This document shows positions 1-64,000 of a stretch of DNA of 64,000 nucleotides, piece after piece. This stretch comes from Bolinopsis microptera (Eukaryota; Ctenophora; Tentaculata; Lobata; Bolinopsidae): positions 5,265,246 through 5,329,245 of the forward strand of contig NC_087081.1 of assembly GCF_026151205.1 (NCBI RefSeq), written 5' to 3'. The position numbers and the translations under genes were made by a program. The notes below the pieces were generated by a model. That model was given only the letters and a program-made list of their open reading frames with translations, did no database searches and was not told the DNA's origin. How positions within the stretch are numbered: the first letter of the stretch is position 1; each line of letters starts with the position of its first letter.

Positions 1-1964
1 TCGGTATAAGACCACACTGGGCAAAGGTACTCAGATACATTAGGAAGCGCCTTCGTTTCGAAATCTTAAGAACAACGGTAATTTCTCTCCGGGGAGACAG
101 AGGGGCGAGAAAGAACTTTGTCAATATAGACAGTTTAGATTTGAACTTGGAGCCACAAGGTCAAGGGTGATTTTCAAAATATTGAGTTTTCAAAGGGTTA
201 TTTTTTCCATTTCACCCTTTTGTAAAAAAGCAATAGTGAAAGGTTACGAATGAAGGTTTTTGCAGAAAAACGATGATGTGGAGAACGAGATAGGTGGGTT
301 TAAATATGTCGTGTGTCCTTCCTTCCTTCCTTACGTCCGTTACCATGCAACGAAAAAGTTGAGCGCGCGCGAGGATTGTTTGCGGAGATGTGATGTATAG
401 ATAGCCTGTGATCTATGAATGCGCGGCGCGACTGTGTTTTAATGTATACGATGTAATGTATAATATTAGGTTATGAACCCAATTTGCACGCGTAGTGTAT
501 TATTATATTGATGTGTATACGAGTATATAGTTTACCTTTGCTTACAATTTCTTGAATTACAGATACAAGTTAAGTTCTACTAGTACTTCTACGGCAATTG
601 AACTGAATTCAAGCGTTTCCCGTACTTAATGCATAATTTATCAATATTATTATCATGAAGATTGAAGTGAGCCATGATTGGAGCTTATACTTAAATTTAT
701 AGTAAATGTGGAATGGAAATCTAGCGTCCGCTAAAATGAAACAACTGGCGCAATTCTTGTTATATAGGGTCATTGTGACATTATGTGTATACTGTTTGAA
801 ACAATTCATTACCTAAAAGTATAAGACCCTACGTATTTAAACTGCATTCCTCTTCCTGTACAACTACTCTTTGTTGTAATGTCTTTTATTGGGCTCATCT
901 ATCATCTGCTATGATATATCTTCATTGTGTTTGGTGTCCTCCTATTAGCAAGTAGAGCTACACTTCTGCTCGATTAATAGTGTGGTATCAAAATTTTGAC
1001 CAAAAACTGATGTAAATGATACCCATTTTTCCCAATTCAGTATGTTGCATCCTTTACAGTGTGATAGTTCCTTATCTAATTGTTATGAATATTTAGCGAT
1101 AAATTGTTGCATACAATTGAACTTTACACATTTACAAATCAATTTCAGCACAAGAAGAATTCAAGAAAGTGTCATTATTATACATACATTTGCTGATGTC
1201 TTGAATTGGAAGTTCAGTTATCATTGTTTTTAGATGAGGATATGCATAGGTTCACAGAATGTACATAAATTTCACAAGCCTTCCTATGAGGTTTTGTAAT
1301 TACGCATGTAACATTGCATGAGGTTAAGAATAGAGTAAAAGTGTGTGTGGCGTCCCTTTGTTTCAGCAAGCTAAATAGCATAGCAAAGCACCGATCAATT
1401 CACTACAATGTACATGTGTGGAATAGGGTTTGTGCCATATTTCTGTCCTTGAATCTACCTGTCCAACTGTTTTGATTTAAAATATAAAACGCTTTGTCTG
1501 CACAATCTACATAATCTACATCCATATTTTGTTATCATTTTACCATTTTAAAGCTAAAGAAATGTCCACAAATGTAGACAAAAAGGTTTCAGTTCTGAGT
1601 TCATTGAAATAACAAACTATTCAGCAAAGGTTACATGTCAAAGTGATATCCAGCATAAGATGTAATGATATTCGATGTCAGATAAAGAAAAGGTAACATT
1701 AAACTATAATTTAATATGCAGTTACTTTAATGTGCAGTTGATTACATTTTTATAGTGCTGGATCTGCTCACAGTGATCATTATGATTTTTCCTCTGTGTA
1801 ATGTTAACTTAAACAGCAAATCTATCTTTATATAATCATGTAAAATATGATTGGATCTAAATATTTAATGTTGTACTTAAAATTATGAAGATAAATGTGT
1901 CATTCGATATGGATCTTAATCGGATATTAATTAATGCATCTCTAAAATACCTAATTTATCCTAG
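1..1964. other. Region upstream of the first recognised KMT2 exon
   Basis: No coding exon, RNA gene or structured repeat could be supported here. The only open frames are short and lack protein-like composition. The stretch around 360-440 is rich in CpG and GCGC steps compared with its surroundings, which could mark a promoter, but nothing else confirms it. The KMT2 gene must begin with exons in or beyond this region, because the first exon recognised (1965) opens in mid-protein. Confidence 0.4.
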
Positions 1965-4900
1965 GATCAATTCCTTGGATTTGATGATAGCATCCATTGT
2001 CCTAAAAACTATTGGAAGTATACAGTATGTAGCATTCCTGAGTCTAGTATCAAATCCCAAGAAAAAGTTGAAAAGTTAAGAAAACAGTCTAAAGAGCGTG
2101 TCGAGAAGTCTGAGAAAAAGTAAGTAAATAATAGTAATTATTATGGCTATTAACCTTCCATGATACATAGTTCAATGGTTATTATATATACTTCACAGCA
2201 GAAATAGCTGTATTGAACAGTTCTGATTGTATTTGTTTGTGGATATTAGTATAATTTCTGTGAATAGTTTGAATTCAGTTATCCGCATAATGTTATATTA
2301 TCACACATATCTACTATATTACATTAACTTATATTTGTAATTAATTAACTATTCAAAGTGAATTAACAACACCTAATTTCAGGAGCAGAAAGTTTCAGAG
2401 TTGCAACAAGTGCGAGAACTGCAAGAGGCCGCCGTGTGGTACATGTCGGTACTGTCTTGATAAGCTATACAATGGTAACAAGTCGAGAAGGAAGTGTGTA
2501 TCCAGGAAATGCGTGTTGAAGTCTCCAAAGAACTTGCATACGGTATGTAAAGATATATTGTTGTTTTCAAAATTATAAAACTACCTTTATCTCAATTATG
2601 AAAACAAATAAAATAACTCAATAAAAAAACATTGATCTGAAGTCCTGTACTGATATTGTTACTTGATGTCGTATTCTTTAGTATAAATCAAATTGTAAAT
2701 TTAAATACTGAAAGATATATGTGCCAATATTTCAGCGGGTGCAAAGTATCAAGGAAGAGCTGACAGAAGAATACGATACATCTTCCGACGATGAAGAAGA
2801 CAACTGCGACGAGGACGATATCTTAGATCAGATGTTGAACAAACTTCTTTATGAAGGAGCACACAAGGAGGCTCTCTTTAAAGATTTGCTCGTTTATAAG
2901 TTAGTTCATCTGCTTGCTAATCCAATCATCAAAAAGAATTTTATTGGAACCATTTGTTGCCTTCAATGGTACCTTCAATTTTGATTGGCAATATCACAAG
3001 TAGATCCACTTTAATGTAGCTAATAATCATTATTGTTGATTCCATTAAATTAACTCATTAGTAGTTAATCATCTATCATAATCTATTCTTATCAGGTACT
3101 GGAAGTTGAGGCCGGAACCTAGTCCTGAAGAGCTGGTGTCTCTGGCTAATCTACTGAACATGACCATGGAAGGAATACAGGCATGCGTTAATATATGATT
3201 GGGGACCGGAGGGGGGGGGGGGGGTAAGAGTATGGTATTAGGGGGATATTCATTGATTTTGACCGACAAATGTTGAAACGATTCTCATTTTGCCCATTTC
3301 TACCGCAAATGTTTGTTGCATGAGCATCGATGAGGTTGACCACTGAGGTACTGACTATTGATTGTAATCTTTTCTTGCCCTTTTGTACTGCATACTTCTA
3401 AATATTGTCGCACTGGCAGTGAAATAACAATTTAAGTATTACAGTAGGAATTCGCCTGTACAGACATGTACACTAATTTTGATTATGGTAATTATCAAAT
3501 AGGGTATTCCGTGGAAGTTTTAGCTCCTCTAAATAATTGGTTTTGCTCGTTATAATTGGGCAAATTCCATGTTTGCAAATTTAGCACATGACGGTAATAC
3601 TACTTATCCAATAAAGCAGGTTAGTATTTAAACCATCACCAAGTGTGCAACCTGTCTTGAACCGTACTTATTTGAACTTAGTCTTAGAGTTAGAAACCAA
3701 AATAGAATAAACGTTACTGATGATCTTTAACAGCAAGAATTATTTTCTTAAGAGGCTTTACAGTTTACGTCAGATCAAATTATACTTAAAGTTAAATACG
3801 TAATAGTCTTTACAAATCTGTTTCAAACCGAGTAATTTCTGCATATAGCAACTTATTTCGAATTAAACAAACCCATTTTTCGTCTTCAAGGCAACCGACT
3901 TATTCTCAGTAACAAACACAATTTCAGATACTATCAAACAGTAAAACAGACCTGTTATCAATTCTCCCCAAAACACCCCAAGTTGGGGCTGAACACTCAG
4001 TAGACAGTAACACAGCCAGGAAGCGAATAATGGACATTCTGAAGAAATATCCTAAGGAGACCATTTCTGATCTCAACAAGGTATTTTCTCCTTCTGCTCC
4101 TATCTGCTCCTATTCTGCCTCCTATTTTCTCCTTCTGCTCCTATTCTGCTCCTATTCTGCTCCTATTTTCTCCTTTATATATCAGACAAGAGAAACGTCA
4201 TCTTAGGACGCGAGAAGGATTAGGACTCCTCGGACTACGTATAATTTTTTTTTGGTTTAAAAAAAAGACTTTTTATGAAACACCTTGTATGTGCGTGTGA
4301 TAAGTTATAGAATTGGTAATATTTTTATTAGTAAAGGTTACCAATTAAATTGGATGGTTATTTAATAACCCATCCGTTCAGTCAAAGAAGCTGAAGCTCG
4401 AAATAAAGCGGAGTGCAGCCGAGAAAACCCCCCTTCACGAGGATGTGATGTTGCTGAAGAAGTTGGTGATTAGTGACGTCACAGGCTATACACACCACAC
4501 TCTCGGTTAGTATCTTGTTGAGTGGGGGTTTGAGGGTAGGGGTGGTTACTTTAGATCATCTTCACAGTTGTTGGAGGAGCTGAGAGGCTGTTTAAATTGT
4601 TGATCCTCACCGCGTCAGAGGCTACGGGATTGTTGAAAATAGTGGAACATTGTTTCGTACATCACTTCAATAACAATAACTAAGCACTGTAGTCTTTCTG
4701 AGGTCAAAGCAGGTTTAGTGATATGTTTTTGACCTTTGATAAAAACTTCCAGATAACGGTGATGATGATATTTGCAGGGTTGTTTGTTACGGTACCTATA
4801 TGGTTAGAAGGACTGTACTTGTTCTTAACTAAAAGTGATCACGATCTCTCGCCCTTGTGTCAATCCAGAGGTAAATTGGAACTGGACCCCATTTAACAAA

Positions 4901-7900
4901 TGGTTTATTATTTGTATGCAAGACTTTCATTTTTCGTCGTACATCGCTCAATACAATTAAAAAACCGCAATTCTACGCAGATACTTGTTCTGAAACACGG
5001 CGAGATGGTTGTTTTTGTAAATAGTTTCAGCTGTATTGAAACACATGTACCATTTTGGCACTGTGTTTGGCTTAGTTTTGCACACAACTTCTTCTCATAC
5101 AGCTCCATACCTCCAGGTCTTAGAATGCCGAAAGTAAAGAAGATGACACAAGTGCTTCTCAGTGGCGAGCTGCCCGAAACCCTAGTTCAGTGTTTAGTTG
5201 ACCACGGTCTGAATTGTCCTAAATATATGAACTTGTCTTTTCAGACTCTAACGTCTTGGGCAAAACACTTAGATAAGGTCAGACACAGAGAGCTACATGC
5301 TTAGCTCATCATTTATTCAATCAATCAGTTTAATTGTAATAATATGATTTTTTAAACCGAGTTGTTATAGATTACTAAATATGACCTTCGAGGCTGATTT
5401 CGTTGTATTATTGATATTTTGTTACATTTTATTTGGCTTGTATCCGAAAAATACCCCTTTTATTTGCAGAGAGTAGAAATCAAGCAACCTAAAATGCTGA
5501 CACAAACTCCTCAAAAGTCTTCCGACATCTCCACCTCTGATGAGGTTAAAATCAAAGAGGAGCCTGTTGATTCAGTTTCGGGAACAACTAATCATCCTGT
5601 GGATCAGACTGCCAGGCCCAGTGGAAGTTGTGAATTGGACGATTCCCCGATGATATCTGTTTCAAAAGAAGTAGATACAACAAAAGATGGAAGTAAAGTC
5701 GAAACAGAAATTGACGTTTCTGAAGAGTTGCAATCAGCTTCACACGCAGCACAGGATCAAACGCCAGCTGAATCCGATGATAAAGTTTTAACCGGGAAAA
5801 GAGCTGAAAACCCAACTGAAAAGGACAATACAATTGTGAAGAAAGAAACAGAGTCAAGCAGTGGTTCCATAGCTGGAGCAGTATCAGAAGTTTTAAACGT
5901 CACTGATCTTGAATCAGAAGATACTGATAGCGTGAAAACCAAGGATGACATGGATGCCAAACCAGGTAAATAACCTCAATGTTTTGATCTTGTGGGACGA
6001 TCAGTGGCAAATGGTGAAAATTTAACCTAAAATTTTGCGCGCGCTATTATAGAAAGTTGGCTTCAGCATCGGATTTTTGGCGCGGTTCAACGTACACTCA
6101 TCTTATACTATTGTAGAATTTTAAATGTTGCCTTAATTAGCGCTTGCTTTAGCACAATCGCGGGAAATTACTGGCCAACAACTATTAACGCATGATCTTA
6201 ACGATTACGTCATATTAGAGCTTGATTTAAGATGTGTTGAACCCACGAATTTTGTTAATCGCTTACAATCAAAGCACGTGCTTTTTCACGCGTCTCAACT
6301 TTCAGGATTGGCTATCATAGAACACATTTGTATTGCACGATTTAGCTGTGTTCACTCACCAAATTATGCGTGCCCTTAAGGGCTAAATTATTTTCAATTG
6401 AACGGAAGCCATGCCTTGTGCTATTATAACTTGTATTGACACATTTCTACACATTTTTACACAGCGGAGGAAACTGAAAAGCGGGGTAGAAGATACAAAG
6501 GGTCGGTCGGTAAACGCGGAAAATCCCAGCCAAAGAAACAGGCAAAAAAGGAGGAGCAGACTTTTAACAAGTTGGATGGTGGCTTAGTCACAATACTTTG
6601 GAGAGTAAGTCGTACTAATTGATTTAGTCGCATTGATCACTTGCACACTCTCGTTATCTGGATATAATAATTGAACCCAAATCAATCTTAAAATCATTGC
6701 TCATCAGGAAGCCAGTATGGATCAAGTTTGGACGGAAGGATACTTTATACCAACTACCCACTACGGTTCTAGCTGCCCTGAGCTCTGTTATTTATGTGGC
6801 AGTTCGGGATTGGGCGGATTTATATTCTGTTCTGCTTGTGCGGAACCTTTTCACAAGTAAGCTTATATGTCTCGTTCTTAACCAGAATTGGGTGAATATT
6901 TGATAAAATTTAAAGTTTTGGTGTGTGAATTAAACCTTGGTGTGAGAATTAGTGTGGAAATAAAAGAGATATTTATTTTATTATATCATATATCTTAATT
7001 AAGTGACAGTAAGTATTATTATCATAACTACAGATTATATTATTTCAGTTAGTATCGACATGAATGTTACGATTATAGTTTATTTTTATATTATATTATA
7101 CTCAATAAAATGGTTTCAAAGCCCTTAAGGGTGGCCCTCGGGTCTTTAAAACAAAACAATAGTATTTGTACCTACTCAAAATGTTCCCTACCGTACATCA
7201 AAGGCCCCCCATTTTATTCAATCTGTATCGCAGATACTGTGTTGACATTGAGGATGACGAAGTGATATCAGCTGACTGGAAGTGTGAGCGGTGTATAATG
7301 TGCCACGTGTGCAGTAAAAACACCGAGGAAATGGTAAGACAATAGCTTGTAGTGTGAGAGGGAGGTCAATATAAGATAATATTGTGATAAAGTTATTATA
7401 GGCTAATAGCTTGTTGTTTTTTTAACAAACTCAAATACATGGACAGTATATTGTTTCCGCTCGCGCTGGTCAACCCCATGCCCAAATTGCCCCCCCCCCC
7501 CCCTTCCCCCTCTGATTTGAATATCTGCTCACCATATACTCTTATTTCCCAGTTGTTAAAGTGCTGTGAGTGCTACCACACCTACCATGCATCCTGTCTC
7601 CCTTCTGACATCTGCAAAGTTCCCAGTAAGAACGGAATTTGGAAGTGTCCAGTTTGCCTCTTCTGTAGGAAGGTTTGTGATTTTAAAGCTTATTTTGGTG
7701 ACCAAATTATGCCTCAGTATAATTGTTGAAATTTAAAAATAACCTAAATATGCAGTTTTTATTCTCTCACGAAAATTTATACGCTCAGCTAGAATTAATC
7801 GTTTGAACAGACATAAGAAAAAATACCGTTTTGACCTAATTTGTATTTGGTAGTTTTCAAGTAAGTTTTATTTAACATTTTTCATAGTGTGGAACTAAGG

Positions 7901-10900
7901 GTAACAGTGAAACAAAATGGCTGTATGATTTCTCAGTGTGTAAACCGTGTGGAAAGCTTTACAGTAAAGGTAATATATCATTTTAATACCAATTAAATTA
8001 TGTTAATTCTATTATTTAATTTGTTTAATAAAATCAATGATTGGTTGCTATCTCTAATATTAATTAAGTGTACACTGTACATTTACCCTCATGACTAATT
8101 TCATGATTTACTTAATATTGAGTCGGGGGGGGGGGGGGGGGGGGGGGCCAATGGCATAAATGGAGAAAATGGAGAATTACTCGTGGGTTTTTCCATTTTC
8201 TCCATAGAAAAAGTCTCCATTTTATGCCATTTTATGCCATTTTATGCCATTGAAAACCTGAAAAATTTAGAATTTCGAGAAAAATTATTTTTGAAAAAGA
8301 TATTTTCGGCCAATAATGAACAGGGTATCATGAAACATGGAGAAAAGTGGTTTTCAGAAAAACTTTGAAAAATGTTGACTTAGAAAATTTTCGGTCCGAG
8401 TCATTTTCGATAGTACCTCCCGTATCGAGAGCTCCCGATTCCGAGCTCTTGTTGCAAAGGGGAGGCCTGCCTTCCGGGATCGCATTATCTCGAGTCCAAA
8501 ATTGTGTATCAAGGGGAAGTTGTGGACTTCGAAAAACCGAAAAAATATTTTCGGCAAATAATGAACAGGGTAGCATGAAACGTGGAGAAAAGCGGTTTTC
8601 AGAAAAATTTGAAAAATTTTGACCGAAAAAATATTTTCGGCTTAAAATGAACAAGGTAGCATGAAACGTGGAGAAAAGTGTTTTTCAGAAAAACTTTGAA
8701 AAATTTTGACTTAGAAATTTACCCCTCGGTACACAATTTTGGACTCGAGGCTTCCCCCTGGTAATGCGTTCTCGGAAGGCAGACCTCCCCTTTGCAACAC
8801 GAGCTCGGATTCGGGAGCTCTCGATGCGAGAGGTACGTATCGAGAATGACTCGGGCCGGAAATTTTCTAAGTCAAAAAATTTTTCTTGAAAAATTGTTGT
8901 TTTCTTTTTTCAAAGTTTTTCTAAAAACCACTTTTTTCCACGTTTCATGCTACCCTCTTCATTATTAGCCGAAAATATTTTTTTGGTTTTTCGGTTTATC
9001 GAAGTCTGCACCTACCCCTCGATACACATATTTGGACTCGAGCCTTCCCCTGGTAAGTGGTAATGCGATCTCGGAAGGCAGGCCTCCCCTTTGCAGTGCG
9101 AGCTTGTTTCGACTTTCGAGGATGTAGGTCTCACTTCTCAGTGCCTATTACTCTCCCCTATTACTCACTCCTGCTGTAGCCTGTAGAAATAACTTTACAC
9201 TAGGCTTGAGTAATTATGAGTTTGCCTGAAGTGTGCCTCTACTAACCTAGTATAAGCATCTAGTAGCCTACTATGAGCTTTCCTAAGCTTGTTACGTCCC
9301 TAGTAAGCGTAAATAAACATGTTAGGATGTCCAATTTAGGTGTTAAATGGTGTTAAAGATGAAATTTCGAAGACAAAATTCATGGCATAAAATGGAGAAA
9401 ATGGAGAATTACTCATGGGTTTTTCCATTTTCTCCATAGAAAAAGTCTCCATTTTATGCCATTTTATGCCATTTTATGCCATTGGCCCCCCCCCATTGAG
9501 TCTTGAAAGATATCTGAGATATGATCAGAGGTAAACTGACCATCATTATAATTATAATATTAAATCAGTGTAAAAGAATAAGCAATCAAATATCAATAGC
9601 GTCAAATTTTTGTCAATCTCTCAAAAGTTAATTGGAAATGTTCTTGAATAAAAGCGTATTAGGAAATATGGTCCTTTCTATCTCCCAGCAAAGGTGTTTT
9701 TGCGGTAGAAACTGCGGTAGAAACTGTCTTATTATCTCCAAGCAAAGGTGTTTTTGCGGTAGAAACTGCGGTAGAAACTGTCTTATTATCTCCAAGCAAA
9801 GGTGTTTTTGCGGTAGAAACTGCGGTAGAAACTGTCTTATTATCGGGAGTGTTTCCTGGAGAAGGCAGCTCCCCTCTTCTGAACATCTTCTTATCCACAA
9901 ACTCTCTAAAGCTTCTAATGGAGAAGTAATAAACTATTGGATTACAAAAGTTAGTCAAATAAAAACTGTACATGGTAATAATTTTACCGAGCGCTTTAGC
10001 ATCATCACTCCAGGACTCGTACCACACTGTTAGTTCCACTGCCATCATAGCTGCTGTGGGTACAGTAGCAAGGGAGTAGATAGCTGCAACTGCAATGATA
10101 GCTGTAGCTCCTTTTGTTTGAGTCCCTCCTGTGAGCCTCCTAACGAGGACAATCAGCCATATTGTTGTAGTGATGATCACTGCTGCCACTAGAATCATGT
10201 AGATGATTAGAAAGGTGCCGAAGTATTCTCTGTGAGTGTAGTCAACCCAACATTGGTATGAGATGTGGTCGTAGTAGATGTTGTCCCTGTGGAGTGTGAA
10301 CCAATAAATACATAGATAAAATAAAATGCATCAGCACTATAATAATAGCGATACATACTGATAAACTCCGTACCATTATTATTGTTACCTAAAGTAAGTA
10401 TATAGTAAGGACTGTCAAAGATACAGTTAAGGATTCAAAGTTCAAACCATATACCTGTAGACCAAAGATGCAGTTAAGGATTGAAATTTCAAACCATATA
10501 CCTGTAGACCAAAGATGCAGTTAAGGATCTAAATTTCAAACCATATACCTGTAGACCAAAGATGCAGTTAAGGATCTAAATTTCAAACCATATACCTGTA
10601 GACCAAGGTGCTGATCAGACAAGATGTGACCACTAGAGCCCAGATAGCAGACACAGCTAGGAGTACGTGTTTTGTGTCACGTGTGACCACTGAAAGTGGG
10701 AACATGATGCATGTCAACTTGCTGACACACAACAGAGCCACTAGCAGTGGGGTTATGTTGTAGAAAACGTTGGTAAGGTACCTGAGGAAATTTTTTAGGA
10801 ATCAACAATCAAACTAAATGATTTGTTGCATATATACTGAGATCAAACTATCAATTTACACTTTACAGGCTGTCGTCAAACATGCAAGTAAAATCTAAAA

Positions 10901-13900
10901 TCCCTAAAAAATCTGAAAAGTCTTGAAACATACCTGTCGGCTACACAGAGGTGGTGCCCGTAGATCCAACCCTCAGCAGCAATAGCACTGATAGTGGGGA
11001 TAGTACCTGTTAGAGTGTACCCAATATCCGCTGCTGCCAGATTGTCTATCAGTCTGATTGAGTATTGGTCTAGCTTGAGAGCATTGTGTTTACGGGAGGA
11101 TATCAACACGATGGTGTTGCCGAGTAGTGACATGATGGTTGAGATGACACTCCATGTTATAAGAGCATATCGTACTGAATCAGGCACTGTGAAACTCATT
11201 GTACTGGTAAGACGTTGTAAGAAATTTAGTAAATTAAAGAAAGAAAGTGATGATATGGTCGAAAGTGTTTGTCTATTCTGTTATGTGTATTATAACTATG
11301 AACAAAAACATAATTCAAGATGTTTAAATTGTTCTGCAAAGAAATGCAACTGAACTGCATACGGGAATACAGTACGTTAAATGCCTCTGCTATAAAGCTG
11401 ATACTCTTTAAAAACGTAGGAGAATAAGAAACCTGACACCTACTCAAAAGTCAGAATCGCCTCAGAACCTTATTTGAATTCTGAATTTCCCCCGGAGCCC
11501 GGCAAATTTTGGAATTTGGACAACAAAATTCTTTAAAGGCCTAAATCAAATATGGAAAATAAGTTGATGAATCAACTTACTCACCAATAAATCGATTAAA
11601 TAACCTATTACTTAATTTATTAATTAACTAAACAATTGTCCATGTTAAGGTAACTACTGTCCCTGTGTGAAGCGGTGTATGAGGATGAAGATTACGACAC
11701 TCCCATGGTTTCGTGTGTGAGCTGTGAACACTGGGTACACATCGAGGTGATCACTTTTAAAAATAATTGGTAATTTTGTTAATAAACTAATTGATTGCCT
11801 GCAATCAATTAGTTATCGATCGTGCTAATTGATTGTTATATCGGAAGGGATTAATTAGTAAATCAATTGTAAAATAGGTAAGATTATTAACTGATCGCTC
11901 AATTAACTAACCAATGAATATAATATATTGTTAATGTTGAATTAACTGATCAAACAACTGACTCATCAAGTAATCAATCGACTAATTAATTACACAATTA
12001 ATTAATCTCGACAGTGTGATAACATATCGGAGCTAGAGTATGAAGCAATGAGTAACCTGCCTGAAGACAGGGTCGTGTACGTGTGTAGACGGTGTTGCAG
12101 GGATAACGTGTGGAGACAGGAAATGATGCAGTGCGTACAAGAAAACCTCGCTCACGTAAGTTAACTGGATAATTAATTAACGTTAATATATATAGTGTAG
12201 TAGGTTTTAATTTCAGTCAAATTTGATGATTTGATAATTTTTTTTTCAAATTTTAATACCAGCACGGTGGGTGGCTAACAATTTAACTCTAAGATACATA
12301 TTATAATATATGAAAACATTTTCCAAACCACTATCTAACGAATCACGTTACAGTGCCTGGAAGCTATGCAGGGAGTGGTAGACCACTCCAAAATACGACT
12401 GCACAAGTACACTACAGTACGTAGCATCAGAATGTTTGAGAATGATGTGTTTGGGTACATTGCGTCAACTCCTGGTGCTGTGGGGACCTTTAGAGCAGTG
12501 AGTAGAACCAGCGTTGCCCCCCCCCCCCCCCCCCAATAGCGTACAACCCCCCTCACTAGAGCAGTGAGTAGAACCAGCGTTGCCCCCCCCCCACTAGCGT
12601 ACAACCCCCCTCACTAGAACAGTGAGTAGAACCAGCGTTGCCCCCCCCCCCACTAGCGTACAACCCCCCTCACTAGAACAGTGAGTAGAACCAGACACCA
12701 GTGTTGCCCCCCCCCCCCCACTAGCGTACAACCCCCCCTCACTAGAACAGTGAGTAGAACCAGTGCTGCCTTCCCCACTAGCGTACAACCCCCCTCACTA
12801 GAGCAGTGAGTAGAACCAGCGTTGCCCCCCCCCCCCCAATTCGTACACCCCCCTCACTAGAGCAATGAGTAGAACCAGCGTTGGCCCCCCCCCCCACTAG
12901 CGTACAACCCCCCCCCCTCACTAGAGCAATGAGTAGAACCAGTGCTGCCTTCCCCACTAGCGTACAACCCCCCTCACTAGAGCAATGAGTAGAACCAGCG
13001 TTGCCCCCCCCCCCCCACTAGCGTACAACCCCCCTCACTAGAACAGTGAGTAGAACCAGCGTGACCCCCCCAGTAGCGTACAACCCCCTTCTCTCCTTCG
13101 TTTATGCCTTGGTGCAGTTATAATAGACCTGTCAACTGTCACCAAATGGGTGTATTGAATATTACTACTGTGTGTAGGATATTGCGTTATCATTTATCCT
13201 GCAAAACATTAGCATTACTATTATAATGTGAAAGGGGTGTTCAATCCATTTTCTGAACTTTTCGAACAGAGCTGTTGATACATTTTAAACATATACATTT
13301 ATTAGTTAATATAAATTATTTTCAGGTCCTTAACGAGTGTTTCCCCTGGCTATCCAAAGTAAAAAAGGGACAATTTGACGTAAAAACACCTGTCAAAACA
13401 CCCAAGAAGATTCACTGGTTCAACAAGACCTCAACACGACACAAAGAACCACAGAAGTACGAGACTTCTACTTTCGTTGAGAAGGATTGTAGAACTTGCG
13501 TCTTGTGCAATCAGAAAGGTGAGAATTCAGTTATCTGTGCGGCACCTGTTTCGATGGCCGTTAAATATTATGATAAGTGGTAGAAGAAATTTTTCTTGTT
13601 TCCCTGTTTAATCTTTCCCTTATCCCTTATCTATGAAATTCTAATTCTAGCTTTCAATTGATTAATTATTAATTACATATTATTAACTAATTAATTATCA
13701 GGTGATTTGCCGGAGAAAAGTTGTGGTAGACTGTTGGCTTGTGGAGTAGACAACTGGATTCACGTTAACTGCGCCCTGTGGAGCTCAGAGGTACGTGTCA
13801 ATCTGGTAACAGATTGTTGTTGCCTGGTAAATCCCAAATCTAACAGTGACGGGTCACATGCAATATCTCCCTGTATTATTGGTCACTAGAAATAAATTGC

Positions 13901-16900
13901 GCGTAGGTTTGAATCCTATTGTTCGCAAACCTTTAGTTTACATTTACTAAAAATACATGCATGTATTTTATGTATTCCAGGTGTGCACTATATTCGTTAA
14001 TAAACTTTCACAATATAACATGCGGACGTGGCCGAGTGGTTAAGGCGATTGACTAGAAATCAATTGGGCTCTGCCCGCGTAGGTTCGAATCCTACCGTTC
14101 GCGATGTAATGTTTTAGCATGGATCGTTTTTCTTTAAGGGGGCCGGGGGGGGGGGGGGGGGTCTTCATCAAAATTCTCTCGAAATCGAGTTTATAGTTGT
14201 TTCTGATAGAGGGGAGTGATATCTATCAGCTGCTTTTGGTCCCATGGAAAAATATTGTTCCTAGCCGAAATTATCGCCGGCCAAAGGTCAGCGCTTATGT
14301 GTAATTGTATTGCGCGAGCAATTTTCAATCGCGCGTTCTGAAAATCGAGTCTAAAAATCTATCTTCTCCTACATTTTTTGAGCAATCACCCTCAAACTTT
14401 CAGGATATGTTCTTATGATCAGTTAGAAGAGAACTCTAGAGCCAGAATTTGGAGATAAGCCTTTAAAGATTTTTAATTCGATTTTGAAAATCTTGGACCT
14501 CTAAAAATCAAGGTCCAAGATTTTCAAAATCGAATTAAAAATCTTTAAAGGCCTATCTCAAAATTCTGGCTCTAGAGTTCTCTTCTAACTGATCCTAAGA
14601 ACATATCCTGAAAGTTTAAGGGTGATTGCTCAAAAAATGTAGGAGAAGATAGATTTTTAGACTCGATTTTCAGAACGCGCGATTGAAAATCGCTCACGCA
14701 ATACAATTACTCATAAGCGCTGACCTTTGGCCGGCGATAATTTCGGCTAGGAACAATATTTTTCCATGGGACCAAAAGCAGCTGATAGATATCACTCCCC
14801 TCTATCAGAAACAAATATAAACTCGATTTCGAGAGAATTTTGATGAAGACCCCCCCGGCCCCCTTAAAACAAGTATACAATATACATTGTACATTGTACA
14901 TTGTACATTGTATATTAATGATTATTTAATACGTTCCAGATAATCTCAGCCCCTTTTAACAGTTTTTATTATAACCGCTAGCATTTTACAATCACTTATC
15001 ACAGCGTAATTAGAATGGACAAATTTGATTTTAAACACGGCATAATTAAAACCAGTCAAACTTCGTCGTAAATGAGGGCAAATAATAACCTAAAACCAAG
15101 CTCCAAAACGCGCATTGCATTGCTACATATTTGTATTGCTTTACGATGATGCAGTTGATTTAACTAGAATCACGCTATTACTCTAACACACATACCTCTC
15201 TTGTCACGTCAACAATAACAAATCTAAACCCTAGATTTCAGAACTGCTTTACTGCCCATTAATTAGATATCGGAAATGAAGAAGAATTTACGCCTCACGT
15301 ACTTTCACCCCCAGGTATTTGAAGAATCAGACGGTAAGTTAATGAACGTGGAGATGGCAGTAAACCGTGGCTCTTCTCTGAGATGTGATCACTGTCGTAT
15401 CTACAATGCTACTGTGGGTTGTTGTGATAAGGCGTGTCCTAGATCCTTCCATTTCAACTGTGGCATGTAAGACATTGATTTCAATATAATATTTTACATT
15501 ATATTTTAACATACTTTACATATTTGTTGATATTTTTCATTAATATCATGTTTGAAATACATAGTAAGTATCGTTTTTGTGATCCCAAATTGGAAATGTA
15601 GCATTCTGTTATTCTGTACTTTCAGAAAATCAGGAGCAGTTTTCCTGTCTGACAAGCGATTGTTCTGTAAGCTCCACAAAGAGAAACACCGTAAACCACA
15701 TTGGGACCACATGGTCCAACACGACTTTACTATAAGCCGGAGAATCTACATAGATCCCTCTAAAATTGGGAACACTAAAAGTGAGCTTTAAATATTCATA
15801 TAACCGGCACATCATAATATCGTGATAAGTACAGTTTACAATAAACTGTGCATTACAATTAGTTGCAGTTTAGCACCTTTACAGTAATGGTAGACGTGTA
15901 GACGAAGAATTTTGAAAATATTTGAAAATATTTGAAAATATATAGTTACAACAATTTTCTGAATCAAAACATTTCAGTAAAAAGCTTTCCTTGCAATTCA
16001 TTTTCAAACATTCATTCAGTGAGTTTTACGACAATAAATTAACCCGTGGTTTTCAATTAAAACAACATGCTCATTTTCAGGGAACACGCGTCCTATGAAC
16101 AGTTCATCCCTTATCTCATATGTTGGGGCATCTCGCATAACCAGATTAGGTTTGTTATTTAATTAACTTTAAACCGGCTACATCTTCTAGATTGCCATAT
16201 TATGACTTTTGATGTTGCCAAGTTATCGACCAGGGGAACTGTTTAGAATAGAATTTAGAGACCGACGAACCGTTGTGCTGACGTAATAATCTCAGGGGAC
16301 ATTATAAACATTATGAGCATATTTTACCAAAACCCATAATCATGGGTAGAGTGGACCGCTGCCAGTGTCTCTCTTTCCCAAACAAAAGGAAATGATATTA
16401 AATTGATTGACCGTTCTCAAATGCAAAATGATACCGAGAATGAAATCGGTCGCTCGCTTTTCCCATTCATTCACGGCTTACGAATTGTATAAATAAGTTT
16501 CGATTGATTACATCAATCAGATGCTGTAAAAATATCTTTGGGTTGCGTTCGGGTAGATACCTAGTATTAGTAGTATTTCGGGGTAAGGGACAAGGGTGGT
16601 AGTTATTACTTATTGAACAAGCTGAAGTTTATTGAATCTTCATTGCCGAGTACAGCTGCCTTTGGGTAGTTCTTCTTAATCTATCACAATTGTAAATGAA
16701 TGGGAAAAGCGAGCGACCGATTTCATTCTCGGTATCATTTTGCATTTGAGAACGGTCAATCAATTTAATATCATTTCCTTTTGTTTGGGAAAGAGAGACA
16801 CTGGCAGCGGTCCACTCTACCCATGATTATGGGTTTTGGTAAAATATCATCTCTTTTTGATTATAATGTCAGGGTACTTTATAAAGTCGAAATATAAACT

Positions 16901-19900
16901 GATATCTTCATTAATAAGGAGGAAGTTTCAACGATTTCGAAATTTTTCCTTTAAAAACATTTCCTTGTGTTTAGGTAAGCATATCGGTACATCACTGACT
17001 GAATATGCCACTTAATACTCATTCAAGTTGGCATTAAATTCATATATAATGACATTAAACTGTCGTGGCAAAGCAGAATTTGTTGGAAATCACGAATGAG
17101 CAAAATTCTCACCTTTCGCTTGTACAAACTTTGAGCGGATGTTGCGTGCGCATCCAATATTGAATCGCCGTAAATTTTTGCATGTAATTGTTTTATATAT
17201 AGTTTGATAAGCATGCAAAGTTTCAAAGTATTTCAAGAAGAACTGTAATCACAACGGCACTCTAAAGTTGACAGAAAATGACGAAAACAGCAATTTTCAG
17301 CGATTTTAGCAATTTTCTATCAATTTGGGCGTGTCTCCACGTGTGCAACTTTTTGATTTTCAACTTTAAAACTAGCCTAATGCACAATTTATACCTATAG
17401 GAAGCAGAACTGAGCTCCACAACCCAAGGCATGGCCCAACACCAGAGAATACTAAATCGCAAAATTGACGTTTTTATAAAATAATTCTTCAAAAAAGCAC
17501 AAACTTCGATGACGAATATCTTTATGAAGGAGCAAGCTAGAAAAACTTTCCGGTAGATTTTCAGAATGCTTGAACAATTATCTAAGATAAAAATTTCCTC
17601 AGATTTTGAATAAAATTACTCCTTAATGGTTTAAAATTAATTTTAAAAGTTATTACTTTGTCAAAAATCAAGTTTTAAAAACGGTTAACTTGATGACGTC
17701 ATCAAGGGGTGTTTATGACGTCAAATAATTTTTTTATACAATGTAAACTAAAGTGTAAACAATTATTTGCAAGACCTGTGGTCGGAAATGGCTGTATCTT
17801 TTATACTTTTGAATCTATGGACACCTGAATATAGCCCACTGGCAAAGCGTCTATCCCTGAATATATATGTATGTATGTATTTGACCAAAACCCATAATCA
17901 TGGGTAGAGTGGACCGCTGCCAGTGTCTCTCTTTCCCAAACAAAAGGAAATGATATTAATTTGATTGACCGTTCTCAAATGCAAAATGATACCGAGAATG
18001 AAATCGGTCGCTCGCTTTTCCCATTCATTCACGGCTTACGAATTGTAATAAGTTTCGATTGATGAGGTACATCAATCAGATGCTGTAAAAATCTCTTTGG
18101 GTTGCGTTCGGGTCGATACCTAGTATTTCGGGGTAAGGGTGGTAGTTATTACTTATTGAATTAGCTGAAGTTTATTGAATCTTTATTGCCGAGTACAGCT
18201 GCCTTTGGGTAGTTCTTCTTAATCTATTACAATTGTAAATGAATGGGAAAAGCGAGCGACCGATTTCATTCTCGGTATCATTTTGCATTTGAGAACGGTC
18301 AATCAAATTAATATCATTTCCTTTTGTTTGGGAAAGAGAGACACTGGCAGCGGTCCACTCTACCCATGATTATGGGTTTTGGTCAAATATCATCTCTTTT
18401 TGATTATAATGTCAGGGTACTTTATAAAGTCGAAATATAAACTGATATCTTCATTAATAAGGAGGAAGTTTCAACAATTTCGAAATTTTTCCTTTAAAAA
18501 CATTTCCTTGTGTTTAGGTAAGTATATCGGTCGATCACTGACTGAATATGCCACTTAATACTCATTCAAGTTGGCATTAAATTCATTTATAATGACATTA
18601 AACTGTCGTGGCAAAGCAGAATTTGTTGGAAATCACGAATGAGCAAAATTCTCACCTTTCGCACGTGCAAACTTTGAGCGGACGTTGCGTGCGCATCCAA
18701 TATTGAATCGCCGTAAATTTTTGCATGTAATTGTTTTATATATAGCTTGATAAGCATGCAAAGTTTCAAAGTATTTCAAGAAGAGCTGTAATCACAACGG
18801 CACTCTAAAGTTTACAGAAAATGACGAAAACAGCAATTTTCAGTGATTTTAGCAATTTTCTATCAATTTGGGCGTGTCCCCACGTGTGCAACTTTTCGAT
18901 TTTTAACTTTAAAACTAGCCTAATGCACAATTTATACCTACAGGAAGCAGAACTGAGCTCCACAGCCCAAGGCATGGCCCAACACCAGAGAATACTAAAT
19001 CGCAAAATTGACGTTTTTATAAAATAATTCTTCAAAAAAGCACAAACTTCAATGACGAATATCTTTATGAAGGAGCAAGCTAGAAAAACTTTCCGGTAGA
19101 TTTTCAGAATGCTTGAACAAGCTATCTAAGGTGAAAATTTCCTCAGATTTTGAATACAATTACTTTTTAATGGTGTAAAATCATTTTTAAAAGTTATTAC
19201 TTTGTCAAAAATCAAGTTTAAAAAACGGTTAACTTGATGACGTCATCAAGGGGTGTTCATGACGTCAAATAATTTGTTTATACAATGTAAACTAAAGTGT
19301 AAACAATTATTTACAAGACCTGTGGTCGGAAATGGCTGTATCTTTTATACTTTTGAATCTATGGACAATTAAATACAGGCTACAACTGAGGGGGGGGGGG
19401 GGGGGGGGTCCAACCCGATGTCCGATATGAGGGTTGATGAGGCCAAAATCGGAATCGGAAAAATCGGAAAAATCGGAAAAATCGGAAAATTGAGAAATTT
19501 ACAGAATCGATCTCTAAATTCTAAAACCTCTCAGAAGTGATATAATTCAACCAGAACCCCTACATATAATGCTATATTGCTATGAGAAAACAAACCAATT
19601 GGACATTCCAATAGTATGTTTTATGTGTTTTTCCACTGCAGGGGCTAGTATGCTCACTACTAGTTGGAGTTGTCATGTACTCCCAGACCCGAGTGCTTTG
19701 GCCTCTTGACGTGAGATCGATTGTTTCTGCTCATTAATTTTATCCCTGTTACTTGTTATTATGTATTAGTACAACACTAGGTACCGGGTTATATTTTGTG
19801 GTCCGGTCTTTAAACATACCATAAAATCACTAGTACACTGCACCTTAAATGTATAGTCAAGTACATTTGTATCGTAACACATGCTTGGCTGGAGGATCAT

Positions 19901-22900
19901 GTTTTGTGTCCGTTCGGTACCCTGTATTTTCAAAACGGACAAAAAGTAGGGCGGACAAAAACGGACAAAAACAGACAAAACATTTAGATGTCCTCCTCCT
20001 CCTCCTCTTAAGTCTTCCTCCTCCTGAGTCCTTCTCCTCCTCAGTCCTCTTCAGTCCTCTTCCTGACTCCTCGTCCTCGTCCTCTTCCTTCTCCTCAGTC
20101 CTCCTCACCCTCCTCCTCTATCCCCTTCTCCTCCTCAGTCCTACTCCCAGTCCTCCTCCTTCTCCTTCTCCTTCTCAGTTCTCCTCCTCCTCATCCTCAT
20201 TTCTCCTCCTCATCCTCCTTCTCCTCCCCATCCGTCCTCCTCAGTCCTCCTCATAGTCGTCCTCCTCCTCCTGAGTCCTCCTCCTCATCCTCCTCCACCT
20301 CCTGAGTCCTCCTCCTGATCCTCATCCTCCTCCTCAGTCATCCTCCTCTTCCTCCTCAGTCCTCCCCCAGTCCTCCTTCTCCTTCTCCTCCTCCTCATCC
20401 TCCTCCTCCTTCTCCTCCTCATCAGTCCTCATCCTCTGTCCTCCTCATGATCGTCCTCGTCCTCATCCTCGTCCTTAGTCCTCGTCCTCCTTATCCTCCT
20501 CCTTAGTCCTCCCCCAGTCCTCCTCCTCATCCTCCTCCTTCTCCTCCTCCTGATCCTCATCCTCCTCCTCCTTCTCCTCTTTCTTCTCCTCCTAATCATT
20601 CCTCCTCCTCAGTCGTCCTCCTCCTCGTCCTTAGTCCTCGTCCTCGTCCTCCTCAGTATTCCTCCTCAGTCCTCATCAGTCCTCATCTTCATCATCCTCC
20701 TCAACAGTCCTCCTCCTCCTCAGTCTCCTCATCCTCCTCCTCAGTCCTCCTCCTCCTTCTCCTACTCCTAAGTCCTCCTCCTTCTTCTCCTCAGTCTTCC
20801 TCCTCAGTCCTCCGCATCCTTCTCCTTCTCATCAGTCCTCCTCCTCCTCAGCCTCCTCCTCCTCATTCTCCTCCTTAGTCCTCATCCTCCTCGTCAGTCC
20901 TCCTCGTCAGTCCTTCTCCTCCTCCTCAGTCCTTCTCCTCATCGTCAGTCCTCCTCCTCCTCAGTCCTCCTCAGTCCTCCTCAGTCCTCATCCTACTCCT
21001 AAGTCCTCCTCCTTCTCCTCCTCAGTCTTCCTCCTCAGTCCTCCTCCTCCTTCTTCTTCTCATCAGTCCTCCTCCTCCTCAGCCTCCTCCTCATCCTCCT
21101 CCTTAGTCCTCATCCTCCTCCTCCTCCTCAGTCCTCCTCCTCCTCCTTCTCCTCCTTTTCCTCCTTTTCCTCCTTCTCCTCCTCATCCTCAGTCCTCCTC
21201 CTGATCCTCATCATCCTCCTCAGTCCTACCCCAGTCCTCCTCCTCCTCAGTCCTCCCCAAGTCCTCCTCTTCCTCAGTCCTTCCCAAGTCCTCCTCTTCC
21301 TCAGTCCTCCCCCAGTCCTCCTTCTCCTTCTCCTCATCCTCAGTCCTCCTCTTCAGTCCTCCTCCTCCTTCGCTTTCGTCCTCCTCCTCAGTCCTCCTCG
21401 TCCTTAGTCCTCGCGTCCTCTTAGTCCTCCTCCTCCTCCCCGTCCTCAGTCCTCCTCCTCCTCCTCCTCCTCCTCCTCCTCCTCCTCCTGAGTCCTCCTC
21501 CTCTGGAGTCCTCCTCCTCCTCCTCATCAGTCCTCCTCCTCCTGATCCTCTTCAGTCCTCCTCCTAAGTCCTCCTCCTCATCCTCATCAGTCCTCCTCCT
21601 CCTTATCCTCCTAGTCCTCGTCCTTAGTCCTCGTCCTCATCCTCCTCAGTCTTCCTCAGTCTTCCTCCTCAGTCTCCTCCTCCTCATCCTTCTCCCCAAG
21701 TCCTCCTCTTCCTCAGTCCTCCCCCAGTCCTTCTTCTCCTCCTCCTCATCCTCTTCAGTCCTCTTTCTCATCTTCTTCCTCCTCAGTCCTCCTCCTCCTC
21801 AGTCCCCAGTCCTCCTCCTCCTTCTCCTCCTTCTCCTCCTTCTCCTCCTTTTCCTCCTTCTCCCCCTACTCCTAAGTCCTCCTCCTCCCCCAGTCCTCCT
21901 CCTCATCAGTCCTCCCCCAGATCTCCTTCTCCTCCTCCTCATCCTCCTCCTCCTCCTCCTCCTCCCCAGTCCTACCCAAGTCCTCCTCCTCCTCAGTCCT
22001 TCCCAAGTCCTCCTCTTCCTCAGTCCTCCCCGGCCCCAGTCCTCCTTCTCCTTCTCCTCATCCTCAGTCCTCCTCCTCAGTCCTCCTCCTCCTCCTTCTC
22101 CTTCTGATCAGTCCTCCTCCTCAGTCCTCCTCATCAGTCCTCCTCCTCCTCTTCAGTCTTCCTCCTGAGTCCTCCTCCTCGTCCTCCTCCACCTCCTGAG
22201 TCATCCTCCTCCTCCTCCTCTTTCTCCTCCTTATCCTCCTCCTCCTCAGTCCTCCTCATCCTCCTCCTCATTCTCCTCATTATCCTCCTCCTCCTCAGTC
22301 CTCCTCCTCATCCTCCTCCTCCTTCTCCTCTTCCTTCTCCTCCTAATCAGTCCTCCTCCTCAGTCGTCCTCCTCCTCTTCATTAGCCCTTGTCCTCATCC
22401 TCCTAGTCCTCGTCCTTAGTTCACGTCCTCATCCTCCTCAGTCTTCCTCCTCAGTCCTCTTCGTCCTCGTCAGTCTCCTCCTCCTCATCCTTCTCCCCAA
22501 GTTCTCCTCTTCCTCAGTCCTCCCCAGTCCTCCTCCTCATCCTCAGTCCTCCTCCTCAGTCCTCCTCGTCCTTAGTCCTCCCCCAGTCCTCCTTTTCCTC
22601 CTCCTCATCCTCAGTCCTCCTCCTCAGTCCTCGTTCTTCTCCTTTTTAACAGTCCTCCTCCTCAGTCTTCCTCCTCGTCCTCGCTCTCGTCCTCCTCCTT
22701 CTCCTTCTTCTCGTCTTCCTCCACAACAATCCTGCTCCTCTTCTTCAGTCCCCCCTCTCCTCTTCAGTCCTCCTCCTCCTCAGACCTCCTCGGTCCTCCT
22801 CTTTCTCCTCAGTCTTTCTCCTTCTCCTCCTCCTCCTCAGTTCTCATCCTCATCCCCCTCCTCCTTCTTCTCTTCCTTCTCCTCCTAATCAGTCCTCCTC

Positions 22901-25900
22901 CTAATCAGTCCTCCTCCTCAGTCGTCCTCCTCCTCGTCCTTAGTCCTCATCCTCATCGTCCTTAGTCCTCGTCCTCATCCTCCTAGTCCTCGTCCTTAGT
23001 CCTCGTCCTCATCCTCCTAGTCCTCGTCCTGGTCCTCCTCAGTCTTCCTCCTCTGTCCTCCTCAGTCCTCCTTCTCCTCAGTCCTCCTCCTCCTCCTCAT
23101 CAGTTAACACAATTTATTGTTACTAAAATGTTTTTAAACGCATTTGAGTCTGTAACATATTGACATGTTACTGTTACTGACTCAAAATGTGCTCGAGAAT
23201 ATTTTTGTTTAACAGAGTTTTACTCTCCAGTACTATGGAAAAGTTGTTACATGATAAATAAAGATTTTGATAAATAAAGTGATTTTCATCCCTTTTAATG
23301 TTATCAAAAATTGTGTAGACTATTCTTTGTATATAACTGAGGATTGGAAGTTTGAGAAAGGACCATGGTCATTAACCGTGCTACCCATTTCTGCAGATAG
23401 CCTGTTACAAATTGTGGAGACAATTTAAATCAAAAGTTACTAAAGCGTTCGCTATTTGTTACGATTGTTATTACCAACCGTACCTCTTTCAATTGTGGAC
23501 CGGGGTGGATGTTTCTGTCAAACAAGAGTTGATACGACAGTGTGTTGTTTTTTTCGGACGAAACGATTCTTGTTTGGAACAAGATACCATTTTGGGGTTC
23601 TGGGACCACCACCAATCGATTTCTTGTCATATTTAAGTACAGAAATAGCTACCTATATCGCCTAGAAACCTCAGAGGGAAGATTTAAATTTTCCCGATTT
23701 TTCCGATATGAGGGTTGATGAGGCCAAAATCGGGATCGGAATGATCGGAAATGATCGGGTTGGACCCCCCCCCCAACTGACTGGCAAAGCGTCTATCCCT
23801 GAATATATATATATATGTATATAGATATCACGACAATCTGTCGTAAAACAGGGGTTCTAGAAAACCCACTTCCCGATGTTCCTGAAACCTGAAACTTTTT
23901 TTGCAGTCGATTTGGTCAACGTCTAGACGCCCTGTAAAATTTCAGATCTCTAACTCGATTTTAACATGGTTTTTAAGGCACCTGAATATGGCGATTTTGG
24001 GTTTTTACCGAATTTCGTATAACAGTGCTGGCGAGTATTTTATGCAAATTTCTTAAAAATCTCAACATAACTATTTTTTATTCCTGTCATCTTTGACATC
24101 AAATTAGAATGTTTTGAACTAAAAATAAATCTGCTGAACGACTTCCGATGAGTCTTAATGCCTGAAAAACTCCTGCCGGAGGCGGCGGCCTTCGGCCGCC
24201 GCCTCCGGCCGGAGTGCACGCTTCGCGTGCACGAAAGAGGCTTGTAACGTGTACCAAAGGGGGTATAATAGTAAAGGGGGTATAATAGTAAAGGGGGTAC
24301 ATAGTATACCCACAATAAATGCACCGGTCGTGCTTGCCAGCACTGTGATATGTCCCGACAATCTGTCGTAAAACAGGGGTTCTAGAAAACCCATTTCCCG
24401 ATGCTCCTGAAACCTGAAACTTTTTTTGCAGTCGATTTGGTCAACGTCTAGACGCCCTGCAAAGTTTCAGATCTCTAACTCAATTTTAACATGGTTTTTA
24501 AGGCACCTGAATATGGCGATTTTGGGTTTTTTACCGAATTTCGTATAACAGTGCTGGCGAGTATTTTATGCAAATTTCTTAAAAATCTCAACATAACTAT
24601 TTTTTATTCCTGTCATCTTTGACATCAAATTAGAATGTTTTGAACTAAAAATAAATCTGCTGAACGACTTCCGATGAGTCTTAATGCCTGGAAAACTCCT
24701 GCCGGAGGCGGCGGCCTTCGGCCGCCGCCTCCGGCCGGAGTGCACGCTTCGCGTGCACAAAAGAGGCTTGTAACGTGTACCAAAGGGGGTATAATAGTAA
24801 AGGGGGTATAATAGTAAAAGGGGTATAATAGTGAAGGGGGTATAATAGTAAAGGGGGTATAATAGTAAATGGGGAACATAGTATACCCACAATAAATGCA
24901 ACGGTCGTGCTTGCCAGCACTGTGATCTAGCCGATTTTTAAAGCTAACGTAATAATCTCAGGGGACATTATAAACATTATGAGCATATATCTAGCCGATT
25001 TTTAAAGCTAACGTAATAATCTCAGGGGACACTATAAACATTATGAGCATATCTAGCCGATTTTTAAAGCTAACGTAATAATCTCAGGGGACATTATAAA
25101 CATTATGAGCATATCTAATAGACCGGTTCATTTTACCAAAAGTTGTTCAAATAATTAGAGACCCTATCTTATTAGTTGCTCTATAGGGTCAGGAACAACC
25201 AAAAAAATTTTTTGACTCTAGTGTTTCGGATAATGTCGTCATGGGCCACGCCCATTTTTATAGCGTTTCTTATACAGGTAAAATTATAGATATTATCTAA
25301 CCGATTTTTAAAGCTAACGTAATAATCTCAGGGGACATAATGAACATATCAGACGACCCTGACACATTAGTTCCTATCGGATACTCACTGGAGAGATTAT
25401 TCTGGAGCTTTAGAGACCCCTCCTATCGCTGCAGATACAGGTAGATATTATCTTGTAGGTAGATACAGGTAGATATTATCTTGTAGGTAGATACAGGTAG
25501 ATATTATCTTGTAGGTAGATACAGGTAGATGCAGGTAGATATTATCTTGTAGGTAGATGCAGGTAGATATTATCTTGTAGGTAGATGCAGGTAGATATTA
25601 TCTTGTAGGTAGATACAGGTAGATATTATCTTGTAGGTAGATACAGGTAGATATTATCTTGTAGGTAGATACATGTAGATATTATCTTGTAGGTAGATAC
25701 AGGTAGATATTATCTTGTAGGTAGATACAGGTAGATATTATCTTGTAGGTAGATACAGGTAGATATTATCTTGTAGGTAGATACAGGTAGATATTATCTT
25801 GTTGGTAGATACAGGTAGATATTATCTTGTAGGTAGATACAGGTAGATATTATATTGTAGGTAGATACAGGTAGATATTATCTTGTAGGTAGATACAGGT

Positions 25901-28900
25901 GGATATTATCTTGTAGGTAGATACATGTAGATATTATCTTGTAGGTAGATGCAGGTGGATATTATCTTGTAGGTAGATATTATCTTGTAGGTAGATACAG
26001 GTAGATATTATCTTGTAGGTAGATACAGGTAGATATTATCATGTAGGTAAATACATGTAGATATTATCTTGTAGGTAGATACAGGTAGATATTATCTTGT
26101 AGGTAGATACAGGTAGATATTATCTTGTAGGTAGATACAGGTAGATATTATCTTGTAGGTAGATACAGGTAGATATTATCTTGTAGGTAGATACAGGTAG
26201 ATATTATCTTGTAGGTAGATACAGGTAGATATTATCTTGTAGGTAGATACAGGTAGATATTATCTTGTAGGTAGATACAGGTAGATATTATCTTGTAGGC
26301 AGATACAGGTAGATATTATCTTGTAGGTAGATACAGGTAGATATTATCTTGTAGGTATATACAGGTAGATATTATCTTGTAGGTAGATACAGGTAGATAT
26401 TATCTTGTAGGTAGATACAGGTAGATATTATCTTGTAGGTATATGCAGGTAGATATTATCTTGTAGGTAGATACAGGTAGATATTATCTTGTAGGTATAT
26501 ACAGGTAGATATTATCTTGTAGGTAGATACAGGTAGATATTATCTTGTAGGTAGATACAGGTAGATATTATCTTGTAGGTAGATACATGTAGATATTATC
26601 TTGTAGGTATATACATGTAGATATTATCTTGTAGGTAGATACAGGTAGATATTATCTTGTAGGTAGATACTGGTAGATATTATCTTGTAGGTAGATACAG
26701 GTAGATATTATCTTGTAGGTAGATACAGGTAGATATTATCTTGTAGGTAGATACATACATACATACACATGTTACATGGTAAGGTCTCCTCCTAGTCGTT
26801 GGAGTGGCCTGCATCACACACATCGCGTTGGCGGCGTAACATATGTCTCCACTGTACTCGGTTGATAGCCAAAGCTTCTGTTGTGTCGTTGTCGATGTTT
26901 TCAACACCTGTAAACTTAGCAGCATCTTCGAGTACGCAGGACTTCCAGTTCTTACGGGGTCTGCCCCTTGACCTCTTTCCATAATTTGGCTTCCAGTTCA
27001 ACAGAAACCTCGGTAGTCTAGAGTCTGGAATTCTAACTACATGTCCATACCAACGTAGCCTGGCAGCACTGATGAAAGTCTCAACTGACTTGATGCCAGC
27101 CCTCCTAAGAACTTCGTCGTTGGTCACATGAAAGAACCATTTAATCCTAAGGATCCTTCTCAAGGAGGTTTGATGGAAAACCTCGAAGCGTTTCATCTGC
27201 TTTTTGGTGGTGTTCCAGACTTCAGCTCCATACAACAAGATGGTGAGGACAGCAGCCCTATAGATCCTGATCTTGGTTGGAGTCTTTATAGTTCTGCTAT
27301 TCCAAATGTTCCAGAGCTGATGAAAGGCGCCATTAGCCTTCTGGATACGGACATCCAGGTCTCTGTTGATTGTCCCATCCCCACTGATAGTTGCACCCAG
27401 GTAGACAAAGTTGCTAACCTGCTCGACGGGTTCACCCTCAACCGACAGCTCAATACAATCATCCTTGATGAAAGGTCGCTGGGAGGCGCACTTGCTTACA
27501 GCCATGCATTGGGTCTTCTTTGCATTTATTCTGAGCCCAGCGTAGGAGCTGTAATGAACTAATAGATCAGTTGATTCCTGTAGGCCTTCCCCTGAGTTGT
27601 CCATAATAGCCATGTCATCAGCATAATCGGTGTCCAGAATGACCTTTTCCTCGACCGTCTTCATCTCTTTCTGCAGCACTGCGCCTTGACTGATGATCTT
27701 GTTGGTCTCAGCCAGAAATGCAGAAAAGTTTAGGCAGAAATTAAAGACAGGAGGTGCTTGAATGTCACCCTGACCTGTGCCTGAGTTAACATCAAACCAT
27801 TCTGTCAGCTCCCCATTAACCCTCACGGCACTCATGGTACCCCCAAAAAATGACTGAAATATTCTGACATATTTTTCAGGCAGCCCATAGTGTCTCATAC
27901 TGCACCAAATAAAGTCCCTTCTGATAGAATCGAACGCTGCCTTGAAATCCACAAAATTAATGTAAAGAGGAATGTTAAACTCAAGACAGTTATGAATAAT
28001 AGTTCGGAGAGAATAAATCTGATCAATACATGAGCGGTTCTGTCTAAATCCGCACTGATTCTCCCTGAGGAGACACTCCATACCAGCATGTAACCGCTTA
28101 AGAAGAATCATCTGAAAAAGCTTGGATGCTGTAGACCTTAAGGTGATCCCTCTGTTGTTCCCGCAGACTGAAGTGTCTCCTTTCTTCCCAATGACAATGA
28201 TCACACCCTTTAACCAATCTTCAGGAACAGTCTCTTCTTCCCACACTTTCTTGCATAGACACTCTAGTTGATCAACTAGAGCACTCGCACCATACTTCAG
28301 TTGCTCGTTAGTTATCCCGTCCACTCCTGGGCTTTTGTTGTTCTTAAGCTTTGTCAGGGAATAACTAATCTCGTCTCTGGTGGGTGGTCCATCCGAACAA
28401 GAGAGAGAGTTAAAGTGGGGTTGGGGTGGTACTGTATCAAGGTCGGCAAGGTCGACACTTGATAATGGAGGGTTCAGAAGTTCAGTAAAGTGCTCCTTCC
28501 ACCTGTCCCTCTGCTGTTGGGGATCCGTGATCTTCCTACCGTCCTTGTCCCGGACACAAGATGCTTGAGGCTTCTTGTTCTTACCAGAGATCTTCTTGAT
28601 CTTTGCCCATACCTCACGCTGCTGACCTTTGCTCGCTGCTCCCTCAAGATCAGTAGCTACTCTAACTGCCCAGTTATTGTCGTCTAGCTTGCTGCTTTTC
28701 TTGACTAACTTATTAAGTTTAGAATACTCTGACCTGTTAGCGTCTGAGTTTGGGTCTTTGCGCTTAAACTGTGCCCGCTGAATCAATAAATCCTTGGTCT
28801 TCCGTGACAGGTGTTGCTCCTTTGCCTTCCGGGGTCTTTTGCCTAGTACCTCCAGTGAGACATCAGTGACGGTCTGACTGAGATTACGCCACATATCCTC

Positions 28901-31900
28901 GAGGTCGACCTCACTATCCAGACTTGCAAATCGGTTTTGAAGAGCCACATTGTACTCTGTAACCGTAGTACTATCCCTCAGGCGCTCAATGGCAGGCACA
29001 TTGGGCCTGTTGGCGTTGATCTTTGTCACTGACTGAAGTTTGATTTTCAGCAGTCCTAGAACCAGATAATGATCGGAGCCGATGTCTGCCCCGCGACATA
29101 CCCTAACATCAAAAAGTGACTGACGAAACCGCTTTCCAATGCAGATATGATCTATCTGATTGACGGTGAGCCCGTTGGGCGACCGCCATGTTCCCTTGTG
29201 AATGTTCTTGTGCTCGAAGAGAGTTCCCCCGATGACAAGCTGGTTCGTCGCACAGAAATCCACAAGTCTTGTCCCGTTGTCATTTGATGAGCTATGGAGT
29301 GATTCCCCACCGATGACCGCTTCACTTCCATATCTGCCTGATGTTACTTTTGCATTAAAATCGCCGAGCAGTAACTTGATATCGTGACGAGGTAGCCCAT
29401 CAAATGTATCTGTGAGTGTCCTATAAAACTTATCTTTCTCACTCTCCTCTGCACCCTCAGTTGGAGCATAGGCCACAACAACAGAGATGTTGATTTGCTT
29501 ACTATGCAGCCTAGCAGTTAAAACCCGCTCCGATGTGGGAGTGAACGATATCAGGGAGTTTCTGATTCGTTTTGAAAGACTGAGACCGACTCCCTGTCTC
29601 TTGATCCCGTCGACTCTACCGGAATGGATGAGTAGACTGCCATTGTCCAGTAGAGTGGTGCCAGATCCAGGCATGTGAGTCTCGGTGATCCCCAAAAGAT
29701 CCAATCTGTACTGATCAATGTTTTGACTAAGTTGGTAGAGCTGTGTAGATGAGCTGACAAGAGATAGAACGTTCCATGTTCCAAAACGTAAAAACTGTTT
29801 GCAATAATTTACTGGATTGGATTTGTTGGAAGCAGGGTCAACATGGATGATCTGTTGACTAATAAATCTGGTCGGATGACGAGTACCCCCTCTTCTCATC
29901 AGGCGACTGGGGTCCCGTAGGCTTTGCTCAGCCTCCGTCATGCTGGAACCATCCGTCCTTGAATTGGAAGTAGCACTCCGTCCATTTGATGTGTGTGTTG
30001 TTTCAGTAGCGTTGTTATTTGAGGTGGAAGGGATGCTGGCCCTTCGCACCCGATGAACCGCATGCAGTCCTAACGAGACAGATGTCCCGGTTATATTTTT
30101 CGACCTGTACTGGTCTAGAGCCGCAGATACAGGTAAATGTTATCTTGTAGGTAGATGCAGGTGGATATTATCTTGTAGGTAGATACAGGTAGATATTATC
30201 TTGTAGGTAGATACAGGTAGATATTATCTTGTAGGTAGATGCAGGTGGATATTATCTTGTACAATGTACGTAGCTTGTGACTGATATTAGACCCTGGAGT
30301 GATTACCTGCTGTTAACTGAAAGAAAACACTTGAAAAACAATTCATCTAGTATTTAAATTCAAGTTTTATTTTTCGGAAACACTAAGTAGTGTCTGATAA
30401 TCACAGTTAAATGTTAACAGCGAAATTTCATATATTTATCTATACCCACGTTTTAAGGTGTACGGTCGTGAAGCAGATTCCAGAGAATCCTGACGTGTTT
30501 TTCACCGACTTGTCGGACGAGCTTCTCTCTCTGGACATGCCTTTTACAGACTGGGTGGAACGGAGCTCGGGTATGTTAGTTTTAATCATATAACCGATAT
30601 TTAATATGTTATCAAAGAATAAAATAGCAGGAAAATGTGTGATTCAAAATTTTAGACCTAGGCTATTACACCCACAGTTTTGGCGAAGATTTTTCTAATT
30701 TTTGTTGCATTTTATCAACCTGCAATCTGTATTTAAGTCCCGCTCAACCGTTCACTTATATATTATCTGCAGGCACGTTTAAGCCAGGGGGAGAGGTAGT
30801 GTTCGAGCTAACTTTAACTATCCAGAAACCTAAGCTCAACTCTTTTAACAGCGACTCTTTTGCGGGAGAGAAGGTTAGTGATTCAGTTGCATTAAAGATC
30901 AAATTTATTTTTCAGGAAGTACCATGATGAATTAACATGCAAATATCTGTAACGATATGTCTGTAACGCATTTATTCGTCATATAACTTAAAATAACTTA
31001 CATAAGTTAATTAATTATCAATGTAATTCATGTCAAATTGCAATTTTAAATCAATTCCCCCCAGTCAAGGATAGCTACGCCCAACAAAGTGAAACCAGTG
31101 AAAACACCAGTGAAAGTCAGGGCTCAGATCCGCCAACCACGTGATGAACCGGTTATACATCTGGATGGGGTGAAGGTTAAGAAGAGCAAAAACAGGAAGC
31201 CTCGAGACAATCAGGTATGCTTCAGGAATTTAAAGTAATATTTCCCAAATAAACAATTCATTACTGAGATCAATACACAAGTACCGATAAAACCAGGCAT
31301 TTGGTTGTTGAATTCAGGGACAAAAGGAAATCGCGGCATGTACGGAATCGCGATTTTTCCCATTATTTGCGACAAATTTTATGTATAGTTTAATGCATAG
31401 CCTGTTAAAATTCGCGGTATCGCGAAATTTTGCCAAAATAATCGGGAAATCCTTTTGTCCCTGTTGTTGATTGTTTGATCGGTGTTGGCTCAGTGTGATT
31501 TAAATAAATAACTGTAAATTAAAACACATTTTTCAGGGGATGCGTTTAGACCGACCTGAAGCTAAGAATGAAGATGAGAGGCACAGGATAAAGAGGGTAC
31601 ACAAGAAAGCAGATGCAAATAGCATCATAGCTCGCAAGGTTCGTCTACACTCTACAGTCTCACCTTTTCCTTCTCATTTAGGATATAAACCAGTACTAGA
31701 CAGGGACAAAAGGAAATCGCGGCATGTACGGAATCGCGATTTTTCCCATTCTTTGCGACAAATGTTATGTATAGTTTAATGTATAGTCTGTTAAAAATAG
31801 CGGTATCGCGATTTTTGGCCAAAATAATCGCGAAATCCTTTTGTCCCTGGTACTAGAGGAGCAATGTTATAAGAAAAATTATCTCTTTTCATTTTAGTTT

Positions 31901-34900
31901 AGATATTCATAATTATTATAATAATCGCTAGATCCCGGTTGTTTCTAGCTGAACTTCCATTAATATTATGATAGAGGAATTCACTGAATAATATTATATC
32001 AAATAGATGGCTGACACAAAAACAAGTTGAAATCATTTCCCACATGATTTCAATGACATACAAAGTTAATCTAGTTGCCCACTATGAATAAGACTAAAAT
32101 GGGACCACAAAACTTACTTCTAACCCTGAGACTTGGCCTAGCTGTCACCGTCATCACTCTCCAAATACTGCACTCAGACGAGCAGAACACCAGTTCCACC
32201 TCTCCCTGGCTTCGTGCCAAATCCACCTCCTCACATTCTACCATTCCTGAGATGTTGACACATATCTCCTCCCCTGTTATCTCCATGGTTATCTGGAATG
32301 GCATGGACTCGGTTACTTCTCCCAGAGCGTGCCATGTAGTGTGGTCCACTTGATGGGGATTCAGCTGAAACTAAGTCGGACTGTCAACTCATCAAGAATC
32401 AAGATCTTAATGAAGTCACATCTAACCCTCTAGTGCAACTATGTTTATATGGTTTTAATGTAACATTTAGTGTAAAATTTAAAAATACCCTGGAAGTGTC
32501 AAAAAACCTGGTATTTCCTGATGTTGATCAGTAAAAGAGGTATTGTCTCCTCTGAAGAGAAGGGTAAAGATGAGGAGAGTGGGAGGAGTGGGTTATACTC
32601 ACTTCCATCTCGTATCTCTAGATATCCCTGCAATCACAAAATTCATGTATGCAGATTTTGTTGTTCTTTTAGTTTTAGCGATTCAACATACATAACAGTT
32701 ATCTTATAAAAATAGTGCAGGAGTATAGCACTTGGAGTGAAAAATCTCGCCCTTATCAAAATGAACAGAGACACAGAGACACAGAAATACAGAAACACAA
32801 AGACACAGAAACACAGAGACATAGAGACACAGAGACACATACACACAGAGACATAGAGACATAGAGACATAGAGACATAGAGACACAGATACACAGAAAC
32901 ACATAGATACATAGACACATAAACACAGAGACACAGAGACACATAGACACATGCTGACTATAATACCTGTATCCCTAAGAGTGGGTCACAAGCTCTCTCT
33001 ACCGTCTCACCAAACACTACAACCATCTTATCTAACAGATCTCGTATCTTGAAAACTCTCTTCTTTGTGAGATCGTATTCCTGGAGTCTGGCACTCTTCA
33101 GGAACCACACAACAAGTATTAACCTTAAAACAAACATTCGGCCTAGAAGGGACCCTGTACAGTGGCTGATTTCAACTAGAAGGGACCCTGTACAGTGGCT
33201 GATTTCAACTAGAAGGGACCCTGTACAGTGGCTGATTTCAACTCCAACCTTCTGTACTGAGTCAGCTTAAACTACCAACACCAACTTATGAACGAACAGA
33301 ATGATAGTTATAAAACATAGGTTCTTGACAGTATACAACTGTTTACAGGGTGACATACTGTCTCTAATAATCTCTACACAGTGGTGCATGAGGCAGCAGG
33401 GGGGGGGGGGGGTAGCAACTAACAGTATGAAACATCACCTTCATTTACTTACGGTTATTGAGACTGTTTAGAGTGGAGGTGGAGTTACTGTGATTAATTG
33501 TAACACTATGGGTTCCTCATAATCATTAGTTTACCGTGGTGAATCAATGAAACCCGGTATAATATATTAATAAACTATTCAGCCAAAACCGCGAAATTTC
33601 GGTCAAGGAGACGGCAGAAAAGCTTCTCTTCTAAAATCTCTTCAAATTCTATTCTGATGATTTTCCGTTAATCGAGGCTTTCTTTGGGAATAGAACTTTC
33701 ATTACCTCAAGGCTCAATCGTGTCTTGTGCCATCTTCAGTGACCTTGCTAAATGATCATTCAAGAAAAATTCAGTCAAAACAGTGAAATTTGGGGGGGGG
33801 GGGGGGGGAGGGAAAGTGAAGTCTGTTCTCTACAAATACAACAAAAAGGTACTTTAGAAATGTTTACAGTACTAGGGAAATGTTTCTAACCAATCGACCA
33901 TATATTATATAATACGACTTACGACTGACTTGACTTAAATTTGGGGGGGGGGGGGGGGGGGGGGGGGGGTCGCAGAAAGCTGAAATCTGAAAATGTCCTA
34001 CCGGTAGGACATTTTCAAAATTTCCATTCCGTCAAAGCTTTCTCGGACGGAAATACTGGTTCCAATACGTACAATGATATGTAGTTTTGAATGGAATGTT
34101 ACAGGTTTCAAGGTCTAGGTAATACGCAGATAGTGTATAATAATGACCCGACCTGTTATAGAGCTAAACGTACCCAGGATAAAGAACCATGTGCCGTGTG
34201 AGCACAGACTGTAAAATATTAGGATTATAACTGCTAGATTAAGATAACTAACAGTTACTCACCCTGGGCCGTATTTAAAATATTTGTTTTTGAGGTTCTT
34301 CAATAGACCAACTTTAAAAAGAAAAAGCGTATCAATCAGTAATGTTTAATATATACTCACAACAACCTGACAGGTACGAGCGGAACAAAACATCGCTGCG
34401 CGTCAAGAACAACGCAACACTGAGCTTCAGCGTGCGCGCCAAGCTGCGCTGGAGCTACAGAAACTGCGACTGCAGCAGGAGACCATGTTGAAAGTGAGGA
34501 GATATGCTCGGCTGGATCACATGTACTGTGTAGCTCACAAACACATGTTAGTATTCTGTTGTGTTGGGGGCCGGGGGGGGGGGGGGGGGGTAGATAATCG
34601 TTACTCTGTAGATGTTGTTTAATTATTTTGAAGATTCTGACTTGTGATCTAAAATCATCTTGATCAAATTAACTTTTAAACGATTATAAACTATAAATTA
34701 TTACAGGGAGACGCCTGTAGTCCACGAGTACGAGGAGCATATTGAAGCGATAAAAGTGAGACCAGGGTATTACATTGACTGTATATCAGGTAATAGCCGC
34801 CAAGATTTATAATGTTGTAATTTTATGTTCATTCCTGGTGAGCAAAAACAGTTTTTTTTGTAAAGTTTCACGTGTTACTTTTGGCTGACTAATGTAATAA

Positions 34901-37900
34901 TTTCAGCTAATGAAGGTATAAAATCACTCCTACAAAGAGTGGGCGGTGACGACTCCCTCCGATGTTGTGGAATACCTTACATCGATCCGAAAGTATGATA
35001 ACTCATTATTTGCTATTTCCCAAAAATTATGATATTAACTACTTTCATACTAGTAAACTTGATTATAAAGAAAATGATATGCGATCGCGCTGCTATTCCT
35101 TACATGTGCATATTGTCTTCAGTCTACTATACATTTCTACGTTTTAGTTTACGATTATGTCTTAAAATGTTGGATCATTAGTTAAGACAACCGTGTAACT
35201 TTCGCTTTCAATCTGCATCTGTAACTTTCACTTTCACTCTGTTACTTTCACTTTCACTCTGTTACTTTCACTTTCACTCTGTTACTTTCACTGTTCAGGT
35301 GGTGTTTATGTTTGAGGATGCTGCAGGAAAGAGGTGCATCAAAATGGCACCTCCGGTAGCACCTAAACGATCTCCAGACCACGAGTTTGATGCTGAAATG
35401 CCCACAAGAGGAAAGAAAGTGAAGTCTGTTCTCTACAAATACAACAAAAAGGTACTTAAGAAATGTTTACAGTAGGGAAATGTTTCTAACCAATCGACCA
35501 TATATTATATAATACGACTTACGACTGACTTGACTTCAACGTCCGAACAGAGATAGTTTTCTTCAAAATCTGTCTATCCAGCATGAGTTTGTTAATCTCC
35601 TTGCTGTCGTCAAGCCCCGTGTCCTTCCGAAGAATGTCAATATATGTGAGATGTGGTCTTCCCCTTATATATAATATAGATTTATTAATTCATGAATTTA
35701 TCAATTAATCGATTAATTTTTAATCCACTTTACTTTCCAGAAAAAGGTGCCCGGATCTGCTGCATTCCTACACAGGAAACCTCACAGACATGACATTAAA
35801 CACAGCCAACAGGTAACTTTCCTTAATGCGAGACGATACTTTAACAAAATAAAATTAACACAATTAATTTTACATAATTACTGTAATTAGAAAGATTATA
35901 AATAATTGTAATTTAAATTTACATGATTAAATGAAACCGACTGCTTTCAGAGTGCCTCCCTGTACAATAATAATCAGTTTAAGAGTCGAGTGATGCAACA
36001 GATAAAAGCTTACCATGTTTCATCTGTTGACCAAAAATCTGCCGTAAGTTAATTTAAAGGAATCTTAAGATTGTGAGCTTTAAATTGTGAGGGAAATAAC
36101 GGAGAATATTTGCATACTTTATACTTATTTCAACGGATATAATCATTTTCTCGACTACAGTACCCTCACCGACACATCTAGAGATGGATCAGTCCGTAGG
36201 ATACTTATCAAACCAGCTAATTCAGCTATTGCCGTTATAATGAACCAACAATAAACTCAGTTGAACTCCACAGGAGTACAACAAGAAACCAGGGAGTGTC
36301 TCATTCCACCGAGTTATCACCCAGCTACCCACCACCAAACAGATTAGTCCCAGCAAGTACAAGAGTACAGACGGACAACCTGTCCCGATCCTGCAGTACA
36401 CCGGCCAGCCCCAACATGAACATGCCGGACAACATGCCGGACAACATGCCGGACAACATGCGGCTCAGTATGGAGGACAGTCTCAGAGTGGTTCTAGTGT
36501 GCTACCGGGGAGTAATGTGAGGGTATTCAGTGGGAATTCCAAACACTTTAGAGTGCTGGGAAGTCAAAAGAAGAGTATAAGTCCCAAGGAGAAACCCATA
36601 TTTCCAAGCGTAAGTCCACGCTGACTTTTCATTTCGATTGTCCAAATCTTCCGAGTTCCTTTAGCTGTACAATGGAGGGTTGGAGGCTAGTTTTAATCTG
36701 TAATATTATTAAAAGTGAGTACCTAATTAAAATATGCAAAATGAACCAAACCCTCTTTCTTCAGGAGTCTCCCAGGCTAGTTCTGCCCTACGTGTCCGAC
36801 TTTCCTAAGTTCCCTACTAACCGGACTGTCTCCGGAGAAACACTCACCAGACCACATACCTCTCATTCCGGACAACATTCCGGACAACATTCCGGACCAC
36901 ATTCCGGACCACATTCCGGGATGATAATCTCTCCTGCTAAGCAGATGGTTCCAGCTAGTGCAGCTCTTGAAAACATAGCTAAACGAGATGGTAAGTTACC
37001 TGCTTCCTGTTCTTCAAATATTTGCCCATTATTGTACCAGCATTTTTATGACTCAGAACTGTCTTCCAACATTCCACATCTTCCCTGTATTACCATCCTC
37101 TCGCATTAACATAGCACAATTTCAGAGCATAACTTCACAGACCCAAAATCACCACACCAAGAAGACCCCACCCGGATATCTGATATCTCTTCTAGATCCA
37201 CTACACACGTCCACCCTGAGATCACAACTAATGTTCCCTCTCATGAGGGGCAGGGTGGAGAGCACTCACTATCAGTTGAACCGCTGACACAATCTGAGAA
37301 AGTTTTAGTCGGTCTTACTGCCTCCTTTAATAAATCAGAAAAACGTTCTGTGACGTCAGTGTCAAGCCAAATAACGTCATCGGGAAACCAAATGAGTTCA
37401 TCTTCAAATCACGTGACGCCATCTTCAAATCACGTGACGTCATCACCTACCCACAAAACATCATCAACAAGAATTCATGCACCATCTGTGTCCTTATTAC
37501 CAAGGCTACCTCCTTTTCCTAGTATTCTTTCTGGCATGAAAATTCCTGAAAAATCCGACATTGTTGCCGTTCCAATAGGGGACATTCTACGAAATCCTGA
37601 CTATCAATATTGGGAGAGTCTGATAAATAGACCCAAATTGGTGACATGTGACCGTCTAACCAATGGTGAGCTTGCTCGTTGTTCATGTGCGTTGTTCATG
37701 TGCGTTGTTAACTGTACACGCATGTTTGTTATCTGTATACAGGTATATCCTCAGCTGTGTAACGATATCTACGTGAATCCAGTAAATTACTTTCGATATA
37801 ATACTTTCGATATGATACCAAGTACCCACGAATCCAATATCAAATATTTGGGTTATTGCACCACCTCATCCTGATTAAATATCTCATCATATTGTTTCCT

Positions 37901-40900
37901 CGTTAGATAACGATAAAAGGGTTACAACAGATAGACCGGTGACTACTACGGTAAATGAGCCTAAACGACACGGACTAGAGGACACATCTGAAGCAGAAGG
38001 TAGGGACATTTCCAATTTTATAGCACTTAATTTTACACCATTTGAAGTGTCTCATTTAATTGTCGGTCCTTTGATTCACTTTAAAATGCACCAATCTGGG
38101 GTATCATATAAGTGATAATGTCCATAGGATTAATTAACCCCTTCAAAAAGGTAGATTTCGTTCTCCTAGAATCTACAAAACTGACCCGTTTCACCCCCAG
38201 GTACAATGCAAACGAGCAGCATTGTTATCAAGAACATGGCCACCTCAACCCACCCTCCTGCTGGACATTCTTTAAAGAACAGTAGTGGTAAGGTCATGTG
38301 TGTTGGTAGTCGGGGTACCTCTCCTGCTGCTAAAGAAGTGAGTTTCATTAACTTATAGTAAATTATCATTCATTTGAGTGATCATTAAATCAGTCATTTT
38401 ATGATATTTATTCAATTTTTAATGATTAGTTAGCTTTAATTTGTTTAGTTTAAAAAATGTTAGCACACTTTTTGTCTCCTTTGGAACGAGGTGTAGAATC
38501 CACAATTAGAAGAACAACATTTTCTAATGCGAGTATCCATTCTCTCCAGACAGCCATAGCCAGACCTTTCACCAGCAGTCCTGTCCGCAAGAAACCACGC
38601 AACGAGTTTGATGTGTTTGAGTTTGATTCAGAAGCAGCGGAACACGAGGATAAGTGGAAGTGTTCCTCCGATCACTACAACGTTTTAAAGGTGAGTCATG
38701 TTAGGAATTTAAGGAATTTTGGTTTCTCCAAAACCTACTGTTTTTACTGGTATCGTGTGGAATGCTAGCAGAACAATAAACACAACCATTAGTTTATTAC
38801 TAACCTCATGTACCACCCAGTAATAGTCATGGCCCTGAATGTCCAGGTCCCCATGAACTTTGGTCGTCACCACCTCTCCTCCCCCACCCACAACAACCTC
38901 ACCCTCAACCTCAACAACAACAGAAAGTCACGTGCTAACTCTCTCATACTCTCCTTTAACAGTCCTGTGATAGAACGTCTTGTAGCTACCCTGGAGATTA
39001 CCAGCCTGGATATGGCTGACTTCCAGGAGGGTTCTGTGGAATGTTTTGTGGATTGTCTCTACACGGGAGATATCGAGAAGATGGATAAGGGGACTTTTAG
39101 AGAGGTTAATAAGATGGCGAAAGTGTTTGATGTGGCCTGGTTGACAGGGAGGTGTTCGGGGTACTTCAAGAATCTGGTTGATGGAATGACCGGCAGCTAT
39201 GAAGATATGTTGTATCTGTTCCAGGAGGCAAGCTATGTCTGCATAATTCTCAAAGAACGTGGCATGATAAACCTTACCCTTGCAAAGATAGGATCTAATA
39301 CCGGGTGTAAGACTCTTTTCCTCCGTAAGTTTCTGGAAGATATAACGGACGTTTCCACTAGACAGTTGGACCTTGTTGTGGAGCTGGCTAGGAGAGATCT
39401 TGGTATTGTGGTTCAGTCACTGACTGGGAAGCTGAAAACTCATCTAGCTGAGCAGGGTGCGGTTATGTCGGACATTTTCCGGCATTTCTTGGATACTTCA
39501 GATTTGAGGATTTGCCGGACTTATCATAAGGCAGCTTTTGACGAACTATTTGATGTTCTAGAAGGATGCTCTGTTGATGATCTCAGGTGGGTTCTTGCTC
39601 TGCACAGAAAGTCTATTGAAGAGGTTCCTAAAGATCCCACCCAGTCAGGTGAGCTTCAACTAAAACCAGTGGCAAAAAAATATCCAGCTTTCATAAAAAT
39701 GAAAGTTCCCAATATCATTAACAGGATCGATTTTACAATTAAATTTGAAGATTTCATTTTAAAAGTCGTAGCAGACGAAGAAGTTACAAACGTATTCATT
39801 TTTGCTGAGGCAGTCTGGAGGTATGTGGATTTGAATCAATCAAAACATCCACCGGTTTCCCAGTGGTTAAAAGATCGTTTCATAGCTGAAATAGGAAAAA
39901 GAAGATGGAAGATTAAGTATGTTGCTTCCCTCGGCGTAACAAACTTTTATCAACGTGAAGGGCATCTCAAAAGGTTACTTAGTGATTTATTTTACGATCT
40001 TGGAATGATTGGCAAGGCTAATGATTTAGGTTGTTCTTTCTTGTCAAACGGTGTCAATTTCTCATGCCTACGTGGTAGAATTCCTAGAGAGCTTAGTGTA
40101 TCATTTGTACATGGAGTTAAAGATTGCAAAAAGAAGGGGAAATGTGGCTTAATGCTAAAGATAAATCCAAAAATCGCCGAGGAGTCGATTGTCAATATAA
40201 CCCAGAATATTGAACTTTGTACTGACAATAGTATGTATCCTGCAGACTTGCATGTTCACAAATCCACTGTAGCGGACTTCGAAAACGGACATATTCATCT
40301 GTTGTTCGGTGATGGGAAGAATATCTATCCTTTATATCCAGAGCTTAAACAGCGGTATATTCAATGGACATTTTTAATACGATAAGTTTTCAATGTTATT
40401 TGTGGATAGTTCATGGTTCCCATGGTTAAACTTCATTATTTTATCATTATTAAAAATATTATGTATACTAGATTTAACAGCTTGAATTAATATAATTATT
40501 ATTACATACTTTAGTGTGTTCAAACTTTGTTTTCCCTGTAACATCTATATAATTATTAATTTTCACTGATGTCGGAAATATTTTCACCATTTCAAATTGT
40601 GCTATAAGTCGGTAGAAAGTTAAAGTTAACAATAATCATAAAGTTCTTGTTATGATTTCTCCCACACGATAGATTTTCAGAGCATCGAAGAGCAGTCAAC
40701 AGGCCTTTAACCTATCTTACTATATATGAAGCGAGACGATATATATGGGGGTTCCGTACCATTTTACTGACACCACAGCATCAACTTTAACGCGACTTTC
40801 CGCAAAAACCGTAAACGATATACAACTGAAACTTTTTTGACTGGGTCAAATGCTTTAATGGCCTCCAAATCAGCATGAAAAAATAAAAAATGGACCTAGA

Positions 40901-43900
40901 AATAGGAGATTTAGATACCAAAATATGGATTATGGACCCCCAAGTGGTGTCAAAACCGCGAATTAAATAGGTAATAATTATTTTAGTCTCATGAGTCTTG
41001 ACACCATTTTAGGGTTATACGGGTTCCTGCTAGTCCTGACAATGCGTTGGCTGCTCATTATTTTGAATTTCACAATAACTTAGATGCAGACATTTATTTC
41101 AATATTTTAGAAATTAACTTGTATAGCACCGTTAAACGAAAAGTGATAGAAGCGTACTACATTAATTTATTTAAACCTAGTATCAATAATGAAGAAGAGT
41201 GCGAGAAGCTTAAGGGATTTCTTTTACAACATATTCAGAGATAAATTTAAACAATTAGCACTCGACCCTTATGTTCGGTAGATATATGTGCTTGGACAGA
41301 GTACAGTGTAAAATACATCACAATTTTATGTAATATAGAATACCATTCGATGTAACCTGTATTCAGTGTGTGTAATTTTAATTTAGCATTTTAACTAGTA
41401 TCTAGAACCATTTATAATTGTATACTATCATTTGTACCAATTTTAGCCTGAAGATGGCGTTGACGCCGAAAATTTGCATACATTCCTAACTTCTTGTTTT
41501 ATTTGTTCTTGTCTCTTTCAAACGGATATTATCCAACTATCAGTATTTCAAATATGAGACTCATAAACAGCGAACTACTCCATCATTTGAGATTTCTCCC
41601 ACAATTCACTAATTCCCTTAGATATCATTATCGACATGATATTTTAACTGATAACATCTCCCCAGCAGCGCGAGAAGAAGTACAAGAAGAAGTCAGAAGA
41701 TGAGAGTAGCAGGACCTCCAGTTCCTCCAGCGTCTCTCTCAAGTTGTCCAGTTCTACCAAACCATCCTGGGTTGTAGTAGAGGTAAAAAGAATCCCTTTA
41801 CTTGATAACGTCCCGTGTAGTCAAAGTGAACTAAATTGGGCCATGAAAACTGAAAGCAGACAATTTCGTGATTTTGAATCAAAAATGCTGTACAGTGTAC
41901 ATATTACGTTATTTAATGAAGAATACCATACAACTGTTTAAAAAATACTGAATCATTTCAGGCATTGAAAAACAAGAAATATGAGAAGATAGATGTAAAT
42001 TCCTGGCTCACCGAAAGAGAACAAGACCAACGAGCGCATAAACTTGAACAACGTGGCCAAGAAAGCGAGACTCCTCACACTGTCTCCGAGCAGACAGGGT
42101 TTCCTTACAACTCCAAGTCAGGGGAAGGTGCTATACATATTACTGGACCGATACTGACCGGACCACCAGAGCAGTACAGACTCTTTGCTGCTCAACCTGG
42201 TAACCCTGGTAACCCTGGTAACCGTGCTTCTCAGCCGGACCATAAGTACCCTCGTGAAGCTCCTGGTGATATCGAGCCAATTCCCAAGCAAACTTCAAGA
42301 GATTTCCTCCTCGGTGAATTTGACGCTGCTCTTAAGAAAATGGAACGAGCGAAAGTACCGGAATCTCTAACAATCAAGGATGAAGATGAAGAGGATAAGG
42401 AAGATCCCCGACCAATGGTTATCTCTCCGACTCTTCTAACTTCCAACAAGATCATGGAGAGATCAATTCCAAAACCACCTCCATCAAAACCCATCATCCT
42501 CTCCAGAGCAAGTCTCACCAGTAAGGTAGAAGAGAAGGTGTCTCAGCAGGTGAAGATATCACAACATTCCACCCCTGATAAACTATTCCCAGGAGTGGGA
42601 AATGCTGTTACTATTTACCGCTCTAAGAGAGTCAAGCATGTTGACAAAGGTCCGGTTGGAGGCGGAAAGGTTTTTGTTTCCAGTGGCCTCGAGACAGTTC
42701 AACCTGCGAAACCTAAACTTAGAGTGACCGAAACAGCTTCTAGAGTTTTCCATTCTGTTGAGAATTCCAGAAATGTTACAGCTCAGGTTCGGTCAACCGT
42801 TGATATTCAGGCTCGGTCAACAGTTGATGACCACTTGGACGAAATCTTTCCTCCGGAGTATAATGCTGGCAAAAAAGTTTCAGAAGCCAAAAAAAAGTAC
42901 AAAATGTCAGGATCATTAAGAGAGTTACAACCTAAAGCAATGAGCAACGCTCCCCCTAAAGCACCTTCTCCTGTGAAAGAGCTCTTGAAGGATTTCATCA
43001 AAGAACGAGAAATAAAGAAAACCCTGTTCTTTGACGTGAATGCGTGGAAGTCTAAAGTTAATGATCCCCATAAACCCACTCCGATACCCGACCAAGAGTG
43101 TAATAAACAAAACAAGAAAATTATCGAATCCTTCAGCTCATACGATCCACCCAGACTCCCAGGTCAACATTCCAAACCTTTATCCTTCACTGAAAGTTTA
43201 AAATCAGTTGACAACTACCAGCTACCCGCTCATCTTCCTCAAAACTCCAACCAGCACAGTTTATTAGCTGAACTTAACTCTAACGTAAGTCCAGAACCAG
43301 GGCACAAACCCACTATCACCATCCTTCAGGCTGGATACCAGGCATCTCCTGGCAAAGTGTCCTTACAGGAGACCGGCAGTATTCTGTCCACTTCCATGGA
43401 ACTTTGTGAGACTTATCCTGAATCTACAGCTCCGAGAATCAGCCATGTTTCATCACCGAGTGTCAGTCAAGTCAGTCCAAGTATCAGCCACGTGACCTCC
43501 AGTATCAGTCACGTGACTCCTTCTATCAGTCACGTGACATCTAACATGAACATGAGTCACGTTTCATCATCCAGTTTTAGCCACGAGAGTACCATCATGG
43601 CGCCTCCTTTGTTTTCCCTCGCTAGATCCGTATCCAGCAGTGATAGTCAGATAAGTTTATTCAGTAAGACGAATCTTGGATCTACAGTTTTTCCTAAAAC
43701 AGAAGACAATTCTCAAACCAGCACTTCTTCCCCATCAAGTGTATCAAATCACTGCATACGATTACCTGACAAAAACATTTGTTCAAAACATTGCCTCAAC
43801 GAGTTCCTAAACTTCCAATATAACAACCTCAAAATCAAATCTGAGATTATTGACCCAGCACCTACTGTTACCATTGTAAAAGTGGAGCCAGGTGAAGCAG

Positions 43901-46900
43901 TGGTCAAAAAGGAGAGTCCTTCTAGTATCAGGTCTAAACGCAAATCAGCTATCATTGCCTCGCAAAACTTGGTCGAGAAAGTTTACAAGGTCAGTTTTCA
44001 GTTTTGTAGATCTTTTAGACTTCTTACAATCAAACTCTCGTTCAAGAGTCGCCAACAGCCAAATTAAGCTCACTTGTTTAAAACATATCTGAATCCAGTA
44101 CATTTTTTTTCATGAAATTCTCACTTTCTCATAAACTTTACTACTTCAGGATGAAGACCTGGACCAGGATCCGGTAGAACGGAAGAACAAGAGGAAGTGT
44201 GACAGACCAACTATCATACAGTCCCCCGCTAAAACGCACACCTTCAAACAGAGCCCAACCAAAACTCCCATAAGAATGGTAATGATTGTAAATTTCACTA
44301 AATTAGTTTCACTGATTTGTTTTCGGTCGAGGGTAGATTATTGAGTGTGCAATTTGCATGATAAAATATTCAATTGATAAAACAGGAACGCTCATTCTTT
44401 ATTTCATAGAAAAAGTGTTGCTATTTTAGAAGTTTTATGATTTCTTATCTTTCTTTCAATTTCAGAGGTCAGTTCAGAGCAGCGCGGTTAAGTTAAGACT
44501 ACAGATCAGACAGGCCAATAATAGGACATATATCAGGTAAACTTAAACTTTAAACTAGGTTTTAAAAATCCTATTTCGCTTTAGAATATTCCTCGTCCAT
44601 TTAGGCGGGTGAGACTGGTGCTGTGGTTTTAAACTCAGTAGGGCCATCATATTAGGGCCATTCTTTTACCGTTCTGAAGACAATTTTGCAGTAAAGAAAA
44701 TACACTTAGCTGAGGATGTCAAACGTTTTCGTTCGAGAGATGATGATCTTAAAACTTAACCGTTTTAGATAAGCAAAAATAGCCCAAAAATAGACCTTAA
44801 TTTAGTGTCTTTATTTACTTATCTTCAGATGCAAACGAAAAGAGCGAGACCCTAGCGAGAAAACCTTCCCAGTTTTCATCGTCGCCACAGAAGACGGAAT
44901 CTATGTCGAAACGGATGATGCAGACGGTAAGCATACCCAATTTCAAACACAAGGAAATGTTTTAATATATTGTATATAAAGCACAAGATATCAGCTTTGA
45001 ATGAGCAGATGATGAGTCGCGCAGGGGTACTTAAACCAGTGGGACATGTGCCACTGGCTATATTATCAGATTGAGACCCTGGGGGTTTCTCTGTATATTG
45101 TATAACGCGCTAACTGATGCTCTTTTCGAACACAAGGAAATATTTATAATCCTATCGTGAGGAGTACTTTATATTGAAACTATTATTCACATCCGACAGA
45201 CGCGTGGACGATTATCAGCACTCTGCTACAGAGGATACGAAATGCTAAACACCAATCTGTATTACATGGCCTCGCTATGTGGACACTCGGTATGAGGAAC
45301 ATACCATTCTATTTATAATAGAATGATTTATTTGTTAATTATTAACTAAATTAGTTCGATGTTTCGTTCAGTTCATGATGATGATACATTTTCTATGTAT
45401 ACTATGTATTGAAAGTAACAAAAAAGGACCCTGATTTAATTACCAACCCCTTCCCCCGTCCCTGATCTCACTGTCCTTAAGCTCACTGTCCCTAACCTAA
45501 CTCTCTCCTCAGCACACGACTCAGTGGTCCACATAATAGAACAACTACCAAACACCCACCGACTAGAGGAGTATAGTTTCCATTTCCCTGAACACGGCCC
45601 CCAGCGCTCCCACATGAGCCGGGTCCTGCCGGTACCTCCTGGAGGCTGTGCTAGAACACTTCCTGTCGTCAGGTTCGTCTTTAGTTTGTCTTTAGTTTGT
45701 CTTCGGTTTGTCTTTAGTTTGTCTTTAGTTTGTCTTCAGTTTGTCTTTAGTTCGTCTTCGCATTTTACGTGATTAATTTTGGCGGATTTTAACCCCCCTG
45801 AATTGTACATATATATTTTCGCATCACAAACAAATGAATCCTAATTCTCATTTCAGGAAGTCTTACATCGATCAGTTCTCTTTTTTAAACCATCCCAATC
45901 GTAACATAAAACCGCCGAGTATTGATGACAATAAACTAGCTGTTGCTATGGGAGACAGTGTTAATCTTTATAGCAGGTTTGTTATTCGTTAATTAAATAG
46001 TTGCAAGATTTTCTTGCTCGACTGTTTTGTTAATTTTGTGTTATTGAGAAAGTTACAGTAACTGTCGAGGTAATTGTCGTTTTAAAAGTGAAGCTGCACA
46101 TTGATTGACATAAAAGCAGTGTAAAGGCGTACATAAATACGTACTTTATATCGGGTAGGACACGTACTTTATATCGGGTAGGACACGTACTTTATATCGG
46201 GTAGGGCACGTACTTTATATATCGGGTAGGGCACGTATTTTATATTGGGTAGGGCACGTACTTTATATCGGGTAGGGCAAGTACTTTATATCGGGTAGGG
46301 CACGTACTCTATATCGGGTAGGGCACGTACTTTATATCGGATAGGGCACGTACTTTATATCGGGTAGGGCACGTACTTTATATCGGGTAGGGCACGTACT
46401 TTATATCGGGTAGGGCACGTACTTTATATCGGGTAGGGCACGTATTTTATAATATCGGGTAGGGCACGTACTTTATATCGGGTAGGGCACGTACTTTATA
46501 TCGGGTAGGGTACGTACTTTATATCGGGTAGGGCACGTACTTTATATCGGGTAGGGCACGTACTTTATATCGGGTAGGGCACGTACTTTATATTGGGTAG
46601 GGCACGTACTTTATATCGGGTAGGGCACGTACTTTATATCGGGTAGGGCACGTACTTTATATCGGATAGGGCACGTACTTTATATCGGGTAGGGCACGTA
46701 TTTTATGTCGGGTAGGGTACGTACTCTATATCGGGTAGGGCACGTACTTTATATCGGGTAGGGCACGTACTTTATATCGGGTAGGGTACGTACTTCTCAT
46801 CTCACCTCCCACTCTAACCAGGAGGACGACCTCTCTAGGGGACCTGCCCATGGCTATGAGGTACCGCCACATAATGAGGACTGTCAAGGAGGTGCTCTGT

Positions 46901-47983
46901 GTATGTCCTAGTCACATCCACGGTAGAGGTCTCTACTGTATGCAGGTATTTGGGCCGTGGGGTTATTAATGTCAGCGCTTAGATGAAAGATCTAGTAAGT
47001 CGTGACACGCTTTGAACGGATTCTGATATATAACAAAGCTTTGAATATCCTATATAGTGTGTATATTATGTTAAAATTGAAATCTTTATATCGATTCTTA
47101 AACTCTTAACTTACAGGATATATCTATGGGAGAGATGATAATAGAATACAGCGGGACACTGATCAGACCTGGTCTGTGTGACATCAGAGAGAAGTACTAT
47201 GACAGCAAGGTAAACGTAATGGGAGGCAACCCCCTTTTATTCCAGCTAAAACAAAGCTTAATGTTATGATGAAAATACACATCACCACCATGGTCGCTGT
47301 CCCCCAAGGGGTCGTTCACATATTACGTAATCAGCCAAGGGGGTGGGGTTTCCAAATGATGACGGTAGTGTAATTTTGACACAATAGCCGTGTATAAAAC
47401 TGATTACAGAGGGGGGGGGGGGGGTAAAAATTGTTCAAAAAGTGATTACGTAATATGTGAACGTCCCCTAATTAGTATTTTATTTGTTTATTTGCAGGGT
47501 ATAGGGAGCTACATGTTCAGGATAGACCGTCAGGAAGTAGTAGACGCCACCATGTCCGGCTCCATGGCCCGGTTCATTAACCACTGCTGCGACCCCAACT
47601 GTTACTCCCGGATTATCAACGTGGAGGGCAAGAAGAAGATCATTATCTTCGCTGAAAGGAACATTGTCAGGGGAGAAGAGCTCACTTATGATTATAAGGT
47701 AAGAACTGGGATAATTTCGGGATTTAAGAAATGTTGTAACTCAGAGGTAGGCTGAAATTTAGATGGCCGAGATGTGCTTACTCGTATTTTTTATTAAACA
47801 ATCAAGATAGTTCTCAGAATATTTTCGAGCGTTTTTTTTTCTGACGAAAATTAATTGATATTTGTCAGTTTCCGCTCTAGATACGGAGGAGGAATTTCAT
47901 TCAATTCATTTCAGTTCCCCTCCGAAGATGTGAAAATTCCTTGCTTGTGTGGTACAGAGAAATGTCGAAAGTGGATGAATTAG
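1965..47983 (+). CDS. KMT2A: Trithorax/MLL-type histone H3K4 methyltransferase (5' partial, 49 exons traced)
   Basis: This nuclear chromatin protein methylates histone H3 lysine 4 as the catalytic subunit of a COMPASS-like complex with WDR5, RbBP5, ASH2L and DPY30 (known for the family). Counting from the first visible codon, I see a CXXC finger (about 52-105), PHD1-3 (550-775), an extended PHD (825-1020), a degenerate FYRN (1015-1115), a long low-complexity region (1120-2690), FYRC (2690-2790), a Win motif, then SET and post-SET (2850-3009). CXXC plus PHD1-3 points to the KMT2A/B branch, not KMT2C/D. The human proteins have a bromodomain between PHD3 and the extended PHD; only the flanking helices are recognisable here. 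No taspase-1 cleavage motif was seen. Three other protein genes lie in its introns. Oddities: a one-base loss in exon 14, an unresolved junction 21/22, a possible GC donor at exon 4 and a CAGCAG tandem acceptor at exon 38. The protein start lies upstream and was not found. Confidence 0.95.
2383..2542 (+). other. KMT2A: KMT2 exon 2: CXXC zinc finger
   Basis: The exon encodes [19 protein letters not shown] followed by LDKLYNGN and a basic stretch ending KCVSRKC. The eight cysteines and the LDK motif match the CXXC fingers of MLL1/2, which bind unmethylated CpG DNA. The preceding exon (1965-2119) ends in a lysine/glutamate-rich basic linker, as expected just upstream of this domain. Confidence 0.93.
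8125..9494. mobile_element. DNA transposon-like element with poly-G/poly-C ends
   Basis: The element starts with 23 Gs followed by CCAATGGCAT and ends with ATGCCATTGG followed by nine Cs, so its ends are inverted repeats. It is flanked by an 8 bp duplication ATTGAGTC at 8117-8124 and 9495-9502. Both ends carry a palindromic module of about 100 bp built from ATGGCATAAAATGGAGAA and its complement (8150-8250 and 9382-9484). The interior holds inverted copies of a 140 bp segment (about 8390-8530 versus 8715-8870) and repeats of a 70 bp unit. No transposase is encoded. An 8 bp duplication is typical of hAT and P elements; G-run ends are not. Confidence 0.8.
9659..11199 (-). CDS. Rhodopsin-family (class A) G-protein-coupled receptor, nested antisense in a KMT2 intron
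   Basis: Exons 11199-10934, 10781-10596 and 10286-9659 join in phase to 359 codons with GT-AG boundaries. Seven membrane segments are visible: TM1 [12 protein letters not shown] (GN motif), TM2 LAAADIGYT (conserved Asp), TM3 to [11 protein letters not shown] in place of DRY, TM4 AIWALVV, TM5 at [15 protein letters not shown]6 with ATVPTAA, and TM7 [10 protein letters not shown] (NPxxY). The extracellular WIYGHHLC and QCW cysteines could form the usual disulfide. The lack of DRY and of CWxP resembles lineage-expanded orphan receptors of cnidarians; the ligand cannot be predicted. The C-tail contains three identical 18-residue repeats beginning [18 protein letters not shown]. It lies wholly inside KMT2 intron 13 on the opposite strand. 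Confidence 0.9.
9682..9843 (-). repeat. 54 bp in-frame coding repeat, 3 copies, in the GPCR tail
   Basis: Three near-identical 54 bp units begin at 9682, 9736 and 9790. They encode three 18-residue copies in the receptor's cytoplasmic C-terminus, each rich in Ser/Thr and so each a potential phosphorylation or arrestin-binding cluster (inference). Confidence 0.95.
10411..10600 (-). repeat. 46 bp tandem repeat copying the GPCR exon 2 donor site
   Basis: About four units of 46 bp lie in GPCR intron 2. Each complete unit contains, on the minus strand, TTGGTCTACAGGTATATGG, which is the end of exon 2 plus its 5' splice site. The real boundary is at 10596/10595; copies occur near 10550, 10504 and 10458. 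Confidence 0.85.
12354..12497 (+). other. KMT2A: KMT2 exon 16: remnant of the bromodomain region
   Basis: In MLL1 the segment between PHD3 and the extended PHD holds a bromodomain. Here exons 15-17 give only about 60 residues between the last PHD3 cysteines and the conserved CFPWLS motif, far too few for a complete four-helix bromodomain. The flanking sequence ([25 protein letters not shown]) still aligns with MLL1, so the domain was lost or reduced rather than missed. The exon ends in a GCA|GTGAGT donor that is copied many times downstream. Confidence 0.7.
12490..13085 (+). repeat. About 60 bp minisatellite copying the donor of KMT2 exon 16
   Basis: Ten copies of a unit containing AGAGCAGTGAGTAGAACCAG, a C run and ACTAGCGTACAACCCCCCTC follow exon 16. 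The first copy overlaps the exon end and its true GTGAGT donor (12498). Seven copies keep GTGAGT and three read ATGAGT. C-run length varies between copies. Confidence 0.92.
13884..13926 (+). pseudogene. Truncated serine tRNA 3' half
   Basis: The segment matches the anticodon loop, T arm and 3' acceptor strand of the intact serine tRNA 138 bp downstream, including CACTAGAAATAAATTG and GTAGGTTTGAATCCTA, with the 10 bp variable arm deleted and several substitutions. It lacks the 5' half and cannot fold as a tRNA. Confidence 0.75.
14022..14103 (+). tRNA. tRNA-Ser (anticodon AGA)
   Basis: A complete class II tRNA: acceptor stem GCGGACG pairs with CGTTCGC (14096-14102), followed by discriminator G. 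The A box is TGGCCGAGTGG, the anticodon loop CTAGAAA carries AGA at 14055-14057, a long variable arm GGGCTCTGCCC follows, and the T arm has GGTTCGAATCC (B box). No intron and no encoded CCA. It lies in KMT2 intron 18 on the same strand, between a tRNA fragment and a foldback element. Confidence 0.95.
14112..14115 (+). terminator. RNA polymerase III terminator
   Basis: A TTTT run nine bases after the tRNA, with a second T5 run at 14127-14131, fits Pol III termination. Confidence 0.7.
14134..14867. mobile_element. Foldback element with arms of about 365 bp and TTAA ends
   Basis: The two halves are near-perfect inverted copies meeting at a loop of about 10 bp (near 14502-14511, between TCTTGGACCT and AGGTCCAAGA). 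Each end reads TTAAGGGGGCCGGGGG then TCTTCATCAAAATTCTC. The outer TTAA on both sides could be a piggyBac-type target duplication. A transcript crossing it in either direction would fold into a very long hairpin. It starts 31 bp after the tRNA. No coding capacity. Confidence 0.9.
16321..16847. mobile_element. MITE with 170 bp terminal inverted repeats, copy 1
   Basis: The ends TTTTACCAAAACCCATAATC and its complement bound inverted arms of about 170 bp around a unique centre of about 180 bp. The outermost bases are TA on both sides, consistent with a Tc1/mariner-type MITE. The tips themselves are palindromic (ACCCATAATCATGGGT). Confidence 0.8.
17878..18389. mobile_element. MITE with 170 bp terminal inverted repeats, copy 2
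   Basis: A second copy of the 16321 element with ends TATTTGACCAAAACCCAT and its complement. The centre is slightly shorter than in copy 1. It was copied as part of the surrounding tandem duplication rather than inserted independently, since the flanking kilobase is shared. Confidence 0.85.
19390..23774. mobile_element. Second G-run/C-run-ended element, carrying a giant pyrimidine tract
   Basis: The left end is 19 Gs then TCCAACCCGAT, the right end ATCGGGTTGGA then about ten Cs. It is flanked by CAACTGA at 19383-19389 and again at 23774-23780. A subterminal module with TATGAGGGTTGATGAGGCC occurs at both ends in the same orientation (19424-19460 and 23706-23745). The empty site is visible in the paralogous block at 17840-17860, where the sequence runs on to CTGGCAAAGCG without interruption. 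No transposase. The design matches the 8125 element. Confidence 0.82.
19990..23103. repeat. 3.1 kb CCT-rich polypyrimidine tract
   Basis: Almost unbroken pyrimidines on the plus strand, made of TCCTCCTCC and TCAGTCCTCC variants. It forms the core of the G-run-ended element. Long open frames here on either strand encode only low-complexity Ser/Leu/Pro or Arg/Glu/Gly and are not genes. Confidence 0.95.
23825..24930. repeat. Two tandem copies of a 530 bp repeat with GC hairpins
   Basis: Copies at 23825-24354 and 24355-24930 are about 97% alike by eye. Each has a 16 bp-stem hairpin with a TTC loop (24175-24209, 24701-24735), a second hairpin GTGCACGCTTCGCGTGCAC (24214-24232, 24740-24758), and then a 17 bp repeat GGGGGTATAATAGTAAA present two to three times in copy 1 and five to six in copy 2. 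The hairpins are far more GC-rich than the surroundings. No coding potential. Confidence 0.88.
24928..25345. repeat. Tandem 63 bp repeat, three copies plus one detached
   Basis: The unit contains TAGCCGATTTTTAAAGCTAA then CGTAATAATCTCAGGGGACA and ends near ATTATGAGCATAT. Copies begin near 24928, 24990 and 25053, with a shorter one at about 25296. The second half also occurs at 16280-16320 beside the first MITE, so it is a dispersed repeat. Confidence 0.8.
25430..26755. repeat. 28 bp minisatellite, about 47 copies
   Basis: The unit is GTAGATACAG then GTAGATATTATCTTGTAG, with scattered substitutions. It abuts the 3' end of the minus-strand LINE. About five more copies resume at 30122-30262 on the other side, so the LINE sits inside or at the edge of the array. 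Confidence 0.95.
26757..30124 (-). mobile_element. Full-length non-LTR retrotransposon (LINE)
   Basis: A single intact ORF with a short 5' leader, a 3' UTR of only about 35 bp and a 3' tail of ATGT repeats running into a 28 bp minisatellite. Minisatellite units flank it on both sides. The short 3' UTR and repeat tail fit RTE-like elements. It is antisense within KMT2 intron 21. Confidence 0.88.
26792..30049 (-). CDS. LINE ORF: APE endonuclease plus reverse transcriptase, 1085 aa
   Basis: The protein copies the element's RNA into nicked genomic DNA by target-primed reverse transcription (family knowledge). An AP-endonuclease-like domain occupies about residues 85-340, with [44 protein letters not shown] and the catalytic GSDH. 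Reverse transcriptase motifs follow at about 560-860: [50 protein letters not shown] and the catalytic YADD. The C-terminus has [15 protein letters not shown] and RGRPRKNW. There is no RNase H and no gag-like ORF1. The frame has no stop or shift and all key catalytic residues are present, so the element may still be active or only recently inserted. The clade is probably RTE-like; a CR1 relative is the alternative. Confidence 0.93.
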   Translation of the reverse strand: MRRASIPSTSNNNATETTHTSNGRSATSNSRTDGSSMTEAEQSLRDPSRLMRRGGTRHPTRFISQQIIHVDPASNKSNPVNYCKQFLRFGTWNVLSLVSSSTQLYQLSQNIDQYRLDLLGITETHMPGSGTTLLDNGSLLIHSGRVDGIKRQGVGLSLSKRIRNSLISFTPTSERVLTARLHSKQINISVVVAYAPTEGAEESEKDKFYRTLTDTFDGLPRHDIKLLLGDFNAKVTSGRYGSEAVIGGESLHSSSNDNGTRLVDFCATNQLVIGGTLFEHKNIHKGTWRSPNGLTVNQIDHICIGKRFRQSLFDVRVCRGADIGSDHYLVLGLLKIKLQSVTKINANRPNVPAIERLRDSTTVTEYNVALQNRFASLDSEVDLEDMWRNLSQTVTDVSLEVLGKRPRKAKEQHLSRKTKDLLIQRAQFKRKDPNSDANRSEYSKLNKLVKKSSKLDDNNWAVRVATDLEGAASKGQQREVWAKIKKISGKNKKPQASCVRDKDGRKITDPQQQRDRWKEHFTELLNPPLSSVDLADLDTVPPQPHFNSLSCSDGPPTRDEISYSLTKLKNNKSPGVDGITNEQLKYGASALVDQLECLCKKVWEEETVPEDWLKGVIIVIGKKGDTSVCGNNRGITLRSTASKLFQMILLKRLHAGMECLLRENQCGFRQNRSCIDQIYSLRTIIHNCLEFNIPLYINFVDFKAAFDSIRRDFIWCSMRHYGLPEKYVRIFQSFFGGTMSAVRVNGELTEWFDVNSGTGQGDIQAPPVFNFCLNFSAFLAETNKIISQGAVLQKEMKTVEEKVILDTDYADDMAIMDNSGEGLQESTDLLVHYSSYAGLRINAKKTQCMAVSKCASQRPFIKDDCIELSVEGEPVEQVSNFVYLGATISGDGTINRDLDVRIQKANGAFHQLWNIWNSRTIKTPTKIRIYRAAVLTILLYGAEVWNTTKKQMKRFEVFHQTSLRRILRIKWFFHVTNDEVLRRAGIKSVETFISAARLRWYGHVVRIPDSRLPRFLLNWKPNYGKRSRGRPRKNWKSCVLEDAAKFTGVENIDNDTTEALAINRVQWRHMLRRQRDVCDAGHSND
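30122..30262. repeat. 28 bp minisatellite, 3' block
   Basis: About five units of the same 28 bp repeat found at 25430-26755, starting GCAGATACAGGTAAATGTTA. GCAGATACAGGTA also opens the larger block at 25430. Confidence 0.9.
31315..31463. mobile_element. hAT-like MITE, copy 1 (149 bp)
   Basis: Ends CAGGGACAAAAGGAAATCGC and its complement. TTGTTGA occurs on both sides but is separated from the left end by three bases, so the target duplication is imperfect. It lies 73 bp upstream of KMT2 exon 25. Confidence 0.85.
31701..31849. mobile_element. hAT-like MITE, copy 2 (149 bp)
   Basis: Same family and length as the 31315 copy, with a perfect 8 bp target duplication GTACTAGA at 31693-31700 and 31850-31857. 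CAGGG ends with 8 bp duplications are the hallmark of hAT elements. It lies 62 bp downstream of exon 25, so the two copies bracket that exon. Confidence 0.92.
32071..33137 (-). CDS. Predicted secreted protein of 194 aa, three exons, nested antisense in KMT2 intron 25
   Basis: I assembled this gene from exons 33137-32967, 32627-32508 and 32364-32071, all GT-AG and all phase 0. The start [19 protein letters not shown] looks like a signal peptide. The first exon continues with a charged, helix-like segment to [11 protein letters not shown], the second opens [16 protein letters not shown], and the third contains [36 protein letters not shown] and [14 protein letters not shown], then a hydrophobic tail [11 protein letters not shown]. 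The alternating strands around TWHAL resemble LamG or thrombospondin-N-like sandwich domains, but that is a weak impression and I do not recognise the protein. A shorter exon 2 (donor GTGAGT after 25 bases) would shift the last exon's frame. A microsatellite lies in intron 1. Confidence 0.5.
32755..32955. repeat. AGACAC microsatellite
   Basis: About 200 bp of AGACACAGAGACAT-type repeats, just inside intron 1 of the nested minus-strand gene. The leucine/cysteine/valine-rich open frames here are repeat artefacts. Confidence 0.92.
33146..33242. repeat. 33 bp tandem repeat, three copies
   Basis: Three units of TAGAAGGGACCCTGTACAGT followed by GGCTGATTTCAAC, immediately upstream of the start codon of the minus-strand nested gene at 33137. 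The repeat may therefore lie in its 5' leader or promoter. Confidence 0.9.
33808..33938 (+). repeat. Displaced copy of the KMT2 exon 29 end and its donor
   Basis: About 125 bp nearly identical to 35413-35537. It contains the last 38 bases of exon 29 (AAGTGAAGTCTGTTCTC onward), the GGTACTT donor and 85 bp of intron. It lacks the exon's acceptor and sits between two long G runs (33787-33804 and 33944-33969), in intron 25, upstream of its source. Confidence 0.9.
33988..34017. repeat. Perfect 30 bp palindrome
   Basis: The half-site TGAAAATGTCCTACC is followed directly by its complement with no spacer, centred on CCGG, 19 bp after a G run of about 26. Confidence 0.9.
35211..35297. repeat. 20 bp tandem repeat beside the KMT2 exon 29 acceptor
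   Basis: About four units of CTGTTACTTTCACTTTCACT run directly into the acceptor of exon 29 (35299), so the repeat serves as its polypyrimidine tract. Confidence 0.85.
38808..40385 (+). CDS. Intronless BTB/POZ-domain protein nested in KMT2 intron 37
   Basis: A 525-codon uninterrupted frame; Met8 ([12 protein letters not shown]) may be the true start. Residues of about 8-115 look like a BTB dimerisation domain: [20 protein letters not shown] followed by [20 protein letters not shown] and [15 protein letters not shown]. The remaining 400 residues are predicted mostly helical then sheet-rich, with no kelch, MATH or zinc-finger motif that I can see. BTB proteins commonly recruit substrates to cullin-3 ligases, but no BACK/kelch layout supports that here. 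The lack of introns amid intron-dense genes suggests a retrocopy or a member of an intronless, lineage-expanded family. Same strand as KMT2, so it would be present in the unspliced KMT2 transcript. Confidence 0.85.
   Translation: MYHPVIVMALNVQVPMNFGRHHLSSPTHNNLTLNLNNNRKSRANSLILSFNSPVIERLVATLEITSLDMADFQEGSVECFVDCLYTGDIEKMDKGTFREVNKMAKVFDVAWLTGRCSGYFKNLVDGMTGSYEDMLYLFQEASYVCIILKERGMINLTLAKIGSNTGCKTLFLRKFLEDITDVSTRQLDLVVELARRDLGIVVQSLTGKLKTHLAEQGAVMSDIFRHFLDTSDLRICRTYHKAAFDELFDVLEGCSVDDLRWVLALHRKSIEEVPKDPTQSGELQLKPVAKKYPAFIKMKVPNIINRIDFTIKFEDFILKVVADEEVTNVFIFAEAVWRYVDLNQSKHPPVSQWLKDRFIAEIGKRRWKIKYVASLGVTNFYQREGHLKRLLSDLFYDLGMIGKANDLGCSFLSNGVNFSCLRGRIPRELSVSFVHGVKDCKKKGKCGLMLKINPKIAEESIVNITQNIELCTDNSMYPADLHVHKSTVADFENGHIHLLFGDGKNIYPLYPELKQRYIQWTFLIR
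41000..41244 (+). pseudogene. Penelope-like element remnant: GIY-YIG endonuclease C-terminus
   Basis: The frame ending at 41244 gives [18 protein letters not shown], then [15 protein letters not shown]. The pattern A-H-hydrophobic-x-x-N/H followed some 30 residues later by E-x-x-x-I-x-x-x-x-P-x-I-N matches the C-terminal half of GIY-YIG nucleases as used by Penelope-like retroelements. The upstream frame is closed by stops, so only a fragment survives. It lies in KMT2 intron 37, about 600 bp downstream of the BTB gene. Confidence 0.6.
41448..41473 (+). ncRNA. Hammerhead-ribozyme-like core
   Basis: CTGAAGATGGCG, a TTGA loop, then CGCCGAAAA reproduces the hammerhead consensus CUGANGA, stem II, GAAA. 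Penelope-like elements are known to carry hammerhead motifs in their terminal repeats, and this lies 204 bp after the endonuclease remnant. Stem III and the cleavage site are not convincing, so activity is doubtful. Confidence 0.4.
41962..43989 (+). other. KMT2A: KMT2 exon 39: large disordered exon
   Basis: A 2,028 bp exon in frame with both neighbours encodes 676 residues rich in serine, proline, lysine and glutamate, with no recognised fold. It contains a run of ISHVTS-type repeats near 43440-43570, an acidic patch [10 protein letters not shown], and possible SUMO sites such as IKSEIID and VKVEPGE. Comparable long, poorly conserved regions separate FYRN and FYRC in MLL proteins. The preceding exon has a CAGCAG tandem acceptor at 41663-41668 that could add or omit one glutamine. 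Confidence 0.85.
44829..45672 (+). other. KMT2A: KMT2 exons 42-44: FYRC domain and WDR5-interaction (Win) motif
   Basis: FYRC is seen as [55 protein letters not shown] and [10 protein letters not shown], aligning closely with MLL1. Codons at 45641-45667 then give GGCARTLPV. In MLL1 the matching position is GSARAEV, the Win motif whose arginine enters the WDR5 pocket; here the arginine codon is 45653-45655. CART matches the A-R-[A/S/T/C] core and even resembles the N-terminus of histone H3. Confidence 0.88.
45673..45762. repeat. 11 bp tandem repeat at the donor of KMT2 exon 44
   Basis: Units of TTTGTCTTTAG/TTTGTCTTCAG begin within ten bases of the exon 44 donor (45673). Confidence 0.85.
46130..46795. 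repeat. 23 bp minisatellite, about 28 copies, in KMT2 intron 45
   Basis: The unit GTACTTTATATCGGGTAGGG plus CAC is repeated with few changes and ends about 25 bp before the acceptor of exon 46. Confidence 0.95.
46822..47983 (+). other. KMT2A: KMT2 exons 46-49: SET and post-SET catalytic domain
   Basis: The sequence runs from LPMAMRYRH and [10 protein letters not shown] through [51 protein letters not shown] and [10 protein letters not shown] to the post-[16 protein letters not shown] and a TAG stop. The S-adenosylmethionine-binding NH-C motif and the catalytic tyrosine region are intact, so the enzyme should be active. The family NHSCEPNC motif reads NHCCDPNC here. A 23 bp minisatellite fills the intron before the domain and a MITE ends 28 bp before exon 48. 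Confidence 0.96.
47307..47469. mobile_element. 163 bp MITE just upstream of the main SET exon
   Basis: Ends GGGGTCGTTCACATATTACG and CGTAATATGTGAACGTCCCC are 26 bp inverted repeats, with a G run of about 15 in the middle. It ends 28 bp before exon 48. MITEs with this type of terminus are widespread in invertebrates; I could not assign a superfamily. Confidence 0.82.
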
Positions 47984-48976
47984 CCAAACAAAACGGGTTA
48001 AACTACGGATCCATTGACGGATTAGCGACAGGTATTGTCGCAGAGTGGACTCAGAAAACTACGTATGGGACTTTAAGATCTTTGCATCTTCAGAATGAAC
48101 ACGTGATACAAGGGACGTCAGAGGAGCGTCTGTTCCGAAAAGTATTTTTAATATAGACGAAAAGATGAAAGGAACATTTTTATCTTTTGTAAATAGTTAA
48201 TAATCTTGATATTTGATAATATAATCAATTTATATAGTTTTAGGTTGTTTCATTATTGACTGAGAGCGCAAAACTTTGTTTGTTGAAGTGAAATTTGATG
48301 GGGTGCTTACTACTTTGTCTTTCGGAAATCATTGCTATTCCTTCAACCTTGTTTTTAATGTTTAAAGCTTTTAAGTTATTTCAGTTTTAACTTATTGTTA
48401 AGTTATTATTGCGTTATTTCTTTGAAATAGCCGTTTAATTGCGATGAACCTTTAACGTTTCGAATTTTTATAGCTCACATACATTCTTCAATTTCTTTCA
48501 TACGGCACATAATACTGTTCCCTTCTCAGCTCGTTTTTAGTTGTATAATGTTAGAATTTTCAAGAGGCTTTGTCTTATTCTGTCAATAGTATTCTCCGTC
48601 ATTAGTAATGATTGATTAATAATAATTAATATTACAAAGTAATATAAATCTCACTACAATATAAGATGACAGCAGAGATACTCGATTGATTTGAAGCCCC
48701 TCGTAAGGGTAGTGTCTCTAATGAACTAATTTATTACATTTAAATCATAATCAGCCACTCCTGAAAAACATAACTTCTAGAAAAAATATACCAAAAATTT
48801 AAAAATGAATTCAAATGTGATAACTCATAACAAATAGCTCTAGGAAAACTGAAATTCAGCAGTTCCATATATTATATTTATTCATAAAAGCAGCATTAAT
48901 TAAACGTAGCAACATTAAACGTAGCTATCTTATCAAATCCAGCTGATCCAGTTTAACAACTCTCTATAATAGCAAG
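47984..48976. other. Intergenic region between KMT2 and NDUFV2
   Basis: AT-rich, about 1 kb, without repeats or RNA genes that I can identify. It should contain the KMT2 3' UTR and the NDUFV2 promoter. No canonical AATAAA signal was found just after the KMT2 stop, and no TATA box could be singled out upstream of 48977. Confidence 0.5.
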
Positions 48977-51483
<2,507 letters not shown>

Positions 51484-51593
51484 TGTTTAGGAGGTGTTGT
51501 TTTTCTGGTGCTTTATCGTGTCCCTTGTTAATATTGTGGATTGTTGGTTTATCCATGTCCTGACCCGGCCTATAGCAGATGATAAGTGATTAG

Positions 51594-51599
51594 AATAAA
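51594..51599 (+). promoter_or_regulatory. NDUFV2: Polyadenylation signal AATAAA for NDUFV2
   Basis: A canonical AATAAA lies 110 bp after the NDUFV2 stop codon, at a plausible 3' UTR distance. Confidence 0.6.
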
Positions 51600-52190
51600 C
51601 GTGAAATGTTTAAGTCAAGGAAATTGGAAATGTTGATGTTCTCATTGCTTTAAAAACCAGCGATTTTCAGTTTGGGTTTTTGAGATTATTTACAACTTTT
51701 TTCTACTACGATCACTTGGTCAGATAATTATGTTAGTTATTGAGGTTATTGACATCATAAATCATAAGTACAACGAAAAACACCGCGATCTTCATATTTT
51801 TGTGATTGAGGAGATACATGAGTTTAGAAATAGATAGAAGTTTGTAAATAATTTATGATATTAAGTTTTTCCCGCAGTGTAGCGGGATCCACTTCAGTTG
51901 TGTTTTATTTGTTAGACCGTGTACATAAGATGTTCACTATTTAGTGCTCTTCAAAATCGAATATTGCATAGACATATTTTACCGAGAGCGACCTGCGCGC
52001 GTCCTACAGTATGAGACTTACTTACTTATTTGCTGTTTTAGCTGCGCTGCAGCAGGGCCATCAGGTGAAATGACCACCCTTTACTTTGGGCAACCATGGC
52101 TATATATTTAGTAATTAGTTACGACATGAAACCGGCACTTACAGGAAACCGAAGGATCAAGTCTAACGCCAGCGACGGTTAAGCCTAGGG
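51600..52190. other. Downstream flank of NDUFV2
   Basis: AT-rich sequence with no gene, RNA or repeat structure that I can support. Confidence 0.4.
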
Positions 52191-52191
52191 G

Positions 52192-52800
52192 GTGCACCAT
52201 AAAAATAAACTTGCTCGGATTTAAATAATTTTTGTACCATTGTTTTCTAGAGACTGTGAGAATTTTCATAATACCAAATTTGTCATACCTTTTTGGAAAG
52301 ATCAGTGAGTTTCGCCTAGGTGCCATATTTGATGGTGCGCGGCTTTTGGAGCAAAATTAGCTGTAAAAGTCGCGTAATTTGACCAAATTTGACCAAATTC
52401 GTTGATTTTTGTCGTATTATTTGGATATATCTTCAGTTCCTTGAATGAGATCATTCTGAAAATTGGCGACGACCTTCCAATAGGGCTTCCACAACTGTCC
52501 GAAAAATTTGGTGGATATCGGAGTTGATATAGTGATCAAAATGGGGCAAAATACGCTGCTTTTAGCTGTAACATAATGTCTGATGGTTGGATATGCTTTA
52601 AACTTTTCGGACACCTTCCTTGTAAGTCTATAAGTAAGCTTACCAATTTTTGTTGCAATCGGAGGTCGGGAAGGATACTTAATATCTATTTGTTTGAAGA
52701 AAATTGTGCTGGCCGAAATTAGCGCTAAAAAACCATCTTACAGTCGGCACGCGCGGCTCACTGTCGATGGCGCACTACCTATTAAGCCTAAGGTGTTGAC
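52192..52800. mobile_element. 600 bp dispersed element, intact copy
   Basis: It runs from GTGCACCATAAAAATAAACT to GTCGATGGCGCACTACCTAT. The left 297 bp recurs at 53826-54122 and the right 300 bp at 59388-59690. No protein is encoded. It is followed at 52821-52850 by two compact hairpins with GAA loops. Confidence 0.85.
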
Positions 52801-52820
52801 ATACGTTGCATGCCACTTTT

Positions 52821-52850
52821 CGCGCGCGAAGCGCGCGCCGCCGAAGGCGG
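52821..52850. repeat. Two adjacent GAA-loop hairpins
   Basis: CGCGCGCGAAGCGCGCG (52821-52837) and CCGCCGAAGGCGG (52838-52850) each fold on a GAA loop. The first contains GCGAAGC, known as an unusually stable DNA mini-hairpin. Confidence 0.8.
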
Positions 52851-53825
52851 AAAAAGGGGCATACAATAAAGGGAATCGGACATTTTGGAGGGACGCATAT
52901 TTTGCGTCCCTATTATCCTATTTGACCAAATATGGGAGTAATTGAGTGAGCTGGCGCGCGCGCCACGAAAACAGCTAAATGCGTTGCTGTTGCAAGTTTT
53001 GTGAATTTACTTGGTATCTTTGTACTGTTTTTATTATTTAAACGACTTTATTAAGTCATTGTAACCTTCATGCAAATAAAAATGTGAATGTTTTAATATT
53101 TGTGTAAACTAAAATGTAAAAACTTGTAGTTTTGTTCAAAACTACTAAATTTTGTAACACTAAGCCGCGCACTATAAATGCAATAATTAGATTTACTCCG
53201 CAGGACATACAAATTTCTTTTATTACGTTTTAACTGCAGGACCTTCATTAGCCAAAATTTACAATTTCGTGACGTTGCCTGTTTGTTTGGTGACTACCAA
53301 TCTTTTGAACTCATCTTTTGAGAATTCTGGTTAGATTGTTATTACGAAGCCTCTAATTTTTTATTTTCCGTCGCCTGGTTTGCTTTTGCCTGTTGCATCG
53401 TTTTTCTGTTCTTTCTCTCTTACCTATTTCTGATGGACGAGTGACGACACTTACATTTCCATGAGAAACTTGAACTTAATGTTTACTTGTTTAATCCTGT
53501 CGTCTGACTTTATAGGAACGCAAACCGGGCCGAGCGTGCTAAATCACTCTACAGTCGATCTTCGAGATTGTTCTAAATAAAAAGGGCCCCCGACGGTTGT
53601 AACCAATTTCAATCGATGTATTTTCGGACGCTGATTCCGAATCACCCACCATGACATAAGGTTAAAATGATCTCTGATATTTGTGATACGTAACATGTAT
53701 CAACTAAGGTGTTATACCACGCTTCCTTCGCCCGAAGCTTCACTGTATTGATCATGTCCAGCTCCTCATTTAACCCTCAGATCACACACGATTTCTCGAG
53801 CATTCGGCTGAGTACAGAGTAGGGC

Positions 53826-54125
53826 GTGCACCATAAAAATAAACTTGCTCGGATTTTAAAAATTTTTGTACCATTGTTTTCTAGAGACTGTGAGAATTTT
53901 CACAATACCAAATTTGTCATACCTTTTTGGAAAGATCAGTGAGTTTCGCCTAGGTGCCATATTTGATGGTGCGCGGCTTTTGGAGCAAAATTAGCTGTAA
54001 AAGTCGCGTAATTTGACCAAATTTGACCAAATTCGTTGATTTTTGTCGTATTATTTGGATATATCTTCAGTTCCTTGAATGAGATCATTCTGAAAATTGG
54101 CGACGACCTTCCAATAGGGCTTTCA
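53826..54125. mobile_element. Left half of a split copy of the 600 bp element
   Basis: Near identical to 52192-52488. It stops at TAGGGCTTTCA, exactly where a 5.26 kb element begins. The right half resumes at 59383 with TTTCACAACTGTCCG. Confidence 0.88.
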
Positions 54126-55151
54126 CACTCCTGCGCGCAGTGTCGTGACCTCCCTTCGTCGTAATTAGCTCGTATTCAGATTGAACAATTTTGAAGTCAA
54201 ATAAATGTGGTTTCTTTTAGACTTAAATAAACAATATGGATGTAGTCCGAAAGTAATTTGTCTACTAAATAACATTTTGAAATTATGAACAAAATTGGCG
54301 AAAATTTGCCGTAGATGTGACCAAAAAACTACGCGCAGAACTAAATATTTTTTCATAAACGCGTGAAAATTTTTGAGTTTAACATTGAATATTTTAGCTT
54401 GGTTATTGTAATACTTAATTTTCAAGTCTCTATCCGATAACTAAATATTTTATCTTTACGACAGTATAAAATTTGTTTGTATATTTGCTAAATTAAAAAA
54501 ACAGTAGCAATAGAAACGTCGAAGGTCTTGCGCTTATTTCAGTCCCAAAATATACCCTAATCATAAACTTCATAAAACCCACTGAAAATGATGTCTACAG
54601 GCATATTTAGCCCTTACACCTTCCCAAATCATTTAGCAAGGATTCAGAGCCAGCTTTTAAAATTAGCTTTCGAATAACATTGTTAAGACATAAAACTATA
54701 AATAAATGAGTGCGTTTTTCTCTTTCGTCTCAACAGTTTCTTTTTCATTTTAACACTATATATTAGTAAAAGCAATCAGCGATCTTTATTCATCATTAAG
54801 GGAGTAAAATAATTGGTCCTCGTTAATGTTTAGTGTCTGATTACAGTTTCGGTCCGACCTCCACACCTGAAAAGATATTGGGGGTATTATCAGTTAAGTA
54901 AATGGAAAAATCATATTTGCATCATAAAACTATGAAAACTAATGTTTTTGAAGGCTCGCCTATTCGTTTAAGCAATCAAATAGTCAGTGCAAAGAACAGT
55001 TGAAGGCACCGGGAATGTTTCAAATAAATCCTCTGTCTACTATCAGACCACACACTCCACTATGCACTTCAATGTATCGTATAACAATGGCAGTTGAAAT
55101 GTGTTCCCGCCATTTTAAAATCAAAAATGTGCGCAGCATCTTACGGGTTAT

Positions 55152-55213
55152 GCGCCGTGATCAACGGTCACGGCGCAATGGTTCTGCGCCGTGACCATTG
55201 ATCACGGCGCATA
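55152..55213. repeat. Compound palindrome of GCGCCGTGATC units
   Basis: GCGCCGTGATCAACGGTCAC and its relatives form two adjacent hairpins that are also inverted copies of each other, in otherwise AT-rich DNA. It could extrude as a cruciform. Confidence 0.8.
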
Positions 55214-55694
55214 CACATTGCGTTTAAATTGTCGTATAAATGTCCAGCTTCTCTGTGAAATTTGGTTGACTCGACTAATTTAAAAATTTAATACTCTTTG
55301 TTTCATTCTAGTTTAATTGTATTTCTATTATGGTCGGAAAGAATTATAATGTTTTTTTCTTCTACTGGGCCACATTCAGCCTGTCATTCCGCCATATTTC
55401 CAACGGCTATGAACACTAACATATGAACACTTATATGAGCCTGGCCCCATGTAAGATGTTTCTTTGTAGTCAGCAGTGTATTACTATTTCGGTTTTATAG
55501 TCGCATTTAATTCAGTAAATATTAATGGTTTCTTCACCTCTTCAAAGTTCAATGTAATTGGTTTGGAGGTCATTTGAAATAAGGAGGTAAAATAACTCAC
55601 ATAGCTTCCAGCAAGTTTCACGGATATAGTGATTGAGTTTCTAGTCAACCTAGCCTCTTTGCCTGACTGATTTCTTGTTCGGCAGGGTGACTGC

Positions 55695-57864
55695 TTAAAC
55701 GTCAACTTCAACCTCTTCCACTGCATCGAATCGTACTAGTAGAATTTGTACCTGAAATATTACATTTAGTTTAGCGACCTTCACATGTGGGTCAAACTGA
55801 GTAACATCTGCTTATTTAGTCAAACATCTAGTGTGGCCTTGCCCATCGGCAGCCTGTCCGATACTTGGAAGCTGGAGAAATGTCGACTCCAACAGTCCTA
55901 CCAGCAGTTTTTTGATGACATGATAAGGGCGATTCAACCGCAAGTCAGGTCAGGGAGAGTTTGGAGACCAGACAAGGAACTAGATTGTGCTGAGAGGGAC
56001 TTAGTCTGTGAAGCGGTGAGAGGAATGGTCCAGCCGTACAGCAGGGCAAGGATTGGTTTTGGAGAATGGAAGAAACCGTGGAAGAAGATGAACGCCCGGG
56101 AACAACAAGCTGAGGTCCTTCAGAGAGTTAAAAGAAACCTCGAGCATGAAAGTGAAGTTCAATGCGGCTCTCTTGAGATGCAGTCAAGATGGGGACAGTG
56201 GAGGGAAGAGGTTATGAAGACGGACATGAGCTGGCACACACTCTTTAAGTATGGTGATTCGCTCACAGGTTTTATGCTCAGTGCGACTTATGGTACTGTG
56301 GTCACACCAAATTGATTTTTTTAAATAATCCAAATACAGGCAGCGATTTAGTCAACTTAAGTTTGTCATTTATGTAATTGAACATTAAAAATGTATCCTT
56401 CATAGAATTTTGTATTATCTCGAGGGTATAAAATTGTCAATTGAGAAACACGTCATAAATCTAAACAAATAAGTTCATTAAAATAGCTATCAATCAGTAA
56501 ATGAACGAACCTGTACATCTAGATGATGTAGGTCCACCACTTGTAACTTGTCAGACCGGTTGTTGTACAGCTTCCTGTTCAGCCTGAAAACACATTTCTG
56601 TTACCATGACAACGTTACCATTACAAGTTACCCGTGATGGGGAGTGTCATGAGGTTACGTGACTGATAAAGTTAATACACCTCCTCCCCACTAATAGTGC
56701 ACTAACCTGGAAATGAGGGAGTAGACTCCAAAAAGTGAGGACCAGCGTCATGTCAGTAACTTTAAAAAAAGCCCGGGCCTATTTTAGATCCTTAAATTAG
56801 TGCCAGGAGTCTGTTTTGTGGATTATATTGTTGGCTTTAAAGGGATTTAAAAAGTGTAAACAGTAGGGTATTTATAAAACACATAATTACTGAACACGTG
56901 TCGAGATTAACTTAAAACGTGAAAAATCAATAATCAAGTAATCACACGTTTCCTTGCCCCTTCCCTTGTCTGAAAAGTGAAAACTATCCCCTCCCCATTC
57001 ACCGAACGTGTGTCTAATCACGAGCAATTTAAATCAAACACGTAAAAAAAAGTAACACATAAATGCGAGTACAGTGGCAGTCAACTACATGAATGGTAGT
57101 CAACTGATAGTGCGGAGAAACACGGCACACACGTTAGGCCAGGAATGTTCCGCGCCATATAAGGAATAATTCACTGGGTGTATAAATAAACAATGTGGTT
57201 GGGCCGTGAACTGGTGGTATTTTTTACACAACTTGTTTTAGTGTGCTTGTCAAGTCCTGTGCTCGATTATAGTAGTATAGAAGTGAGGCGGAACACCATA
57301 GTATGAAGACACAGGCACTTTTAGAGTCCATTTTAATATCACTTTTCACGCTCAGTGCTTCAGACTTTAAAGTAAAACTGGCACTTTCCATTTTAACTTC
57401 GGCTAATTGATCCCTTACCAATATAAGATAAGTTGTAAATGTAAGTATGAATTGTGGGTCAAATAAGACAGTAGTTTTTATGTTCTTATGTGACTTTTTA
57501 ATCTATAATTCCCGGCCAAAAACTCAAAATTGGCCGGGGCCGGGAATAAACACCTCCCCCGGCGCCGGGAATCCCGGTCGTTCAGTGCATTACAGCACAG
57601 TAAACAGAGCCAAAGTTGTTACTTGTCAAATGCTAAAATAGAATCTCTAGAATACAAATAAATTCATTCGATCAACATCGAAAATGACGTCACAACGACG
57701 GTAATGTCAATGACGTCACGAAGCTCACTTGAAGTTTTTGCTGCTGTCTGAGTTTATCAGCTTGTTCACCAGTCTCTGTACTTCTTCAGCGTGCTGATTC
57801 AACAGCTCCTGCGGGAGATGCTTCTTGTAGCGCTTTTAGCGTCTTTCACCGCTTTTAGCTTCTC
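55695..57864 (-). pseudogene. Exon-like fragments of an unidentified minus-strand gene
   Basis: Three segments have AG/GT boundaries on the minus strand: 57864-57729, 56583-56511 and 55751-55695. They join in phase as YKKHLPQELLNQHAEEVQRL with further residues, LNRKLYNNRSDKLQVVDLHH with LDVQ, and VQILLVRFDAVEEVEVDV then a stop. The VVDLHHLDVQ segment faintly recalls the start of Smr domains (LDLHGL), which is a weak hint only. The first segment has a stop in the required frame, next to a 19 bp tandem duplication (GCTAAAAGCGGTGAAAGAC), so the gene looks broken. All lie inside the 5.26 kb insertion. Confidence 0.4.
55785..56315 (+). pseudogene. Retroelement ORF fragment, region downstream of reverse transcriptase
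   Basis: A 176-residue frame reading VQPYSRARIGFGEWKKPWKK, QSRWGQWREEVMKTDMSW and LTGFMLSATYGTVVTPN. The G-x-W-x-x-W, S-W-x-x-L and L-x-F-x-L-x-x-x-Y-x-x-x-x-T/S-P pattern matches, from memory, the segment that precedes a zinc-binding tail in RT proteins of many marine invertebrates. No RT catalytic motif is present, and the frame ends where the family would continue, so this is a remnant. Confidence 0.5.
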
Positions 57865-59382
57865 CTGAAATAATAGAGAGGTAATATTGTCTTCTTTCTC
57901 TAATAACAAACAAAATAATAAACAAACAAATAAGCAAAGTTTTGTCTGCTTTCAAGCTCAAAAGTAATAGTAACACTAACACGACTCACGAGCCCTTTAA
58001 AGCTTGTAATAATGTAAGGCGTGACTGTGTTTTCTATGGACAAAATTATTTCAACCTAATTTCTGCATGACAATGTTTAACCTAATTTCTACATGACTGA
58101 TCCAGCTATCAGGAAAATTTAAACATCTAATAATTTAAAATTATATCATTAGAACTAGAAGTTCATTTAAAAGTATCGAAATCTTAGTTCTATTTTTACA
58201 GTCACCTTTTTAACTATTGAGTTCAATGATTGCTAACTTTGATTTACTCTTTAACTAAAATTTGCTGAAATTAAAAAGTTGTATGATAAAAAGGTACACA
58301 AAATCAAAAACTTAGTCGATTAAACTCGTTTCTAGTCTGCGTCCAAACTTACTTATTATTATTAAAGTTAAACGTTAGAATTTATAAATAATAGTAAAAC
58401 AGGATTTAATATCTCCCAAAGGATCAACCTCGTGAACTGTAACTTCGATTTAATAAAAGGCTCGAATAAAAGCAAAGAGGTTACTAAGTACTTACCTATT
58501 ACCCCCATGACATAAGGTTAAAATTCTCCCCTAACGAGATATTGGCGAAAAACTGTCTCGATCACGTGATATGACCGTATAAGGAAGTTAGCCTAATTTC
58601 TCTATAGTGTTTCAGTATATGCTTTTGTAAAGGATTTGGTTAGGGTTATGCCGTTAGGGTTGGGATCTGCTTAGAGGGTTATGGTTTCCGGGTTTCGAAT
58701 AGTTGTTTAGGGCCATCTACAGAACGGGTTGAAGAAGTCACGTGACAGGCGATTGTAGAGTGATTAATCATCATCCACCATAACTGCCATCGTAAACAGT
58801 TAATTAATTAGGTATCAACAATCAAGCACAATATATAATACAGCAGGGCTGATTACTGCTGACACATTATAAAGCAACTAAGAGCAGAAATATGGATGAT
58901 GGAATAACGCGAGGCAACAGTGAACTGGGCGCAATTAAGACGCGAACAGTGAACGCACGAGGTGTAAAGCTCAAAGTGCTCCTTCATCAATTATGTTCAC
59001 TCTTAGACGGATTTGACACGCGAAATTGCGCGGCAATTATGCGCGGCGCGTAAAACTTTTGTAAACCTTTCGGACAAGGGTTAAATTATTTTTCTACTGT
59101 CAACACAGCCCAAGTTATACATGTTTTAATATCAAAAAATGTCCAATTTTTTTGTATCATTTTTAACTAATTTTTTTTTCAAATCGCTGCCACATCAAAA
59201 TTATTTTACGAAAGTACATTAAATTTTCACAGAAAGCAAGCTAAATCGTTTTAGAACTATATTAAAAAAGAATTTAATATTAAAAATGTTAAAACTTTAA
59301 AATTATCAATTGAATAAATTGCCAACGTCCAAATATTTGTAAAATACGACGAAGAGGGGTCACAACACTGCGCGCGGCAGTG

Positions 59383-59690
59383 TTTCACAACTGTCCGAAA
59401 AATTTGGTGTATATCGGAGTTGATATATGATATAGTAATCAAAATGGGGCAAAATACGCTGCTTTTAGCTGTAACATAATGTTTGATGGTTGGATATGCT
59501 TCAAACTTTTCGGACACTTTCCTTGTAAGTCTATCAGTAAGCTTACCAATTTTTGTTGCAATCGGAGGTCGGGAAGGATACTTAATATCTATTTGTTTGA
59601 AGAAAATTGTGCTGGCCGAAATTAGCGCTAAAAAACCATCCTACAGTCGGTACGCGCGGCTCACTGTCGATGGCGCACTACCTATACAGA
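59383..59690. mobile_element. Right half of the split 600 bp element
   Basis: Matches 52484-52790. It begins with the TTTCA target duplication. Its last 80 bp (59610-59690) recur inverted at 59906-59985, so the right end is a large hairpin whose loop holds a SINE-like sequence. Confidence 0.85.
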
Positions 59691-59905
59691 GTAGACTGAT
59701 GGGCGCCTGCATAGGTCCAACGAAACCCTTAGCAGAGCGTCATAACGACGCTCACCCCATGGCTAGCGACAAAGACGGAATCGAACCTGGGACGGCCTGT
59801 GAATGCAAGGCATTTCACAAGCAGGCAGCTAGACAAACGAATGGCGAACTACGCCATAAGAGCCCAACTATTTACACTAACGAACTTTAAACTTTTGCTA
59901 ATTTA
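59691..59905 (-). mobile_element. tRNA-derived SINE-like sequence
   Basis: On the minus strand an A-box-like TGGCGTAGTTCGCCA (59856-59842) is followed about 50 bp later by a B box TCCCAGGTTCGATTCC (59792-59777), the internal Pol III promoter spacing of a tRNA. The intervening bases can form partial tRNA stems. The tail is unrelated to tRNA. It sits in the loop between inverted copies of the 600 bp element's right end. Confidence 0.6.
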
Positions 59906-59985
59906 AGGTAGTGCGCCATCGACAGTGAGCCGCGCGTGCCGACTGTAGGATGGTTTTTTAGCGCTAATTTCGGCCAGCACAAGTG

Positions 59986-60712
59986 CGATTTACGCTTGTC
60001 ATACGTTACCTGGGGACCTCAGGCTATCATGTTCATTAACATAGAGGTTCGGCGGAATGACAGGCTGAGTGCGGCCGCATGGTAAGTCATACGTTGCATG
60101 ACCCGCCGCACACGAGTGCACGGCTCCCCCTGTATCGCCATATAGTGAAACGACCGTGGGGGTCGCAACGTGATACAAATCTACGCCAGAAAACCACCTC
60201 CATATATCCCTGTCCCGCATCAGGGTTCGCAGTTCCTTTTTAGAGTTTGTCCCAACTTCCTTCAGTAACATAAACAAGTAGCTTTGTCTTGGTCGGCCTT
60301 GCTATAGTGAAGCGACAGTGGGGGTCACCACGTGATACAATGTATGACTATGTGCTCGTAGTCATATATGTGTGAAAAGATGCCGATAATACTTCCAGAT
60401 TATTTCTCGAATAAATTCATAAGTAACCTTATAGAATAAATCATTTCTATAATTACTCACGTTCAAGTTGCATGACCACTGACTAAAAAGGTTCAATTAA
60501 CTCCGATATTAGATTAACAAATTATCCATAAACAAATTTTCTGTGTCTTCCTAACTAGAATTGTAATCGTTTTGTAAACGGAAAAATTCGGGAATTGAAA
60601 ATGATAACATAATATAACACCAAAAAATCGGGACAGGAATATTTTCAAAGCACAGTACCATGAAAATTACCAATGTTCGAAGTGAGTTGGGCGACATCAT
60701 GTCAAATTATTT
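59986..60712. other. Gene-free stretch with a short direct repeat
   Basis: Nothing coding is seen. A segment of about 45 bp with CGACCGTGGGGGTCGCAACG (60150-60169) recurs in diverged form as CGACAGTGGGGGTCACCACG (60312-60331). The remainder is AT-rich. Confidence 0.45.
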
Positions 60713-61134
60713 AAGCAGGGTTCACATCATCCAAAGCACGGTTGGTTCACATTATCTTTTACTTGAACAGTGACAAATTTTAATTTAATTTAAATTTATC
60801 ACAGATCATAGTAACAGACTGAAGTGTAGCACAGTTTAACTACAATTTAACTACGAGAATACAGATATATCTTGATACAAGTAAGCGGACAATGAGGAAT
60901 GTTGACTGTTGAGACCAAATATGATGAGCACAGCTGTCCGTATATAGCTGCTCCACTTCCAGTTCACTACCATTCAGTTCTCTTTAAGTTTAATATGGTA
61001 GTAAACTGTGCTACACTTCAGTCTGTTACTATGATCTGTGATAAATTTAAATTGAATTAAAATGTGTCACTGTTCAAGTAAAAGATTATGAGAACCAACC
61101 GTTGATCGTGCTTTGGATGATGTGAACCCTGCTT
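60713..61134. mobile_element. 422 bp inverted-repeat element
   Basis: Ends AAGCAGGGTTCACATCATCC and its complement, with arms of about 135 bp (60713-60850, 60990-61134). GGTTCACATCATCG recurs at 61162, and a diverged piece of the interior (GATATATCTTGATACAAG) recurs at 63123. The CAGGG tip suggests a hAT-like MITE, but no 8 bp duplication is clear. Confidence 0.75.
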
Positions 61135-61224
61135 GATTCAGTGTCAACTTGTCAAGGGCCGGTTCACATCATCGCAAGCAAGTCTGTGTACTGTTATTAT
61201 GCAGTCATATGATCTGGTAACCAT

Positions 61225-62190
61225 CAGGGTCAGGGTCAGGGTCAGGGTCAGGGTCAGGGTCAGGGTCAGGGTCAGGGTCAGGGTCAGGGTCAGGGTCAGG
61301 GTCAGGGTCAGGGTCAGGGTCAGGGTCAGGGTCAGGGTCAGGGTCAGGGTCAGGGTCAGGGTCAGGGTCAGGGTCAGGGTCAGGGTCAGGGTCAGGGTCA
61401 GGGTCAGGGTCAGGGTCAGGGTCAGGGTCAGGGTCAGGGTCAGGGTCAGGGTCAGGGTCAGGGTCAGGGTCAGGGTCAGGGTCAGGGTCAGGGTCAGGGT
61501 CAGGGTCAGGGTCAGGGTCAGGGTCAGGGTCAGGGTCAGGGTCAGGGTCAGGGTCAGGGTCAGGGTCAGGGTCAGGGTCAGGGTCAGGGTCAGGGTCAGG
61601 GTCAGGGTCAGGGTCAGGGTCAGGGTCAGGGTCAGGGTCAGGGTCAGGGTCAGGGTCAGGGTCAGGGTCAGGGTCAGGGTCAGGGTCAGGGTCAGGGTCA
61701 GGGTCAGGGTCAGGGTCAGGGTCAGGGTCAGGGTCAGGGTCAGGGTCAGGGTCAGGGTCAGGGTCAGGGTCAGGGTCAGGGTCAGGGTCAGGGTCAGGGT
61801 CAGGGTCAGGGTCAGGGTCAGGGTCAGGGTCAGGGTCAGGGTCAGGGTCAGGGTCAGGGTCAGGGTCAGGGTCAGGGTCAGGGTCAGGGTCAGGGTCAGG
61901 GTCAGGGTCAGGGTCAGGGTCAGGGTCAGGGTCAGGGTCAGGGTCAGGGTCAGGGTCAGGGTCAGGGTCAGGGTCAGGGTCAGGGTCAGGGTCAGGGTCA
62001 GGGTCAGGGTCAGGGTCAGGGTCAGGGTCAGGGTCAGGGTCAGGGTCAGGGTCAGGGTCAGGGTCAGGGTCAGGGTCAGGGTCAGGGTCAGGGTCAGGGT
62101 CAGGGTCAGGGTCAGGGTCAGGGTCAGGGTCAGGGTCAGGGTCAGGGTCAGGGTCAGGGTCAGGGTCAGGGTCAGGGTCAGGGTCAGGGT
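61225..62190. repeat. Perfect TCAGGG hexamer array, 161 units
   Basis: 966 bp of uninterrupted CAGGGT units. It is a one-base variant of the animal telomere repeat TTAGGG. Both strands are open in all frames, giving artefactual Arg-Val and Leu-Thr polymers; these are not proteins. Confidence 0.97.
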
Positions 62191-62389
62191 AAGAACCCAG
62201 TTGATTGGGTCTGAGGTCACGTGATTATGAGCCTGGGGTCACGTGATTATGACGTCACCAGAGCATGCTTGTGAATGTAAGTGTAAGTACAGCTGCACTG
62301 TACTTTACATCTAATAATTGACAAAATTTGCGACCTTGTTATAAACCTATTTTGATGACCATTCCTGACCTAAAATGCACATATTTTCT

Positions 62390-62900
62390 TCCAAAACGCA
62401 GTTAGTACTTGTGTACTAAGTGGTGGGTATGCTGCTCATTTCCCAAAAAAACAGTTAGTACATGGTACTAAAGGGGATGTCCAACCCCAAAAAAAACCCA
62501 TTTTACCTCAAATTTCAATCTTGGGAATGGGTTTTGAGGTTTTTTTGAATTTTTTTGGGTTTTTTATAATTTTTAAATGTTTTTTGTAACATTTATCTAA
62601 TTCGACTACATTGAAAACAAAACCCCTACTAAATAGTGGGTACAATTTGCCCATTTTCAAATGTTTAATGAGCTGTTTAAAGCAATTTCTGGGTGGGTAT
62701 CTTATTTTATATACCAAGACACAGTTAGTACCGTGATTTCTCAACAGTTAGTACCGCAAAAGCCGGCAAAAGGGGGTGGGTGTCCTAAATATTATCCGAA
62801 AAAGCAGTTAGTACCGTAAAGGGGGTGGGTGGGTCCTTTTTGTAAATTCCAAAACTGCACTTAGAGTTAGTCAACGTCACGTACGGCAATTAGTACTTGA
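62390..62900. repeat. Cluster of CAGTTAGTAC motifs
   Basis: CAGTTAGTAC occurs at about 62399, 62453, 62721, 62747 and 62806, with a variant CAATTAGTAC at 62887, mixed with GGGGGTGGGTG tracts. It looks like a decayed repeat cluster ending at a C run (62902-62912). No gene. Confidence 0.6.
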
Positions 62901-62912
62901 TCCCCCCCCCCC

Positions 62913-63616
62913 ATCCCGCCCGCTATAAGTAATAGCTTGATACAAGCCAGCAAGGTATCTTGATACAAGCAAACTACAGCGGAATTATTATTTAGAACGG
63001 CATTCTTTTACTTGAACATTTACAAATTTAAATTTAACAATTTAGATCATATGAACTAAACAATCCTCGCTCTTTTAACAGGGTGCATCACAGTTTAACT
63101 ACGCTTAAACTACGCGACTACAGATATATCTTGATACAAGTTAGCAGACAAGGAGGAATGTTGAGACCAAATACTTTTTGTTGGGGACCGGCCCGAAGTA
63201 CCAGCCAATGTTTACTCAAAAAATAATATATATAATAAGTGTTATCAATTCAAACTCAAAACTCATACAAGATTAGATCTCATTAAAACGATTAAAATGT
63301 ATATAATAGAGCTTGTCGAAACAAAACATAGCTGAGCACATATAAAGTTGCCTTTAGTTGAAATTATCATATTAATATGCTTTTAGAGTTGTTAGAGTGG
63401 AAACAGGCGCATAGCTACTGCTAGCTAGCTATTCCAAAATTTTTAAAATTTAACGACTGTTATCAGTCGCATAGCGTCATGCCGTTTTTGCTGGCGAATT
63501 GATGGCAGTGTAACTGAGATGGTATGCAGTGAACTTGATTCTGTGATGGCGTGCTTATGAGACAGATTTATTATTAGCATTACGGTTGATGTTGCGCTCT
63601 GATTTCCTTAGTCCCG
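62913..63616. other. Gene-free repeat debris
   Basis: Contains pieces related to the 60713 element interior (GATATATCTTGATACAAGTT near 63123; TTGATACAAG at about 62939 and 62960). Otherwise AT-rich with nothing identifiable. Confidence 0.45.
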
Positions 63617-63985
63617 TTATATTGTATAACATAAAGTTAGGCCATTCGCGTCTGCAATGCCCTCGTTTTGTTGATCAATGAGCATGTTTTTTATGCACCT
63701 TTTGTAGATGTTAAGGTTGAATAGACTTGGCAAGGAAGTTGCTGCGACACTATATCTGTTTATTGCTAATAGTGGACCTTTGTAGAATACTGAATTATTG
63801 TAAGGGTGTTTACCGTATTCATCTGACCATAAAGTTGTAAGACTCGAATCCGGATCGGCGACGTTAAATATTGGTGCACTGTTAGGTATTGTTTTCTTTA
63901 TAGAGGGAGGCACTAGACTTGGGAAGTTTTTTAGCTTATGTATAAAAACTAATGCGTTCTTCACGATGATACTTTGAACTGTCAA
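63617..63985 (-). pseudogene. LINE C-terminal fragment
   Basis: The 122-residue frame has MTVQSIIVKNALVFIHKLKN, SIKKTIPNSAPI, FYKGPLL and LPSLFNLNIYKRCIKNMLID. This order resembles, from memory, the C-terminal region after the reverse transcriptase in LINE proteins annotated in cnidarians. No catalytic motif remains and the upstream part would lie beyond the window's end, so it is partial or decayed. Confidence 0.5.
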
Positions 63986-64000
63986 TATTTTGTGTACATA

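Follow-up and report, generated by a model that had tools for sequence, protein, structure and literature searches.

The ends of transposons are usually fixed to the base. Target duplications of 8 bp are found in the hAT, Merlin, KDZ and Novosib superfamilies, and hAT transposons are accompanied by many non-autonomous copies. The P element of Drosophila starts with CATGATG, and Galileo, also from Drosophila, has variable, repeat-rich long ends. Galileo is a P-superfamily transposon, and the beginning of its abstract does not mention G-run ends. In excerpts of PMC8230255 and PMC7776569, the acidic residues of the P element are given as D230, D303, D339 (of a D(2)H motif), D528 and E531, with an insertion domain at 339-528; D(2)H itself belongs to the string that serves as signature of P (PMC8230255, excerpt). 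The P transposase cuts with a 17-nt stagger, leaving single-stranded 3' extensions (PMC7776569, excerpt).

The window analyzed here is the whole stretch of 64,000 nucleotides (C10:5265246-5329245), and searches were extended to the genome (264.65 Mb in 232 contigs). Two elements in the window, F1 and F2 (Table 1), had been taken in a sequence-only reading for transposons that start with a G run and end with a C run. This proved correct: both are transposon insertions, and the homopolymers are their true ends and abut the duplications. The matching inner inverted repeats and the end module, which is in direct orientation at both ends, were also present in both. The target duplication is 8 bp in F1 (ATTGAGTC) and 7 bp in F2 (CAACTGA), or 6 bp if the first C of the latter is excluded because it also belongs to the C run. 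A scan of all pairs of G5+ and C5+ runs within 15 kb in the window returned F1, F2 and one further pair, which matched over 6 bp and lacked an inverted repeat; when the complement, not reversed, was used as control, no pairs were returned. No transposase was detected in the window, F2 included, by tblastn with four proteins. Exons resembling PHD fingers, as judged by eye, were seen at window positions 6700-7670; F1 is inserted shortly downstream of them and may lie in an intron of that gene.

Table 1. Positions of the F1 and F2 features and of one solitary G run in the window.
Feature	Position	Strand	Remarks
F1 element	8125..9494		1370 bp, non-autonomous; 26 further near-full-length copies listed
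F1 left target duplication ATTGAGTC	8117..8124
F1 left terminus, G23	8125..8147	+
F1 inner terminal inverted repeat CCAATGGCATAAA	8148..8160	+	G7+CCAATGGCATAA, 279 genome occurrences
F1 subterminal module, left copy	8151..8252	+	98% over 103 bp to 9382-9484, same orientation
F1 subterminal module, right copy	9382..9484	+
F1 right terminus, C9	9486..9494	+
F1 right target duplication ATTGAGTC	9495..9502
F2 element	19390..23774		4385 bp
F2 left target duplication CAACTGA	19383..19389
F2 left terminus, G19	19390..19408	+
F2 inner terminal inverted repeat TCCAACCCGAT	19409..19419	+	G7+TCCAACCCGAT, 202 genome occurrences
F2 subterminal module, left copy	19421..19470	+	94% over 50 bp to 23702-23751
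F2 subterminal module, right copy	23702..23751	+
CCT/CAGT-rich satellite within F2	19991..23098
F2 right terminus, C10	23765..23774	+
F2 right target duplication CAACTGA	23774..23780		first C common to the C run
Solitary G27, not a transposon end	33943..33969	+	GGG in 10/10 retrieved related repeats

The reading preferred here, to which a probability of roughly 0.6 is assigned, is that F1 and F2 are non-autonomous members of a diverse group of cut-and-paste DNA transposons, that the terminal inverted repeats (TIRs) of this group start with a short G tract, that the group is served by a P-like transposase, and that the long runs are secondary.

F1 and F2 are high-copy transposon families. With the exact patterns of seven or more Gs followed by the TIR, 279 F1-type and 202 F2-type G-run ends were found genome-wide, and the reversed patterns gave 0 in both cases. 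DNA searches listed 27 near-full-length F1 matches, the window copy included (90-100% identity), and 40 matches to the F2 right end (96-100% identity). By a count made by eye, 72 of 100 listed F1 end positions formed 36 inward-facing pairs within 5 kb. Flanks were compared in 21 F1 copies (the window copy and 20 of the 26 others listed, taken roughly by rank) and in 11 F2 copies (the window copy and 10 of the 12 highest of 39 others; L022 and L025 were dropped since only one end matched in the piece). Run letters could be included when the length of a duplication was counted. Duplications of 8-9 bp abutted both runs in 19/21 F1 copies, and 0/420 mismatched flank pairs reached 6 bp. L004 has the duplication TAATGTT with GGCTT between it and the G run, and in L005 a single additional A separates the C run from the duplication AAAATTAT. 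Among the F2 copies, the duplication was 8 bp in two, 7 bp in six and 6 bp in two; none was scored under the rule used in L023, because its left end reads G18-CC-G15. Of the mismatched F2 pairs, 0/110 reached 7 bp and 1/110 reached 6. The paired F2 copies other than that of the window are 2583-4764 bp in total length, and F2 minis of 97 and 91 bp carry 7-bp duplications. Thus the expectation that other copies, once collected, would be flanked by duplications of 7-8 bp was borne out (8-9 bp in 19/21 for F1; 8/11 for F2).

Two related families, T521 and F1A, were treated in the same way. Duplications of 8 bp or more were found in 8/9 T521 elements (control, 0/72), the ninth, L061, having only four left-flank bases, CAGC, which fit, and in 4/5 F1A elements (control, 0/20), the fifth, L069, having only two left-flank bases in the piece. 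Elements with only one end matched were dropped from the counts (L049 and L065 of F1A, L047 of T521, L051 and L052 of the CCAAG group), as was L067 of F1A, whose left end, G7TGGGTACC, is missed by the search pattern. Duplications measure 8 bp in F1, F1A and T521, and 6-8 bp, mostly 7, in F2; only 6-bp duplications were found in L070, L057 and L048+L058. The left 8-mers of 31 target sites were only slightly biased, 17 of them having T at position 3 and 15 having G at position 6, and they are not palindromic (2.26 of 8 self-matches).

The sequence-only reading had also called for a search for an autonomous copy with a transposase; coding relatives with transposase frames were found, and no intact autonomous copy was seen among the G-run elements examined. 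Six related groups have G- or C-run ends together with frames of a single transposase family: F1A, T521, L053, the CCAAG group, L048+L058 and L057. An F1A element of 3188 bp (C10:6430910-6434097) has G7/C7 ends, GATGCAAT on both sides and frames of 248 aa and 110 aa. F1A was found beside a MULE in L040, the MULE gene lying outside the F1A element. The F1A protein gave 147 genome matches, about ten of them at 95-97% over almost the full query and the remainder including distant relatives, and eleven regions, then sixteen more, were taken for study. T521 elements are about 2.1 kb in length, with G5/C5 ends and a 521-aa frame in L045 and L046. L053 (2.83 kb) is a coding relative of F1, with one end 92% identical to F1 over 396 bp and the C run lost. 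The TIR of the CCAAG group is G(n)CCAAGTGGATATT; L051 and L052 have one end each, and L070 has both ends and a 6-bp duplication. L058+L048 is a 10.2-kb G7/C9 pair with an F2-like start (TCCAAC), the CCT satellite, a transposase fragment and the duplication TAAATA. L057 (2624 bp) has G32/C14 ends, the duplication TTATTT and inner repeats offset by two bases. The frames of T521 and F1A span only the C-terminal part of the transposase, so that either family may be non-autonomous. Among the G-run elements examined, none had all three catalytic acids, and in the retrieved flanks of the two longest transposases (L044 and L055) no G/C-run pair accompanied by TIR and duplication was seen. L056 was rejected as a G-run element: its transposase has a G13 and a C12 on either side, but no TIR with duplication was found.

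The longest transposase frame (T766; 766 aa, in L044) has the acids D301, D438, D486-x2-H489 and D660-x2-E663, within the strings D486-x2-H-x2-K-x2-RN and D660-x2-E-x2-F-x3-R; T521 has the last two motifs, D(2)H and D(2)E. The spacing from D-x2-H-x2-K-x2-[RV]N to D-x2-E-x2-F-x2-[IVLM]R is 189 in P, 174 in T766 and 179 in T521; in T560, which is closely related to T521 and comes from L047, it is 180. In shuffles of T766 both strings were found 100-260 residues apart in 0/20,000 cases, a figure that overstates the likeness because the motif pair was assembled, and the patterns chosen, after both sequences had been seen. Profile alignment of the transposase to P with hhalign was not significant (E 0.25; 44/200 shuffles as high), the best local match being the D(2)H motif, and the longest frame of the MULE locus L039 scored 19.8 vs 19.3 for the transposase. 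PDB searches by sequence and by profile gave no significant transposase match (T521 alone gave one row, at chance level, E 1.6). A genome search with PF21788, the P insertion domain, gave no matches, and its controls were silent too. No THAP domain was detected in the 766-aa ORF by a Pfam scan with E up to 5; at its N terminus, C-x2-C and, further on, His residues were seen by eye instead. D660, the motif counterpart of D528 of P, is invariant in alignment A2; the other GTP-binding residues of P (K385, K400, V401, S409, F443, D444, N447, in addition to D528) could not be reliably aligned. Viral contigs gave no match with a single transposase protein. From the motifs, which run D, D, D(2)H, D(2)E as in P, we infer that the transposase is a P-like DDE enzyme; it is named P-like, not P, because the searches revealed neither a THAP domain nor a significant alignment.

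The elements resemble the P element/THAP9 (PDB 6P5A) in the 8-bp duplications of F1, F1A and T521, in having terminal and subterminal repeats, and, by motif only, in the order of the acidic residues, the last two motifs being 174-189 residues apart in T766, T521, T560 and P. They differ from P in that a THAP domain was not detected, that sequence and profile searches gave no significant match, that the termini of the G-run families start with G runs, and that the duplications are mostly 7 bp in F2 and 6 bp in three related groups. The transferred strands would here end in C, whereas P has a terminal guanosine (PMC7776569, excerpt).

That the transposase belongs to one of the other superfamilies with 8-bp duplications (hAT, Merlin, KDZ or Novosib), or to another described group, is doubtful. 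In its favour, the match to P is one of motifs, in a comparison made without a library of eukaryotic transposons. Against it, five ORFs of these elements and their relatives gave no Pfam match better than E 0.7, although hAT and MULE genes are readily found in this genome (domain searches gave 150 and 88 places, respectively), and the D(2)H motif belongs to the P signature string (PMC8230255, excerpt). The hAT C-terminal dimerisation domain (PF05699) and the MULE domain (PF10551) were not found in the five ORFs; the PF05699 domains of the same genome sit in other genes. No G-run/C-run pair with a duplication was found in the five hAT loci retrieved, nor in the ten hAT/MULE regions retrieved as a whole. 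Membership in hAT, which had been considered from the sequence alone, was accordingly not upheld for the five ORFs. Clusters of GACAATTGACCCC(CC) facing their reverse complement were seen in L042 (2124-2278/4429-4693) and in L034 (3071-3196/3503-3537), one of these cluster pairs being in a MULE locus and the other in a hAT locus.

The sequence-only reading knew of no described superfamily defined by homopolymer G/C termini. In the part of the freely accessible literature that was covered, no description of G-run termini was found. As the mark of a superfamily, however, homopolymer ends did not stand: T521 belongs to this transposase group, yet its ends are just G5/C5 (4-6 in 18 ends), with 8-bp duplications, and the common feature is therefore a TIR that begins with a short G tract.

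The runs range from 8 to 28 (G) and 8 to 27 (C) in the 21 F1 copies, and from 7 to 23 (G) and 9 to 28 (C) in the 11 F2 copies; the two lengths within a copy are uncorrelated (r 0.10 in F1, -0.19 in F2). Of the paired ends of F1A, 6/10 are exactly 7, the others are 12, 12, 20 and 29, and none is below 7; its single ends are C24 in L049 and C7 in L065. All T521 ends are 4-6, fourteen of the 18 being 5. F1 copies that are more diverged from the majority sequence of the family did not have longer runs (rho 0.15, p 0.51, n 21), which counts against growth after insertion.

In the preferred reading, in which the long runs are secondary, the short G tract would be the true terminus, G5 in the T521 family and probably G7-G9 in the other families. 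A P-like DDE enzyme, in which an insertion would interrupt the RNase H fold after D(2)H and before the final E, would cut at the border of run and flank. The C-ended 3' strands would then be joined to the target at two sites separated by 8 (or 7) bp, and the remaining gaps filled. A tract of about seven or more Gs may be unstable, and slippage after insertion could lengthen it to 8-29. The part of this scheme that is seen directly in the copies is precise insertion, with a 7-8 bp duplication at the run border. Secondary lengthening is favoured because G/C runs also vary without transposition, as in the run at window position 33943 and in the C runs of a minisatellite (see below), and the lengths are consistent with it: 4-6 in T521, mostly 7 in F1A, and minima of 8 in F1 and 7 in F2.

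If a P-like 17-nt stagger applies, the G tract would be recopied from the C strand at each move, and slippage during gap filling becomes the chief rival. The runs would then be made at insertion, either by a gap-filling polymerase that slips opposite a C-rich 3' overhang or by addition of untemplated Cs to the 3' ends, and each copy would have its own length. This is unlikely, although the stagger is known for P (PMC7776569, excerpt), F2 copies that match the window copy at 96-100% in their right parts have widely different run lengths, and in F1 the lengths do not grow with divergence and are independent on the left and right. With 6/10 F1A ends at exactly 7 and 14/18 T521 ends at 5, insertion can copy the tract faithfully, and runs that belong to no transposon vary as well (33943 and the minisatellite).

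A further unlikely explanation is that the G tracts are real and their long, variable lengths are largely errors of assembly. Bolinopsis microptera was assembled with wtdbg and polished with Illumina reads, and the same source names PacBio CLR and HiFi libraries without saying, in the part seen, which served Bolinopsis (PMC10232365, excerpt). In addition, the + strand of the window is free of G runs of 6-13 bases, yet has nine of 14 or more. On the other side, A and T runs in the window do not exceed 9, T521 tracts are nearly constant, and runs of anything from 8 to 28 bases directly adjoin the duplications. The HiSeq X uses four-colour chemistry, and a dark-G artefact is therefore not expected. 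That instrument was the source of the Illumina WGS data (PMC10232365, excerpt).

G/C runs of 14 or more number 17,049 in the genome (8,364 and 8,685; 64 per Mb), and the F1 and F2 ends (481, counted from 7 Gs up) amount to <3% of this figure; other G-run families exist, and their ends are left out of the 481. On the + strand of the window there are nine G runs of 14 or more, vs about 5e-6 expected from base composition. No G run on this strand is 6-13 bases long; every one has either at most 5 or at least 14. Runs of A and T stay at or below 9 throughout the window, and in 57 kb of other pieces the longest runs were A 12, T 8 and C 15. The run at 33943 starts a repeat of about 100 bp (243 first-look candidates, 40 of them scored, ten copies retrieved). 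Between the runs at 33792 and 33943 (33809-33942) lies a 96% identical copy of window positions 35415-35539, with AAATTTG(n) on both sides. In view of this nearby copy and of the GGG found in the relatives, the 33792/33943 pair is not a transposon end; it marks a local templated insertion at a G tract or a fault of assembly.

The proposal that the solitary G runs are related ends was not sustained: F1 and F2 account for 481 ends vs 17,049 runs, none of the nine unpaired window runs of 10 or more outside the minisatellite is followed, by eye, by a TIR of the known families, and the one run that was traced (33943) is GGG in its relatives. That most G runs of the genome, the solitary ones of the window included, are solo remnants of such transposons is very improbable. 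Long G runs are far commoner than composition predicts and families beyond F1 and F2 also have G-run ends, but the 279 and 202 F1 and F2 ends (7 or more Gs) face 17,049 runs of 14 or more, and the traced run sits in an unrelated repeat with GGG in 10/10 retrieved copies.

Other features of the runs were recorded in passing. A 59-bp minisatellite occupies window positions 12491-13088, and its C runs differ between units (10-18 among those listed). A CC interruption recurs beside long G runs, as GGGGGCC or G18CC before window positions 14145 and 34573 and in L023 at 1837-1871. A perfect array of 161 copies of TCAGGG, a telomere-like hexamer, lies at 61224-62190, well inside the contig. G runs were also considered as the ctenophore loop-anchor motif and rejected, as that motif is GC-rich with two CpGs and is not a G run (PMC12221973, excerpt).

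A bolder view, put forward tentatively and doubtful at present, is that the group forms a separate, undescribed ctenophore DDE superfamily, distant to P, in which TIRs must start with a G tract, any tract length is tolerated, and the cut is made at the border of tract and flank. If this were true, the ends of these transposons would be hypermutable mononucleotide repeats, and the C-ended transferred strand could interact with a guanine nucleotide cofactor. A freely varying homopolymer as the outermost bases raises the question of how the enzyme finds the end, and the group, which extends from a near-constant G5 through G7 to 8-29, offers a natural series for testing end recognition. If ctenophores have a P-like transposase that lacks a THAP domain, this would be relevant to how the P superfamily and THAP proteins arose, and the repeat annotation of ctenophore genomes would gain several families.
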